A stretch of DNA of 55,075 bases from a virus: the IMG/VR virus record IMGVR_UViG_3300036719_004687, positions 1-55,075 of that record; one strand, given 5' to 3'. Shown here in pieces: positions 1-55,075 of the stretch; the stretch's first letter is position 1, and each line of letters opens with the position of its first letter. A program made the position numbers and the translations under genes. The notes under the pieces were generated by a model. It made no database searches, was not told the DNA's origin, and worked only from the letters and a program-made list of their open reading frames with translations.

Positions 1-93
1 ACCCTTTATGGATATCATCAATATTCTGATCATAGTGTTGATTGCCCCATACTAAATGAGGAGGCAGTAAATCTTAATGACTCGGAATTACAA
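1..93 (+). CDS. 3' end of an upstream gene, truncated by the window
   Basis: Frame 1 is open from the first base to a TGA at 91-93 and gives about 30 residues ending in LNDSELQ. It overlaps the start of the HNH gene at 77 by 17 bases, a spacing like other junctions in this window. No domain can be recognised in so short a fragment. It could be a chance open frame, but its direction and overlap fit the 3' end of a real gene in the same operon. Confidence 0.4.
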
Positions 94-358
94 TGATCCT
101 CAATATAAACAATGGAGAAAATTAATAAAAACAAGAGATAAAAATACTTGTCAATGGCCCGGTTGTAAAAGCCACTATAAAATTCATGCTCATCATATTC
201 AAAAATGGGCCGATTTTCCCGGCTTAAGATACCATCCTCAAAACGGTATTTGTCTCTGCAAAATTCATCATGATCTTATAAAAGATAACGAAGAAAATTA
301 TAGTCAATTTTTTAGCACACTAATACTAAATAAACTACGAGCTTCCAATGAAAAGTAA
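77..358 (+). CDS. HNH endonuclease, packaging-module type
   Basis: A 93-residue protein with a compact HNH (beta-beta-alpha metal) nuclease fold. A CxxxxC pair (CQWPGC) is followed by the HAHH catalytic histidines, a PQNGICLC segment and a terminal KIHHDL. The two Cys pairs probably bind structural zinc, and the histidines and asparagine are the catalytic set. A GAGGAGG ribosome-binding sequence lies 12 bases upstream of the ATG. The gene overlaps the ERCC4-type nuclease by 11 bases and sits two genes ahead of the large terminase. Small HNH proteins in this position in HK97-like phages assist terminase cleavage, so a packaging role is more likely than homing. The family call is firm; the packaging role is inferred from position. 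Confidence 0.8.
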   Translation: MTRNYNDPQYKQWRKLIKTRDKNTCQWPGCKSHYKIHAHHIQKWADFPGLRYHPQNGICLCKIHHDLIKDNEENYSQFFSTLILNKLRASNEK

Positions 359-818
359 TGATCCTTTTACTATAATAGTAGATACCAGAGAGCAGATGCC
401 ATGGGAATTTGGCTTTCACAATACTGCTAAACGTAAATTAGATACTGGGGATTATAGTATAGAAGGATTTGAAAGCTTATTTACTATAGAAAGAAAAAAG
501 AGCGTTAGTGAAATTGCTAATAATATTACAGAAAGTCGATTTAAAGATGTATTAGAGCGTTTGGGAAGTATACCACATAGTTTCATGATTATGGAATTTA
601 GTTTGGATGAAATTTATCAGTTTCCTGTGGGTAGTGATGTTCCTAAGAAAATGTGGGACAAGTTGCGTATTAGTGGTAATTATATTATGAAATATTTAAT
701 AGAAGCACAATTAAACTATAATATTCATATACTATTTTGTGATGATGCCGAGAATGCTGAAAGAGTAGCTGTTAGTATTATGAAAAGAATATACGAAAAA
801 TATGGTACTAAAAAGTAA
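348..818 (+). CDS. ERCC4-domain (XPF/Mus81-like) nuclease
   Basis: A 156-residue protein made almost wholly of an ERCC4-type nuclease domain. The signatures appear in the expected order: VDTREQ near residue 12, TGDYSI near residue 34 and the IERKKS catalytic strand near residue 48, followed by a helical C-terminal half. XPF/Mus81-family nucleases cut branched or flap DNA with Asp, Glu and Lys of the GDY and ERK motifs. Here the domain stands alone without the HhH region used for dimerisation. The gene overlaps the HNH gene (11 bases) and the terminase gene (17 bases), so the three are probably co-translated. A plausible inferred job is resolving branched concatemers before packaging; a recombination or repair role is equally possible. 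Confidence 0.8.
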   Translation: MKSNDPFTIIVDTREQMPWEFGFHNTAKRKLDTGDYSIEGFESLFTIERKKSVSEIANNITESRFKDVLERLGSIPHSFMIMEFSLDEIYQFPVGSDVPKKMWDKLRISGNYIMKYLIEAQLNYNIHILFCDDAENAERVAVSIMKRIYEKYGTKK

Positions 819-2829
819 TCTACTATATGACAATGCGTGGCTAGGACTTGGAGATCTTAGTCAAATAATTATTCCGACCAATCACATGATTGGCCGAACC
901 AAAGAAGATATAGAAAATCCTGATCTTCATTTGTTAAGACTATTACGAGATCCTCATTATTTTGGAACCACAGCGAAACTATTATTTGATATTGAACTTC
1001 ATCCTATTCAAATAGCAATACTACAAGAGTTTTGGTTACGACCATTTCCTATGTTTGTGGCCTCTCGTGGTTTCGGTAAAAGTTTTCTTATGGCTATGTA
1101 TTGTACGCTTAGGTGCATACTGGTTCCTGGAACAAAGATTGTTGTGGTTGGTGCAGCTTTCCGACAGAGTAAAATCATATTCGAATATATGGAAACGTTG
1201 TGGCGTAATAGTCCCATTCTTCGTAGCATCTTTAGTGGAAACGATGATGGTCCGCGTCGAGATGTTGACAGATGCACTATGAGACTGGGCGAAAGTTGGA
1301 CAATTGCGGTTCCTATGGGCGATGGTAGTAAGATCAGAGGTTTAAGAGCACACATTATCATCGCAGACGAGTTCGCATCAATCTCACCAGATATTTATGA
1401 GACAGTAGTATCAGGGTTCGCTGCTGTAAGTGCCAGTCCTATTCAGAACGTTAAAGAGGAAGCTAAAAAAGCAGCAATGTTAGAGGCTGGATTATGGAAT
1501 GATGAATTAGAGGCAGTACAAATTAAAAAGGGTAACCAAGCTATTATTGCTGGTACCGCAGACTATAGTTTTAAGCATTTTGCCAGCTACTGGAAAAGAT
1601 ACAAAGCTATTATTAATAGCAAGGGAGATAAGCATAAACTAGAAGAAATCTTTAAGGGTGAAGTACCAGATAGTTTTAATTGGAAAGACTATAGTATTAT
1701 TCGTATTCCATACGAGTTAATTCCAAAAGGATTCATGGATGACAAACAAGTAAGTAGAGCTAAGGCTACTATTCATACTGGCATATATAATATGGAATAT
1801 GCTGCTTGTTTTACAGAAGATAGTGATGGATTCTTTAGGCGTAGTCTTATTGAGAGTTGTGTTACTAATGAATCTAGACCAATTAGTGTTAATGGAAATA
1901 ATGTTTTATTTGATGTGAGTACCAAAGGCAATCCTGATCTTCAATATATTTATGGTATTGATCCAGCGAGTGAAAAAGATAATTTTACTATAGTTATTTT
2001 AGAGTTACATAAAGATCATAGTCGTATAGTTTATGGATGGAGTACTAATAGAAATAATTTTAAAGATCGACAGAAAACAGGACTAGTAAACGAGCACGAT
2101 TTTTATGGTTTCTGTGCTAGGAAAATTCGTAATCTGATGAAAATTTTTCCTTGTACTCGTATTGGCATGGATGCTCAGGGTGGTGGTGTTGCAGTAGAAG
2201 AGGCTCTACATGATCCTGGTAAGTTAGAAGAGGGTGAAAATTTAATATGGCCAGTAATAGATATAAATAAACCAAAGGATACTGATGATCAATCTGGTTT
2301 ACATATTTTAGAATTAGTGCAATTTGCACGAGCAGATTGGACAGCACAGGCTAATCATGGTTTAAGAAAAGACTTAGAAGATAAAGTATTATTATTTCCA
2401 CGTTTTGATCAAATTACTCTAGCGTTGGCTCTGGATAGAGAAAATAAAGATATTATGACTGCTGATCTTAGTAATCTATATGATAGTGAAAGCGAATGTG
2501 TGTTAGAAATAGAAGAACTTAAGAATGAATTAACTACTATTGTTATGACACAAACTAGTACCGGACCAAATGCTCGTGATCGGTGGGATACTCCAGAAAT
2601 TAAATTACCAAATGGTAAAAAGGGTAAATTAAGAAAAGACCGATATAGCGCTTTATTAATAGCTAATATGTTAGCTCGTCAAATGAGTAGAACTTTAGAG
2701 CCAACACAATTTGATGTTATTGGTAATAATTTGGCCGATGTTGAAAAAAAAGAGGGGCAAATGTATAAAGGGCCAAGCTGGTTTACAGACAATGCAAATG
2801 CTAATATATATGGTGGAATTTATAGATAA
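802..2829 (+). CDS. terL: terminase large subunit (packaging ATPase and nuclease)
   Basis: A 675-residue DNA-packaging motor. The N-terminal ATPase has a Walker A motif SRGFGKS (residues 88-94) and a Walker B strand ending in Asp189-Glu190 (IIIADE). The C-terminal RNase H-like nuclease supplies three acidic residues: Asp387 in GIDPAS, Asp457 in GMDAQG and Asp613 in KDRYSALL. The protein cuts concatemeric DNA and pumps it into the prohead through the portal encoded next. The start overlaps the ERCC4-type gene by 17 bases with only a weak ribosome-binding sequence, so it is probably translationally coupled; the next in-frame ATG is 28 codons later and would remove conserved-looking sequence. 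No small terminase subunit is recognised in this window. Confidence 0.95.
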   Translation: MVLKSNLLYDNAWLGLGDLSQIIIPTNHMIGRTKEDIENPDLHLLRLLRDPHYFGTTAKLLFDIELHPIQIAILQEFWLRPFPMFVASRGFGKSFLMAMYCTLRCILVPGTKIVVVGAAFRQSKIIFEYMETLWRNSPILRSIFSGNDDGPRRDVDRCTMRLGESWTIAVPMGDGSKIRGLRAHIIIADEFASISPDIYETVVSGFAAVSASPIQNVKEEAKKAAMLEAGLWNDELEAVQIKKGNQAIIAGTADYSFKHFASYWKRYKAIINSKGDKHKLEEIFKGEVPDSFNWKDYSIIRIPYELIPKGFMDDKQVSRAKATIHTGIYNMEYAACFTEDSDGFFRRSLIESCVTNESRPISVNGNNVLFDVSTKGNPDLQYIYGIDPASEKDNFTIVILELHKDHSRIVYGWSTNRNNFKDRQKTGLVNEHDFYGFCARKIRNLMKIFPCTRIGMDAQGGGVAVEEALHDPGKLEEGENLIWPVIDINKPKDTDDQSGLHILELVQFARADWTAQANHGLRKDLEDKVLLFPRFDQITLALALDRENKDIMTADLSNLYDSESECVLEIEELKNELTTIVMTQTSTGPNARDRWDTPEIKLPNGKKGKLRKDRYSALLIANMLARQMSRTLEPTQFDVIGNNLADVEKKEGQMYKGPSWFTDNANANIYGGIYR

Positions 2830-2879
2830 CTAGTGTATTATTAAATTAATACTTATTACAATACTATTATAATACTATT

Positions 2880-5099
2880 ATGCCAAGAAAAAAACCTATA
2901 AAAAGCGATAATATACCGATAGCTCCTAATGTTATGCCAGATAATGCATATGTTACATGGGACGATAATGATTTAGCCAGTAAGCAAAAAGCCTTAGATG
3001 AATCATCCAGAAGCTTGGATGAATATGGCCTTTTTAGCAACAAAACTACTGCTGCAACTAGTCGCTTTAGAAACTTCATGAATCTTGATGGTCAAACATC
3101 TGGCCGTCCTGGTTTAACAAAAAGTGATTATGATTATTTTCGTCCAGACGAAGCTATTCCAACAGAAATCAAAGCTATTTTTGCTATGGCAGATCAAATC
3201 TATAATCGTGTTGGTTTAGTTAAAAACGTTATTGACCTTATGGGTGATTTTGCTAGTCAGGGTATTCGTCTTGTTCATCCCAATAAAAGAATAGAAAGAT
3301 TCTATCGTAATTGGTTTGAAAAAGTCAAAGGCGAAGAACGTAGTGAAAGATTTTTAAATCATTTATATCGTGTTGGTAATGTAGTTATTAATCGTCAAAC
3401 AGCAAAGATTAGTGTTAAAGTTGCAGAAGATATGTATAAGGCTAAAGCATCTCCTGATTTTATCGTTACTAATGATGAACCAATAGTTGAAAAAAGAGAA
3501 ATACCTTGGAAGTATACTTTTATTGATCCAAGAGTAGTTGATATTGCAGGAGCATCATTGGCATCGTTCGTAGGGAAGAAAAATTATTACATTACAATTC
3601 CAGCATCGTTAAGAAAAATTATTAATGCTCCTAAAAACGAAGCTGAAAAATCTATTATAGATCAATTACCAGCAGCTATAGTTGAAGCAGCTAAGAGTAA
3701 AAAGCCATATTTATTAGATCCAGAAAAGACATTAGTATTTCACTATAAAAAAGACGATTGGAAAACTTGGGCATTTCCCATGATCTATAGTATTATGGAC
3801 GATATTAGTATTGTTGAAAAACTAAAGCTCGCAGACCTTGCCGCTCTTGATGGTGCTATCAGTAATATTCGTATTTTTAAACTTGGTAGCTTAGAACACA
3901 AGATTGCTCCAACACAAGCTGCTGCTAGTAAACTTAGTAGTATATTACAGGCTAATGTTGGTGGCGGTACAATGGATTTAGTATGGGGTCCGGATCTTGA
4001 ATTAATTGAAAGTAAAACTAGTGTTCATCAATTCTTAGGAGAGGGTAAATATACTCCTCACTTAAATAGTATTTATGCTGGTCTTGGCATTCCTCCCACC
4101 CTAACCGGAACGTTTGGTGCTGCTGGAACAACAAATAATTTTATTAGTCTAAAAACATTAACACAAAGACTACAATATGGTCGCAAAGTCTTAATGGCAT
4201 TTTGGAAAAATGAAATTACTATGGTTCAAAAGGCGATGGGCTTTAGATTTCCAGCAAAAATTGAATTTGATAGAATGGATCTTAGTAATGAAGATGCTGA
4301 AAAGGCATTACTCGTACAATTAGCAGATAGAAATCTTATCAGCGATGAAATGCTACAGAAAGCATTTGGTTTTGATCCTGAAATTGAAAAGAGTAGACTT
4401 AATAGAGAAAGCAGAGAAAGAAATAGTGATCGTATGGTACAAAAGGCTGGTCCATTTTTTGATGGTGGTACTTTTGATAATAGTATGCGTAAGATGGCTT
4501 TACAGTTAGGGCTAGCCACTCCTAGTCAAGTAGGACTAGAACTAGAACCAAAAAAGAAAGGCGAAATGAATGCTGTTGAGGTGAAGTCAGAATTTGCTAT
4601 ACCTAAATTGCCATTTGGTGGAGGCGGAGTAAATCAAGAGTCAGCTCCTAAAGGACAACCACAACAAGGACGTCCTAAAAATTCTAAAGATAGTAAGAAA
4701 CGTAAAACTAAAGATTTTGCCCCACAAACAGGAGCATCTTTATATCTATGGTCTATTGAAGCCCAAGATAAAATTACAGATATTTTAAATCCACAATTAT
4801 TAGAATTCTATAACAAAAAAAATATGCGTAGCTTATCAAAAACTGAGTACGATGAAGCAGAAGCTACAAAAACTAAAATCTTTTTTTCTTTGGATCCATT
4901 TGCTACGATAACAGAAGAAGTAGTTTTAGCAAAACTCAATACTATCAATAGTATTGATAATAATCTAAAAGTATCTAAATACTATAATTTAATTAAGGCT
5001 ATCTCTAGTGAGATTAATAGAATCCCCACAGCCGAAGAATTAAAGTATACCAAAGCCTATTTCTATCAAACGGTGTATAACCCCACTAATGAGTCCTAA
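2880..5099 (+). CDS. portal protein
   Basis: A 739-residue protein directly after the large terminase, the usual portal position. The central 450 residues have portal-like features: an alternating strand and helix section with NVIDLMGDFASQG and YRVGNVVINR near the start, and a glycine-rich GLGIPPTLTGTFGAAGTTNN segment near residue 410 typical of portals. The last 200 residues are Lys-, Gln- and Pro-rich and then helical, longer than in most siphovirus portals. Portals form the dodecameric ring at one capsid vertex through which DNA is packaged and ejected. A 50-base AT-rich gap precedes the gene and there is no strong ribosome-binding sequence. Function rests on position, length and general pattern rather than one diagnostic motif. 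Confidence 0.85.
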   Translation: MPRKKPIKSDNIPIAPNVMPDNAYVTWDDNDLASKQKALDESSRSLDEYGLFSNKTTAATSRFRNFMNLDGQTSGRPGLTKSDYDYFRPDEAIPTEIKAIFAMADQIYNRVGLVKNVIDLMGDFASQGIRLVHPNKRIERFYRNWFEKVKGEERSERFLNHLYRVGNVVINRQTAKISVKVAEDMYKAKASPDFIVTNDEPIVEKREIPWKYTFIDPRVVDIAGASLASFVGKKNYYITIPASLRKIINAPKNEAEKSIIDQLPAAIVEAAKSKKPYLLDPEKTLVFHYKKDDWKTWAFPMIYSIMDDISIVEKLKLADLAALDGAISNIRIFKLGSLEHKIAPTQAAASKLSSILQANVGGGTMDLVWGPDLELIESKTSVHQFLGEGKYTPHLNSIYAGLGIPPTLTGTFGAAGTTNNFISLKTLTQRLQYGRKVLMAFWKNEITMVQKAMGFRFPAKIEFDRMDLSNEDAEKALLVQLADRNLISDEMLQKAFGFDPEIEKSRLNRESRERNSDRMVQKAGPFFDGGTFDNSMRKMALQLGLATPSQVGLELEPKKKGEMNAVEVKSEFAIPKLPFGGGGVNQESAPKGQPQQGRPKNSKDSKKRKTKDFAPQTGASLYLWSIEAQDKITDILNPQLLEFYNKKNMRSLSKTEYDEAEATKTKIFFSLDPFATITEEVVLAKLNTINSIDNNLKVSKYYNLIKAISSEINRIPTAEELKYTKAYFYQTVYNPTNES

Positions 5100-5116
5100 A
5101 AATAAGGGTTAATAAT

Positions 5117-6592
5117 ATGCATATTTATGAAATCGAAAAATTGGATGGTTTAACTGAGACCCTATCTGCAAAATCTTCTATTGTTTATGCTTCACTATTA
5201 GAAAAATCTGATCATGAAGTGAATAATTCACAAGTTAAACAAAACCTAAAAGCTTTAGCCGGTATCGAGGATACCGATTTATACTATACCCAGTCTATTT
5301 TAGTGACCACATCTTGGAATAAAAATGACGATATTTTTGATGCACTAGAAGTTTGGAATGCACGATCAACACCCATGCACAAACCCACTAATCTAGAACA
5401 TGACGAAAAAACTATCGTTGGTCATATTACCTCAAATTGGCCAATAAACGAAAATGGTGAGTTGATGGATGAATCTATGGAATTAAATCAATTACCAGAA
5501 AAGTTTCATATATTAACTGGATCAGTAATATACAAAGGTTTTACAGAACCTGAATTAAGAGCAAGAGCCGAAAATTTAATTGAAGAGATAGAATCTGGCG
5601 AAAAATATGTTAGCATGGAATGCTTTTTTAAGAATTTTGATTATGGATTAATTAATAAGAGTAATGGTAGTTATCATATTTTACCACGAAATGAAGAAAC
5701 AGCATTTTTAACAAAACATTTAAGAGCATATGGTGGTCAAGGAGAACATGAAAACTATAAAATAGGTAGGGTTTTACGTAATATTACATTTTCTGGTAAG
5801 GGTTTTGTTAATAGACCCGCTAACCCAGAAAGTATTATATTTACGAAAGATAATCTAAAAAATACTTCAGAATCTGCTAATATGATAAAAATTTTAAATG
5901 AAAAAAATGACGATTCCGTAGAAGAAGGTGTATTTTCAAATCAAGCCAATTTAAAGGAGACCAATATGAGTGTTGAATCCGCAACAACAACAGAAGAAGT
6001 AGTAACAGTAGCCGAAACAGAAGTTACAACAGTAACTGAAACAGAAGCCACAGACGTTGCTCCAACTGTTGAAAACGAGCAAGCCGAAGCAGCCAAAAAG
6101 ATGAAAGAAGATATGATGAAGAAAGAAGAAGAAATGAAAAAGATGAAGGCTGCCCTTGAAGTTGCTCAAGCTGAACTTAATGCTGCTAATGAAGTTTTAG
6201 CAGGCTACAAAATGAAAGAAGAAGAGATGGCCAAGAAAGAAAAGAAAATGAAGAGAATGGCCGCTCTTATCGAAAGTGGTGTTGAAGAAGAAGTTGCTAG
6301 TGCAACTATTGATAAGTTCGAAAATCTCGATGACACTGCTTTTGAAAGTATTGCCGCTCTAGTTGCTGCTGTTAAACCAGCTAAGACAGAAAAGAAAGAA
6401 GAAACTAAAGCAGAAGAAACAACAGTCAAAAGCGAAGATGTTTCGCTAGCTTTAGAAAATGTTGAGACAAATGATCAAGAAATTGATCTAAGTGTTGGTA
6501 GCGAAACAGAATCAGAAATGCAGAACACTAGAGCTGCCTTAGTTGACTTTGTTTGTATCAGACTAGGTAAAAAACTTAATAAGGGAGAGTAA
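5117..6592 (+). CDS. prohead protease with C-terminal scaffold domain
   Basis: A 491-residue protein between portal and capsid genes. Residues 1-250 look like a head maturation protease: NLEHDEKTIVGHI near residue 93, GEKYVSMECFF near residue 163 and ITFSGKGFVNRPANPES near residue 235 are the segments expected to carry the His and Ser active-site residues of phage prohead proteases. From about residue 284 the protein changes to a low-complexity, Glu/Lys/Thr-rich sequence with a long coiled coil (repeats of KKEEEMKK type), as in scaffolds. The protease would cut scaffold and capsid after assembly. A second start inside the gene is listed separately. The fused layout resembles lambda C/Nu3. The exact protease family is uncertain. 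Confidence 0.8.
   Translation: MHIYEIEKLDGLTETLSAKSSIVYASLLEKSDHEVNNSQVKQNLKALAGIEDTDLYYTQSILVTTSWNKNDDIFDALEVWNARSTPMHKPTNLEHDEKTIVGHITSNWPINENGELMDESMELNQLPEKFHILTGSVIYKGFTEPELRARAENLIEEIESGEKYVSMECFFKNFDYGLINKSNGSYHILPRNEETAFLTKHLRAYGGQGEHENYKIGRVLRNITFSGKGFVNRPANPESIIFTKDNLKNTSESANMIKILNEKNDDSVEEGVFSNQANLKETNMSVESATTTEEVVTVAETEVTTVTETEATDVAPTVENEQAEAAKKMKEDMMKKEEEMKKMKAALEVAQAELNAANEVLAGYKMKEEEMAKKEKKMKRMAALIESGVEEEVASATIDKFENLDDTAFESIAALVAAVKPAKTEKKEETKAEETTVKSEDVSLALENVETNDQEIDLSVGSETESEMQNTRAALVDFVCIRLGKKLNKGE
5953..5968 (+). promoter_or_regulatory. strong internal ribosome-binding site and in-frame ATG
   Basis: The sequence AAAGGAGA at 5953-5960 lies six bases from an ATG at 5966-5968, counted from GGAG. 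The ATG is in frame with the protease gene as codon 284. This is a better ribosome-binding site than the one before the full-length gene, and it falls exactly where the protease domain ends and the coiled coil begins. Confidence 0.75.
5966..6592 (+). CDS. capsid scaffold protein from an internal in-frame start
   Basis: This nested frame encodes the last 208 residues of the protease gene as a separate product. It opens with a Thr/Glu-rich segment, continues with a long Lys/Glu/Met-rich coiled coil (roughly residues 35-95) and ends in a basic tail. That composition is normal for phage scaffolds, which are needed in far larger numbers than the protease. A strong ribosome-binding sequence precedes the start. 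Lambda makes Nu3 scaffold from inside the C protease gene in the same way. What is seen is the ribosome-binding site, the frame and the domain boundary; separate expression is inferred. Confidence 0.65.
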   Translation: MSVESATTTEEVVTVAETEVTTVTETEATDVAPTVENEQAEAAKKMKEDMMKKEEEMKKMKAALEVAQAELNAANEVLAGYKMKEEEMAKKEKKMKRMAALIESGVEEEVASATIDKFENLDDTAFESIAALVAAVKPAKTEKKEETKAEETTVKSEDVSLALENVETNDQEIDLSVGSETESEMQNTRAALVDFVCIRLGKKLNKGE

Positions 6593-6594
6593 CA

Positions 6595-7053
6595 ATGGCT
6601 TTAAAATCAGATCGCGTTGAAGCTTACACAGATATTTCATTCTTCTGCAATGATGCATCAGCAGAGCGTGGTGTTGTTGTTGTACACAGCACTGGTGGTA
6701 GCGGCGTTGCTATGGACGATTCACTCGCCGTAGTAACAGTTTCTGCCTCACAGTCTGGTACCAAACCAGCTGGCCTATTGCTAAACGATGTTGTTAGTCT
6801 TGATCTAACAAGACAACACATTAACTGGCATCGTGATGAAGTTCAAACAGGTAGTAAAGTAACACTATTACGCCAAGGTCAAGTAACAACAAATATGGTT
6901 GTTTCTGGCGTAGCACCAACAATAGGGCAAGATGCTTATTATGGTGCAAATGGTAAACTAACCAATGTTAGCACAAACAGTGTTAAGGTTGGTCGTTTCC
7001 TAAGTGTTCTAGATGCCGATGGTTACATCAAAGTAGACATTAATATAACTTGA
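6595..7053 (+). CDS. capsid decoration or head-stabilisation protein
   Basis: A 152-residue, mostly beta-strand protein between scaffold and major capsid genes, the usual place for a capsid cementing protein. It is rich in Val, Gly, Ser and Thr, has no transmembrane segment, and has a pattern (KPAGLLLNDVV, GQDAYYGANGKLTN, VGRFLSVLDADGYIKVDI) that resembles DUF2190-type capsid-associated proteins. Such proteins bind the outside of the expanded capsid and stabilise it against DNA pressure. A GGGAGA ribosome-binding sequence precedes the ATG, which lies two bases after the scaffold stop. Codon choice is richer in C-ending and G-ending codons than in most neighbours, fitting high expression. A head fibre base is an alternative. 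Confidence 0.65.
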   Translation: MALKSDRVEAYTDISFFCNDASAERGVVVVHSTGGSGVAMDDSLAVVTVSASQSGTKPAGLLLNDVVSLDLTRQHINWHRDEVQTGSKVTLLRQGQVTTNMVVSGVAPTIGQDAYYGANGKLTNVSTNSVKVGRFLSVLDADGYIKVDINIT

Positions 7054-7067
7054 TAAGGGAGAAAAAC

Positions 7068-8084
7068 ATGGCCAATAGAAAATTTGAACCAACATCAGAA
7101 TTAACAGATCTTCTTGTTAAGTCTGGTTCTGCTCACAAAGAAGAAGCTCTTGCTGCAAATCATGAATTTGCTAAGGCTCTAGAACTTCCTCTACGTCAAG
7201 GCGTTCTTAGTGGTAATATCCTAGATGACATTTTCGAGCCAATCCAACTTGCTCAAAGTGCCACTCCAGAATTCCCATTAGATTTCCTTGCTCCTGGTAC
7301 TGAAAAAGACTTCGTGGCTTATACCATCCCAAATCATGGTTATATTCCACAGAAGCATGTTGAGGGCGATTATGTCATGGTTCCAACCTATGACATTGGC
7401 GCTAGTATCGACTATCTTCTAAAGTATGCCCGTGACGCCCGCTGGGACGTTGTTGGTCGTGCTATGGAAGTTCTCGAAGCTCAATTTGTTAAGAAGATGA
7501 ATGACGATGGTTGGCATACACTTCTTGCTGCTGGTGTTGATCGCAACATCGTAGTATATGATACCGATGCTAATGATGGTCAATTCAGCAAGAGATTAGT
7601 AAGTCTCATGAAGACTGTAATGCGTAGAAACGGTGGCGGTAACTCTGCCAGTAACAACCGTGGTATGCTCACAGATCTTTATGTTAGTCCAGAAGCTATG
7701 GAAGATATCCGTAACTGGGGTCTAGATCAGATCGACGAAGTAACTCGTCGTGAAATCTACACAGCAGCCGACGGTACTCTTAACCGTGTATTTGGTATTA
7801 ATCTTCATGATCGTGATGAGCTAGGTGAAGGTCAGCAATATCAACTATTCTATGAAAACATCCTCGGCGGTTCACTACCCGGCGATGAAACTTTCCAGAA
7901 GGTTGAACTTGTTGTTGGTCTTGATCTACGTAAGAGAGACAGCTTTATAATGCCAGTTCGCCAAGAAGTTCAAATCTTCGAAGACGATACACTACATCGT
8001 CAGAAGAGAGCAGGCTTCTACGGCTGGGCCGAGCAAGGTTTTGCTGTTCTAGACAATCGTAGAGTTCTCCTTGGTGCTCTCTAA
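7068..8084 (+). CDS. major capsid protein (HK97 fold)
   Basis: A 338-residue protein with the length, position and helix/strand pattern of a major capsid protein. A long helical segment (KYARDARWDVVGRAMEVLEA) is followed by the LYVSPEAMEDIRNW strand-helix and a C-terminal PVRQEVQIFEDD strand pair common in HK97-like capsids. The ATG at 7068 has a GGGAGA ribosome-binding sequence seven bases upstream; an in-frame TTG at 7050 would overlap the previous gene and is not used here. Codons are shifted towards CGT, GAC, ATC and AAC compared with the AT-ending codons of most neighbours, as expected for the most abundant virion protein. A strong terminator follows. No Lys/Asn crosslink residues can be assigned by eye. 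Confidence 0.88.
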   Translation: MANRKFEPTSELTDLLVKSGSAHKEEALAANHEFAKALELPLRQGVLSGNILDDIFEPIQLAQSATPEFPLDFLAPGTEKDFVAYTIPNHGYIPQKHVEGDYVMVPTYDIGASIDYLLKYARDARWDVVGRAMEVLEAQFVKKMNDDGWHTLLAAGVDRNIVVYDTDANDGQFSKRLVSLMKTVMRRNGGGNSASNNRGMLTDLYVSPEAMEDIRNWGLDQIDEVTRREIYTAADGTLNRVFGINLHDRDELGEGQQYQLFYENILGGSLPGDETFQKVELVVGLDLRKRDSFIMPVRQEVQIFEDDTLHRQKRAGFYGWAEQGFAVLDNRRVLLGAL

Positions 8085-8111
8085 GATTAATGTCTTAGTA
8101 TGACTAAAGAA

Positions 8112-8141
8112 AAGGCTGGCCTTGTGCCGGCCTTTTTTTTT
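8112..8141 (+). terminator. rho-independent terminator after the capsid gene
   Basis: A 9-bp stem (8112-8120 with 8126-8134, one G-T wobble) closes a 5-base loop and runs straight into nine T bases at 8133-8141. It lies 28 bases after the capsid stop and is one of the strongest terminators in the window. It should end or reduce transcription of the head genes before the neck and tail genes. Confidence 0.9.
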
Positions 8142-8192
8142 AGGTGTATTATACTATATGATCTAGTTTTTTCTTTTTAGAAGGATAGTAAT

Positions 8193-8717
8193 ATGGCATG
8201 GCAAGATGAAATGATAATTACTACAAGAGTTTTAATTAATGATTTAGATACTCCATATGAATTTAGTGATGATAGATTAGAGCAAATTTTAGTAGTAGCT
8301 GGTAAATATCTACAAATTGATGTGGATTTAAACTATGTCTATACGATAGATATCGTAAATAAAGAAATTACTCCGGATCCAACAAGCAATAATGATAACG
8401 TCTTTACTAGTTTAGCATGTTTAAAAGCTGCATGTATTATAGATCAAAGCAATTTAAGAACCAAAGCAGCCTTAGAGGGCATCAGAACAGCATTAGGATC
8501 AGCTAATTTAAGTTTTGGTGGATCTTTAACAGGATGGCAGTCTATTATAGATAAAGGCCCTTGTGCTTTGTATGAGCAAATAACTAGTTACTGGGATATC
8601 AAAGAGGCTACTGCTTGGGCCGCAGTATTGTCTCCATTTGTGAGTAATAAATTTGATCCAAGATATCTTAATGTTGGTCCATTTCGCAATGTGGGAAATA
8701 ATGACTTTTATTCATAG
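8193..8717 (+). CDS. head-tail connector (neck adaptor) protein, putative
   Basis: A 174-residue protein just after the capsid terminator, where phages carry the first head-completion adaptor. The N-terminal half looks helical with a MIITTRVLINDLDTPYEFSD opening. That pattern (two helices, then a SDDRLEQIL element) is typical of gp6/gp15-like connectors that dock on the portal ring. A GAAGGA ribosome-binding sequence precedes the ATG. The 108-base gap upstream holds the terminator and an AT-rich stretch (TATTATACTATATGA) that could be a weak promoter, but no -35 box is seen. Assignment rests mainly on position and the N-terminal pattern. Confidence 0.6.
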   Translation: MAWQDEMIITTRVLINDLDTPYEFSDDRLEQILVVAGKYLQIDVDLNYVYTIDIVNKEITPDPTSNNDNVFTSLACLKAACIIDQSNLRTKAALEGIRTALGSANLSFGGSLTGWQSIIDKGPCALYEQITSYWDIKEATAWAAVLSPFVSNKFDPRYLNVGPFRNVGNNDFYS

Positions 8718-8725
8718 AAATTATT

Positions 8726-9334
8726 ATGACTAATATAAATTTTCCTAATTTACAAAATATATATAATGCTCATATAGATTTATTATTGGCTAATACTGGA
8801 CTAACAACAAGATGTGATTTTAATTTTGGTACTACTAATACAAACATTTGTCCTAATTGTATATACGATGTTAGTTTAAAAAAATCGTCTGGTAAATATA
8901 AAAATGGTGGTCCTATTCCTTTTACTCTTGGAAAGATATGTCCATATTGCAACGGACTTGGTTCTTATGGCGTTGTCCATACTTCAACAGGATATTTAGC
9001 TGTTATTTGGGATTATAAAAAATGGATAAATCCGCCCCCTCAGATTGATAATCCTAATGGATATATTCAAACTATTTGTCATAAAGATTATTTAGCACAG
9101 ATAAGACAGTGCAAGGATATGACAGTAATTTATAATTCTGTTGGGGCTAATCCTATTTTTCAATTATATGGAGAACCCAACCCCGCTGGATTGGGAGATA
9201 ATAGTTATTTATTTTGTATGTGGAAAAAAATTGGAGTAAATAATTCTGTTCCTGTTACTGTCACACCAACTGTTTCTATGACTCCTACACTTACTCCCAC
9301 TCCTACTGTGACTCCAACCCCATCCATGTTATAA
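8726..9334 (+). CDS. neck-region protein with zinc ribbon and Thr-Pro tail
   Basis: A 202-residue protein in the head-tail joining cluster. Two Cys pairs (CPNC near residue 33 and CPYC near residue 73) form a likely zinc ribbon enclosing a conserved-looking GGPIPFTLGKI segment. The last 30 residues switch to a Thr/Pro/Val repeat (VTPTVSMTPTLTPTPTVTPT). That low-complexity tail resembles the mucin-like protein at 33707-34396 and could be glycosylated or be a flexible exposed arm. The folded part is probably a head-closure or stopper-type protein by position. The gene starts eight bases after its neighbour's stop. The zinc ribbon is clear; the role is inferred. Confidence 0.55.
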   Translation: MTNINFPNLQNIYNAHIDLLLANTGLTTRCDFNFGTTNTNICPNCIYDVSLKKSSGKYKNGGPIPFTLGKICPYCNGLGSYGVVHTSTGYLAVIWDYKKWINPPPQIDNPNGYIQTICHKDYLAQIRQCKDMTVIYNSVGANPIFQLYGEPNPAGLGDNSYLFCMWKKIGVNNSVPVTVTPTVSMTPTLTPTPTVTPTPSML

Positions 9335-9346
9335 TTAAAAGTATTT

Positions 9347-9985
9347 ATGAATATATCTTTAAAAATATTAGAAAGTAATTCTCAAATACAACAAAGTATT
9401 ATGGAAGCTTTATTGCCACAAATTAATGATTATATGAAAGATGCAATAACCACTATTAGAAAAGAGATAGGAACTATTATTAGCAATGCTATTGTTAATA
9501 CTCCAGAATATGAGTCATTAGTATCTGGTAAACTGAAATATGAACTTGGTATACCAGATGCCAATGCTAAAATTGCTGGTTTATTAGATATTTGGACTAA
9601 AAATATATATATAGAATATATGCCTCCTAAAATTATTAGTAGTAAAATTAAAAGTAGTTTTAGCGCTAGTTTAATTAAATCTAGTTTTGATGATGTGTTA
9701 TCTACAGACTTGGCTTATGTAATAGATAATATCTATCAATATAGATTACCATGGCTAGAATGGTTATTATTAGAAGGTAATAAAATTATTGTAAAAAAAC
9801 AAGAAGTAGTAATGGGGCCTAATCCTAGATCTCGTACCGGATTTGCATTAATGAGAGGATCCAATAAAAACTGGAAAGTTCCAGCAGAATTTGCTGGTAC
9901 CATTAGAGATAACTGGATCACTAGAGCCATAGATAATACAGAAGCAGAAATAAATAATCTATTAGAAAGAGCACTACAACAATGA
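9347..9985 (+). CDS. neck/tail completion protein, putative
   Basis: A 212-residue protein of unknown family in the head-tail joining cluster. The first 70 residues are helical (QQSIMEALLPQINDYMKDAI), and residues near 155-190 contain NPRSRTGFALMRG and NWKVPAEFAGTIRDNW, a pattern often seen in phage neck proteins of HK97 gp10 type. It overlaps the next gene by four bases (ATGA), so the two are translationally coupled. The likely place of the product is the neck or top of the tail. No catalytic motif or membrane segment is visible. Confidence 0.5.
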   Translation: MNISLKILESNSQIQQSIMEALLPQINDYMKDAITTIRKEIGTIISNAIVNTPEYESLVSGKLKYELGIPDANAKIAGLLDIWTKNIYIEYMPPKIISSKIKSSFSASLIKSSFDDVLSTDLAYVIDNIYQYRLPWLEWLLLEGNKIIVKKQEVVMGPNPRSRTGFALMRGSNKNWKVPAEFAGTIRDNWITRAIDNTEAEINNLLERALQQ

Positions 9986-10935
9986 GTCCTTGTGAGCATA
10001 ATACAACATTTAAAGGTGTTGATAATATTTCTCAAGATTTATTATTAAATATCTTAGAATCTAATTTTAAAATGTATTTTGACTGGGCCTTTTTACATAT
10101 TGGCGCTTGGTTTGATATAGAGTCACCAGATGAAACACTATATGGAACCAATACTCACTATCAATTATTACCAGTTAATGATCCAGCATTTTTAGACGGA
10201 CAAGTATGGCAAGGAATAAGAAAAGACTGGGTATGGGAAACCGGAGTGGATTACAACAGTACTTCTCCTATAGTGATTAATAGTGTAAAGGTTAATAATT
10301 CAGTAATAAATAAAGCTAATAATTTTATTGTGAATTATCCTTTGGGTAGAATCATATTTAATAGCCCCATTTCTATAACTTCTGATGTGAGTCTTGACTA
10401 TAGTTATAGATTTATACAAACACATAGGGCTAGTGATAGCCCATGGTTTAATATCGTTCAGTACAGCTCATTTAATACATCTAATGAGGATATCCAAAGA
10501 ACAGATGATGGTGAGTGGGCTATAGGAGGTAACCATAGAATACAATTGCCAGCCATAGTAATAGAATCACTACCAAGATCCCGCTCAAGACCTTACGAAA
10601 TTGGTAATAGTTTATTATGGCTAGAGCAAGATTTGGCTTTTTATGTATTAGCCGAAAATAAAAATGATAGAAATAAAATTTTAGATATACTTCGATTGCA
10701 ACAAGATATTACATTACAACTATTTGATACTAATATTTTAGCTCAAAACGATAACTATCCATTAGATTATAATGGAGATATTAAAAATGCAGCTTTAATG
10801 TATCCAGATATTATAGAGACATATCCTTGGAGAAAATGTTTAATTAAAAATATTAGCCTTTTTGAAATTGATTCTCCTAATCCTAATTTTCATCAAGGTA
10901 TGGCACGAGCTACTGTGGAAGTAATTTCAACATGA
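9982..10935 (+). CDS. tail completion/terminator-type protein, putative
   Basis: A 317-residue protein directly before the tail tube gene. It is rich in Asp, Asn, Trp and Tyr and mostly beta-strand, with an early DWAFLHIGAWFDI segment, a central strand and turn section (VNYPLGRIIFNSPI) and a C-terminal half that ends in ARATVEVIS. The position fits a tail terminator or tail-tube capping protein, although it is longer than typical terminators (about 130-200 residues). It is coupled to the previous gene by an ATGA overlap. An 88-base gap follows. I do not recognise the family, and the role is positional. Confidence 0.45.
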   Translation: MSPCEHNTTFKGVDNISQDLLLNILESNFKMYFDWAFLHIGAWFDIESPDETLYGTNTHYQLLPVNDPAFLDGQVWQGIRKDWVWETGVDYNSTSPIVINSVKVNNSVINKANNFIVNYPLGRIIFNSPISITSDVSLDYSYRFIQTHRASDSPWFNIVQYSSFNTSNEDIQRTDDGEWAIGGNHRIQLPAIVIESLPRSRSRPYEIGNSLLWLEQDLAFYVLAENKNDRNKILDILRLQQDITLQLFDTNILAQNDNYPLDYNGDIKNAALMYPDIIETYPWRKCLIKNISLFEIDSPNPNFHQGMARATVEVIST

Positions 10936-11023
10936 TTTTAATATTTATGTGTATCTATACAGAGAAGAAGAGTATTTAATTCGCTTTCCTCATTACAATA
11001 CAATACTATAGTGGAGATTAATT

Positions 11024-12139
11024 ATGGCCAATAATCGTATTTACTATGCAATTCAACAGGTTGTACTCGGTCAAGCTGCTGGAACACTTAACACAGATAA
11101 GTTACCAGTTCACGGCCTTCAAACTGTTGGTATCACAACCAACTTTAATCTAGAACAAGTATTCGAAATGGGTCAGTTGGCCATTTATCAAAACGTTGAA
11201 AACGTACCCGACGTTGAAGTAACACTAAATAAAGTTCTTGATGGCTATCCTCTTATTTATGTACTAGCTACTGAAAAGGGTTCTAGTGTTGCTACTGGTT
11301 TAACTGCTGTTAATCCCACAATCCCAGGTCGCCAAAATGCTCGTTGTGATATGCAACTTGCTATTTTCAGCGACACCAACGTTAGTTCCAGCGGCAGTTC
11401 ATTTAGTGCTGTAACCTGCTCTGGTATGTATGTTAGTAGTGTTAGCTATACATTCCCAGTTGATGGTAATTTCACAGAAGACGTTACACTTGTTGGTAAC
11501 AATAAGGTTTGGGCTGGTACTCAGACTGGTGCATTTAATGGAAATGATGATGCTCCACTATCAACAACTGGCGTTGGCCGTAGACAGTATCTAAATATGG
11601 GTACTTCTCGCTTCCCAAGTCAAATCCCTGGTATTACAGTTGGTGGTGTAAACGCACTAATCGGTAATGGTAGTGGACACGCTGCACATTTCCAAAATAT
11701 CACAGTAAGCTGTGATTTTGGTCGTGAAGCTATTCAAGAACTTGGCACATTAGCTCCTTACCATCGTTATGTTACATTCCCAGTAGAAGTAACAAGTGAA
11801 TTTGAAGTTGTAGCAGTTAGTGGTGATATGATCAACGCTACAGAAAGTGGTTACTATAGTGGTTTAACTGGTAATACAGTTGCTACACCTAGTGATACTG
11901 GTTGTATTGCTCGTCATAATCTACTTGACCAGACCATCTTCCTTGAAACTTGCGAAGGCACAAGAATTTATCTTGGCACCAAGAATAAGCTTACTAGTGT
12001 TAATTACACTGGTGGTGACACTGGTGGTGGTAATGTTAGTGTAACATATAGTTACTCAACATTCAACGACTTCGTAGTTGCCCATAGTGGTGGTAATTTC
12101 TATAGTCAGTTGGCAAATAGTACCTATACCCCAGCCTAG
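11024..12139 (+). CDS. major tail tube protein
   Basis: A 371-residue, beta-rich protein in the tail tube position, between neck genes and the tape measure cluster. It has the even Gly/Val/Thr/Ser composition of tube proteins, a start typical of them (MANNRIYYAIQQVVLGQAAG) and strand pairs such as GMYVSSVSYTFPVDGNFTED, which match the tube fold's repeated beta-sandwich contacts. A GTGGAG ribosome-binding sequence lies ahead of the ATG. Codons are shifted towards C-ending forms, as in the capsid gene, fitting hundreds of copies per virion. No sheath gene lies next to it, which argues for a non-contractile tail. At 371 residues it probably carries an extra surface domain. Confidence 0.75.
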   Translation: MANNRIYYAIQQVVLGQAAGTLNTDKLPVHGLQTVGITTNFNLEQVFEMGQLAIYQNVENVPDVEVTLNKVLDGYPLIYVLATEKGSSVATGLTAVNPTIPGRQNARCDMQLAIFSDTNVSSSGSSFSAVTCSGMYVSSVSYTFPVDGNFTEDVTLVGNNKVWAGTQTGAFNGNDDAPLSTTGVGRRQYLNMGTSRFPSQIPGITVGGVNALIGNGSGHAAHFQNITVSCDFGREAIQELGTLAPYHRYVTFPVEVTSEFEVVAVSGDMINATESGYYSGLTGNTVATPSDTGCIARHNLLDQTIFLETCEGTRIYLGTKNKLTSVNYTGGDTGGGNVSVTYSYSTFNDFVVAHSGGNFYSQLANSTYTPA

Positions 12140-12156
12140 TAATATTACTAGGTTGG
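12131..12156 (+). other. perfect hairpin over the tail tube stop codon
   Basis: An 18-base perfect palindrome, CCTAGTAATATTACTAGG (12135-12152), contains the TAG stop of the tail tube gene and is extended by four more pairs on each side (one G-T). The RNA would form an 11-bp stem with a 4-base loop. No T run follows, so it is not a classical terminator. It may protect the 3' end of an abundant mRNA or mark an RNA processing site. Confidence 0.6.
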
Positions 12157-12189
12157 TTACGATCAAGACAATGGATTTTTATAAGGATT

Positions 12190-13242
12190 ATGGACCAAAG
12201 AACGTTAGGGATTTATTTATCTAGGATATTATCTGGTTTTTATATTTTTCTCTGTGGTGGAGAGAAATATAAACTTATTTATCCAGATATGAATATTAAA
12301 TATGAAGCAGAATTATATGCTCAGGAAGAATATGAAAATAATAAATTTAATGATTGGATTCATGACGATACTATTGTTGATACCCTAGTTAGTATGGGGG
12401 TTTGGAATTATAATGGAGATGATAATCTAAAAAATTTAGAAAAACAAATAGAAGATTTAAAAGTAGACTTATATAAAAATGTATTGAATCCTAATAATAT
12501 TAAAACTTTAAGGCGCACACTCAATAATACTAAAGCAGCATATAATAGAGCTTATGAGATAAGACATTCATTAGATCAATATACTCCATCAGGATATAGT
12601 CAAACTCTTAAAAATCAGTATATTTTAATGTATAGTATATATACTAAAAATAATATATTATTATTTAATAATATTGACGATATAGACTTTAATTTATTAA
12701 ATCGTATATCTACTACTGTTGCAGAAAATACTATAGATATTAATATTTTTAGACAACTCGCTAGAAGCGATATATGGAAAAATTATTGGTCTGCAAATAG
12801 TGATAATTTATTTTATAAACCTACAATTGGTTGGACGGATGAGCAAAAAACCTTAGTTGTTTTAACTAAAATGTATGATAGTGCATATCAGCATCCTGAT
12901 TGTCCTCCAGATAAAGTGTTTGAAGACGATGATATGTTTGATGGATGGATGATTTTTCAACGACGGGAAAATGAAAAAACTAAAAATAAAAATAGAACAG
13001 AAAAACTTTTAGAGGGTAAAAAATTAGATAAAGCTGGAGAAATATTTGTAATGGCTAATTCCCAAGAAGAAGCACAAAACATATATGACTTGAACGATCA
13101 TACATCTCGACATATTATAAAGGAAAGACATATAACAATACAAAAAAATACAGAAGCTATTCAAGATTCTAGTTTGCCAGACGTACAAAGACAAATTGTT
13201 GTTCAAACAAATGATCAATTTAAAAATTCTAGGAAAAAATAA
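12190..13242 (+). CDS. tail protein of unknown function ahead of the tape measure
   Basis: A 350-residue protein that I do not recognise. It is acidic and Asn/Asp-rich, largely helical, with a coiled coil near residues 70-115 (LKNLEKQIEDLKVDL) and a conserved-looking TIGWTDEQKTLVVLTKMYDS near residue 217. The C-terminal 100 residues are charged and probably flexible. It begins the three-gene set between tail tube and tape measure, where tail assembly chaperones usually lie. The next gene starts two bases after this stop, in the -1 frame. A large chaperone-type or tail-associated protein is possible. Confidence 0.55.
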   Translation: MDQRTLGIYLSRILSGFYIFLCGGEKYKLIYPDMNIKYEAELYAQEEYENNKFNDWIHDDTIVDTLVSMGVWNYNGDDNLKNLEKQIEDLKVDLYKNVLNPNNIKTLRRTLNNTKAAYNRAYEIRHSLDQYTPSGYSQTLKNQYILMYSIYTKNNILLFNNIDDIDFNLLNRISTTVAENTIDINIFRQLARSDIWKNYWSANSDNLFYKPTIGWTDEQKTLVVLTKMYDSAYQHPDCPPDKVFEDDDMFDGWMIFQRRENEKTKNKNRTEKLLEGKKLDKAGEIFVMANSQEEAQNIYDLNDHTSRHIIKERHITIQKNTEAIQDSSLPDVQRQIVVQTNDQFKNSRKK

Positions 13243-13244
13243 TT

Positions 13245-13523
13245 ATGGAAAATCAAGAAAAAAATATTTTAACAAAAAGATTTCAAACTACAATGATAGG
13301 TTCTTTATTTGAATTTGAAAAAATGTTTGGATATTTATGGGGACACACTAAAGAAGAAGAGGATCTCACCGATAATGAACTTGAATTTTTAGATAAATGG
13401 GATAGTGTGAGAAATCAAATATTAAACAACGGAAATAACCAATTGCGTAAAGCTATTGCAGACTTAGATAAGGCTAAAGGTAACATTAGATATAATTATT
13501 ATTTTCATAAAAGAGAGGACTAA
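13245..13523 (+). CDS. small tail protein, chaperone position
   Basis: A 92-residue, charged and mainly helical protein (KRFQTTMIGSLFEFEKMFGY, then a Glu-rich stretch EEEDLTDNELEFLDKW). The gene lies between the 350-residue protein and the 292-residue protein with two-base spacers on either side. The set of small genes ahead of the tape measure usually includes tail assembly chaperones that coat the tape measure protein before tube polymerisation. No domain is recognised. Confidence 0.5.
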   Translation: MENQEKNILTKRFQTTMIGSLFEFEKMFGYLWGHTKEEEDLTDNELEFLDKWDSVRNQILNNGNNQLRKAIADLDKAKGNIRYNYYFHKRED

Positions 13524-13525
13524 AT

Positions 13526-14404
13526 ATGAAGACTAGAACTTTTAAGGCTTTTGTTGATGGCAAAGAACGAGAAATGTTTGTTCGATCTCCTTCTTTACAG
13601 GATCAGAGAGAGGCTACCAAAGTATATAACCAAGCATTTACAGAAGCTTTAAAGTCTAAGGCTGTGGTTAGAGCTAAATTAGACGATCTATTAGTGGAAC
13701 AGGGTTTATGGGATGGTATCAAACAGGCTAAATTTACAGAATTACAAGCTGAAATTCTTGAAGGTGAACGTAAGTTAGCAAAAGGTGGTATTTCTTTAAC
13801 AGAAGCTAAGAATTTGGCCCTTAAGATGAGAAAAACCAGAGAAGACCTAAGAGAACTTATTTCTGTTAAGACCAATCTAGACACCCACACTGCTGAAGGC
13901 CAGGCAGATAATGCTAGATTTAACTATTTAGTTTCAGCATGTACGGTGTATAATGATACTAAAGAGCAATATTTTAAGAGTTATGAGGAGTACAACAATA
14001 GAGCCACAGACCCTGTTTCTATTCTTGCTGCTCAAAATTTGGCTAATATGCTATATGGTTTGGATAATGATTATGAAGATAAATTGCCAGAAAATAAGTT
14101 TTTAAAGCAATATAAATTTGTTGATGATAAACTAAGATTAATTAATAAAGAAGGTAAATTAGTAGACGAAAATGGTAAACTTATTGATCAGAATGGTAGA
14201 TATATAAATGAAAAAGGAGAATTTGTTGATAAAGATGGTAATTTGGTTGATCAACAAGGAGACTACATTGTAGAATTTAGTCCATTCTTGGACGATGACG
14301 GTAAACCAATTATTGTAGAAGATAAGAAGTCAGAAATTACTGCTACTAAGGAAGAGGAAGTCGATGATTCAATCAAACCAACAGAAGAGACTAAAGCTTC
14401 ATAG
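13526..14404 (+). CDS. tail assembly protein with heptad G-repeats, chaperone position
   Basis: A 292-residue protein directly before the tape measure gene. Residues 1-180 are helical, with a Lys/Glu/Leu-rich coiled section. Residues 205-248 hold six tandem 7-residue repeats of the form [N/D]xxGxxV/I (for example NKEGKLV, DENGKLI, DQNGRYI). The C-terminal 40 residues are acidic. The opening FKAFVDGKEREMFVRSPSLQDQREA is a pattern seen in phage tail chaperone-like proteins. Position suggests a chaperone or a protein that loads the giant tape measure. The repeat could be a small beta-solenoid or a flexible spacer. A ribosome-binding sequence (AGAGGA) precedes the ATG. Confidence 0.5.
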   Translation: MKTRTFKAFVDGKEREMFVRSPSLQDQREATKVYNQAFTEALKSKAVVRAKLDDLLVEQGLWDGIKQAKFTELQAEILEGERKLAKGGISLTEAKNLALKMRKTREDLRELISVKTNLDTHTAEGQADNARFNYLVSACTVYNDTKEQYFKSYEEYNNRATDPVSILAAQNLANMLYGLDNDYEDKLPENKFLKQYKFVDDKLRLINKEGKLVDENGKLIDQNGRYINEKGEFVDKDGNLVDQQGDYIVEFSPFLDDDGKPIIVEDKKSEITATKEEEVDDSIKPTEETKAS

Positions 14405-14438
14405 TAGTATTGCGTTTATTTATTGTAATCTATCAATT

Positions 14439-14475
14439 ATCCTCACACTACCTAGTTGGTACTGTGGGGATTTTT
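14439..14475 (+). terminator. rho-independent terminator before the tape measure gene
   Basis: A 9-bp outer stem (14439-14447 with 14463-14471, one wobble) encloses a further 4-bp TACC/GGTA stem and a 5-base loop, followed by TTTTT at 14471-14475. It lies 22 bases before the tape measure ATG with no clear promoter after it. It probably acts as a partial terminator that lowers tape measure transcription relative to tube and chaperone genes. Confidence 0.8.
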
Positions 14476-14497
14476 GTTTAATAGGATATAAATAATA

Positions 14498-17400
14498 ATG
14501 GCTAAAGGTTTTAATCTAACAGCACAAATTAATTTGCAGGGACCATCTAATCTTAAACCTATAGTTGCTGACATTAAAAGGCAATTAGGTACAGTATCGT
14601 CTAATGTAAAAATTAATTTAGATGCAAAATCTGCTAAGGCTGTTGATAATGTTACTAGTAGATTACAAGCAATGAACGCTGTATTAGTACAAGCTAAACA
14701 AAATACAGATTCTTTAAGTGCTTCTTTAAGAAATCTCTCGTCATCGTTAGGAACGGTACAATCTGCTGGATCTAAGACGTCTTCTGCTATGAATAATACT
14801 GCTGTAAATGCTAAAAACGTAGCTAAAAATCTAAAAGTTGCCACGACTGAAATGGAAGAATTTGGTAAGCAATCAGCATTAGCTATTAGAAGATTTGCTG
14901 CATTTAGTATTGTGACTAGTGGAATATATGGTTTAATCAACGCTATTAATTCTGGTTTCAAAGCTTTTATTAACTTTGATAAAGAACTTATCAAGCTACA
15001 ACAGGTTACAGGTAAAGGTGCCACTGGTATAGCCCTATTAGAAAAAAGTATAACTAGTTTAGCCACATCTCTTGGTGTTAGTAGTGAGAGTTTAATCTCT
15101 GTTGCTAGTACATTAGCCCAAGCTGGTTTAAGTGCAGAAGATACCAGAATAGCACTAGCAGCATTAGCTAAAACCGAACTTGCTCCATCATTCGATAATT
15201 TAACAGATACAACAGAAGGAGCCATTGCTGCATTGAGACAATTTGAATTACAGGCCGGTGAACTAGAAGGGGCTTTAGGTTCTATCAATGCTGTAGCGGC
15301 TGCGTTTGCTGTTGAATCTAAAGATATAATTTCTGCTATTCAGCGTACTGGTGGTGTGTTTGCCGCTGCTAGTAAAGGAGTTAGTGAAGGAACAGATGCT
15401 CTTAATGAATTCGTCGCTATTTTTACAAGTGTTCGTCAAACTACGCGTGAAAGCGCTGAAACTATTGCTACTGGATTAAGAACTATTTTTACTAGAATAC
15501 AAAGAGCTAGAACTATAGATCAGCTTAAACAATTTGGTGTTGAATTAACAGATTTAGAAGGTAAATTCGTTGGACCATATGAGGCTATTAAAAGACTTAG
15601 TGAAGGATTAAGAGGACTTGATCCACGAGACTTAAGATTTAGTCAAATCGTAGAAGAACTTGGTGGTTTCCGACAGATTGGTAAGGTTATTCCATTAATT
15701 CAACAGTTCGCAGTTGCTCAAGAAGCATTAAAAGTGGCTCAAAAAGGACAGGGTAGTTTAGCAGAAGCTCAAGTTGTGGCACAAAAAAGTTTAGCTAATC
15801 AAATTGCTAAAGTTAGGGAGCAATTTCTGGCCTTAATTAGAGATGTTGGTAAGAGTTCTGCTTTTCAAGGAATGTTTCAAATAGTAACAGGACTAACCAG
15901 CGGTTTAATTAGTTTAGCAGGAGCATTTAAGCCCATATTACCTATATTAGCTATCATGGGAACAGTCAAGGGTATTAAAGCTATAGGTGAATTTGGCAGT
16001 GGGTTTGTTGGAGGTCTTAAAAAGGGTGGTGGTGCTGGTAATGTTGGTTCTAATATCGGTGGCTCGATTAGTGGTGCCAAAGACAAAGAAAAAGCAGACG
16101 CTACCAATAGAGCCTCTAAGGTCATTCAAGATAATACTAATGCTATTCAAACATTAACTAGTGCTATAAATAAATTAACATCAGCAGTTAGTTCTAAAAC
16201 ATCAGGAAGTACCACTCTTAATAGTGGTGGTATTGTAAAATTTGCTACGGGTGGTGTTGTCCCAGGAAGCGGAAATAGAGACACCGTCCCTGCTTTACTT
16301 ACTCCCGGTGAATTTGTTATACGTAAAAAAGCTGTAGAAACTATTGGTGCTGGTAATTTGCATAAAATGAATAAATATGCACTTGGAGGAAAAGTAGAAC
16401 TCAGTGGTCAACAACTAAAAGCCACCTATAAATCATTATCTGATATAGTAAATAATAAAGAAAAATATACAGCAAATGTAGTACCAGTACCTATTGATGA
16501 TATCTCTGTTATCAAAGATATGAAAAAACGTAAGGATAAATATCCTTCTATGCCTCAATGGAAAAATTTTGAAGTGTCTGTAGGTAAAAAATATGGATTG
16601 CCTACCGCTGGTGGGAATAAATTCTTAGATTATCCAAGTAAACCTGGAGAAGCTAAGTTTTTACGTCCAGATCAAGGATATGGTAATGATCCTGAAACTG
16701 GATTTATTAAAGGTAACAATAATGAAACCATGTTGGCTAAACTTATAGGTGCTGGTTTATACCGTCCTAATAGAAAGATTTATACATATTATCCTAAAAG
16801 CTTAAGTAAATTTAATCAATTTGCTATTGGCGGTTTGGTTCAAAAGTTTGCTGGTGGAGGTAAGGCGCTAGGTGCTAGAAGTAAATTTAAAGAACTTACT
16901 TCAGAAGAAATGGATCAACTAAGTACTCAAGAATTAATTCAGTATGGCAAAGATTTAGCACAAGATATTTTTACTACTGGTGGCGCTGGTATGGCAGTTG
17001 GACATGAGTTTATAGAGGTTCCAAAAGAAAAAATTATTCCAGAACTAGACCAATATCTCACATCATATATTGGTAAAAGAGGATTTTGGAAAGAAAAAAT
17101 AGCTCGTTTTGGTCAACCAGCAAAAATTACTAAAAATAATGATGTTTCTAATAGACAAAATGCATTAGAATCTCAAGTTGCTAGACAGTCAGACGAAGTA
17201 GCAGCAAGAGAACAAAACTGGACAGCAATCAAAGCCGGATCTGCTATAGACAATTATTTATTACAATCTTTACAAGATCCAATATTAACAGACTATAAAA
17301 CTGTTAGAGGTAGTGGTTCTTTAGATAAAGCATTTCATAATACCAGACTACGCCAAGCAGTTAATAAAGCTCTTGAGAATTACGATGATTTTGATTACTC

Positions 17401-20400
17401 TGCTGCAAATATAGATAAATTAGTAAGCAGTATGGCTGCTAAAAGATTTATGTATGGTGGACCAGTACAAAAATTTATGGCTGGTGGAGTAGCAGAGTCT
17501 TTATCAGCAGATAGTTTATATGCACAAATACTAGAATTAGGTAATCCACAAGATGTTAGAGGACTTGCTGGAGGCTCTTCTTTTATAGATCAAAAATTAA
17601 AAGCCGTTCAGACTAGCGATAAGCCAGCTACAAGTAAAGAAATCTTTAAAAAGAACTTTTTATTAAGTGATAGAAGTAAACCATACCTATCTACTATACA
17701 AGAATTACTGGAAATTGCTAATTCTAATAAAAAAAGACCAAGGATATTCACAGATGCAGAAAAAGCTAGCGCTACTAAACTAGGATTAGTTGGTATGTTT
17801 CCTTTTGGTGTGGATGAATTGCTATATGAACAAATTGGTGATCGTATTGTAGCAATTCAAATGAAGAGTTTGACACAGGATAAGGCTGGTATTGTTGATC
17901 AAATGAGAAAAGAAATAGATGCAGTTTTAGGTAGAACTACAGCATCTCTCTATGGAACATCTGGCCAGGATCTTAGTACTACTACTAAAGAAGGTTTAGG
18001 TTTAGGTAATCTAGAAGGATATATGATTGAAGCTATTTTAGCAAAAGCTGGAGCTAATCCTGGTAAATTAGACGATAGATCGGTAGACTATGCATCCGGT
18101 TTGGGAAATGCTGCTAGCCTATTCGGAATAGACCCAAATATTCCTACAGAAGTTAAAAGAGATGTTAAGGGAGGACTCAGCAAAGCCAGAGATAATTTTA
18201 AAAACTATTTTGCTAAATTTGCTTTTGGCGGTAAAGCCACTGGTCCATCTTTTGAAGATGTCAGGAAACAAATTCTAGATAAGTATCCACAAATTAATTT
18301 TAGAATTAGTAAAAGAAAACGTGGTTTTGGTTACAATATATTAGGTGGCCTAAAACAAGAAGGAGATAATGTTGGTAATTATGCTGATTTTCAACAAGCT
18401 TCTAATTTAGAACAACTGTCAGCACTAGCTGATAAAATGGCTAATCAATTACAATATGTTTATGGTCCAAATATTGATCCATCTTTATTAAAGAAAAAAC
18501 AGAAAAAGTTTGCTTTAGGCGGATTAGCAGAAGCCACAGGGGAAATGTCTTCTTTAATGAGTGGATTATATGGTAATAGATCTCAAGAGCAAAACTTACC
18601 ACAGAAAAAAGAAAAAGAATTTGGTAAGATTGGTCTTAGATCTGATGGATCAGAAATAACAGCCACCTATTTTAAAAATCAAACACGAGAGGGCTTTGTT
18701 ACTGCTAAAAAAGCTGCTGATAATTTATATACTGTAGGATTATCTAAAGCTACTAAGGGTTATGGTCCTAGATTATATGATGTTGTTATGGAAGCTGCAA
18801 CATCTGCTGGTGGTATGCTTACATCAGATAGAAATAGTGTTAGTGGTGCTGCTCGTGCTGTTTGGGATTATTATTTTAATAATCGAGGAGATGTTAAAAA
18901 GACACCATTAGATCCATCACAATGGACTAAGAATCAAAGTCTTATAGATCCAAAATTATACGGTAAGAAAGAAACATGGCCACCATCAACTGACCCAGCC
19001 TGGATTTTACAAAGTGGATATAGTAAGAACGCTGAATTAATAAATAGTTCAGAAATTATTAATATGAATGATCCAAAATATAAACAATTTTTGGATTCTC
19101 AAAAAGTATCATTCATGACACAAGCTGTGTTGGCTGGTAATATGCGTAATAATGGTGGTAGTATCAAAAAATTTGCTAAGGGAGGATCAGCAGAAGATAC
19201 TGTACCAGCTCTGTTAACTCCTGGTGAATTTGTTATTAATAAAAAAGCTGCTAAACGCATAGGATATAATAAATTACATAAATTAAATAAAGCAGATAAA
19301 CTACAAGGATATAATAAGGGTGGTTCTGTTGGTATGATACAAAAATTTGGTGCTGGAGGTTCACCACAACCTTGGCCCAAAGATTTAATGAAATATACCA
19401 CAGAGAATAAACTAGCATTAGCGGCAGAACAAGCAGAGTTTTTTGCATATAAAGCCAAAGAGGCTGGTCAAACAGTTAGTCAATTTAGTAAAACATTAGC
19501 AACTAAAGTTGTTTCAAGAGCTAGGGATTTACAGACTAATTTAAAAAATAAACAAACAGGACTAAAATATAGTGTCTTAGGTCAGGCTGATGAATTAAAG
19601 GGTAGTAATAATAAAGATATTCTTAAAAAAGCAGTAGAAGATTTTAGTAATCAGATTCAAGAAATAGATCCTTCTAAATCTGCTGATGAAGTTAAGAAAA
19701 CAGCACAGGCTATAGTAAGAGGATTAAGAGATGGATTATCTTTAGATGCTATTAAAAAGAAAAGTCAAGATGTAGCGGATGTATTTTCTAAAGTATATAA
19801 AGAAGGAGAAGCTACTCAAGAAGCATTGAAGTTAGTAGCTAAAGAAGCTGGAATGAGTTCTGAAGCGCTTCAAAGAGGAGTAGGATCTAATAGAATTCGT
19901 CAAGAACAATTTATTCAGAGTGATGCTGGCCAAAATTTTGGTCGTTTAGCACAGTTAATTCCTGATAAACTAGAAAAATTATCTAAAACTGGTTTTGGTA
20001 AGGGATTTACTGGTTTGGCTAATGCTTTGAGTGGTAAAGGACTATCCGAAAAACTAGAAAAAAGTTTTGGTAAAGTTGGTGGTTTTATTGGAGATAAATT
20101 AGATGCTATAGGAGGCCCACTAGTAGCGCTCGGATCTGCTACAGCAATACTAGGTGAAAAATTACCTTCTCTATTAGGTAGTCAGTATGCGACTAGTACT
20201 ACTGCTGCTGGTGTGGCTGGAGGTATTGGTGGTGCTGGTCAAGGTTTAGCTAGTGGTGCTTTGTTGGGTATGCAAATAGCTGGTCCTGTAGGAGCAATGA
20301 TTGCTGGTATTACTGGAGCTGTTGTTGGTGGTATAAGCGGAGCCTTTGAGGCATTTAATCAAAAGAAATTAGAAAATAATCTTAAGGCTTTAGAAAAAAC

Positions 20401-23400
20401 TAGTGGAGATTTATCGGCAGCACTTAAAAGATTATCTATAGAAGCTAGCGATGTTAACATTAAAAATGTAAAATCTGCACTGGGTGCTGATTTACGAAAT
20501 TTAGAAAATGTTGGACAACAAGCTCAGTTTGGTGCTAGTGGTAGTGCTAGAGATTGGCTGGAATTTACGCGAAATCTTCCTCTTATTGGTGGTTTGGTTA
20601 CCAGTGTTACTGGAGGTAATCAAGAAGCTGAAGCTAGACAAGCTGTAGTAGCTGGAATAGAAAGGGCTTTTGATAGCGCTAATAGGCTGGGAGATATTAA
20701 TAGATCTGGTGCTCCATTAGCTCAAATACAAGGATTATTATCACAGGCTAATCAAGCAGCCGAGGATGCTGGGGGCATAAAAACAGAAGCTGGACAAAAA
20801 GCTAGAGATGAAATTTTAGCTCGTGGAAGTCAAGCATATCAACAACTCAGAGCACAAGGTGCTAGTGCAGACTCCATATTTAAAGCTGCTGGAATGAAAG
20901 AAGCACAACAGCAGGGCAGAGACGTATCTAAAGAATTAAAAATGCCAGGAGGTGAACAAAAATTAATAGAAGAAGGTAAAAGAGCATTAGCTATTCAAGA
21001 AGAAGCTGCACTCAAACAAGAACTAGTTGCCGATGCTATGAGAAACGTATCGGTACAATCTGATAATTTGATTGATATGTATCGAAGAATGCAAGCAGGA
21101 TTAGAAAGACTTGGACAAAGTATAGATACTATTAAAAATAGAGCTAATGATGCGGCTAATGTTTTAATGGGTCAGGCTTCCATTACTAATGTAGATAGAC
21201 GTAGTGAACAAGTCCTAGGTAATATAAGTGCTTATTCATCTAATGAAGTAGCATCTGTGGCTGAACAAACGGCAGTTATTGCTGGCGGGGGTGAAGAGGG
21301 TAAAAGATTAGCAGATCAAATTAAAGCAAATAAGTTATTAACAGATCAGTTACCCAAACTATTAAAAGGGGCTACTGGACAAAATGTTGGTGGTGTAGTT
21401 GACGAACTAGAAAAAATGTTTGCACAAGCTCAATTAACAGCACCGGCTGGATTATTTGATTCTATTGAACAAGAGCTACAAAGTAAACTACAAGGAAGAG
21501 AAGAAAGTTCTATTGGAGATTTAGCAGAAGAGTTGGATATTGTTGGAATAGCATCTAAAACAACTGGTGAAGCCTTAAAAACTTCACAAATTTTGCAAAA
21601 ACAATATAATGATGCTACACAAACCGTGACCGATTTAATGAATCAATATGGAAAAGCTCTCAATGAAGCTACTGAATGGCAATTAAGGGCCACAGATATT
21701 AGAGCCAGAGCAGATATTCAATTAGCGGAAACTTTAGGTAAAACATTAAGTTTAGCTGAACAAAATGCACCACAACAACAAAGAATTTTAGGTTTAACTA
21801 GTGGTGTTATACAAGGAGGCTCTTTAGATCCTAATAAGATTTTTGCCACAATGACCGCCGCTATAGCAGAATTAGGTCAAGCAGGAACGGAAAATAAACC
21901 AGCTACAGGTATGTATGCTGAATTAGACAAAGTCAAAGGAACCCCAGCAGAAGCAGAACAGCTAGCACTAATTGCAAAACAGAACAATGCTATTAATAAT
22001 AGTAGAAAAGCATTAGAAGAGCTAGCAAACGATGGTTCAGCAGCAGCTAATGCATTAAAAAGACTACAAGAGCAACAGAAGGTGGCAGCAGGATCTGTAA
22101 ACTTTTTGCAAAAAGTATTAACCAGTGATGCTACTGAATTGGATAAGATGAATAAAGGACTAGCTGCATATACTAAATTAGTGAGCGGTAAAGCTACGGC
22201 TGGTGATATTAATAGTCTACAATTTAGACAACAGGCGTTTGGTGGTTTGCAAGAAATGCAGGGACTATTACCAGATAGTGTGTTCAATCAGATGCAAGCT
22301 AAGATGAGTGAAGCTATGATTGATGCTATGCCTGGTGGATCAGATATGTTGGATAGAAGTACAGGTGCATTATATACTGCCGATGAAATTGATCCCGCTA
22401 CTGGACAAAAAAGGGCAGTTACTAAAGAAATGACCTTTAGACAAGCTTTAAGGATGAGGGCAGAAGGTAAAGATCCAGTGCAGCAACAATTTATAGATGC
22501 TTATAACGCTGCTGTACAGGCCCAACAGGACGCTGCTAGGCTTTTAGCCACCTCGTCTGTTCAAGCTGCCGAAACTTTTAAACAAGCAGCAACAGAGGCA
22601 CTACAAGCAAGAAATGAAGCACCACGATCAATTTTAGAAAGAGCCAAAACAGAAGCAGAAGCTGTGGTAACTCCACCAACAGAAAAACCAAGAGAAAATA
22701 CACTAGTTAAAACCGAAGCACAACTTGATGCAGAGGCGAAGGATAAAGATCCTTTATCTTTAGGCTTAGAAAATGTGAACACAAGTATATCTAATCTTAC
22801 TACAGCTATATATACTTTGGCCGGTACTATTACAGCATTAGTTGGTGCTATAGCAGCATACAAAACCATACAATCTGCTGGTGGTATTGGTAATGCTATA
22901 GGAAGCGCTGTGGATATGGTTCGTGGCCGTCGCAGAAGAACTGGATTTGGTGGTTCTGACGCTCCATCAGCAGGATCTCGCGCTGCTGGAAATGCTAGAA
23001 AAAATGCTCGTTATGATTCAGATGGTGTTCGTGGAGAAGCAAGTCGCGCTCCTAAAACACAAGCAGATATTGATGCTCAAAGAAAAAGGATTGAAGCTAA
23101 ACGTACGAAAGCAGAGCAAGGCACAACTCCAAAAAAACCAGTAGTGGCCACGCCCACTCCAGATGTCAAACCCAAAGTTTCAGTTACTCCACCTCCTGTT
23201 CCTGGTAAAACAATTGTTGGCCAATTTCCACCACCTGAAGCTCCCAAACCTCAAGTTAAACCAGATATTGTACCACCACCAGTTCCTGGAAAAACAATAG
23301 TTGGCCAATTTCCTCCTAAAACTGAAGCATCACTACCAAAATCAGCCACAAAAGCAGCTGGTGCTGTAGTTGATGCGGCTTCATCATTAGACGAAGTTGT

Positions 23401-25981
23401 TACCGTTGCTCAAAGCGTTGCAAATATTGCTAGTGGCCAAGGCACAGCACAAGATGTTGTATATGGAGCAACCAGCGCTTTAGAAATTGCTAATCAGACT
23501 GGTGTTGCTAGTAAAATGCCAGGATTAGCCAAGGCTGGAGCTGGTGTTAGTGGCACATCAGGATTCTTAGCATTAAATACAGTTATTAGTGGCATAACTA
23601 ATGCTCTTGAATTTGCTATGGATCGAGCAAAATACTCTCAGAAGATGCAAGATAAATCAGATACTGGGCTAGAACGAGCACAGACTAGAGATTATACTGG
23701 TTTTATTACTGATAGTTTATATGGCGCGTTAGAAGGTTTAATGGATCCTATTGGTAAAATTGTAGAAGCTAGATATGTTATTAAAGATTTATATAGCGAT
23801 GTATCTAATACTGTTGAAGCTGAAGCTAAAACAAAAAGAATTGAACAAAAAGGCAAAGACATTAGAGCCGAACAACGAGGAGAACAAGGCAAGGCACTAA
23901 ATGCCTTACCTATGATAGAACAAAATAGAGCTATGGAAGAAGCTCAAAATAAACTAGAGCTTAAGAAGGCTCAAGAAATTAAAAATCGCGGTGGTTCATT
24001 AGCTGATTTTGCTAAAACATTCGATGTATCAGAATCTTCATTAGGCGTTGGCTCATTAGATGAATTGATAGCCAAACGAGAAGCAACTATTCAAGCATTA
24101 CCGCAAGATAGAATGGGAGCTAGAAAACAAGAGAAGAAAGGAACATGGGACTGGAGCAGCAATGCCGACCCCAAGGGCTTCTCAGATGCTGTTCAACAAG
24201 AACTTGAATTTAGAGAATCTCAACTTGGTAAACCATTATCTGCAATGGAGCAGATGGCTAATGAAGCAACTAAGCCGGGTAGTATTTATACTCATGATAT
24301 TCATTTAGCTAAAATTTTAGAAAAATTTGTTGGTGGCTCAAGCGTTGCCGGTGCCGCTGCCTCAATGATAGATAATGAATCTCTTAAGAAAATATCAGAA
24401 GGTGCTGGACAAGCACTACAAAAGGGTGCAACATCTATTTATGATACTTTAACTAACACAGATAAGATGAAAAATGTGACCCAAAAAGCTACCACAACAC
24501 TACTTAATCCTAATGAAAGTTTAGCTAAGGGCAAGGATTATATAACATCATTCTTTAAGACTAAGTCCCCAGGTATGTCAAAATTGGCAGATGCTAAACT
24601 CGATACGAATAATAAAGATATTATTAAATACTTTACTGATCCTAATGCTTTTAATCTTAAAACTGCTGATGGTATGGATGTTCCAACAGCAACTACCAGT
24701 TGTGAATGTGATTTATTAACTCAAATATTAGCCGCTATTAAAGACTATTATAATGCACTCAATCAAAAAATTACATCACCCACATCTTTGACACCATCAG
24801 CACCTATAGCCGCACCAACACCTCCAGGAGTTATACCGCCAACAGATATGGCACCAACTCCTATTCCAACACCAGAAGTAAAACCCGAAGTTGTTGCTCC
24901 AGCAGAAAAAGAAAAAACTAATGAATTTACTCTAGGCGAAGACTACGTAACACGCGCTGAAAAACAATATGCTCCAACACCAGAAAGAAAAGCATTTGTA
25001 CAAAACGAACTTAAGGATGCTAGAAAAAGAGCAAGAATGGGTAAGAAATCTGCTACTGATGATAGTGTTATTAGTGCTAGTACTTTTGAATTAAGAAATA
25101 TAGCACAAGCTGAAAAAGTTAAGAAGAGAGAGGAATATCTATTAAAACAAAATCCAAAAACTCGTGCTAGACTAATGACTAAGGCTGAAAAAGAAGCTGG
25201 CTTAGGAGACAAGCTAGAAGCTATTGAAAGAGATCGTGAAATATCTAGTCAAGGATATGCTACTAAAAATATTAATGATACTACTAATGGAAAAATGACA
25301 GTTATTGGTACGAGCCAACCAACACAATTTGATAAAGATAATAGAATGGCAATGCCAACAGCTACTGCATTAAATCCCCAACAACAAGAAGCCTTAAATA
25401 GAGCTGGCGCAATGGCTCAAGAACATAATCAAAAAATGTCTGAATTACAACGTAGACAAGATGCTGGAGAAACATTAACGCCACAAGAAAGCAATGCTCT
25501 ATCTGTTCATAGAAATGGGCAAACAGCAGAACAAAATATATTAAGTCAGTATCCAACACCAGTACCATCTAATATACCTAAGCCAGTAGAATATACTCGT
25601 CAGGTTCAAACTACTGAAAATAGAGGATCATTAGATGGTGGAGCACAAGGGGATAGAAATAATATTAATGGAATGAATGGTGGTTTACTATCTATTGATC
25701 CTAAGAGTCTAGCAGGACTTACCACATTTAATAGTTCTTTTGCTACTTATGTTGATAAATTAGTTAATCATCAATTCCCACCAATCGAAGGTAAGGTTGA
25801 TATTAATCATAAATTAGAAGTCAATATGACAGGGGCGGCATCTATAGCTACGCTTGAAAAACGCTTACAAGAACTAGCAGTAGCATTAATTGCTCCAAAG
25901 ATCGAAGAATTACGTAAAGACATTAAGAAATTTATACCAGATCTACAACCATCAGGAACCAAGGGCGAAACTAAGAATTAA
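14498..25981 (+). CDS. giant tail tape measure protein with embedded enzyme-like modules
   Basis: A 3,827-residue protein that sets tail length and is ejected ahead of the DNA. Residues 120-480 match the TP901-type tape measure core (LGVSSESLISVASTLAQAGLS, a TGGVFAAASKG segment, LRTIFTRIQRARTIDQLKQFG). Residues 575-1630 hold repeated Gly-rich linkers of the form FAxGGxV and two copies of VPALLTPGEFVI, separating at least five modules. Two look like PD-(D/E)XK nucleases (E692, D711, E718xK720; and E1173, D1197, E1218xK1220) and one like a GNAT acetyltransferase (KGYGPRLYD at 1420-1428). Residues about 1900-1955 form a Gly/Ala-rich hydrophobic stretch that could enter a membrane. The C-terminal third is helical with Pro-rich spacers, including PPPVPGKTIVGQFPP twice. 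Enzyme roles are inferred from motif spacing. Confidence 0.95.
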   Translation: MAKGFNLTAQINLQGPSNLKPIVADIKRQLGTVSSNVKINLDAKSAKAVDNVTSRLQAMNAVLVQAKQNTDSLSASLRNLSSSLGTVQSAGSKTSSAMNNTAVNAKNVAKNLKVATTEMEEFGKQSALAIRRFAAFSIVTSGIYGLINAINSGFKAFINFDKELIKLQQVTGKGATGIALLEKSITSLATSLGVSSESLISVASTLAQAGLSAEDTRIALAALAKTELAPSFDNLTDTTEGAIAALRQFELQAGELEGALGSINAVAAAFAVESKDIISAIQRTGGVFAAASKGVSEGTDALNEFVAIFTSVRQTTRESAETIATGLRTIFTRIQRARTIDQLKQFGVELTDLEGKFVGPYEAIKRLSEGLRGLDPRDLRFSQIVEELGGFRQIGKVIPLIQQFAVAQEALKVAQKGQGSLAEAQVVAQKSLANQIAKVREQFLALIRDVGKSSAFQGMFQIVTGLTSGLISLAGAFKPILPILAIMGTVKGIKAIGEFGSGFVGGLKKGGGAGNVGSNIGGSISGAKDKEKADATNRASKVIQDNTNAIQTLTSAINKLTSAVSSKTSGSTTLNSGGIVKFATGGVVPGSGNRDTVPALLTPGEFVIRKKAVETIGAGNLHKMNKYALGGKVELSGQQLKATYKSLSDIVNNKEKYTANVVPVPIDDISVIKDMKKRKDKYPSMPQWKNFEVSVGKKYGLPTAGGNKFLDYPSKPGEAKFLRPDQGYGNDPETGFIKGNNNETMLAKLIGAGLYRPNRKIYTYYPKSLSKFNQFAIGGLVQKFAGGGKALGARSKFKELTSEEMDQLSTQELIQYGKDLAQDIFTTGGAGMAVGHEFIEVPKEKIIPELDQYLTSYIGKRGFWKEKIARFGQPAKITKNNDVSNRQNALESQVARQSDEVAAREQNWTAIKAGSAIDNYLLQSLQDPILTDYKTVRGSGSLDKAFHNTRLRQAVNKALENYDDFDYSAANIDKLVSSMAAKRFMYGGPVQKFMAGGVAESLSADSLYAQILELGNPQDVRGLAGGSSFIDQKLKAVQTSDKPATSKEIFKKNFLLSDRSKPYLSTIQELLEIANSNKKRPRIFTDAEKASATKLGLVGMFPFGVDELLYEQIGDRIVAIQMKSLTQDKAGIVDQMRKEIDAVLGRTTASLYGTSGQDLSTTTKEGLGLGNLEGYMIEAILAKAGANPGKLDDRSVDYASGLGNAASLFGIDPNIPTEVKRDVKGGLSKARDNFKNYFAKFAFGGKATGPSFEDVRKQILDKYPQINFRISKRKRGFGYNILGGLKQEGDNVGNYADFQQASNLEQLSALADKMANQLQYVYGPNIDPSLLKKKQKKFALGGLAEATGEMSSLMSGLYGNRSQEQNLPQKKEKEFGKIGLRSDGSEITATYFKNQTREGFVTAKKAADNLYTVGLSKATKGYGPRLYDVVMEAATSAGGMLTSDRNSVSGAARAVWDYYFNNRGDVKKTPLDPSQWTKNQSLIDPKLYGKKETWPPSTDPAWILQSGYSKNAELINSSEIINMNDPKYKQFLDSQKVSFMTQAVLAGNMRNNGGSIKKFAKGGSAEDTVPALLTPGEFVINKKAAKRIGYNKLHKLNKADKLQGYNKGGSVGMIQKFGAGGSPQPWPKDLMKYTTENKLALAAEQAEFFAYKAKEAGQTVSQFSKTLATKVVSRARDLQTNLKNKQTGLKYSVLGQADELKGSNNKDILKKAVEDFSNQIQEIDPSKSADEVKKTAQAIVRGLRDGLSLDAIKKKSQDVADVFSKVYKEGEATQEALKLVAKEAGMSSEALQRGVGSNRIRQEQFIQSDAGQNFGRLAQLIPDKLEKLSKTGFGKGFTGLANALSGKGLSEKLEKSFGKVGGFIGDKLDAIGGPLVALGSATAILGEKLPSLLGSQYATSTTAAGVAGGIGGAGQGLASGALLGMQIAGPVGAMIAGITGAVVGGISGAFEAFNQKKLENNLKALEKTSGDLSAALKRLSIEASDVNIKNVKSALGADLRNLENVGQQAQFGASGSARDWLEFTRNLPLIGGLVTSVTGGNQEAEARQAVVAGIERAFDSANRLGDINRSGAPLAQIQGLLSQANQAAEDAGGIKTEAGQKARDEILARGSQAYQQLRAQGASADSIFKAAGMKEAQQQGRDVSKELKMPGGEQKLIEEGKRALAIQEEAALKQELVADAMRNVSVQSDNLIDMYRRMQAGLERLGQSIDTIKNRANDAANVLMGQASITNVDRRSEQVLGNISAYSSNEVASVAEQTAVIAGGGEEGKRLADQIKANKLLTDQLPKLLKGATGQNVGGVVDELEKMFAQAQLTAPAGLFDSIEQELQSKLQGREESSIGDLAEELDIVGIASKTTGEALKTSQILQKQYNDATQTVTDLMNQYGKALNEATEWQLRATDIRARADIQLAETLGKTLSLAEQNAPQQQRILGLTSGVIQGGSLDPNKIFATMTAAIAELGQAGTENKPATGMYAELDKVKGTPAEAEQLALIAKQNNAINNSRKALEELANDGSAAANALKRLQEQQKVAAGSVNFLQKVLTSDATELDKMNKGLAAYTKLVSGKATAGDINSLQFRQQAFGGLQEMQGLLPDSVFNQMQAKMSEAMIDAMPGGSDMLDRSTGALYTADEIDPATGQKRAVTKEMTFRQALRMRAEGKDPVQQQFIDAYNAAVQAQQDAARLLATSSVQAAETFKQAATEALQARNEAPRSILERAKTEAEAVVTPPTEKPRENTLVKTEAQLDAEAKDKDPLSLGLENVNTSISNLTTAIYTLAGTITALVGAIAAYKTIQSAGGIGNAIGSAVDMVRGRRRRTGFGGSDAPSAGSRAAGNARKNARYDSDGVRGEASRAPKTQADIDAQRKRIEAKRTKAEQGTTPKKPVVATPTPDVKPKVSVTPPPVPGKTIVGQFPPPEAPKPQVKPDIVPPPVPGKTIVGQFPPKTEASLPKSATKAAGAVVDAASSLDEVVTVAQSVANIASGQGTAQDVVYGATSALEIANQTGVASKMPGLAKAGAGVSGTSGFLALNTVISGITNALEFAMDRAKYSQKMQDKSDTGLERAQTRDYTGFITDSLYGALEGLMDPIGKIVEARYVIKDLYSDVSNTVEAEAKTKRIEQKGKDIRAEQRGEQGKALNALPMIEQNRAMEEAQNKLELKKAQEIKNRGGSLADFAKTFDVSESSLGVGSLDELIAKREATIQALPQDRMGARKQEKKGTWDWSSNADPKGFSDAVQQELEFRESQLGKPLSAMEQMANEATKPGSIYTHDIHLAKILEKFVGGSSVAGAAASMIDNESLKKISEGAGQALQKGATSIYDTLTNTDKMKNVTQKATTTLLNPNESLAKGKDYITSFFKTKSPGMSKLADAKLDTNNKDIIKYFTDPNAFNLKTADGMDVPTATTSCECDLLTQILAAIKDYYNALNQKITSPTSLTPSAPIAAPTPPGVIPPTDMAPTPIPTPEVKPEVVAPAEKEKTNEFTLGEDYVTRAEKQYAPTPERKAFVQNELKDARKRARMGKKSATDDSVISASTFELRNIAQAEKVKKREEYLLKQNPKTRARLMTKAEKEAGLGDKLEAIERDREISSQGYATKNINDTTNGKMTVIGTSQPTQFDKDNRMAMPTATALNPQQQEALNRAGAMAQEHNQKMSELQRRQDAGETLTPQESNALSVHRNGQTAEQNILSQYPTPVPSNIPKPVEYTRQVQTTENRGSLDGGAQGDRNNINGMNGGLLSIDPKSLAGLTTFNSSFATYVDKLVNHQFPPIEGKVDINHKLEVNMTGAASIATLEKRLQELAVALIAPKIEELRKDIKKFIPDLQPSGTKGETKN
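23183..23316 (+). repeat. duplicated proline-rich linker inside the tape measure gene
   Basis: The peptide PPPVPGKTIVGQFPP is encoded twice, about 28 codons apart, with synonymous differences between copies (for example GGTAAAACAATTGTTGGC against GGAAAAACAATAGTTGGC). The synonymous changes show an old duplication kept at the protein level. It probably acts as an extended spacer between helical parts of the tape measure protein. Confidence 0.7.
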
Positions 25982-25994
25982 ATAGGATAAACAT

Positions 25995-27719
25995 ATGGCA
26001 TCATATAATACTCAATTACAAGTTTATTATTGTAAACAAAGTGAAAGTCCAGGAATAATACATCGGATAGCACCAGCACCATCTATTAGTATTAGTCCAG
26101 AAATTTACTATGCTAATGATAATGTTATTGGATATACATATAATATCACATTAAATGGTTACGCAAATGCCTTAAGAAAAGAACTAGACGCTGGATCCAC
26201 AGATTTTGGCTTACCAGATACCATTACACATATGGGTGATTTAAGAGCAATCTTTAATGTGAACGGAGGCAATCTTTATATCAAACAAGGATCACAGAAT
26301 CTACTGATTGCTAAAGGCGCCACAATAAAAAGTATACAATTTAGTGAATCTGATAATAGATGGGTCAATTATGCGCCCTTTACTATTGAGTTAGAATTTA
26401 ATGAGGTAGATTTTATAGGATGTGATGGTAATGACACCATAGGTTGCAATAGTAGTATTTTTCATCAAATTAATAATGCAAAAAATATTGCTGATAAACT
26501 TATAGATATTAAACAATATAAAATTAAAGAATTTACTGATAGATGGACTATTACTATAGATAATAAAATATATGAAAATACTAATGGTGTTTTTAGAGTT
26601 AACTATAATATTTCGGCCACGGGTAAAAATTATCATATAAATGATAATCTAGTACCAGCTTGGCAACAAGCTAGATTATTTGTACAAGATAAATTATATA
26701 AACAAGTATATAGTTTAATTAATGGTAATTTACAAATAGATAGTGATAGTGGCTGTTCAGCAACTAAGAGCTTAGATCAGCTGCATCATACAGATAATAC
26801 ATCTCCACGACAGAGTGGTTTACTACAGGGTTTTAATACATTACGAGATGGTGGCTTACCAGTTTATGATATTTATAATGAGCAAATATCATGTGATTGT
26901 TCAGAAGCAGATGGATCCTTTTCTGTGACATATGAAGCACTAGTTAAACAATATGATAGTTCTAAAAACCCATTAGCTAATGCCGCATTACATACATATA
27001 CTAAAAATATTACAACAAGCACTGACCAAACTACAGAAGTTACCATTGCTATTCAAGGTAATATTCAAGGTTTAGTAAGAGGAGGTTTTATATATTATGC
27101 TGGTAATGATTTTATTTTACCTCAAAGTGGTACGTTTATTACTTCAGTAGATGGAGCAGAAACGAAATACAGTAATGCTTTAAGTTTTTATGGTACAATT
27201 GGTAGCACTACTGATCTATATGATTCAGTTAAATCTACACTAAATATAACTAAGAGTCAATTATTAATTAAAGGTACTGATGGTCTACCTTCGCCATCAA
27301 ATTTTACATTAGACCATAATTACACCGATGGTACATTATCTTATAATGCAACATATGAAAAATCTTTAGTGACAGCTTTAGAGAAAGGTTATACTAATGT
27401 TAGTATAACAAGACAAGATCCTGTTGATATTGTGCAAGAATTTATTATACCAGGTAGAATTCAGGGGCCTTTAATACAAAAACTAAATATGAAAACAGCA
27501 CGCACAGTATCTGTTAATATAGAAGGTTGGTCAGAAAGCAATAAGGGTTGTGAAATAACAGACATATGTAGTGGTATTCCATATTTTAATATTAAAAATT
27601 TTCAAAACTTATTAGTTGAAAATAATAATTGGGTAAAAACTAAAGAGGATTATAATGTAAATAAATTAGATGGTTCTTATTCTATTTCATTAGAATATAT
27701 GATTAGGAGTTGTTCATGA
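25995..27719 (+). CDS. tail protein, first of a tandem paralogous pair
   Basis: A 574-residue, beta-rich protein directly after the tape measure, where distal tail proteins lie. It shares layout with the next gene: an N-terminal IAPAPSISISPEIYY and NVIGYTYNITLNGYANAL block, a middle AWQQARLFVQDKLYKQV helix, an IYNEQISCDCSEADGSFSVT block and a C-terminal SVNIEGW section. These blocks match in order in both proteins at roughly one third identity by eye. A tail-tip ring or distal tail component is likely. The gene ends in an ATGA overlap with its paralogue, which couples their translation. Confidence 0.65.
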   Translation: MASYNTQLQVYYCKQSESPGIIHRIAPAPSISISPEIYYANDNVIGYTYNITLNGYANALRKELDAGSTDFGLPDTITHMGDLRAIFNVNGGNLYIKQGSQNLLIAKGATIKSIQFSESDNRWVNYAPFTIELEFNEVDFIGCDGNDTIGCNSSIFHQINNAKNIADKLIDIKQYKIKEFTDRWTITIDNKIYENTNGVFRVNYNISATGKNYHINDNLVPAWQQARLFVQDKLYKQVYSLINGNLQIDSDSGCSATKSLDQLHHTDNTSPRQSGLLQGFNTLRDGGLPVYDIYNEQISCDCSEADGSFSVTYEALVKQYDSSKNPLANAALHTYTKNITTSTDQTTEVTIAIQGNIQGLVRGGFIYYAGNDFILPQSGTFITSVDGAETKYSNALSFYGTIGSTTDLYDSVKSTLNITKSQLLIKGTDGLPSPSNFTLDHNYTDGTLSYNATYEKSLVTALEKGYTNVSITRQDPVDIVQEFIIPGRIQGPLIQKLNMKTARTVSVNIEGWSESNKGCEITDICSGIPYFNIKNFQNLLVENNNWVKTKEDYNVNKLDGSYSISLEYMIRSCS

Positions 27720-29554
27720 CATCAATTTATCAGCCGGAAACTAAGATTTTTTATGGCGAACTAATATCAGATAATAGATTAATTCCAGCTCCTAATATGT
27801 CTATTTCTATAGAATATAACTATAGTAATGATACTATCATTGGCTATACATATATAGTAAATCTAACAGGTTTTGCAACATCATTAGATCTACGTTCGCT
27901 AAACTATGGAGATCCCATACCAGAACCATCAGAGTATAATACCGGCGCTGTATTAGATCAAATACATAAGTTACGCAAAACATTAAGTCAAAATGGGAGT
28001 ATTTTACATGTTGTTGATGGTCAAGATAATCCTATTCTAAAAGCTAAGGGTGGTATTTTACGTTCATTTAGTGTTGATGAATCTTCTAATAATTGGACAC
28101 ATTTTGCAAACTATACAGCTTCTTTAGAGTTTCATAGCATAGATTTTGGAGATGCTGTAGAAGATTGCTCGTCTATTTTCTTGGACCCATCGACATATAA
28201 TACTTCTGGTATATTAGATATTACTAATTATAAGATTAAATCTTTTAGTGATAGTTGGTCATTTAGCTTTGATGAGAATGAATCTTTTGCTAAAATTAAA
28301 AATAATGAACTAAATACTAATCTAAATATTAATAATCATAGTTTTAATATAGAATATACAATTAATGCTGTTGGTAAACATGTTTTTAACTATACTAATG
28401 AAGATACCGGCGACTCAACAATTTTACCAGCTTGGGAGCAAGCAAAAAACTTTGTTCAAGATAGATTATATAATCAGGTTACCAATCTTATTAATAATGT
28501 TATTAAAGACTCATATAGCTCTGCATGTGTAAGCTCTGATGGATTAGATGATATCTTAGCGCCGGGATCTGGAAGTGGATTATTAAAAGGTATGAATGAT
28601 GCTCAATATAATATATTTAATGAGCAAATTACATGTGAAGCATCAGAGTCCGCAGGCTCTTTTTCTGCAACATACTCAGCTATTGTTAAAAGTAGATTAG
28701 GAAATACTAGCTGGAGTTCTCAAAATACTCGTCATACAGTTTCTAAATCAGTTGCCACCACAACAGAACGCACAGGACAAAATAATACTAGTATTAGTAT
28801 AAGTGGAACTATAGAGGGCTTAATTGAAGGAGGATTAGTTAGAATTAATCAGCCTATCCAACTACCATCTAATGGTGCAATTTTAATAGCCAATAATCCT
28901 TCAACCACAAAATATAACAATGCTAAAGCTTTATTAGATCAAATTTATAGTGATTCTGATTATGGTGGTGGTTTAGGAGAGTGTGGAAAAAGAGATTTAA
29001 AACCATCTTTTAAGACAGCACTAGGTATAACCTTAGCCGCAATCAATACTTCACCAAATCCCAACGATTGCACCCCTGATGCACCACATCCTATATCTTT
29101 TAACTTGACACATGATTATAATGCTGGTACTATTAATTATAGTATAGAGTATAGTAAAAGCAAAGCTTGTGGTAAAAAATTTAGTGATATTTCAATACAG
29201 ACCACTAATCCTACCAAAGTTTTGGCCGTTTTTAATATTCCTAATAGTTATAATTGCCCAATTGTACAAGAATTAGGAACCTATACATCAAAAACAGTGT
29301 CTTTAACCATACAAGGAATAGATAGTAGTGAAATTGGACAACCTACTAATTTGGATATTGTTAGTGAAATTACTAAAGAATTAAGTTTAGGATGTTATGA
29401 TATGGGATATTTACCAGTCACATTACCACCAGCAGGCACATATATTATAACACAAAAACAATATACAAGAAATCCAATAGATGGATCTTTTACTATTAAT
29501 ATAGCATATATTTGTGGCACTACTGGCTGTTCTATACCACCATTTTTAGCTTAG
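27716..29554 (+). CDS. tail protein, second of a tandem paralogous pair
   Basis: A 612-residue paralogue of the previous protein with the same block order: IPAPNMSISIEYNYSNDT, GYTYIVNLTGFATSL, AWEQAKNFVQDRLYNQV, YNIFNEQITCEASESAGSFS and TVSLTIQGID. The ATG at 27716 has AGGAG six bases upstream and overlaps the previous stop; a TTG further upstream is not needed. Extra Cys residues (GECGKR, PNDCTP, KACGKK, LGCYD, ICGTTGC) distinguish it from its partner and may bind metal or form disulfides. Two related subunits in tandem suggest a hetero-oligomeric tail-tip ring or a duplication that has diverged. Confidence 0.65.
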   Translation: MTSIYQPETKIFYGELISDNRLIPAPNMSISIEYNYSNDTIIGYTYIVNLTGFATSLDLRSLNYGDPIPEPSEYNTGAVLDQIHKLRKTLSQNGSILHVVDGQDNPILKAKGGILRSFSVDESSNNWTHFANYTASLEFHSIDFGDAVEDCSSIFLDPSTYNTSGILDITNYKIKSFSDSWSFSFDENESFAKIKNNELNTNLNINNHSFNIEYTINAVGKHVFNYTNEDTGDSTILPAWEQAKNFVQDRLYNQVTNLINNVIKDSYSSACVSSDGLDDILAPGSGSGLLKGMNDAQYNIFNEQITCEASESAGSFSATYSAIVKSRLGNTSWSSQNTRHTVSKSVATTTERTGQNNTSISISGTIEGLIEGGLVRINQPIQLPSNGAILIANNPSTTKYNNAKALLDQIYSDSDYGGGLGECGKRDLKPSFKTALGITLAAINTSPNPNDCTPDAPHPISFNLTHDYNAGTINYSIEYSKSKACGKKFSDISIQTTNPTKVLAVFNIPNSYNCPIVQELGTYTSKTVSLTIQGIDSSEIGQPTNLDIVSEITKELSLGCYDMGYLPVTLPPAGTYIITQKQYTRNPIDGSFTINIAYICGTTGCSIPPFLA

Positions 29555-29564
29555 GAATTTTATT

Positions 29565-31175
29565 ATGTCGGATTGTGATGTATTGTTTGCTCCAATTAAA
29601 TTTTTAGGCGCTAGCGTATTATCATTTAATGCGTCTTTAGGCTTAGGTTCATCAGAGAGCAGTTTAAATGTTGATTTAGTAGAAGATTGTGAAAATAATG
29701 ATCAATTTATGCCAATAAATGGATTAATCGGAGTTGGAGCACCAGCGTATTTTAGTGCTGGTACTTTTCAATTTGGTGGTGTTTTAACTAATTGGACAGC
29801 AACACAGGGCGCTTCTGGACAAACATTTAATGTTAAGATTGTTGATCCAAGACAACTTTTAGAAAACACAGCCGTAGTAACAGATTCTTATCTTGGACCA
29901 CCAGTTCAAGGTCTTAATTATTTTAATGCCTATGCATACTGGGAATCTCAGGTTCTTCAAGGAAATTGTGTTGTTTTTGGATCATCTCTTGGTGGAGAAC
30001 GAGGTATGCCATATCAGAAAATTATAGAAGCTCTACAAGGAATGAATCCAACAATTTATTCCCCTACTGGCTATGCTTATACTATCAATTTTAGTAGTTT
30101 TCCTAGTGGTTTGCCAGAATATTATAGGGTTGCTGGACCCAGTGTTACTCTTTTACAGCTTTTACAAGATGTTTGTGATGTTATGGGTTTTGATTTTTAT
30201 GTAAATTTATTGCCTGGAGCTATAATTAATATAGGTTTAATAAATCTAAAAACTCCTGTAACTTCTTTTAGTAGCATAGTAGCAGCTTACAATAGCATAG
30301 CTACAGATTTAAGTTATGGTCAAGAACTTAGAAATGAAGTTACAAAAACAGTATTATTTGGTGAATATCAACATTATCTTAGTCAAGTTAATAAGTTTAA
30401 TTATTTTTTTGGCGAAGATTTAATAGATGGAGAATATGTACCAGTAGTTCCATATAGATATGATGAGTGTGGATTTTGGATTAGAAAAAGGGTAGAAGCT
30501 TTAAATCTTACTTTACGTAAACCATTGCCCACTAATGGCCCTTATACTATTCATGAATTAGATATTAGAGCAGCCATGGCGTCTCAAGACTTATGGAGAG
30601 AACGAGTAATGAGCGAAAGTATCAATGGAAGTTTTAATAAAGCTGTTAGAGATAATTGGCCAGAAGCCAAAACAGATAGTAGAGCTAATGTTAATAGTAT
30701 AGGACAAGCTTCTCAAGCCCTCGGCGCAACACAAGACGCACAAGGTAAACCATTATTTGTAGATGCTTTAAATCAAGCTAGACCTCAAAATCAAGAAGCT
30801 AATAAACCAGAATTTTTAGAAGATTTAGACAAAGTTTGGAATTTTATTAAATCTTTAGGTGATACATATTATGGAAAACAATTTATCACACCATTAAATC
30901 AAATTATTTGTTACTATCAGTTACCAGATGCGCCTCTGTCTGAAAAAGTATTTTCTGATATACCAACTAATGCTGGCGGATGGATTGAGGATGGTAATCC
31001 TGTATTACAACTTAATGAACCAGAATTAAGCTTTTTTAGAGAAGACGATGGTAGAATTAGTTGTTTTGCATTATTTAATAAAGATGGTAATGCTCCTGAT
31101 GAAGAATCTACTAGTGGCGAAGCAAAGAGTAGTTTTACTGGTGACGTTAATCCTCCTACTAACCCAGTCGTTTAA
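29565..31175 (+). CDS. tail hub-like protein, putative
   Basis: A 536-residue protein in the tail-tip cluster. It opens with MSDCDVLFAPIKFLGASVLS, a strand-rich start, then a FNVKIVDPRQLLENT and YFNAYAYWES segment, and a central TLLQLLQDVCDVMGFDFYVNL block. That central block, a helix followed by two strands, resembles the domain arrangement of phage baseplate and tail hub proteins (gp27/gp44 type). The C-terminal 180 residues are polar and Gln/Asn-rich. No lysozyme or peptidase motif is visible. Position after the distal tail proteins supports a hub at the end of the tail tube. Confidence 0.55.
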   Translation: MSDCDVLFAPIKFLGASVLSFNASLGLGSSESSLNVDLVEDCENNDQFMPINGLIGVGAPAYFSAGTFQFGGVLTNWTATQGASGQTFNVKIVDPRQLLENTAVVTDSYLGPPVQGLNYFNAYAYWESQVLQGNCVVFGSSLGGERGMPYQKIIEALQGMNPTIYSPTGYAYTINFSSFPSGLPEYYRVAGPSVTLLQLLQDVCDVMGFDFYVNLLPGAIINIGLINLKTPVTSFSSIVAAYNSIATDLSYGQELRNEVTKTVLFGEYQHYLSQVNKFNYFFGEDLIDGEYVPVVPYRYDECGFWIRKRVEALNLTLRKPLPTNGPYTIHELDIRAAMASQDLWRERVMSESINGSFNKAVRDNWPEAKTDSRANVNSIGQASQALGATQDAQGKPLFVDALNQARPQNQEANKPEFLEDLDKVWNFIKSLGDTYYGKQFITPLNQIICYYQLPDAPLSEKVFSDIPTNAGGWIEDGNPVLQLNEPELSFFREDDGRISCFALFNKDGNAPDEESTSGEAKSSFTGDVNPPTNPVV

Positions 31176-31192
31176 CCACAAGGAATTATACA

Positions 31193-33703
<2,511 letters not shown>

Positions 33704-33706
33704 AAT

Positions 33707-34396
33707 ATGAGTATTTGTCCATCAAACACACCAACACCACTTCCTTCATCGACGCGTCCAGTAACACCAACTGTTACGACTACTAGAACGCCTACTAGAA
33801 CATTAACTCAAAGTCCTCAAGCAACATCGACACCAACCAATACTCCTCAAGTAAGTTCATCATCTATACCTAATAATAGTTTTTTAACACCAACCTTCAT
33901 TACTGATACTCCTGTCCCCTCCCAGTCTGTACAAGTCTCTAATACTCCTACTCCGTCAATATCTCCAGCAAATACAACGACACCAACACCGACTAGAACA
34001 TCTACACCAGGATCGACTATTACACCAACTATATCTGTATCTCAATCTCATACTCCAACCAGAACATCAACTAGCTCACGAACTCAAACACCAACAGTTA
34101 CACTGAGTCAGTCTGTCACAAAAACACCAACAAAAACTAACACTCCAACAAGAACAGTTACTCGTACGCCAACACGCACAGTAACAAAATCAGTATCTAC
34201 AACTCCAACTTCTAGTTTTGGACTTAATATTACGCCATCTAAATCACCAGCACCTACATCTCCTATATCTCGAACTCCTACTAGAACACCATATCCTACT
34301 AAATCCGTATCTGGTACTCCGGCACCGACTAAGACTCCAGGACTATCCGCAACAGTAACAAGAACACCAACCCCCACTAATTCTCAGTGTCCTTAA
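33707..34396 (+). CDS. mucin-like Thr/Ser/Pro protein
   Basis: A 229-residue protein of which about 64% is Thr, Ser or Pro (hand count: 147 of 229). It contains many TPTRT, TPTPT and TPTVT units, roughly 20 basic residues, a single acidic residue (Asp) and no Trp. It has no hydrophobic segment, signal peptide or predicted fold. The only two cysteines sit near the ends (SICP and SQCP). Thr codons vary (ACA, ACT, ACC, ACG), so the repeat is held at the protein level. The gene starts three bases after the poly-Ser tail protein and ends seven bases before a glycosyltransferase gene. A glycosylated virion-surface or tail-tip coat is likely by context; a spacer is the alternative. Confidence 0.75.
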   Translation: MSICPSNTPTPLPSSTRPVTPTVTTTRTPTRTLTQSPQATSTPTNTPQVSSSSIPNNSFLTPTFITDTPVPSQSVQVSNTPTPSISPANTTTPTPTRTSTPGSTITPTISVSQSHTPTRTSTSSRTQTPTVTLSQSVTKTPTKTNTPTRTVTRTPTRTVTKSVSTTPTSSFGLNITPSKSPAPTSPISRTPTRTPYPTKSVSGTPAPTKTPGLSATVTRTPTPTNSQCP

Positions 34397-34403
34397 AATT
34401 ATA

Positions 34404-35612
34404 ATGAAAACTTTAGTTTGGACTAGTGCAAATGATGAAATGTTTAGTCTGTTGACCCAATGGGTTATTAGCTTGCGCACACTAGGTCATTATACTGGTG
34501 AATTATTAATATTAGATTATGGCATTAGTGCATCAAATAAAAAACTACTTAATCAACTAGATGTTAAATACGTTTCTATGAACAATAGTGGACCTATTGT
34601 TAATCATAGATATATTGATATTATTGATATATTAAAAAATTATAATTCAGAATATTTAATTCTTCATTTAGATGCAGATATTTGGTTTCAAAAAGATATG
34701 AATGGTATTTTTGATCTTATTGACAAAGAACAAGGCTGTCTTTTTTCTCCAGATGTACACTGGTATTCTCAACCATTTTTATCTAAAAACAATAATGAAA
34801 AAATATTTTATGAAAATAAAATACGCCGTATTCATAACGCATACGATGGGACCATCCAGGGCGGATTATCTGCTGGAAAAAATATAAATTTAATTGCTAA
34901 GTATACATTAATGCATAATTATTTTATAAATAATATAGTTAGAGATGAATATGGATCGGATCAATTTTTATTTAATATACTATTTGAAGAAAGCATTGAT
35001 AAGGCAGATGCTCATCTATGGAACTGTATTGGTTCTGATATCGTTTATAATAATGGTATTTGGTATTCTAAAAAACATAGTAATAAACTAGTTGAATGCA
35101 TAGGAATACATGTCGTAGGTATGTTACGGCACGAAAAACATAGATTATTTAAATACAACTATAATCATTTAATATTAGAAAATTTAAAAGATATTAATCA
35201 TAATATAAATAAAAATATATATATAGAATCTTTACCTATAGACCACGGAAGTTGTATAGCTGATCAATTAATTAGTATTATTAATTTATGTAAAACTTAC
35301 TATAATCATAATATAACTATAGGGTTTAATTATCAAGATATAATCTTATGTCCATACGATATTGGCTGTCAACGATTGGTTCCTTTGAACCATGGTCATG
35401 ACCACTATTGGGATATTCTTGGTCTAGAAAGAAAACCACACATAGCCGATCCATTCAAGCTCTTTATTTCTGCTAAAGCTACAAATAATATTGCACAAAT
35501 CCCCGTATCATATACTAAACAATTATGTGATAAATTCTCATCGCATTGGCTAGATTTTATGTTAAGCATGATGATAAAACAACATCATATGTCATATGGT
35601 TTAATTATTTAA
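34404..35612 (+). CDS. glycosyltransferase, GT-A (GT8-like)
   Basis: A 402-residue enzyme starting MKTLVWTSANDEMFSLLTQW. A GT-A nucleotide-sugar domain is shown by ILHLDADIWFQKD (DxD near residues 93-95) and by a downstream GSDQFLFN that matches the DQ position of GT8-like enzymes. The last 120 residues form a second domain with several His (LNHGHDHYWD) of unknown role. It is the only glycosyltransferase on the plus strand and directly follows the mucin-like gene, which suggests that gene product as acceptor. It overlaps the convergent minus-strand glycosyltransferase at their 3' ends by 12 bases. Sugar and acceptor cannot be read from sequence. Confidence 0.75.
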   Translation: MKTLVWTSANDEMFSLLTQWVISLRTLGHYTGELLILDYGISASNKKLLNQLDVKYVSMNNSGPIVNHRYIDIIDILKNYNSEYLILHLDADIWFQKDMNGIFDLIDKEQGCLFSPDVHWYSQPFLSKNNNEKIFYENKIRRIHNAYDGTIQGGLSAGKNINLIAKYTLMHNYFINNIVRDEYGSDQFLFNILFEESIDKADAHLWNCIGSDIVYNNGIWYSKKHSNKLVECIGIHVVGMLRHEKHRLFKYNYNHLILENLKDINHNINKNIYIESLPIDHGSCIADQLISIINLCKTYYNHNITIGFNYQDIILCPYDIGCQRLVPLNHGHDHYWDILGLERKPHIADPFKLFISAKATNNIAQIPVSYTKQLCDKFSSHWLDFMLSMMIKQHHMSYGLII

Positions 35613-36632
35613 CATATTTATCCACGAATTAATACAATCATTTTTATTTGATATTTTATTTATTAAATAATTATATGCATTATAAATTATAGTTTTTCTT
35701 AACTGTTCATCAAAAGCCAATTGACTTGCTCTATAGCTCATCTCATCAGAACTATTGCATAAAAATCCAGTTTCTCCATTAATAATTAGTTCTGGTAAAG
35801 CATAGTTATTTTCTGTTACTATTGGTACACCAGCAGCATAACATTCTGGAACTATACGACAGTAACTTTCTCTACTACCACCAGTTTTATGTATTAGACA
35901 ATGTAATTTATTATAACAGTCTTTTACTGGAATTCCGCCAGGACTCCAGGTTTGCCAATCCAATCCTTGTGGCGCTGATCCACACTTTTTAAAGGCGTTT
36001 TCTCCAAAGCCCAATATAAAAGTTTTAGTTGGTAGTGGGGAACTCACTTTATAAAAAATATTCCACATATCACTAGAAAATTTAGATCCATCATCTCTTG
36101 AAATCCTACCCATACAAAAATAGTCTTTAGGTATTCTATAATTAAATTCTAAATTTTGTGCTATATTATTTGGATTAAAATATGGTTGATATTCATTAAA
36201 AATATTTACATCTATACCAGTTTTTTCTTTGATGGTTGATAATAGCATATTTTGTTGATATTTTGATACAAATCCATGATAGTCGATCCATTTATTTTGT
36301 ATTGCAATAAGTTCATTATCGAATAACCAAGTCATACAATTAAACCAAATGATTAATTTAGGTTTACCATATTCCATAATTTCTGGTAATTTTTTTAAGA
36401 ATTCTCCATTACAAAAAGACACAACTACTTTATCTTTAAAAATATCTTTTGTATAATCTATGGTTTTACATCCTCTGTTGTCACAAAGCTTTCTCATTTT
36501 ACTATCACACCCAAACATAGGAACTAAATTTACATTAATATTATATTCTCTCCATAAGTCAATATTATGATCTAGCTCAGTATCAGCGCCACCAACAAAA
36601 GATGGATATCCGGCAACCCATATTTCATTCAT
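35601..36632 (-). CDS. glycosyltransferase, GT-B (GT4-like)
   Basis: A 343-residue enzyme with the C-terminal donor-binding signature of GT-B enzymes: YCRIVPECYAAGVPIVTENN followed by ALPELIINGETGFLC, which is the E-x7-E region that holds the nucleotide sugar. The N-terminal half (MNEIWVAGYPSFVGGADTEL) is the acceptor domain with a GG-A loop. It is the last gene of the minus-strand island and ends 12 bases inside the 3' end of the plus-strand glycosyltransferase. Its start overlaps the methyltransferase-like gene by four bases. Substrate unknown. Confidence 0.75.
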   Translation of the reverse strand: MNEIWVAGYPSFVGGADTELDHNIDLWREYNINVNLVPMFGCDSKMRKLCDNRGCKTIDYTKDIFKDKVVVSFCNGEFLKKLPEIMEYGKPKLIIWFNCMTWLFDNELIAIQNKWIDYHGFVSKYQQNMLLSTIKEKTGIDVNIFNEYQPYFNPNNIAQNLEFNYRIPKDYFCMGRISRDDGSKFSSDMWNIFYKVSSPLPTKTFILGFGENAFKKCGSAPQGLDWQTWSPGGIPVKDCYNKLHCLIHKTGGSRESYCRIVPECYAAGVPIVTENNYALPELIINGETGFLCNSSDEMSYRASQLAFDEQLRKTIIYNAYNYLINKISNKNDCINSWINMLNN

Positions 36633-37228
36633 ATTTTAATTCTCGACATCCATGCTATTTGTAATAGAAATTCTTGTTGAAAAAAGACCAATTTATCTAT
36701 ATTAGAAATATCACTATTTTGTATTTCGCACCAATTCCAAATTTTATCTTTCATATGTTGCTCAAAATACTCAGCGTTCGGAGCATAATCGTGTGCCATA
36801 ATAACGTCTCCAGCTTTTAGTAGTGGAGCTATAGTATTATATTCGCATTTCTTGCATCCGCCATCGCACAAAATTAAAGACAAACCATCCTGTTGTATAA
36901 AAGATTCTATTTCATATTTAGCTTCTTCATTTATAAATGTATTATTATCATAGTCAAACAAATTTTTTGTTCTTACATCCACATTACGATCTTTTACTAG
37001 TGGTTTTAAAAATTCTTGATCATGTATATCATAGGTTAATATAGGATTATTTTGTAATCCTAGTTCATCCATAATATCTCTTAAACAGAGCGTTAAACCT
37101 CCATGAAAAGTTCCTATTTCTAGTATTCTGGCGGGTTTCGTTTGTGATAAAAACTCCTTAAATACTTTGGGAGTATCAGGATGCTGACTCATAAATAGAT
37201 ATCCATAAGCAAATCCACCTTCAATCAT
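36629..37228 (-). CDS. SAM-dependent methyltransferase-like / cephalosporin hydroxylase-like protein
   Basis: A 199-residue Rossmann-type protein. RILEIGTFHGGLTLCLRD near residue 34 is the SAM-binding loop (ExGxxxG), followed by ILTYDIHDQ, LILCDGGCKK and a GDVIMAHDYAP strand. The order fits the CmcI/Methyltransf_24 group, whose members methylate small metabolites or sugars. It overlaps both neighbours by 4-8 bases inside the glycosyltransferase unit, so sugar methylation is the natural inference. The Cys in CDGGCKKCEYN could bind metal. Confidence 0.65.
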   Translation of the reverse strand: MIEGGFAYGYLFMSQHPDTPKVFKEFLSQTKPARILEIGTFHGGLTLCLRDIMDELGLQNNPILTYDIHDQEFLKPLVKDRNVDVRTKNLFDYDNNTFINEEAKYEIESFIQQDGLSLILCDGGCKKCEYNTIAPLLKAGDVIMAHDYAPNAEYFEQHMKDKIWNWCEIQNSDISNIDKLVFFQQEFLLQIAWMSRIKI

Positions 37229-38207
37229 TTAAACCTCCGAGATCTAACTTAGATAGTACATAATTTATATTATTCTGTAATGTACAATTTTTTACAAACC
37301 AACTTCTAGCATTATTTCTAATAAAGTTTAAATATTCAATATCATCCTTAATTTTATTTAAATAATAAATTAAATATTCAGCAAACTCGCCATAATTTAA
37401 ATACCAAGGATTACCATCCCAGTATTTACAATCAGTATAGCAACTAATATAATGATAGTTTGGAATAAGCGGATCAGGATACTGAATATTCAAATATGGT
37501 CTAATTACTGGAACACCAATACCAAAACATTCTATATCTCTGTTGCATACTTCTGTTCCTCCGGGTAAACTTAGTGCAACTCTATATTGAGTTAAATCTT
37601 TAAGATAACTAATATAGTCTAATGATTGATTATTAGTATTTCTATCAATAATTAATATAGATGGATCTTTAATATGATCAATCATATATTTTCTAAAATC
37701 CCATAAATAACCTCTAAAATATAACTGTGGAATTGTAGACTCTATACTTGTTGATTTAAATAAGTCTTCTATAAACTCAAGAGAGCCATCCTCATATGGA
37801 CCATAAAAGAAAGACTCATATCTAGTTTTAATATCAGATGGACAATCTATGTCTGGATTATCTTTTTCATAATTTTTAAAACTAAAATAGTCAATATAAT
37901 TAAAGCCACCAGGATAGAAAAATTGAACCATTTTAGATGGTTTCCATCCCAAATGTTGCATAAAATGATACTTCCAATTATCAAAAAATGATATTAGTAT
38001 ATATTTTTGATTGATTGGATTAAGTATAGAAAAATTCATACAACTATAAATGCTACCATATCCATTATCTTCATATTGAGGTTCATTTTTAATAGTAAAT
38101 GAATATTGAGGATAATCAATACATAACTTATCATATAGTTTATTAAAAAATGTAGTTACATAATATTTTCCTAGATCTCTAAACTGATGTCTGACAATTA
38201 ATTCCAT
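37221..38207 (-). CDS. glycosyltransferase, exostosin/GT90-like, putative
   Basis: A 328-residue protein with the C-terminal pattern YRVALSLPGGTEVCNRDIEC followed by FGIGVPVIRP, the donor-binding region seen in exostosin-like and GT90-like glycosyltransferases (a SLPG, R/E and GxPV order). An ATG at 38207 overlaps the upstream gene by 10 bases; a further in-frame ATG at 38237 would overlap by 40 bases, and neither has a clear ribosome-binding sequence. The N-terminal half is rich in Tyr, Phe and Asn. It lies in the island between the methyltransferase-like and GT60-like genes. Confidence 0.6.
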   Translation of the reverse strand: MELIVRHQFRDLGKYYVTTFFNKLYDKLCIDYPQYSFTIKNEPQYEDNGYGSIYSCMNFSILNPINQKYILISFFDNWKYHFMQHLGWKPSKMVQFFYPGGFNYIDYFSFKNYEKDNPDIDCPSDIKTRYESFFYGPYEDGSLEFIEDLFKSTSIESTIPQLYFRGYLWDFRKYMIDHIKDPSILIIDRNTNNQSLDYISYLKDLTQYRVALSLPGGTEVCNRDIECFGIGVPVIRPYLNIQYPDPLIPNYHYISCYTDCKYWDGNPWYLNYGEFAEYLIYYLNKIKDDIEYLNFIRNNARSWFVKNCTLQNNINYVLSKLDLGGLND

Positions 38208-39481
38208 AATATTGGACCAGTTATGGGATCGGCCCATCCTTTATTAATACTATGAGGCCATACTAACCAACTGTGTGGTTTTTCTTTTGTTATAAAACTT
38301 CTCCAAACTTTACAGTATCCTTCTGGATCATTTTTCATTCTGGATATTTCATCAGAATCAGCATCTTGTCTAAAAATATCATTTCCTTCTTTATCTTTAA
38401 AGGCAACAGCCCAAAAATCATAATCATCTTCAGGCACCTGATCATAGCCAATATCAATACAATGTTTAAAAATTGGCTGCAATGAATCTTCAAATGCTTG
38501 ATCAGATATTGTCATATTTTCCAACTTTGGCGGCTTATGATCAATCACATCTTGTGTTATAGAACGTGTACTAAATTGCATACCGGCATATTTTTCATAG
38601 TCTTTTAATGATCGAACATTACCAAAACTATATTTACCAAAATCAATATCATTAATTTCATTATCCATACCGAATAATTTACGATTTCTTAGATGACATT
38701 TATTATTTTTGTCTACCCACTTAGTATCATCATCCCATTGTTTGCTGCGTCCCTTTCGCGTATATTCATGCCAACACACTACTTTATGAGGATAAAATAT
38801 ATCGTACCCATGAGTAAAAGCTCTAACAGCAACATTTATTTCTTCACCATGAAAATAATAGTTCGGATCATGTTTAACTTCTTTAGCAAATATTCCTAAA
38901 GTAAATGCAAAATGAGCACTATAAAAACGGCCCATTAATGGTTCATCTAAATTATCTATATCAGAATTAAAGGAAGCAGGAAGAAAGAATACTGCACCTT
39001 CTGGTATGTATCTATCAAAGGTCATTTTCCATGGCTCTTGAACTCTAGCATCCGGATCATTATCAGGATCAAAACTAGGGATATATGCTGTTATAAGAGG
39101 CTTAGGATATCCTTTATCCTGAAGAGATAATAACATATCTATTAATATTTCATCCCAATTTTCTATAAATCTATGATGACTATCTAGTTGCAGAGTATAC
39201 GTTTCACCCTGATATAAATTCTGGACCAGATTTCTCGCCCAACAAACTCCTTGACTATCTCTGTAGTCGATATCTATAATCTTAAAGCGACTATCATAAA
39301 TATAATCATTTAAATGATCCCATTCATCCAGATCACAATGTTGCCAGCATATAGCAAATCTTAAATTTTCTGGATATTTAGCTTTACTAATACAATCTTT
39401 TAATGTGGGTAATAATTGAGGATCTCGATAAGATGCAATTTGTATAAATATAGTATTAGTTTTCTTTTCGTTCTGTTGCAT
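38198..39481 (-). CDS. GT60-like glycosyltransferase (GlcNAc-transferase family, polypeptide-type)
   Basis: A 427-residue enzyme that matches the Pfam GlcNAc family layout: IFIQIASYRDPQLLPTLKDC at residue 11, FAICWQHC, GVCWARNLVQNLYQGE, LQLDSHHRF (Asp100, metal-binding) and later YFHGEEINVAVRAFTHGYD with an FYPHK turn. Known members of this family (CAZy GT60) are polypeptide alpha-GlcNAc-transferases: one modifies hydroxyproline of Dictyostelium Skp1, and one starts mucin-type O-glycosylation on threonine in Trypanosoma cruzi. That family knowledge, plus a Thr/Ser/Pro mucin-like protein 4 kb away, suggests protein O-glycosylation here. The sugar and acceptor are not proven by sequence. It overlaps both neighbours. 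Confidence 0.75.
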   Translation of the reverse strand: MQQNEKKTNTIFIQIASYRDPQLLPTLKDCISKAKYPENLRFAICWQHCDLDEWDHLNDYIYDSRFKIIDIDYRDSQGVCWARNLVQNLYQGETYTLQLDSHHRFIENWDEILIDMLLSLQDKGYPKPLITAYIPSFDPDNDPDARVQEPWKMTFDRYIPEGAVFFLPASFNSDIDNLDEPLMGRFYSAHFAFTLGIFAKEVKHDPNYYFHGEEINVAVRAFTHGYDIFYPHKVVCWHEYTRKGRSKQWDDDTKWVDKNNKCHLRNRKLFGMDNEINDIDFGKYSFGNVRSLKDYEKYAGMQFSTRSITQDVIDHKPPKLENMTISDQAFEDSLQPIFKHCIDIGYDQVPEDDYDFWAVAFKDKEGNDIFRQDADSDEISRMKNDPEGYCKVWRSFITKEKPHSWLVWPHSINKGWADPITGPILWN

Positions 39482-41090
39482 GGTAATGGTGAACTCTGTT
39501 GTGTGTTATGGGACTAGCTAAAAGAATAGCTGGGTGTATTTTCTTCTCTTTGGTAAGAGTATAAATATGACTCATCCAGGTTTGTTCATATGGATGTTGC
39601 CATGTGGTATCTAGAAAACATTTCTTATTGCCTGTCTGACTTATAATATGAGGCCAATTAGAATAGTAAATCTCTCCATCAGCATATGGAATACCATTAA
39701 GAGTTTTAATATTATCGAATTTAGTGGGTGGCTTTTGTTGAATATTTCCAAAGTATTCTTCTCTTAGAGATTGTGGAATATTATGCCAACTCCACTGATC
39801 ACCATTATGACCATAAAATTCACTAAAACTAAACTTAATAAAGTCATATTTTTCTTTATTCATAATCTTAAGCAAAGAAGAGTAGAGGTCTTTAACGTTC
39901 TTAGACAATCCAAAATTACACAATCCCTCATAATCCAATAACATATCATCCTCAAAGAAAAACATATAATCAGCCCCTGATTCTGCAAAATGTTCGGCCG
40001 CTAATTGGCGACCTCCACAAATGCCCAAATTACCTTTTCTAATTTCAGTAAAATTATATTGTTTGACAATTTGATCGTATTCTGGAAATAAACTACTATC
40101 AGTAGAATTATTAATTAAGATCTTATTCGTTTGATCAATAAATTTAGGATCATGCTTCATAAATGAAGACAATACCATATTAACCTGTGACGGAGAATTA
40201 AATGTAATTATATATAGATTTATTTGTTTATCTTTACTTTTAATCTTGGATTGTTGTAATTGTTCAAAAAAATAATATACTAATCCGTTGTCCTCTATCA
40301 TTTCAAAGTGATATGTTTCTGGATCCAAATACGTCATAATAGTAAAGATACTTTCTTCAGTACCCATATATCCATTATTAAGAGTGTCTGCTAATAATTC
40401 ATAGTATAATTGATTAGCTTTACTTATACTATCTTTATGTCCTCCAAAAAAACCACCACGAGCTACTCTATTAACAGTATCGTTTTGTGAATATTTTTTC
40501 ATTCCATCAATACCAAAACCATGTATTTCTTTATCTGTTTCATAAGGAAATGCTATAAAAAGAAAATTATCAGATAATTTAAGAAGATTATTAATTACTA
40601 TAGGATTATTAAAATATCCTAAGCTCATTGTGTTACTAAGTCCACCATCTATCCAATAAAAATAGGAACTGTTAAAAGGATCAAAACACTTAGCGTTATG
40701 CAGCAAAAACATCTTGCTCATAACCATAGGATTATAATATGCTAATGATCCTTGTGTACTATCTTTAAGCCATTCTGCCTGATTATACCATTCTGGATTA
40801 TTTCTGATATTTTGAATTTGATCAAAAAATGGGAAAAAGGCTCCAGAGAAATCAGATTTGGTATGATAATAAATTCTGGTATTGTGGTGTTCTCGATGTT
40901 GCCACACCAGATCCTCCAAAGATGGATCAATAAAAATAATTAAATTATAATCTTTGAGGTCTTTTAATAACTGGATAAAATGATTTTTATAATGATCAAA
41001 ATTTCGTTGCCATCCTGGTTGAGAATTACCTCGATCTAAATCCCAGATACCAGTCACAAAAGTAATATTATTTTGCATTTTTTTTAGCAT
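39456..41090 (-). CDS. two-domain glycosyltransferase (HtrL/YibB-like plus GT-A)
   Basis: A 544-residue fusion. Residues 9-270 resemble the HtrL/YibB (WlaTC) family: ITFVTGIWDLDRGNSQPGW, IIFIDPSLEDLVW, YFYWIDGGLSN (a DxG in place of DxD) and GGFFGGHKDSI. Residues 295-540 form a GT2-type GT-A domain, with INLYIITFNSPSQVNMVLSS, GNLGICGGRQLAAEHFAES and YMFFFEDDML (ED-D metal site). Bifunctional transferases of this kind often build repeating or capped glycans. An ATG at 41078 is an alternative start. It overlaps the next gene by 26 bases and the previous by 23. Confidence 0.7.
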   Translation of the reverse strand: MLKKMQNNITFVTGIWDLDRGNSQPGWQRNFDHYKNHFIQLLKDLKDYNLIIFIDPSLEDLVWQHREHHNTRIYYHTKSDFSGAFFPFFDQIQNIRNNPEWYNQAEWLKDSTQGSLAYYNPMVMSKMFLLHNAKCFDPFNSSYFYWIDGGLSNTMSLGYFNNPIVINNLLKLSDNFLFIAFPYETDKEIHGFGIDGMKKYSQNDTVNRVARGGFFGGHKDSISKANQLYYELLADTLNNGYMGTEESIFTIMTYLDPETYHFEMIEDNGLVYYFFEQLQQSKIKSKDKQINLYIITFNSPSQVNMVLSSFMKHDPKFIDQTNKILINNSTDSSLFPEYDQIVKQYNFTEIRKGNLGICGGRQLAAEHFAESGADYMFFFEDDMLLDYEGLCNFGLSKNVKDLYSSLLKIMNKEKYDFIKFSFSEFYGHNGDQWSWHNIPQSLREEYFGNIQQKPPTKFDNIKTLNGIPYADGEIYYSNWPHIISQTGNKKCFLDTTWQHPYEQTWMSHIYTLTKEKKIHPAILLASPITHNRVHHYHATERKEN

Positions 41091-41547
41091 TACTAATAGC
41101 TTTTTTTACTAAAATTTTTCCAGCCATATCAATAAATGGTAGTTTTCTTTTTGTTGCTTCTTCTTTTAGCCACCCTATGATAGTATCAATATTATTTTCA
41201 CACCACTGTATGCCATTTTTATCCATAAGACTCGCTCTTTTATTACACGAGCAGGTTGGAGATGCTTTGATTCCTATTTTATTTAGTAATCGCTTTAATT
41301 CTGTTCCAACGCCATTACCACCAGTAGTACTAGATGCATTATAATCTATTGTTTTTTGTATGTCATTATTAGATATAAGAGATGGAGCATATCCAGGTTT
41401 AGTTTCTTTTGGAAATGCAGAATGATCAGTATTAAGAATATAAATATCACCCTCTTGATTAACTATGCAATCTTTTATTTCTTCTAAAGAATATCCTTTA
41501 AGATAGCATAAAATATTTAGGGTTTTATTTGTGTACTGTTTTAGCAT
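41068..41547 (-). CDS. protein of unknown function with a CSCNKRA motif
   Basis: A 159-residue protein. The first 75 residues hold an early ILCYLKGYSLEEIKDC strand-helix and a NTDHSAF segment. The second half has a distinctive GVGTELKRLLNKIGI, CSCNKRASLMDKNGI, QWCENNIDTIIGWLKEEATKR order with three Cys that could bind a metal. The region is not a known enzyme domain to me, but the regularity suggests a widespread small family. It sits between the fibre-like gene and the two-domain glycosyltransferase with overlaps at both ends, so it may serve glycan synthesis or regulation. Confidence 0.55.
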   Translation of the reverse strand: MLKQYTNKTLNILCYLKGYSLEEIKDCIVNQEGDIYILNTDHSAFPKETKPGYAPSLISNNDIQKTIDYNASSTTGGNGVGTELKRLLNKIGIKASPTCSCNKRASLMDKNGIQWCENNIDTIIGWLKEEATKRKLPFIDMAGKILVKKAISNAKKNAK

Positions 41548-44063
41548 GATGGTGGTGGATCTGGTACGAATGTTCCAGCAGTACCTCCGTCATTACAGGC
41601 GCTACCAGTAAAGGTGGCTGTTCCATTAACAAAACCCTTATTTCGGGATGAAACATTGAAGGTAGCATCTCCGTAAACAGTACCACTAGTATCATTTTCT
41701 GAACTACCATTAAATGTTGCACTATCAACAGTTACAGTTGCATTATTACTAGATGTGCTATTGAAAAAGATCGAACCACCAGCTGCTGACACAATACCGT
41801 TATTGTCTGAGTCGCCATTAAAGTTTACTGCATAACCAGATGAGACATTAACAGTTCCATTATTAGCAGATGTAAGATTGAATGTGGTAGTACCATCTTG
41901 CACGGTACCATTATTTTCTGAACTACCATTAAATATGGTGGTGCAATTATTCCCTCCAACAGTTCCTTTATTAATAGAGGAAACATTAAATGTCGAATCA
42001 ACTTGTACCACACCATTAGTATCATTTTCTGCATTACCATTAAAAGTTGCATTATGAACGATAGATTTATTCTTTGAATAATTATTAAATGTAATAGGAC
42101 CACTGTTAGTTGGTATTGTATTATTATTGGTTGAATAATTATTAAAGATTACTGGTTGACAATTATTAAGTGTTCCATTATTTGTATTTGATGATTCTCC
42201 ATTAAATGTTACTGAAGAGTCGTTAATAGTTCCATCATTGAAGGTAGCATCAGATCCAGAACCATTAAATATTACACTACCTCCACTAACAGTACCAGAA
42301 TTGTAAGATCCAGTATTAAATGTAACAATTGTTGATGAAATTATGCGTCCACCAGAATTGATAGAACCATTATTTAATGTTGTATTTGCACCACTAAGTG
42401 TGGTCCCAAATAATGAGTAAGGCGCAATAGATGAATTATTAAGAGTTGCTGTTTCATAAGTGATATTACCTCTAAGACTACTATTATTAAATATAATAGT
42501 ACCACCATTTACTGTGCCAGTTATCTCAGAACCATTAAATACCATGGTAGACGATCCTGTATGATTTAATATAATTCTACCGGAAATTGATCCGTAAGTA
42601 ATAGTACAATTTTCTGTTACATTAATAATAACTTTCCCATCTATTAATGGACAAGACTGGAAAGAATATATTCCAAACTCACCATCATTACCTACTAGAT
42701 TTGCGCATGTTATGCTAATACCTAAGTCCCCACCACTATTAACTGTGATAGTATTTAGTGTTGGTATAGTAAAATCATTTGGATAACTATCAATAACACC
42801 TTCAATCACAATATTGTTTCCATCACCAGGCAAAGATCCTGCTGGACTATATCCGTCGGCATCTTGCCAATTATTTAAATTGGTCCATTCATTATCAATG
42901 GCCCCTGTGAACTTATAAGCAACTCCTGGTCGAGGATCTCTCCATGCTTGACCATCACCTGTAGTTCCAACAACTAAGGGAGGACAAGTTAATATTGGCG
43001 CTCCCCATTCGTCACACACAAAATCTCCATTATTATTAATTGGTTCAGCACAAGCTCCTTGAGGAGCCCAATTTTGCGAAAAATAACGAGGAGGAAAACG
43101 ATCATCAATAGTACCACATAAACTTATACCATCGCTCCATGAATCAAGGGTGGACCATTCTCCAGCATTACAGTATGCTTGAAGACTAAAATCTTTACCT
43201 CCGAGACTATTATAGAATAATGGTATAAAAGGATAAGGCACATCCATTAGAAAAGCATAATTATTTTGATAACCTATTATTCCACTAGCATAAATATAAT
43301 TATCTTGATCAGTAATTTTCCAAATTGAATACGGTACGCAAGAACCACCTCCGCAGTTTTCACAAATAGAACAATCATATGGCCCACCAATCTGAGTATA
43401 GTCTGGCGGCGGTTCTGCTGCACAAATATAAGTTACACATGGTGATGGTCTATATATTGTTTTTTCATAACAATAAACTTCGGTCCCACAACATCCACTT
43501 ACTATTGGAGGTAAACAAACATTTTGTTTATTATAAGGATCTAAACAAATATTGATGGTCATTTCAACATTTCCGCCAACAGTATCTCTTACAGATACCT
43601 CAAAAGATCTATCATTACATGAAAATAGGATACTAGGATAAGCATTAGGATCTTGACTAGGAATAGGATATGTTGGATCGTTTTGATCAGGTGCTGATCC
43701 GATAGTATGAGCGCCAACACACTCACCATTTTCTGCAAGATAAGGGTGGCCCGGACCAATTGGACCACCACCAGTATCATAGTTTAAATCAATAGTGATA
43801 CTTTGTCCATTTATTAATAAATCATCATCAACACCACCTGAAATATTAATTTCTACTGGTAAAGCATATTCCTCTGGAATAGTAATTGTATGAATATGAT
43901 CACTTTTCGCCCTCGTACAATCTACCCCTGAATAGGGACTAAGCATACTACAAGTTAGTGTAACACAAGTAGATTCTGGACAACCACAACAACAACTTTC
44001 ATTTGCTGCTAATTTATTATTATCAATTAATAATTTACCATTATACAAATATAAGGGACTCAT
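41541..44063 (-). CDS. fibre-like protein with Cys-rich head and 18-repeat beta-solenoid
   Basis: An 840-residue protein. Residues 1-360 are Cys-rich, starting with NESCCCGCPESTCVTLTC, and include Trp/Gly loops, possibly disulfide- or metal-stabilised. Residues about 370-500 contain NEWTNLNNWQDADGYSPAGS and strand-rich sequence. Residues 500-828 form about 18 repeats of 15-22 residues centred on (T/I)FNGSSxNNGTV, a right-handed beta-solenoid pattern. No signal peptide or anchor is visible. Such proteins are usually tail fibres or host-binding spikes. It is separated from the tail genes and lies on the opposite strand among glycosyltransferases. Many NxS/T triplets occur in the repeats, which may simply reflect the repeat consensus. 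Confidence 0.65.
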   Translation of the reverse strand: MSPLYLYNGKLLIDNNKLAANESCCCGCPESTCVTLTCSMLSPYSGVDCTRAKSDHIHTITIPEEYALPVEINISGGVDDDLLINGQSITIDLNYDTGGGPIGPGHPYLAENGECVGAHTIGSAPDQNDPTYPIPSQDPNAYPSILFSCNDRSFEVSVRDTVGGNVEMTINICLDPYNKQNVCLPPIVSGCCGTEVYCYEKTIYRPSPCVTYICAAEPPPDYTQIGGPYDCSICENCGGGSCVPYSIWKITDQDNYIYASGIIGYQNNYAFLMDVPYPFIPLFYNSLGGKDFSLQAYCNAGEWSTLDSWSDGISLCGTIDDRFPPRYFSQNWAPQGACAEPINNNGDFVCDEWGAPILTCPPLVVGTTGDGQAWRDPRPGVAYKFTGAIDNEWTNLNNWQDADGYSPAGSLPGDGNNIVIEGVIDSYPNDFTIPTLNTITVNSGGDLGISITCANLVGNDGEFGIYSFQSCPLIDGKVIINVTENCTITYGSISGRIILNHTGSSTMVFNGSEITGTVNGGTIIFNNSSLRGNITYETATLNNSSIAPYSLFGTTLSGANTTLNNGSINSGGRIISSTIVTFNTGSYNSGTVSGGSVIFNGSGSDATFNDGTINDSSVTFNGESSNTNNGTLNNCQPVIFNNYSTNNNTIPTNSGPITFNNYSKNKSIVHNATFNGNAENDTNGVVQVDSTFNVSSINKGTVGGNNCTTIFNGSSENNGTVQDGTTTFNLTSANNGTVNVSSGYAVNFNGDSDNNGIVSAAGGSIFFNSTSSNNATVTVDSATFNGSSENDTSGTVYGDATFNVSSRNKGFVNGTATFTGSACNDGGTAGTFVPDPPPSC
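41580..42566 (-). repeat. coding repeats for the beta-solenoid of the fibre-like protein
   Basis: About 18 degenerate repeats of 45-66 bases encode FNGSSxNNGTV-type units. Neighbouring copies such as TIFNGSSENNGTV, TTFNLTSANNGTV and ATFNGSSENDTSGTV are closest, which points to recent duplication near the C-terminal end. Confidence 0.8.
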
Positions 44064-44392
44064 TACTTATCCTTAGAGTCTTTACTCCATTTGTGCCATC
44101 CCTTATTAGGTAAATAGTTACCATCATCATCCTTACGTTTAGGAAATAATGTGCCACCCTTTTTGTGTTGACCAAATGCAAGGATAGCGCCACAATCAGC
44201 ACACCTTAATTCGTAATAGTCATTACCCTCAACATTACGAACAACAAATCTAAGGTTGGTACTACCACATAGCCCACACTTTTCTTCAGCAAAAATTTCT
44301 TGAATTAGTGCTAGTTCTTTAAAAATTTCTTTTTGACCAGAACCCTCTAATTCAAACTCTAATTTATCACCAACCTTATATTTGACTTTCAT
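44063..44392 (-). CDS. zinc-ribbon protein of unknown function
   Basis: A 109-residue protein with a clear zinc ribbon: CGLCGSTNLRF and, 25 residues later, CADCGAILAFGQ. A short N-terminal KVKYKVGDKLEFELEG segment precedes it, and a basic C-terminal KRKDDDGNYLPNKGWHKWSK follows. Zinc ribbons of this sort bind nucleic acid or proteins. It ends one base into the fibre-like gene start and lies 10 bases after the 242-residue protein, so it is likely co-transcribed with them. I do not recognise a specific family. Confidence 0.6.
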   Translation of the reverse strand: MKVKYKVGDKLEFELEGSGQKEIFKELALIQEIFAEEKCGLCGSTNLRFVVRNVEGNDYYELRCADCGAILAFGQHKKGGTLFPKRKDDDGNYLPNKGWHKWSKDSKDK

Positions 44393-44402
44393 AATTTACT
44401 CC

Positions 44403-45131
44403 CTATTTCCAGTTTGGATCATACCCAATAATTTCTTGGGGTACTGAATTGTTTTGTTGAAATCCTGATAATGTAGTAATAGTTTTTACAGCATCATCAT
44501 ATGATATATGATAGATATTACTATGGTTTATAGCAAGATGATCTAATAATTTTTTGATATTAATATTTAGCCTTTTTCCAAAAACATCAAAGAAATTTAA
44601 TTGGCTATGATTAATCGTATTACTATTATCTTGATCATGATCCACAACATCCTTAGCAATTTCATCAGCGGTCACCACCTTACGCAATTTGAGCGCTTTT
44701 CTTAGTGCTCGTCCTTCTGCTCGTGTTTCTGCAACAGCAACAGGATGATTGCGGAATATCTTGTCGCAATTACCCCAATAAACGTCAGCAGCCGCGCTTA
44801 CAGACCTGTATTTTAAACTTTCGGGGACTGACTCATCATTTAAAACATAGTCCATCGTGTAAACCACAGTGGCTCGTCTTTCATTGGCCAAATCAGGAGA
44901 TTGCATCACTTTAGGTTCAGCATTAATAACTGTACACTCTAATACTGTTTCAAAAATACGTCTTAAACCATCCGTAGTAGGATTACCATTAATTTTTTCA
45001 TCTTCGCCCAATAAACTTAAGACATAATCAGTCCATTCCGGTTGATTGGGAGCTACGGTTTTATGATTGGTTTCTACTGACACTGTATCGTTAACGGTCT
45101 CTGTAGTACTTTCTTTTTTGGGTCTACCCAT
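44403..45131 (-). CDS. conserved phage protein of unknown function, possible DNA-metabolism role
   Basis: A 242-residue protein. It begins MGRPKKES, an AT-hook-like basic start, then a polar segment. The core has ANERRATVVYTMDYVL, YRSVSAAADVYWGNCDKIFR and HPVAVAETRAEGRALRKALK followed by LRKVVTADEIA. The Ala/Arg helix with ETRAEGRALRKAL resembles the helix seen in some single-strand annealing proteins, but the match is not strong enough to name it. Its zinc-ribbon neighbour fits a nucleic-acid role. It overlaps the homing endonuclease gene by eight bases. Confidence 0.45.
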   Translation of the reverse strand: MGRPKKESTTETVNDTVSVETNHKTVAPNQPEWTDYVLSLLGEDEKINGNPTTDGLRRIFETVLECTVINAEPKVMQSPDLANERRATVVYTMDYVLNDESVPESLKYRSVSAAADVYWGNCDKIFRNHPVAVAETRAEGRALRKALKLRKVVTADEIAKDVVDHDQDNSNTINHSQLNFFDVFGKRLNINIKKLLDHLAINHSNIYHISYDDAVKTITTLSGFQQNNSVPQEIIGYDPNWK

Positions 45132-45924
45132 TATAATCTCCTATTTCTATATTCCTATTATCTTGGTTTGGAAATTGTTTACTAATTTGATCAATATATA
45201 TTTTAAGATTATTATATATTGTTTTTGCTCTGGCTTTAGAAAAATCCTTAGTTTGTTTAATTCTAATTAATACTAATCCTTTACCGAGAATTAATCCTGT
45301 TTTTTTATCGTCGTATCCTTTATTTCTTTTTAGATTTTCTTGACCCCACACAGGTTTGAAGTGTGATGGTCCATCAACCTCTATGGCTATATTTAGTTTA
45401 GGTAAGAATAAATCAATTTGCAACTTGGTATTTAATAACGACTGCTCTTTGTGAAAATCTACCTTAAATCCATCAGCCAACAACTCTGTTAATAAGAACT
45501 TCTCTAACTTAGATCCGCTTTTACTAGCCTCTCTAACTGCATTATTGGCTTCTCTTAAGATGTTTTCTTTTATATCTTCAGATAAATTTTCCCAATTTTG
45601 TCTTGCTTTATCTTTACGTTTTTGAATGGTTTTAGCATCCATATTCTCCCAGGAATTCATAACAGACAAACCAATCTTACTTTTTACATCTTCTGATCTT
45701 TGAGTTCCCTGGGTAGGATGCGTTGCTGTACCATTTTTCAATGCGTTTTTTTGAGCTTCGCTTTTATCTTTAATTTTAATACCAAATTTAATAGCATCTC
45801 TGCGTATCTTGTTGGCATATGTATTGTATTTTTCAGCTATTTCCCTAAAACTATGATTAAGATTCTCATACTCTTTGGTTAATAGATCTTTTTTTTGTTT
45901 ATCAGATAATTTGAGATAATTCAT
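45124..45924 (-). CDS. Vsr/EDxHD-type homing endonuclease
   Basis: A 266-residue protein. Residues 1-60 hold a helix-turn-helix-like opening (DLLTKEYENLNHSFREIAEK) and the middle is basic and helical with NUMOD-like features (KIGLSVMNSWENMD). Residues 137-240 form a Vsr-like nuclease: SGSKLEKFLLTELLADGFKV, QIDLFLPKLNIAIEVDGPSH and LIRIKQTKDFSKARA. The EVDGPSH motif is the EDxHD-type active site of free-standing phage homing endonucleases such as I-Bth0305I. It sits as a unit among unrelated genes and overlaps both, as expected for a mobile insertion that did not break its neighbours. Confidence 0.75.
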   Translation of the reverse strand: MNYLKLSDKQKKDLLTKEYENLNHSFREIAEKYNTYANKIRRDAIKFGIKIKDKSEAQKNALKNGTATHPTQGTQRSEDVKSKIGLSVMNSWENMDAKTIQKRKDKARQNWENLSEDIKENILREANNAVREASKSGSKLEKFLLTELLADGFKVDFHKEQSLLNTKLQIDLFLPKLNIAIEVDGPSHFKPVWGQENLKRNKGYDDKKTGLILGKGLVLIRIKQTKDFSKARAKTIYNNLKIYIDQISKQFPNQDNRNIEIGDYNG

Positions 45925-46279
45925 TATTATTCACCCATAATATTTCATTGCCATTTTCTGTTAATACTAAACACTTTTTCAGCGTATTTCTATCTATACT
46001 ATTATAGTCATTTATATATATTGCTATATCACAAATGATAGAGTCTTTATATTGTAAATAGTCTTCTATATTGAGAAACACAAGTAATCCATCATATGAA
46101 ATTAGATAATATGGATTAATAATACCATAATCATTAATACTAATATTCATATTATTAGTAAAAATACAAAAATCATCATAATCCTTGGTGGAATTTTTAA
46201 TTTTTTCAATTAGGTCTATATGATCACCAAGATTATCTGTAAAAATCGCTAGTTTTTTATTGTTTATGCTGATTGACAT
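45902..46279 (-). CDS. small protein of unknown function in the sugar island
   Basis: A 125-residue protein with a strand-helix order (KLAIFTDNLGDHIDLIEKIK, FCIFTNN, YYLISYDGLLVFLNIE) typical of a Rossmann-like or GT-B half domain without catalytic residues. It overlaps the nucleotidyltransferase gene by 16 bases and the homing endonuclease by 23. It may be a small accessory subunit or a remnant of a larger glycosyltransferase interrupted by the endonuclease. The fold call is weak. Confidence 0.45.
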   Translation of the reverse strand: MSISINNKKLAIFTDNLGDHIDLIEKIKNSTKDYDDFCIFTNNMNISINDYGIINPYYLISYDGLLVFLNIEDYLQYKDSIICDIAIYINDYNSIDRNTLKKCLVLTENGNEILWVNNNELSQII

Positions 46280-46875
46280 GATTTTATCTTTAAGTTGAGA
46301 TCTATCATCTTATTAAGAATTTCAAAAATAAAATGATTATGATTCATAGGGTTAGAAATTAAACTTTTAAAATTATTAATATGGTCTTTAGATATAAAAT
46401 ATATTTCTGATAAATAGTTATCCAAATCATACGCAATATTATATACGTTCTGGTTTTGTACAATACATCCAAGTCGAGTTTTATTTTTTGAGTTTATAAA
46501 AACCTGTGACTCGTTACTTAATTTAAAAGAACCAAATGTCGCTGGTTTAATAATGTGATCTCCAAAAAATATAATGCAGTCATCGTTTAAATATTCTTTT
46601 ACTAAACTTAAACTATATACATTATTATGATCATCGTAGTGTGGATTATAAATTAGCTTAATCTTTGGATAACTTAAAATATTTTTATTGATATAAGAAA
46701 TAAATCGTTTATTATCAAATCCATATACATATATAATATTCGCATTAGGGAAAATAGAATGTAGAGTTTTGTATTGATGAGATATAATGTTTTTATTATT
46801 ATACTTGATAAGACCAACACATCCTCTAGATTTCATTCTTTTTTGATATTTATCACCTAATATAATTATATTCAT
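46264..46875 (-). CDS. sugar-nucleotide nucleotidyltransferase-like protein
   Basis: A 203-residue protein resembling GT-A-fold NTP transferases. Residues 1-30 give the nucleotide-binding start (MNIIILGDKYQKRMKSRG), followed by ANIIYVYGFDNKRF, NNVYSLSLVKEYLNDDCIIF and FGDHII (metal-binding Asp). The usual GxGxR loop is altered to GDKYQKRMKSRG, so activity is uncertain. The family activates sugar phosphates or choline to nucleotide-bound forms, which fits supply of donors to the neighbouring glycosyltransferases. It overlaps both neighbours. Confidence 0.6.
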   Translation of the reverse strand: MNIIILGDKYQKRMKSRGCVGLIKYNNKNIISHQYKTLHSIFPNANIIYVYGFDNKRFISYINKNILSYPKIKLIYNPHYDDHNNVYSLSLVKEYLNDDCIIFFGDHIIKPATFGSFKLSNESQVFINSKNKTRLGCIVQNQNVYNIAYDLDNYLSEIYFISKDHINNFKSLISNPMNHNHFIFEILNKMIDLNLKIKSCQSA

Positions 46876-47630
46876 ATAATATTAAATTTATTAGTATTAC
46901 TTAATAGATTGTTGCCATGAAATGCGTCAAACCTATAAACAAGACTACTAAATACTATACATGATTTATCTTTATTACTCAATACGTCAAATTGATCCAA
47001 ATCCTCATGTACCACCCTATTAGTGGTTTTTATCATGTGTGTTAAATCATTATTAAATTGTTCATTGTTCACAATAAATCTATACTTGGGATTCATTGTT
47101 ATAATGTTATGTAATATACTGCTATAGGATAGTGATAGATCCAAAATAGTTTGGATTCTCCACATATATTTAACGGAGTATTTCTGTAATAGTTCTTCAA
47201 TATTAGTATATTGTAATGATTTATCATTATCAACATATCTAATAAGAATGAGTTTTTTAGGTTGAATTTCACACTCTGAAATCTGTTTCAACATTATGTC
47301 TAGTTGATCCAGAGTAATATTTTTTAAATTAATTGTTAATAAATAATCTAAAGTATTAGTTTCTAAAAATTTATTGATTTTATCTTCAACAGTAGCGTCT
47401 TGTAAATCAAATTGTTTGAACCATTTGTTTTCTCTGTATCCCAAACATTTTTTGCCATTTATAATATAAAATTCTTTCTCGTCATCATATGCTTCTAATA
47501 CAGACACATTTTTATTTTTATATTTATCTATATATTTGAGATTACAGTCTATTTGAGTGTTATTATTAAACTCTGCAAATACACAGTTTTTACACGGAGT
47601 GTGAATAGTATTAATTTGCTCGTTTATCAT
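46872..47630 (-). CDS. protein with N-terminal CxxCxFA motif, unknown function
   Basis: A 252-residue protein. The N-terminal 65 residues have a distinctive Cys set: PCKNCVFAEFNNNTQIDC, an EAYDDEKEFYIINGKKC block and LGYRENKW. Four Cys could bind zinc or an iron-sulfur cluster. The rest is strand-helix with LLTINLKNITLDQLDIML and a KYRFIVNNEQFNNDL segment that resembles part of a GT-A fold without a DxD. It overlaps neighbours by four bases on each side within the glycosyltransferase unit. It may be a maturation partner or a divergent glycosyltransferase. Confidence 0.5.
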   Translation of the reverse strand: MINEQINTIHTPCKNCVFAEFNNNTQIDCNLKYIDKYKNKNVSVLEAYDDEKEFYIINGKKCLGYRENKWFKQFDLQDATVEDKINKFLETNTLDYLLTINLKNITLDQLDIMLKQISECEIQPKKLILIRYVDNDKSLQYTNIEELLQKYSVKYMWRIQTILDLSLSYSSILHNIITMNPKYRFIVNNEQFNNDLTHMIKTTNRVVHEDLDQFDVLSNKDKSCIVFSSLVYRFDAFHGNNLLSNTNKFNII

Positions 47631-49276
47631 ATAAAGTCTTCTTTAACTATTTGTTGAGGATTAACTCTCATCTTTTCGCACATAATTTTATTATTTAATA
47701 ATCCTTCCAAAACATCTATGCTATATTGTTTATTTATAGTCATTATGTTGCCATTTTTAGCAATAATGCCATTAGTAACATCTTTTATGAGTGTTTGTAT
47801 ATTAGCCGTGTTTAATAAATATGGATCATTTATTACATTTAAACAAATAAATTCTATAAAATCTTTATCATTTAAACCCTTTGGAACCTTTAGGGACATA
47901 TTTTTAATCTGTGGAATATTTTTGTCATCCCAAGATAATTTTTTAGTAATATCTATAGAATCAAAAGCTTCTTCCCATACGCTATATACATTATCCCAAG
48001 AGTATAAAGAGATACATTTATTACGAATATTAGTTCTGTTAGCTTGACGAGTATCTATTGATTTATTAATGAAAAAATCATACAATACTTGTGCTGTAAA
48101 GTCATTATCTGGATATGCTCTATCAGCATTAATTTCCATCTCTCTAAACATTCTATCTACCCGCAACTTTATACCATCAAGCTTCTCTACAATTTCTGTC
48201 ATTGCACTATAGTCTACAGAAGCTATTTGAACACCACAGGCCGCTGCTTCAACTTGTGGCATACCAAATCCTTCGCATATTGCATATTGAATGAATATAT
48301 CAAATAAATTATATATATTATTCAGTTCCTGTGTTGTTACCCCATTCATAGGACTAGACATATGTACTGCTTTAGCTCCGCACTTAGTACAATTTGTCAC
48401 ACCAGGATGAAACTTACTAGGATGAGAATCTCCACAGTTTTTGCATTTATATGTAAAATAAATCTTGTCTAGTAAGCCATATTCGGACAATAAAGCAGGA
48501 AGATCCCAACCATTATCTTCTGGATAAGAAGTATGTAAATATAGATATGTTTTATCATAAACATCTTTGTGTCCTGATTGTTTTAAGTTGTTTAAAAAAG
48601 ACTTAAAAGCAATCATAATATCAGCAAGTAGTTTGCGTTTTTGATTACGCATAACTAAACCAACTACGTTTATATCCTTACCAAAATATTTGATTTTATG
48701 CTCTTTTTGGTTTTCTATAATATAAAAATCTTGTGGATTAATACCAGCATTGGCTACTCTAGGAAATAGATTTATATTCTTGCCACATGATTGTGTAAGA
48801 ACTTTTTTGGCCCAATCGGTATATGGAATAATTAGTTCTGCGTTTTTATATGTATAAAGCCAGTCTGTTTTGGGCGGTGTTGAATCAGTAGTTGGCATGA
48901 TTAGCCAATGAAAATGATGTCTATAAGGACTCATATCCTGATATGCATACATCCAATAATCTCGAACATCAAAAACTATATGTGGTTTAAAATCAATTAA
49001 ACACCTATTAAATCTCCATAAGCCAAATTGATTGAGCATATTAGCTTTGTACTGCTCAACACGAGAATCATTAGCGGCCACAGCATTAGGATAAAATTTC
49101 CATGGTATATTTTTAATTTTAGGATTATCTTTATCGCAATAGCATCCTAATTCTGCTACCTCGTATTTGTCACTTTTGTGTATACGAGATATAATTTCTT
49201 TACCGTAGATTCCGTATCCAGTATCTAAAATACTAGCATCATTAGCAATAAAAATTTTCTTTTTTTGATGTTTCAT
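47627..49276 (-). CDS. glycosyltransferase, GT-B (GT4-like), with inserted zinc ribbon
   Basis: A 549-residue enzyme, first in the sugar island. It opens KKIFIANDASILDTGYGIYG (the GT-B N-domain GG-A loop) and has VVGLVMRNQKRKLLADIMI, then the donor site YAICEGFGMPQVEAAACGVQ (E-x7-E) typical of GT4. A zinc ribbon (CKNCGDSHPSKF and CTKCGAKAV, residues about 277-300) is inserted between the two. The C-terminal 140 residues are extra helices. No strong ribosome-binding sequence precedes the ATG. A terminator for the upstream SSB gene lies just before it, so this unit may need its own promoter or read-through. Confidence 0.8.
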   Translation of the reverse strand: MKHQKKKIFIANDASILDTGYGIYGKEIISRIHKSDKYEVAELGCYCDKDNPKIKNIPWKFYPNAVAANDSRVEQYKANMLNQFGLWRFNRCLIDFKPHIVFDVRDYWMYAYQDMSPYRHHFHWLIMPTTDSTPPKTDWLYTYKNAELIIPYTDWAKKVLTQSCGKNINLFPRVANAGINPQDFYIIENQKEHKIKYFGKDINVVGLVMRNQKRKLLADIMIAFKSFLNNLKQSGHKDVYDKTYLYLHTSYPEDNGWDLPALLSEYGLLDKIYFTYKCKNCGDSHPSKFHPGVTNCTKCGAKAVHMSSPMNGVTTQELNNIYNLFDIFIQYAICEGFGMPQVEAAACGVQIASVDYSAMTEIVEKLDGIKLRVDRMFREMEINADRAYPDNDFTAQVLYDFFINKSIDTRQANRTNIRNKCISLYSWDNVYSVWEEAFDSIDITKKLSWDDKNIPQIKNMSLKVPKGLNDKDFIEFICLNVINDPYLLNTANIQTLIKDVTNGIIAKNGNIMTINKQYSIDVLEGLLNNKIMCEKMRVNPQQIVKEDFI

Positions 49277-49289
49277 TGTTTGAACTAAG

Positions 49290-49323
49290 AAAAATCTCTA
49301 GTAACATTATATTACTAGAGATT
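49290..49323 (-). terminator. rho-independent terminator after ssb
   Basis: A perfect 12-bp stem (49293-49304 with 49312-49323) with a 7-base loop is followed, on the minus strand, by five T bases. It lies 22 bases after the SSB stop and before the glycosyltransferase gene. It separates SSB transcription from the sugar island. Confidence 0.85.
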
Positions 49324-49345
49324 CTCTTAGATATCCTTTATAAGA

Positions 49346-49711
49346 TCAGAATGCTACAGTAGCAGAGTCTGTGCTCTTTTCGCTCTTCTTTGTCTTAGTA
49401 ATCTTAGCAAAATTGTTAACACGAACCTTTAGGGTACTGTGCTTAACACCATCCTTTTCCCAACTGTCATTGCGTAATGAACCTTCGACCATAACTAGAT
49501 CACCCTTCTTGAAAGATGAACCAATGGCCTCGGCACCACTATCCCATGCTTCACATTGGATAAAAGATGTAACCTTATCTTGTTCGCCATTAGCTTTAGT
49601 AAACTCTCTTGATACTGCAACTGTAAAATTTACTACAGCAGTTTGCTTTTCTCCAACTACTCTGAGTTCAGGATCTCTGGCAAGGTTACCACGCAACATA
49701 ACAATATTCAT
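49346..49711 (-). CDS. ssb: single-stranded DNA-binding protein
   Basis: A 121-residue protein with the SSB OB fold: MNIVMLRGNLARDPELRVVG, VVNFTVAVSREF, TSFIQCEAWDSGAEAI and KGDLVMVEGSLRNDSW. It coats single-stranded DNA at the replication fork. The C-terminus ends in TDSATVAF; an aromatic last residue and an Asp a few residues earlier partly resemble the acidic DDDIPF tip of bacterial SSBs, but the acidic run is missing. An AAAGGAG ribosome-binding sequence precedes the ATG. It has its own promoter and terminator, and its C-ending codons suggest high expression. Confidence 0.95.
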   Translation of the reverse strand: MNIVMLRGNLARDPELRVVGEKQTAVVNFTVAVSREFTKANGEQDKVTSFIQCEAWDSGAEAIGSSFKKGDLVMVEGSLRNDSWEKDGVKHSTLKVRVNNFAKITKTKKSEKSTDSATVAF

Positions 49712-49762
49712 AAAATCTCCTTTTAAAGTAAATAAACCAACAGTTTGGATCGAAACATCTAT

Positions 49763-49790
49763 ATGATATACCGGCGGTATGGATTGTCAA
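49763..49790 (-). promoter_or_regulatory. sigma70-like promoter of ssb
   Basis: On the minus strand TTGACA (49785-49790) and TATCAT (49763-49768) are 16 bases apart, matching the -35 and -10 consensus (6/6 and 5/6). The -35 overlaps the stop codon of the polymerase C half. The start point would lie about 40-50 bases before the SSB ATG. Confidence 0.8.
49768..49780. promoter_or_regulatory. palindrome in the ssb promoter spacer, possible operator
   Basis: ATACCG-C-CGGTAT (13 bases, perfect 6+1+6 inverted repeat) occupies the spacer between the -35 and -10 boxes of the SSB promoter. It is GC-rich in an AT-rich region. A repressor or activator bound there would directly control SSB transcription. 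Confidence 0.55.
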
Positions 49791-51403
49791 GTTTTGGCGA
49801 TGTATGCTTTTTCCACTATCAGACCATCACCATTTTTAGACTTATTACCCTTGACAATTATAATATTTCCAGTGAACAATAAGTTTTTGTATTCTTTAAA
49901 CTTTTCTGGAAAAAAGACTACTGAATCTATAGACCCCGTAGTATCTGTCATTGTTACAAAAGCCATTTCCTGACCTGGAGTTTTTCCGCTCTTTGTTTTT
50001 GTAATATTAATATTATCTAATTCACCACCCAATATAAGATTATCTTTCATAGTAGTATTTTTTAGTTCTCTACAAGTAATATTAGTCATGCTAATATCAT
50101 ACATGTCCAGTTTAGAACATGTAATAGAACAACCCAGTAAAGAATCCTCAGCATCTGCTATCCATTCTGGTGAATCATCTAAAGAATACGGAGGAAAATT
50201 AATAGAATAAATAGCATCATCTATAATTTTTTTACGGTTCTTATTTAGCCTAGGCATAGAAGACAATGATTCCAAACACTCTTTAAAGTTTTTTAGCTTA
50301 GAGAGATTGTTGTTGATATGCTCTAATTCTTTCTTAGTAAGAATAGATACTAAACCGTATTCAAAAAGCATTTTATTTCTAGTAATTGGAATAAAAGACA
50401 AAGCACCAGATTGTATAAGCGCTTTAGCTGCTGTTGAATTAATATTTGGAAGTATTTTACATAAGTAATCTAGCCATGTTAGATTTAATATATCGTGTTT
50501 AGATAACAACTCAATAAGCTTATCAAATACAGATTTTCCCACACCTTTAATATCTGTGATACCAAAATAAATTTGATTATTTTTCAATATAAAAAATTCA
50601 TTCAAATTCCTAATATCCGGCGTCTTAACAGAAATATCCATTTCGTTGGCATTTTGTACCAACTCTTTAATTTCTGCTTGAGGATCTATTTTATCCTTAG
50701 CAAAACGTAAGTATGATGCAAAAAAGATTTTGGGAAAATGTGCTTTAGTATAGGCTGATAAATATGCATTAATAGCATAGCTTACAGAGTGTGACTTATT
50801 AAAAGAATATCTTTGGCTTTTTTCTATCCACCCGAAAATCTGCTCTGCTTCTTCAGTATTAACTATACCAAGCTTAGTGGAACCTTCTAAAAATTTAGAT
50901 TTAACTTTAGCCATTTCTTCTGGCTTTTTCTTACCAATGGCTTTTCTTAACATATCTGCTTCTTGCAGATTAAAACCAGCGATTACTTTTGTAATTTCCA
51001 TCGCTTGTTCTTGATATACCATTTCTCCATACGTATTCTTTAATACAGGTTCTAATGAAGCGTGGAAATAATCGACAGACTCTAATCCATTCTTTTTATC
51101 AATATAATGATTACTAACCGTTTTGCCTTCTCTAACTGCCTCTAAACATCCTGGTCGCATAATACTAATTAGGGCCGACAATTGCTCTATATTTTCTGGT
51201 TTCAATTTTTTAGCCATAGACCTACCAAGTCTAGATTCTAATTGGAAACAACCCTTAGTATTACCACTAGAGATTAAATCCCAAGTTCTAGAACAATCCA
51301 GATTGATATTTTCTATGGTAGGATCAAAATTAATCTTTTTATTATCTTCTTGTTCAGAAACATCAAAAGAACAACCGCACGGATATTGAAACTTTTTAGC
51401 CAT
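49787..51403 (-). CDS. dnaE: DNA polymerase III alpha subunit, C-terminal half
   Basis: A 538-residue protein with only the C half of DnaE. After a 27-residue extension with PCGC, it starts where E. coli DnaE resumes after the third catalytic Asp: CFQLESRLGRSMAKKLKP, YGEMVYQEQAMEITKVIAG, EADMLRKAIGKKKPEEMAK (fingers) and SFNKSHSVSYAINAYLSAYT. A helix-hairpin-helix (IYFGITDIKGVGKSVFDKL) and a C-terminal OB domain (EMAFVTMTDTTGSIDSVVFF) follow. It lacks the catalytic aspartates, which are in the other half at 52965-54839. It overlaps the exonuclease gene by eight bases. The two halves must associate for activity; this is inferred. Confidence 0.9.
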   Translation of the reverse strand: MAKKFQYPCGCSFDVSEQEDNKKINFDPTIENINLDCSRTWDLISSGNTKGCFQLESRLGRSMAKKLKPENIEQLSALISIMRPGCLEAVREGKTVSNHYIDKKNGLESVDYFHASLEPVLKNTYGEMVYQEQAMEITKVIAGFNLQEADMLRKAIGKKKPEEMAKVKSKFLEGSTKLGIVNTEEAEQIFGWIEKSQRYSFNKSHSVSYAINAYLSAYTKAHFPKIFFASYLRFAKDKIDPQAEIKELVQNANEMDISVKTPDIRNLNEFFILKNNQIYFGITDIKGVGKSVFDKLIELLSKHDILNLTWLDYLCKILPNINSTAAKALIQSGALSFIPITRNKMLFEYGLVSILTKKELEHINNNLSKLKNFKECLESLSSMPRLNKNRKKIIDDAIYSINFPPYSLDDSPEWIADAEDSLLGCSITCSKLDMYDISMTNITCRELKNTTMKDNLILGGELDNINITKTKSGKTPGQEMAFVTMTDTTGSIDSVVFFPEKFKEYKNLLFTGNIIIVKGNKSKNGDGLIVEKAYIAKT

Positions 51404-52091
51404 TATTAGTAAATGAATCCTTAAATTTAATTTTTTGGCTTAGATTACGATGCAACTTTAAAAATCTTACTACAATTTCCGCAGTATCTTTAACGTCCTT
51501 TAGTGCATCATGAGCGCCAGCCTTTGATATTCCAAAATAATCTCTCACACTATCTAATGTATAACTTTTAAGTTCATTATTGTGTTCAAACCAATAAAAC
51601 ATTAATTGCATAGCATCAACAGTATCTCTGGGATAAAAGAGATCGGTTCTTTTTTCCTTATTAAGATTGCCATATTTCTGACTAAGTCTGTTAATGATAT
51701 GCAAGTCAAATCTATGAATATTGTATCCGGCAGCGATAGGTGCGGAAAATTGGCTTTTTTTAGAAGTTCTTGAATGATATTTATCTAAATAATTGACAAA
51801 CATATTCCAAGAATGTTCTTGCTTAGGATACTTATACCATGCTTGTAAAACATCGTCTGTTCCACACCCCTTAACTTTAGCATGAAAATCTAAAATATCT
51901 GTTTCGTATTTATAGTTATCATTATTTTCTAGTACTTCGGGCTTAAAATTAATATTAAATTCTGATCCATCAATAATCTCTAAATTAATAGGATCAATCA
52001 TAATAGCCGCGATCTGCACCGGACTACAATGAGCGGGATCAGATCCATCTGTCTCAAAATCAAAAACGCAAATTTTATTATAGTTGATCAT
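51396..52091 (-). CDS. DEDDh 3'-5' exonuclease (proofreading type)
   Basis: A 231-residue exonuclease of the DnaQ superfamily. ExoI is VFDFETDGSDPAHCSPVQIA (D-E), ExoII is GYNIHRFDLHIINRL (D) and ExoIII is KAGAHDALKDVKDTAEIVV (H-D), the complete DEDDh set. The gene lies immediately upstream of the polymerase C half, with an eight-base overlap, so it probably proofreads for the phage polymerase, as epsilon does for bacterial alpha. It also overlaps the small gene by 14 bases. No clamp-binding motif was identified. Confidence 0.9.
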   Translation of the reverse strand: MINYNKICVFDFETDGSDPAHCSPVQIAAIMIDPINLEIIDGSEFNINFKPEVLENNDNYKYETDILDFHAKVKGCGTDDVLQAWYKYPKQEHSWNMFVNYLDKYHSRTSKKSQFSAPIAAGYNIHRFDLHIINRLSQKYGNLNKEKRTDLFYPRDTVDAMQLMFYWFEHNNELKSYTLDSVRDYFGISKAGAHDALKDVKDTAEIVVRFLKLHRNLSQKIKFKDSFTNNG

Positions 52092-52266
52092 TAACTTGAA
52101 CTTCTATTGTGGGTTGAATAAATAGTTTAGCATTAGAATTTTGAGTTTCTTCTGCATTAATAGATCTGCAACAACTAACTTTAACTGCTGCGATCTTTTT
52201 ATATTCTATATTATTATATGTAAAAATTTCACCATCATTTAGGTCTTTAAACTGCTTATTTATCAT
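52078..52266 (-). CDS. small protein of unknown function
   Basis: A 62-residue protein with a small strand-rich opening (FKDLNDGEIFTYNNIEYKKI) and a CCRSINAEE segment with two adjacent Cys. It sits between the HNH gene (ATGA overlap) and the exonuclease (14-base overlap). The pattern DLNDGEIFTYN resembles small phage proteins of unknown function found among replication genes. It has no recognised domain. Confidence 0.55.
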   Translation of the reverse strand: MINKQFKDLNDGEIFTYNNIEYKKIAAVKVSCCRSINAEETQNSNAKLFIQPTIEVQVNDQL

Positions 52267-52946
52267 TGGTTACTCCTTGTTTTATTATATTTATAAATTT
52301 TTTCGCACCAGTCTAAAAATTCTATTTGACTCATATTCATTTTCATTGGTTGTAATTTTTTATGAATCCATTGTATATTATCTTGTGTGTAGCCCTGTGA
52401 CGAGTCTATTCTATCTAAAGATGCTGTGCTATATTTTGATGTTTTTCTAGTCATTGGAAAGTGAATAGGTAGTCCTGTTAAAGCACATTTTCTATCTTGT
52501 TGTAAAAATACTTGCCATGCTTGTTCAATAGTTATATCTAATGGAATTTTACGATTTTTTGCTCCCCTTAAGACCCTAGACCAATATTCTGCTCTAATTT
52601 CTTCGTAACCAGCATATAATGCATGATCTTTTCCTCTTTTTCTAGATTGGCAGCCACAGGTTTTTGTATTACCGCTTTTAATAGAATTTAACAATACATT
52701 AAAATTTGTACCACAGTTACACACACAATTATAAATACTATGGCTATGCTTATCTTTACCTAAATATTTTAATATAGTGATTTGTCCATATTTTTTACCT
52801 ATATGTTTAGTAGTATTATTTTCTTTTAATCCAAATATTTTTATTTGTTGACTAATATATGAATCAGAACACCCATAAATATTTGCTATTTCTTTTTGGC
52901 TATGATTAGCCATTAGTTTTTTAAGCCTGGTTTTAGAAATTTTCAT
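52263..52946 (-). CDS. HNH homing endonuclease between the dnaE halves
   Basis: A 227-residue protein. Residues 1-45 form a helix-turn-helix (HSQKEIANIYGCSDSYISQQ), residues 48-100 a zinc-finger-like part (CVCNCGTNF and TCGCQSR), and residues 120-225 a HNH-type nuclease: CALTGLPIHFPMT, ASLDRIDSSQGYTQDNIQW and HKKLQPMKMNMSQIEFLDW. The same nuclease core appears at 54836-55075. It starts 18 bases after the stop of the polymerase N half and is the likely agent that broke the polymerase gene. Homing endonuclease genes that insert within or next to polymerase and ribonucleotide reductase genes are known in other phages. Confidence 0.8.
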   Translation of the reverse strand: MKISKTRLKKLMANHSQKEIANIYGCSDSYISQQIKIFGLKENNTTKHIGKKYGQITILKYLGKDKHSHSIYNCVCNCGTNFNVLLNSIKSGNTKTCGCQSRKRGKDHALYAGYEEIRAEYWSRVLRGAKNRKIPLDITIEQAWQVFLQQDRKCALTGLPIHFPMTRKTSKYSTASLDRIDSSQGYTQDNIQWIHKKLQPMKMNMSQIEFLDWCEKIYKYNKTRSNQ

Positions 52947-52964
52947 AATAAGTTAAAATTGATA

Positions 52965-54839
52965 TTATAACTGTACACCATTAGCAAGTAAATCTTGAAT
53001 ACACATAACTTTATCTAAATATGCAATTCCTAAAATATCAAACTTTATTATTCCTAAACTTTCAAGATCTTGCATTTCCATGCCAGCAATTAGTTGATCG
53101 TTTTTACTATCATAAACCATTGGACATAATTCATTTAACGGTTCTGAACTAATCGCTATTCCAGCCGCATGTTTTGACTGATTGGATTTGGTGCCTTCTA
53201 GTCTTATAGCCTGTTCAAACCTTTTTGCCAACGGACCCTGTAGTTCTCCATTATCGTCAATATAGCACCACTCTTTAAGCTTTTCTTTGTTGTTTTCTAA
53301 AGCCCATCGAATAATTGATGCTTCTCCAGTTTCTTCTTTCATTTCCTGTAATTCGTCCGCAATCTTTGCTTCATCTGGAATATTTTTGGTAATTCTATTC
53401 ATTTCATCAAAACTTATGTTCCCATATACTCTTAAGACATCTTTTAAAGCACCTCTACCCTTAATAGTATTAAAGGTTACCATTTGTGATACTTTATTAT
53501 GTCCATATTTATTCTTGATATATTCAATAATCTCTTCTCGTTTATTAATTGGTACGTCCACATCAATATCCGGCATACTAATACGATCTTTTGTATTTCG
53601 ACCAGAATTATAAAATCTGTCAAAAATCAAATTATATCTTATAGGATCAATACTGGTAATACCAATAAGATAAGATACTAGACATCCGGCAGCAGACCCT
53701 CTTCCCGGCCCAGGAAGCCATTTATTTTGTCTTACATAATTCAATATATCTTGCACTATAAGAAAGTAACTACTTAACCCAGCGCCCTGTAAAACGTCTA
53801 GTTCATATTTAATACGATCTAAATATTGTTGTTGTTCTTCTTTAGGTATAATATTTGCAATTTTAGCTTTCCATCCATTACGACATAGTTCTCTTAAAAA
53901 TTCATCTTGATCAAACTTGTCTGGACATGGAAAACTGGGTAATTTCGGCTTGCTCAAAATGTCATATTCTTCAATTAAATTTGCTACAAAATTGGTATTT
54001 TGAATTTCCTCATTAGTATGTAACATCTTCATTTCTTCTTGAGATGGGATGTGATAATTTTCTGAAATAAAGAATGTAGACAATGGTACTTCTTCATTAT
54101 TAGAAATTTTTCTACTAATATCAGGAAAGGTTGTTTTTAAATTATTACATAGTAATATGCGTTGGTCTACAGCATCTTCTTTACGACAATAATGAGCGTC
54201 TGGAGTACAAATAACCAAAGTATCTGTCTCTTTGCCTAAGATACGAATCGCATTAGTTAAACGTGTTTGTACTGGAAGGTTTTCATTATCTATCAGTTGT
54301 GCTTCTAAAAAGACATGATTATTAAATATTTTCTTTAAGTATTGTATATGCTCTATTCCAAGTTCTTTCCAGTTCTCTTTAAGTTCATAATTATCCAGAA
54401 TAGTATCTGCTAATGTTGATCCTAAATGACCAGTAATAGCACACAGATTGCCACTGTTCATAGATGAGACAGTTGCTAAATCGAGCCTTGGTTTATGATA
54501 ATAATGTTCTGGCTTATTTGATTCGGATACTATTTTAATGAGATCAAGCCAGCCCTTATAGTTTTTTGCTAAAATAATAAAATGTGATAATTCTCTATTG
54601 GTTTTTTCTTGAATTTTAGGATCATCTTTACAGATATATAATTCACAACCTAAAATTGGTTTAATTCCAGCAGATTTCATTGCAGAATAAAACTTTACAG
54701 CACCGGCAATATTACCATGATCTGTAAGAGCACAAGCAGATGCGTTAATTTCTTTGCATCTTTCTGCAATTTGTTCTGGTTTAGATAGTCCATCCAATAA
54801 ACTAAGCATTGAATGACAGTGGAGAGGAATGTAATTCAT
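52965..54839 (-). CDS. dnaE: DNA polymerase III alpha subunit, N-terminal half
   Basis: A 624-residue protein carrying the N half of DnaE. The PHP domain (residues 1-270) has intact metal-site motifs: LHCHSMLSLLDG, TDHGNIAG, GCELYI and CTPDAHYC. The palm follows with GPGRGSAAGCLVSYLIG, MPDIDVDVP (two catalytic Asp, about residue 421) and IIKFDILGIAYLDK (third catalytic Asp, about residue 600). The frame stops 18 bases before the HNH gene. With the 538-residue C half the total is 1,162 residues, close to E. coli DnaE (1,160). The start overlaps the upstream HNH gene by four bases (ATGA). It replicates phage DNA if joined with the other half. Confidence 0.92.
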   Translation of the reverse strand: MNYIPLHCHSMLSLLDGLSKPEQIAERCKEINASACALTDHGNIAGAVKFYSAMKSAGIKPILGCELYICKDDPKIQEKTNRELSHFIILAKNYKGWLDLIKIVSESNKPEHYYHKPRLDLATVSSMNSGNLCAITGHLGSTLADTILDNYELKENWKELGIEHIQYLKKIFNNHVFLEAQLIDNENLPVQTRLTNAIRILGKETDTLVICTPDAHYCRKEDAVDQRILLCNNLKTTFPDISRKISNNEEVPLSTFFISENYHIPSQEEMKMLHTNEEIQNTNFVANLIEEYDILSKPKLPSFPCPDKFDQDEFLRELCRNGWKAKIANIIPKEEQQQYLDRIKYELDVLQGAGLSSYFLIVQDILNYVRQNKWLPGPGRGSAAGCLVSYLIGITSIDPIRYNLIFDRFYNSGRNTKDRISMPDIDVDVPINKREEIIEYIKNKYGHNKVSQMVTFNTIKGRGALKDVLRVYGNISFDEMNRITKNIPDEAKIADELQEMKEETGEASIIRWALENNKEKLKEWCYIDDNGELQGPLAKRFEQAIRLEGTKSNQSKHAAGIAISSEPLNELCPMVYDSKNDQLIAGMEMQDLESLGIIKFDILGIAYLDKVMCIQDLLANGVQL

Positions 54840-55075
54840 ATCTTATCAGCAACCATCTTACACAATAAAATAAATTCTTCCAATGATAAATTATTCTTCA
54901 TTAAGTTTATTTCCTTTTTTACCCACCAAATATTGTCTTTTGTATAGCCCTTCATACTATCAATTCTATCCACAGATGCATCAGTTGTCAAGTCTATTGG
55001 CATTCCGGTTATAGCGCATTTTCCATCTTGTCTAAGATACATATCATATAAATATTTTGCATCTATATTTGAATC
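54836..55075 (-). CDS. HNH endonuclease of the same family, truncated by the window
   Basis: The frame stays open to the window edge, so the true start lies beyond it. The visible C-terminal 79 residues contain CAITGMPIDLTTD, ASVDRIDSMKGYTKDNIWW and KKEINLMKNNLSLEEFILL, aligning residue for residue with the HNH protein at 52263-52946. It ends in a four-base ATGA overlap with the polymerase N half. Two related HNH genes therefore flank that half. Confidence 0.8.
   Translation of the reverse strand, partial: DSNIDAKYLYDMYLRQDGKCAITGMPIDLTTDASVDRIDSMKGYTKDNIWWVKKEINLMKNNLSLEEFILLCKMVADKI

What the first reader, a model, noticed from the sequence alone, without database searches (positions are those of the whole stretch)
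49787..54839. Phage DNA polymerase III alpha split into two genes with three genes between
The N half (52965-54839) holds PHP, palm and all three catalytic aspartates. The C half (49787-51403) begins exactly where the sequence after the third aspartate should continue. Their lengths sum to 1,162 residues, near an intact DnaE, so nothing large is lost. Each half alone would be inactive. The break lies between palm and fingers, unlike the split-intein DnaE of cyanobacteria, and no intein motifs are seen. It parallels the Aeh1 nrdA gene split by mobE.
Basis: partly seen in the sequence, partly recalled or inferred. Interest (0 to 1): 0.82.

Follow-up and report, generated by a model that had tools for sequence, protein, structure and literature searches.

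The report
Phage replicase made in two halves
A large group of uncultured viruses of microbes makes its main DNA-copying enzyme as two separate proteins with a proofreading gene between them, an old and stable arrangement and not a broken gene, which suggests that a bacterial-type replicase can work when put together from parts.

Summary
The split is real, but it is not an accident of this phage and was not made by the HNH gene. The N half (52965-54839) is PHP plus palm with all three catalytic aspartates; the C half (49787-51403) is fingers, HhH and OB fold. They meet at the palm/fingers linker. Of 341 loci examined, 245 (147 distinct junctions) carry N and C as separate genes with the same DEDD-type exonuclease gene between; 81 more distant polymerases are fused, without that exonuclease. 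41 split members chosen for a tree form one clade (support 1.0). Both halves are under purifying selection. The window and 25 large relatives show one such polymerase each and no PF00476 or PF00136 polymerase. No intein or intron was detected at the junction, and in some relatives other genes separate the halves, so they probably work in trans. The HNH gene is a late insertion (4 of 147 junctions). Best reading: a replicase core assembled from alpha-N, a proofreading exonuclease and alpha-C. Assembly and activity are inferred, not shown. Split phage polymerases are known; this is a new variant. Some relatives add a split intein, and 17 distinct starts show a possible ribosomal bypass.

The parts
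52965..54839 (-). alpha-N: PHP + palm/thumb half of DnaE-type polymerase, 624 aa, catalytic D424, D426, D601
   Evidence: D424, D426, D601 and K599 present in 134 of 134 aligned N halves
52263..52946 (-). freestanding HNH endonuclease, 227 aa; late insertion between alpha-N and the small ORF
   Evidence: PHROGs endonuclease/HNH; no such gene there in 143 of 147 distinct junctions; 56% identical homologue at the same place in L261
52078..52266 (-). small ORF, 62 aa, unknown function, usually conserved between alpha-N and the exonuclease
   Evidence: phrog_2183 E 6e-5; a tblastn match in 137 of 154 loci L002-L155
51396..52091 (-). DEDD-type (DnaQ-like) 3'-5' exonuclease, 231 aa, candidate proofreading subunit
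   Evidence: RNase_T, phrog_192 'DNA polymerase exonuclease subunit'; D11, E13, D129, H194, D199 invariant in 14 aligned; between the halves in 245 of 246 loci with separate halves
49787..51403 (-). alpha-C: fingers + HhH + OB fold half, 538 aa; starts 8 nt inside the exonuclease gene
49346..49711 (-). SSB gene next to alpha-C (context)
   Evidence: Pfam SSB E 1e-26
54836..55075 (-). 3' part of a second HNH gene, cut by the contig end, overlapping the start of alpha-N by 4 nt
   Evidence: PHROGs endonuclease E 1e-18; 57% identical over 75 aa to the HNH gene at the same place in L145

Best explanation
The phage encodes its own replicative DNA polymerase of the bacterial Pol III alpha (DnaE) family as two separate polypeptides. 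An ancestor's dnaE was opened once, in the linker between palm and fingers, and the operon order became alpha-N, small ORF, exonuclease, alpha-C. Shown: separate genes, one clade, conserved catalytic residues, purifying selection on both, no covalent joining device detected at the junction, no PF00476 or PF00136 polymerase in the window or 25 large relatives. Inferred: the halves are translated separately, often coupled to the exonuclease gene, bind each other through the old palm-fingers interface and, with the exonuclease as proofreading (epsilon-like) subunit, form the replicase core. The HNH gene at 52263-52946 is a later mobile passenger.
For: Separate with exonuclease between in 245 of 341 loci examined; 81 fused, none with that exonuclease in the locus; 1 separate without it (L341) is interrupted elsewhere; 14 hold only one half. 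147 distinct junctions; exonuclease stop to C start 25 nt or less in 137 of 147. Tree of 89 sequences that I chose: the 41 split+exonuclease members are one clade, support 1.0 with N, with C and with both. Median dN/dS N 0.074, exonuclease 0.079, C 0.104 (15 close members); N, C and exonuclease distances correlate at r 0.94-0.95 over 40 loci. Palm D424, D426, D601, K599 in 134 of 134. 25 of 25 large relatives: palm at one place (two pieces in G012 and G022) and fingers at one place (two pieces in G005); 0 of 25 with PF00476 or PF00136; 25 of 25 with DnaB helicase. The intein model matches parts of L092, L093 and L119 but nothing in the window halves. In L054, L125, L246 and L248 other ORFs (thymidylate synthase in L246) lie between exonuclease and C, so the halves behave as independent genes.
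Against: No protein, activity, read or RNA data. None of the 25 large relatives, nor the window, is rated 90% complete or more, so another polymerase could be missed; protein-primed family B (PF03175) was not searched. dS is often above 1.5, so dN/dS is rough. Models have moderate confidence (pLDDT 71-74) and the two chains could not be modelled together. No PF02768 clamp was found (0 of 25). The exonuclease as epsilon-like partner is inferred from gene position and family only.
Confidence: 0.82

Rival explanations
1. The HNH homing endonuclease split the gene in this phage, as mobE split nrdA in phage Aeh1.
For: An HNH gene lies between the halves here; HNH genes between alpha-N and the exonuclease in 4 of 147 distinct junctions.
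Against: In 143 of 147 split junctions no HNH gene lies there; the near relatives L003, L014, L016 and L024 are among these. In L003, L014 and L016 the small ORF follows alpha-N directly, so the HNH gene sits in an existing gene boundary.
Confidence: 0.03
2. The chain is rejoined after transcription or translation (intron, split intein).
For: Relatives do carry a split intein inside the N half, so the device exists in this clade.
Against: No Rfam intron family at E up to 1 in 46800-55075; ORFs fill the gap, leaving little room for an intron core; no intein model hit on either half; the N half ends in the natural palm helix and the C half starts with its own Met. Rfam holds only described intron families.
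Confidence: 0.05
3. One or both halves are relics, or have another job, and the phage relies on a host polymerase.
For: Other split phage polymerases may be auxiliary, as proposed for jumbo phages that also have family B polymerase (PMC7824862, passages).
Against: Catalytic residues kept, dN/dS about 0.1, no PF00476 or PF00136 polymerase in the window and 25 large relatives.
Confidence: 0.06
4. On origin (compatible with the best explanation): the break was first made by a mobile element (a split intein with its endonuclease, or an HNH gene) that was lost, and the exonuclease gene moved in afterwards.
For: The region attracts such elements: split intein at G381|S382, intein-like insert at about G85|C86 of the C half, HNH genes at two sites.
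Against: No relic of intein or endonuclease seen at the junction itself. Rossellomorea phage phiT1 is broken at the same linker with only a 49-aa ORF between, so no such element need remain or be involved.
Confidence: 0.3

Closest known systems
Rossellomorea phage phiT1 (PV767480) gp20-gp19-gp18
   Same: DnaE-type alpha in two genes broken in the same palm/fingers linker
   Different: Only a 49-aa ORF between, no exonuclease; groups with Bacillus/Geobacillus phage polymerases that are not broken there, so an independent event
Split minimal Pol III alpha of jumbo phages group 2.2 (PMC7824862, passages read)
   Same: Phage-specific Pol III alpha divided over two proteins thought to reassemble
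   Different: There: minimal, no other Pol III domains, distant genes, beside a family B polymerase. Here: PHP present, one operon with an exonuclease, no PF00136 polymerase found
T4-like phage gene 43A/43B; Aeh1 nrdA split by mobE (PMC2988022, passages read)
   Same: Essential phage enzyme encoded in two pieces; split Aeh1 ribonucleotide reductase reported fully functional
   Different: Family B polymerase or reductase; there linked to insertions in particular phages; here clade-wide and not explained by the endonuclease
Bacillus phage vB_BauM_KLEB27-3, Alicyclobacillus phage MMB025, Bacillus phage Jayan
   Same: dnaE in two annotated genes
   Different: Broken elsewhere: in the fingers (MMB025; KLEB27-3, close to the linker) or the palm (Jayan); HNH, endonuclease or small ORF between; whether spliced or functional is unknown
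Cyanobacterial split-intein DnaE (recalled)
   Same: DnaE from two genes
   Different: No intein detected here; different break point (recalled)
DNA polymerase genes split by endonucleases in Jug phages (PMC12363816, passages read)
   Same: Phage DNA polymerase genes frequently in pieces
   Different: Linked to intervening endonucleases; family and break point not stated in the passages seen

Membership tests
C-family DNA polymerase III alpha (DnaE) | PHP, palm with three catalytic Asp, fingers domains | tested here: met
C-family DNA polymerase III alpha (DnaE) | Single polypeptide | tested here: not met
   two ORFs, clade-wide
C-family DNA polymerase III alpha (DnaE) | Polymerase activity | not testable with these tools
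   needs expression
Split-intein DnaE | Intein N part at the end of one half and intein C part at the start of the other | tested here: not met
   no intein model on either half; control: the same model matches L119 above its cut-off and the half inteins of L092 and L093 below it; junction read
Gene split by freestanding homing endonuclease (Aeh1 nrdA/mobE type) | Endonuclease present at the break and intact gene in relatives without it | tested here: not met
   relatives without the HNH gene are split too
Group I/II intron-split gene | Intron RNA between the exons | tested here: not met
   no Rfam match at E up to 1 to an intron family; ORFs fill the gap
Jumbo-phage group 2.2 split Pol III alpha | Minimal form lacking other Pol III domains, distant genes, with family B polymerase | tested here: not met
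   PHP, HhH and OB present; median gap between halves 879 nt; no PF00136 in the window or in 25 relatives
DEDD-type DnaQ-like proofreading exonuclease (gene between) | Catalytic D, E, D, H, D conserved | tested here: met
   invariant in 14 of 14 aligned; assignment of residues from knowledge of the family
DEDD-type DnaQ-like proofreading exonuclease (gene between) | Binds alpha as epsilon does | not testable with these tools
   needs a complex structure or pull-down

The most novel reading that the evidence does not exclude
A whole virus clade replicates with a Pol III core that is never one chain: alpha-N, a proofreading exonuclease and alpha-C are separate subunits in one operon, and the N half itself is in some members built from further pieces, by protein trans-splicing (split intein at G381|S382) and possibly by ribosomes hopping over an 8-12 nt insert that begins with a stop codon and would otherwise cut off the PHP metal-binding HxH.
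Probability: 0.3. Interest if true: 0.85.

Novelty: new variant of a known kind. Interest (0 to 1): 0.62.

Why it matters
Bacterial replicases are studied as one-chain alpha subunits. A clade with a permanently divided alpha, broken at the palm/fingers linker and kept through great sequence divergence, makes it testable whether palm and fingers can be separate subunits, gives a natural split polymerase (useful for conditional replication tools), and warns annotators that half polymerases in viral genomes need not be relics. The independent break at the same linker in phiT1 suggests that this linker tolerates opening.

Tried and rejected
Rejected: chimeric assembly (junction identical in record L002, same arrangement in 146 other distinct junctions); HNH-caused split; intron at the junction and intein at the junction; second polymerase of families PF07733, PF00476, PF00136. 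The clamp family PF02768 was found in 0 of 25, so no phage clamp is shown; this does not exclude a divergent one.

Led nowhere or partial: Pseudomonas phage JG004 has a DNA polymerase I by annotation and is not relevant; Pseudomonas phage Y1 is intact. PHROGs matched few of the 20 other window proteins scanned, so phage taxonomy stays open; none of 50,697 phage records matches the exonuclease at E 1e-5. Rfam found no intron in the interrupted relatives L286 and L337, so the nature of those interruptions is open. Ten literature searches covered open-licence PubMed Central only; seven of them asked about split phage polymerases, and none showed this arrangement in the listings and passages seen. 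Six papers were opened, as searched passages only (PMC7824862, PMC12926913, PMC12363816, PMC2988022, PMC11878797, PMC5009743). No paper on phage phiT1 was searched for.

Errors corrected: skipped L002-L099 through a naming slip and are replaced. One search stopped on a script error. My note that the HNH gene lies between the halves only in the window held for L002-L155; one search added L261, L267 and L337. One search mismeasured the insert of L134; one search gives 8 nt.
Full report
What is there. The window is a whole 55,075-base virus record, linear, of unknown completeness. At its right end, on the minus strand, lie in order: the 3' part of an HNH gene, alpha-N (624 aa), a 227-aa HNH gene, a 62-aa ORF, a 231-aa exonuclease, alpha-C (538 aa) and SSB. 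alpha-N carries PHP and the whole Pfam palm model; alpha-C carries fingers, HhH and OB fold. A profile of N halves matches Thermus and mycobacterial DnaE chains to just beyond the third catalytic Asp; one of C halves matches E. coli alpha from residue 583 on. Models of each half (pLDDT 70.9 and 73.7) align to E. coli alpha (2hqa) 4-565 with Z 30.7 and 573-911 with Z 15.2. The break therefore lies in the palm-fingers linker. The C half begins with about 25 residues not seen in the 12 intact polymerases read; CGC is there in 127 of 147 distinct junctions, and by eye 10 of the other 20 have another CxC and 10 none.

How widespread. Searches with both halves, with an alignment of C halves in bacterial and archaeal genomes and with the distant relative L160 gave the loci. 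Four of the five searches were cut at the best 80 loci (of 244, 196, 546 and 170 relatives), so intact close relatives could be missed, but none was seen among those kept. One search classed 341 loci, window included: 245 separate with exonuclease between, 81 fused with no such exonuclease anywhere in the locus, 1 separate without it (L341, a polymerase interrupted inside the palm by another ORF), 14 with only one half in the locus. Of the 81 fused, 77 come from the one search of genomes. The 245 loci, several from the same contigs, give 147 distinct junction sequences; the 134 with an uninterrupted N half form 115 clusters at 95% and 64 at 80% identity. L160, from a contig binned to a Lokiarchaeota MAG, is still split at 49% (N), 38% (exonuclease) and 42% (C) identity to the window, and so is L337, 35% identical to L160 in the N half. 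In a tree of 89 sequences that I chose, the 41 split members are one clade with support 1.0 for N, for C and for both joined. The simplest reading is that the split happened once in this clade, long ago.

Do both halves matter? D424, D426, D601 and K599 are present in 134 of 134 N halves; the YSFNKSH and RPG motifs of the fingers are fully or nearly invariant in 20 C halves. Median dN/dS among 15 close members, window included, is 0.074 (N), 0.079 (exonuclease) and 0.104 (C), over the 75, 73 and 77 of 105 pairs with dS below 3; dS is high, so these are rough, and the largest values were 0.25, 0.48 and 0.19. In 25 of 25 chosen relatives of 77-230 kb the palm occurs at one place (two pieces in G012 and G022) and the fingers at one place (two pieces in G005); none has a PF00476 or PF00136 polymerase; all have DnaB. 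The window too has neither. None of these records is known to be complete, and protein-primed family B (PF03175) was not searched.

Why trans. No intron family at the junction, no intein model on either half, and little spare sequence: the exonuclease stop and the C start overlap or lie within 25 nt in 137 of 147. As a control, the intein model matches the L119 insert above its cut-off (46 bits against 35.8) and, below it, the two half inteins of L092 and L093. In 13 of 147 the gap between the halves exceeds 1.1 kb; in L054, L125, L246 and L248 whole ORFs lie between exonuclease and C, a thymidylate synthase in L246. That the two chains then form one enzyme is inference from DnaE structure and from precedent: the split Aeh1 reductase is reported fully functional (PMC2988022, passages).

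The HNH gene. In L003, L014 and L016 alpha-N is followed directly by the small ORF. HNH-type genes between alpha-N and the exonuclease are present in the window, L261, L267 and L337 (4 of 147); the L261 one is 56% identical to the window's and sits at the same place. This fits repeated homing into an intercistronic site. The window's gene ends in an AGGAGT stretch just ahead of the small ORF's start, so it seems to have kept that ribosome site.

Further pieces in relatives. Seven loci (L087, L088, L091, L092, L093, L126, L306) are broken at about residue 382 of the N half. In L092 and L093 the first ORF ends in an N-intein after GPGRG and the next begins with a C-intein ending HN before SAAG, with a 264-aa ORF between, the arrangement that I recall as 'fractured genes'; the L306 downstream ORF also has HN|S. 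L020, L021, L119 and L126 have an in-frame insert in the C half at about G85|C86; the L119 one scores as an intein.

Prior art. Jumbo phages of group 2.2 have a split minimal Pol III alpha beside a family B polymerase (PMC7824862, passages). T4-like phages have split gene 43 (PMC2988022, passages). Jug phages have DNA polymerase genes split by endonucleases (PMC12363816, passages). Introns are common in Bastillevirinae DNA polymerase genes (PMC11878797, passages). In a 2026 survey of bacterial DNA polymerases the three uses of 'split' are about other things (PMC12926913). Rossellomorea phage phiT1 has a break at the same linker, independent by the tree. The present arrangement, clade-wide with the proofreading gene between the halves, did not appear in seven literature searches of open-licence papers on split phage polymerases. 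I rate it a new variant of a known kind.

Side result: possible ribosomal bypass. could read the N-half start in 243 of 255 loci: 217 (117 distinct) are normal; in 26 (17 distinct, not the window) codons for Y-x-P-L-H-V/C-H-S are followed at once by a stop codon, and the coding sequence resumes after an insert of 8-12 nt in total. The insert lengths cover all three frames, so no single frameshift explains them. The HVHS peptide is kept through synonymous changes. The last triplet of the insert is NCN in 17 of 17 (TCA 6, ACT 5, TCT 2, GCT 2, TCC 1, GCC 1), though several of the 17 are closely alike. In 6 of 17 no ATG, GTG or TTG precedes SLLDG in its frame. An HNH gene or piece lies directly upstream in 7 of 17 (read by eye, library-checked for L026, L087, L145 and L306). 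T4 gene 60 has a stop codon right after the take-off codon, a bypassed insert and a link to a homing endonuclease (PMC5009743, passages). Against it: the landing triplet belongs to the take-off codon's UCN family in only 9 of 17; 11 of 17 have a possible in-frame start; and in 5 of the other 6 a TTG inside SLLDG could serve, which would drop HxH.

Noticed in passing
Start of the N half in L005, L020, L026, L058, L059, L061, L076, L087, L091, L134, L138, L145, L257, L258, L261, L306, L311: Stop codon plus 8-12 nt insert right after the conserved LH(V/C)HS codons of the PHP domain, in all three frames, peptide kept by synonymous change, HNH gene or piece upstream in 7 of 17: candidate ribosomal bypass or homing scar like T4 gene 60.
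   Followed up: partly
L092:4065-7154, L093:4050-7126, also L087, L088, L091, L126, L306: N half divided by a split intein at GPGRG|SAAG with a separate ORF between (264 aa in L092 and L093); for L087, L088, L091 and L126 only the break position was checked.
   Followed up: partly
L119:8001-10400, L020, L021, L126: Contiguous intein-like insert in the C half at about RPG|C; only L119 was tested with the intein model.
   Followed up: partly
L286:3108-6098 and six similar loci (L287, L289, L290, L292, L294, L295): N half interrupted next to the catalytic PDIDID motif by about 1.1 kb with a 283-aa endonuclease (read in L286); no Rfam intron, joining mechanism unknown.
   Followed up: partly
L356 (Bacillus phage vB_BauM_KLEB27-3), L348 (Alicyclobacillus phage MMB025), L350 (Bacillus phage Jayan): Phages whose dnaE is annotated as two genes with an HNH, an endonuclease or a small ORF between.
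   Followed up: partly
L159 and L160: Phage-like contigs of this clade binned into a Flavobacteriales MAG and a 'Candidatus Lokiarchaeota' MAG; host unknown, binning may be wrong.
   Followed up: no
window 38198-39481 (-): Glycosyltransferase with matches in 3 phage records only, 45-47% identical, large phages of Xanthomonas and Stenotrophomonas.
   Followed up: no
window 14498-25981 (+): One 3,827-aa ORF, unexamined.
   Followed up: no
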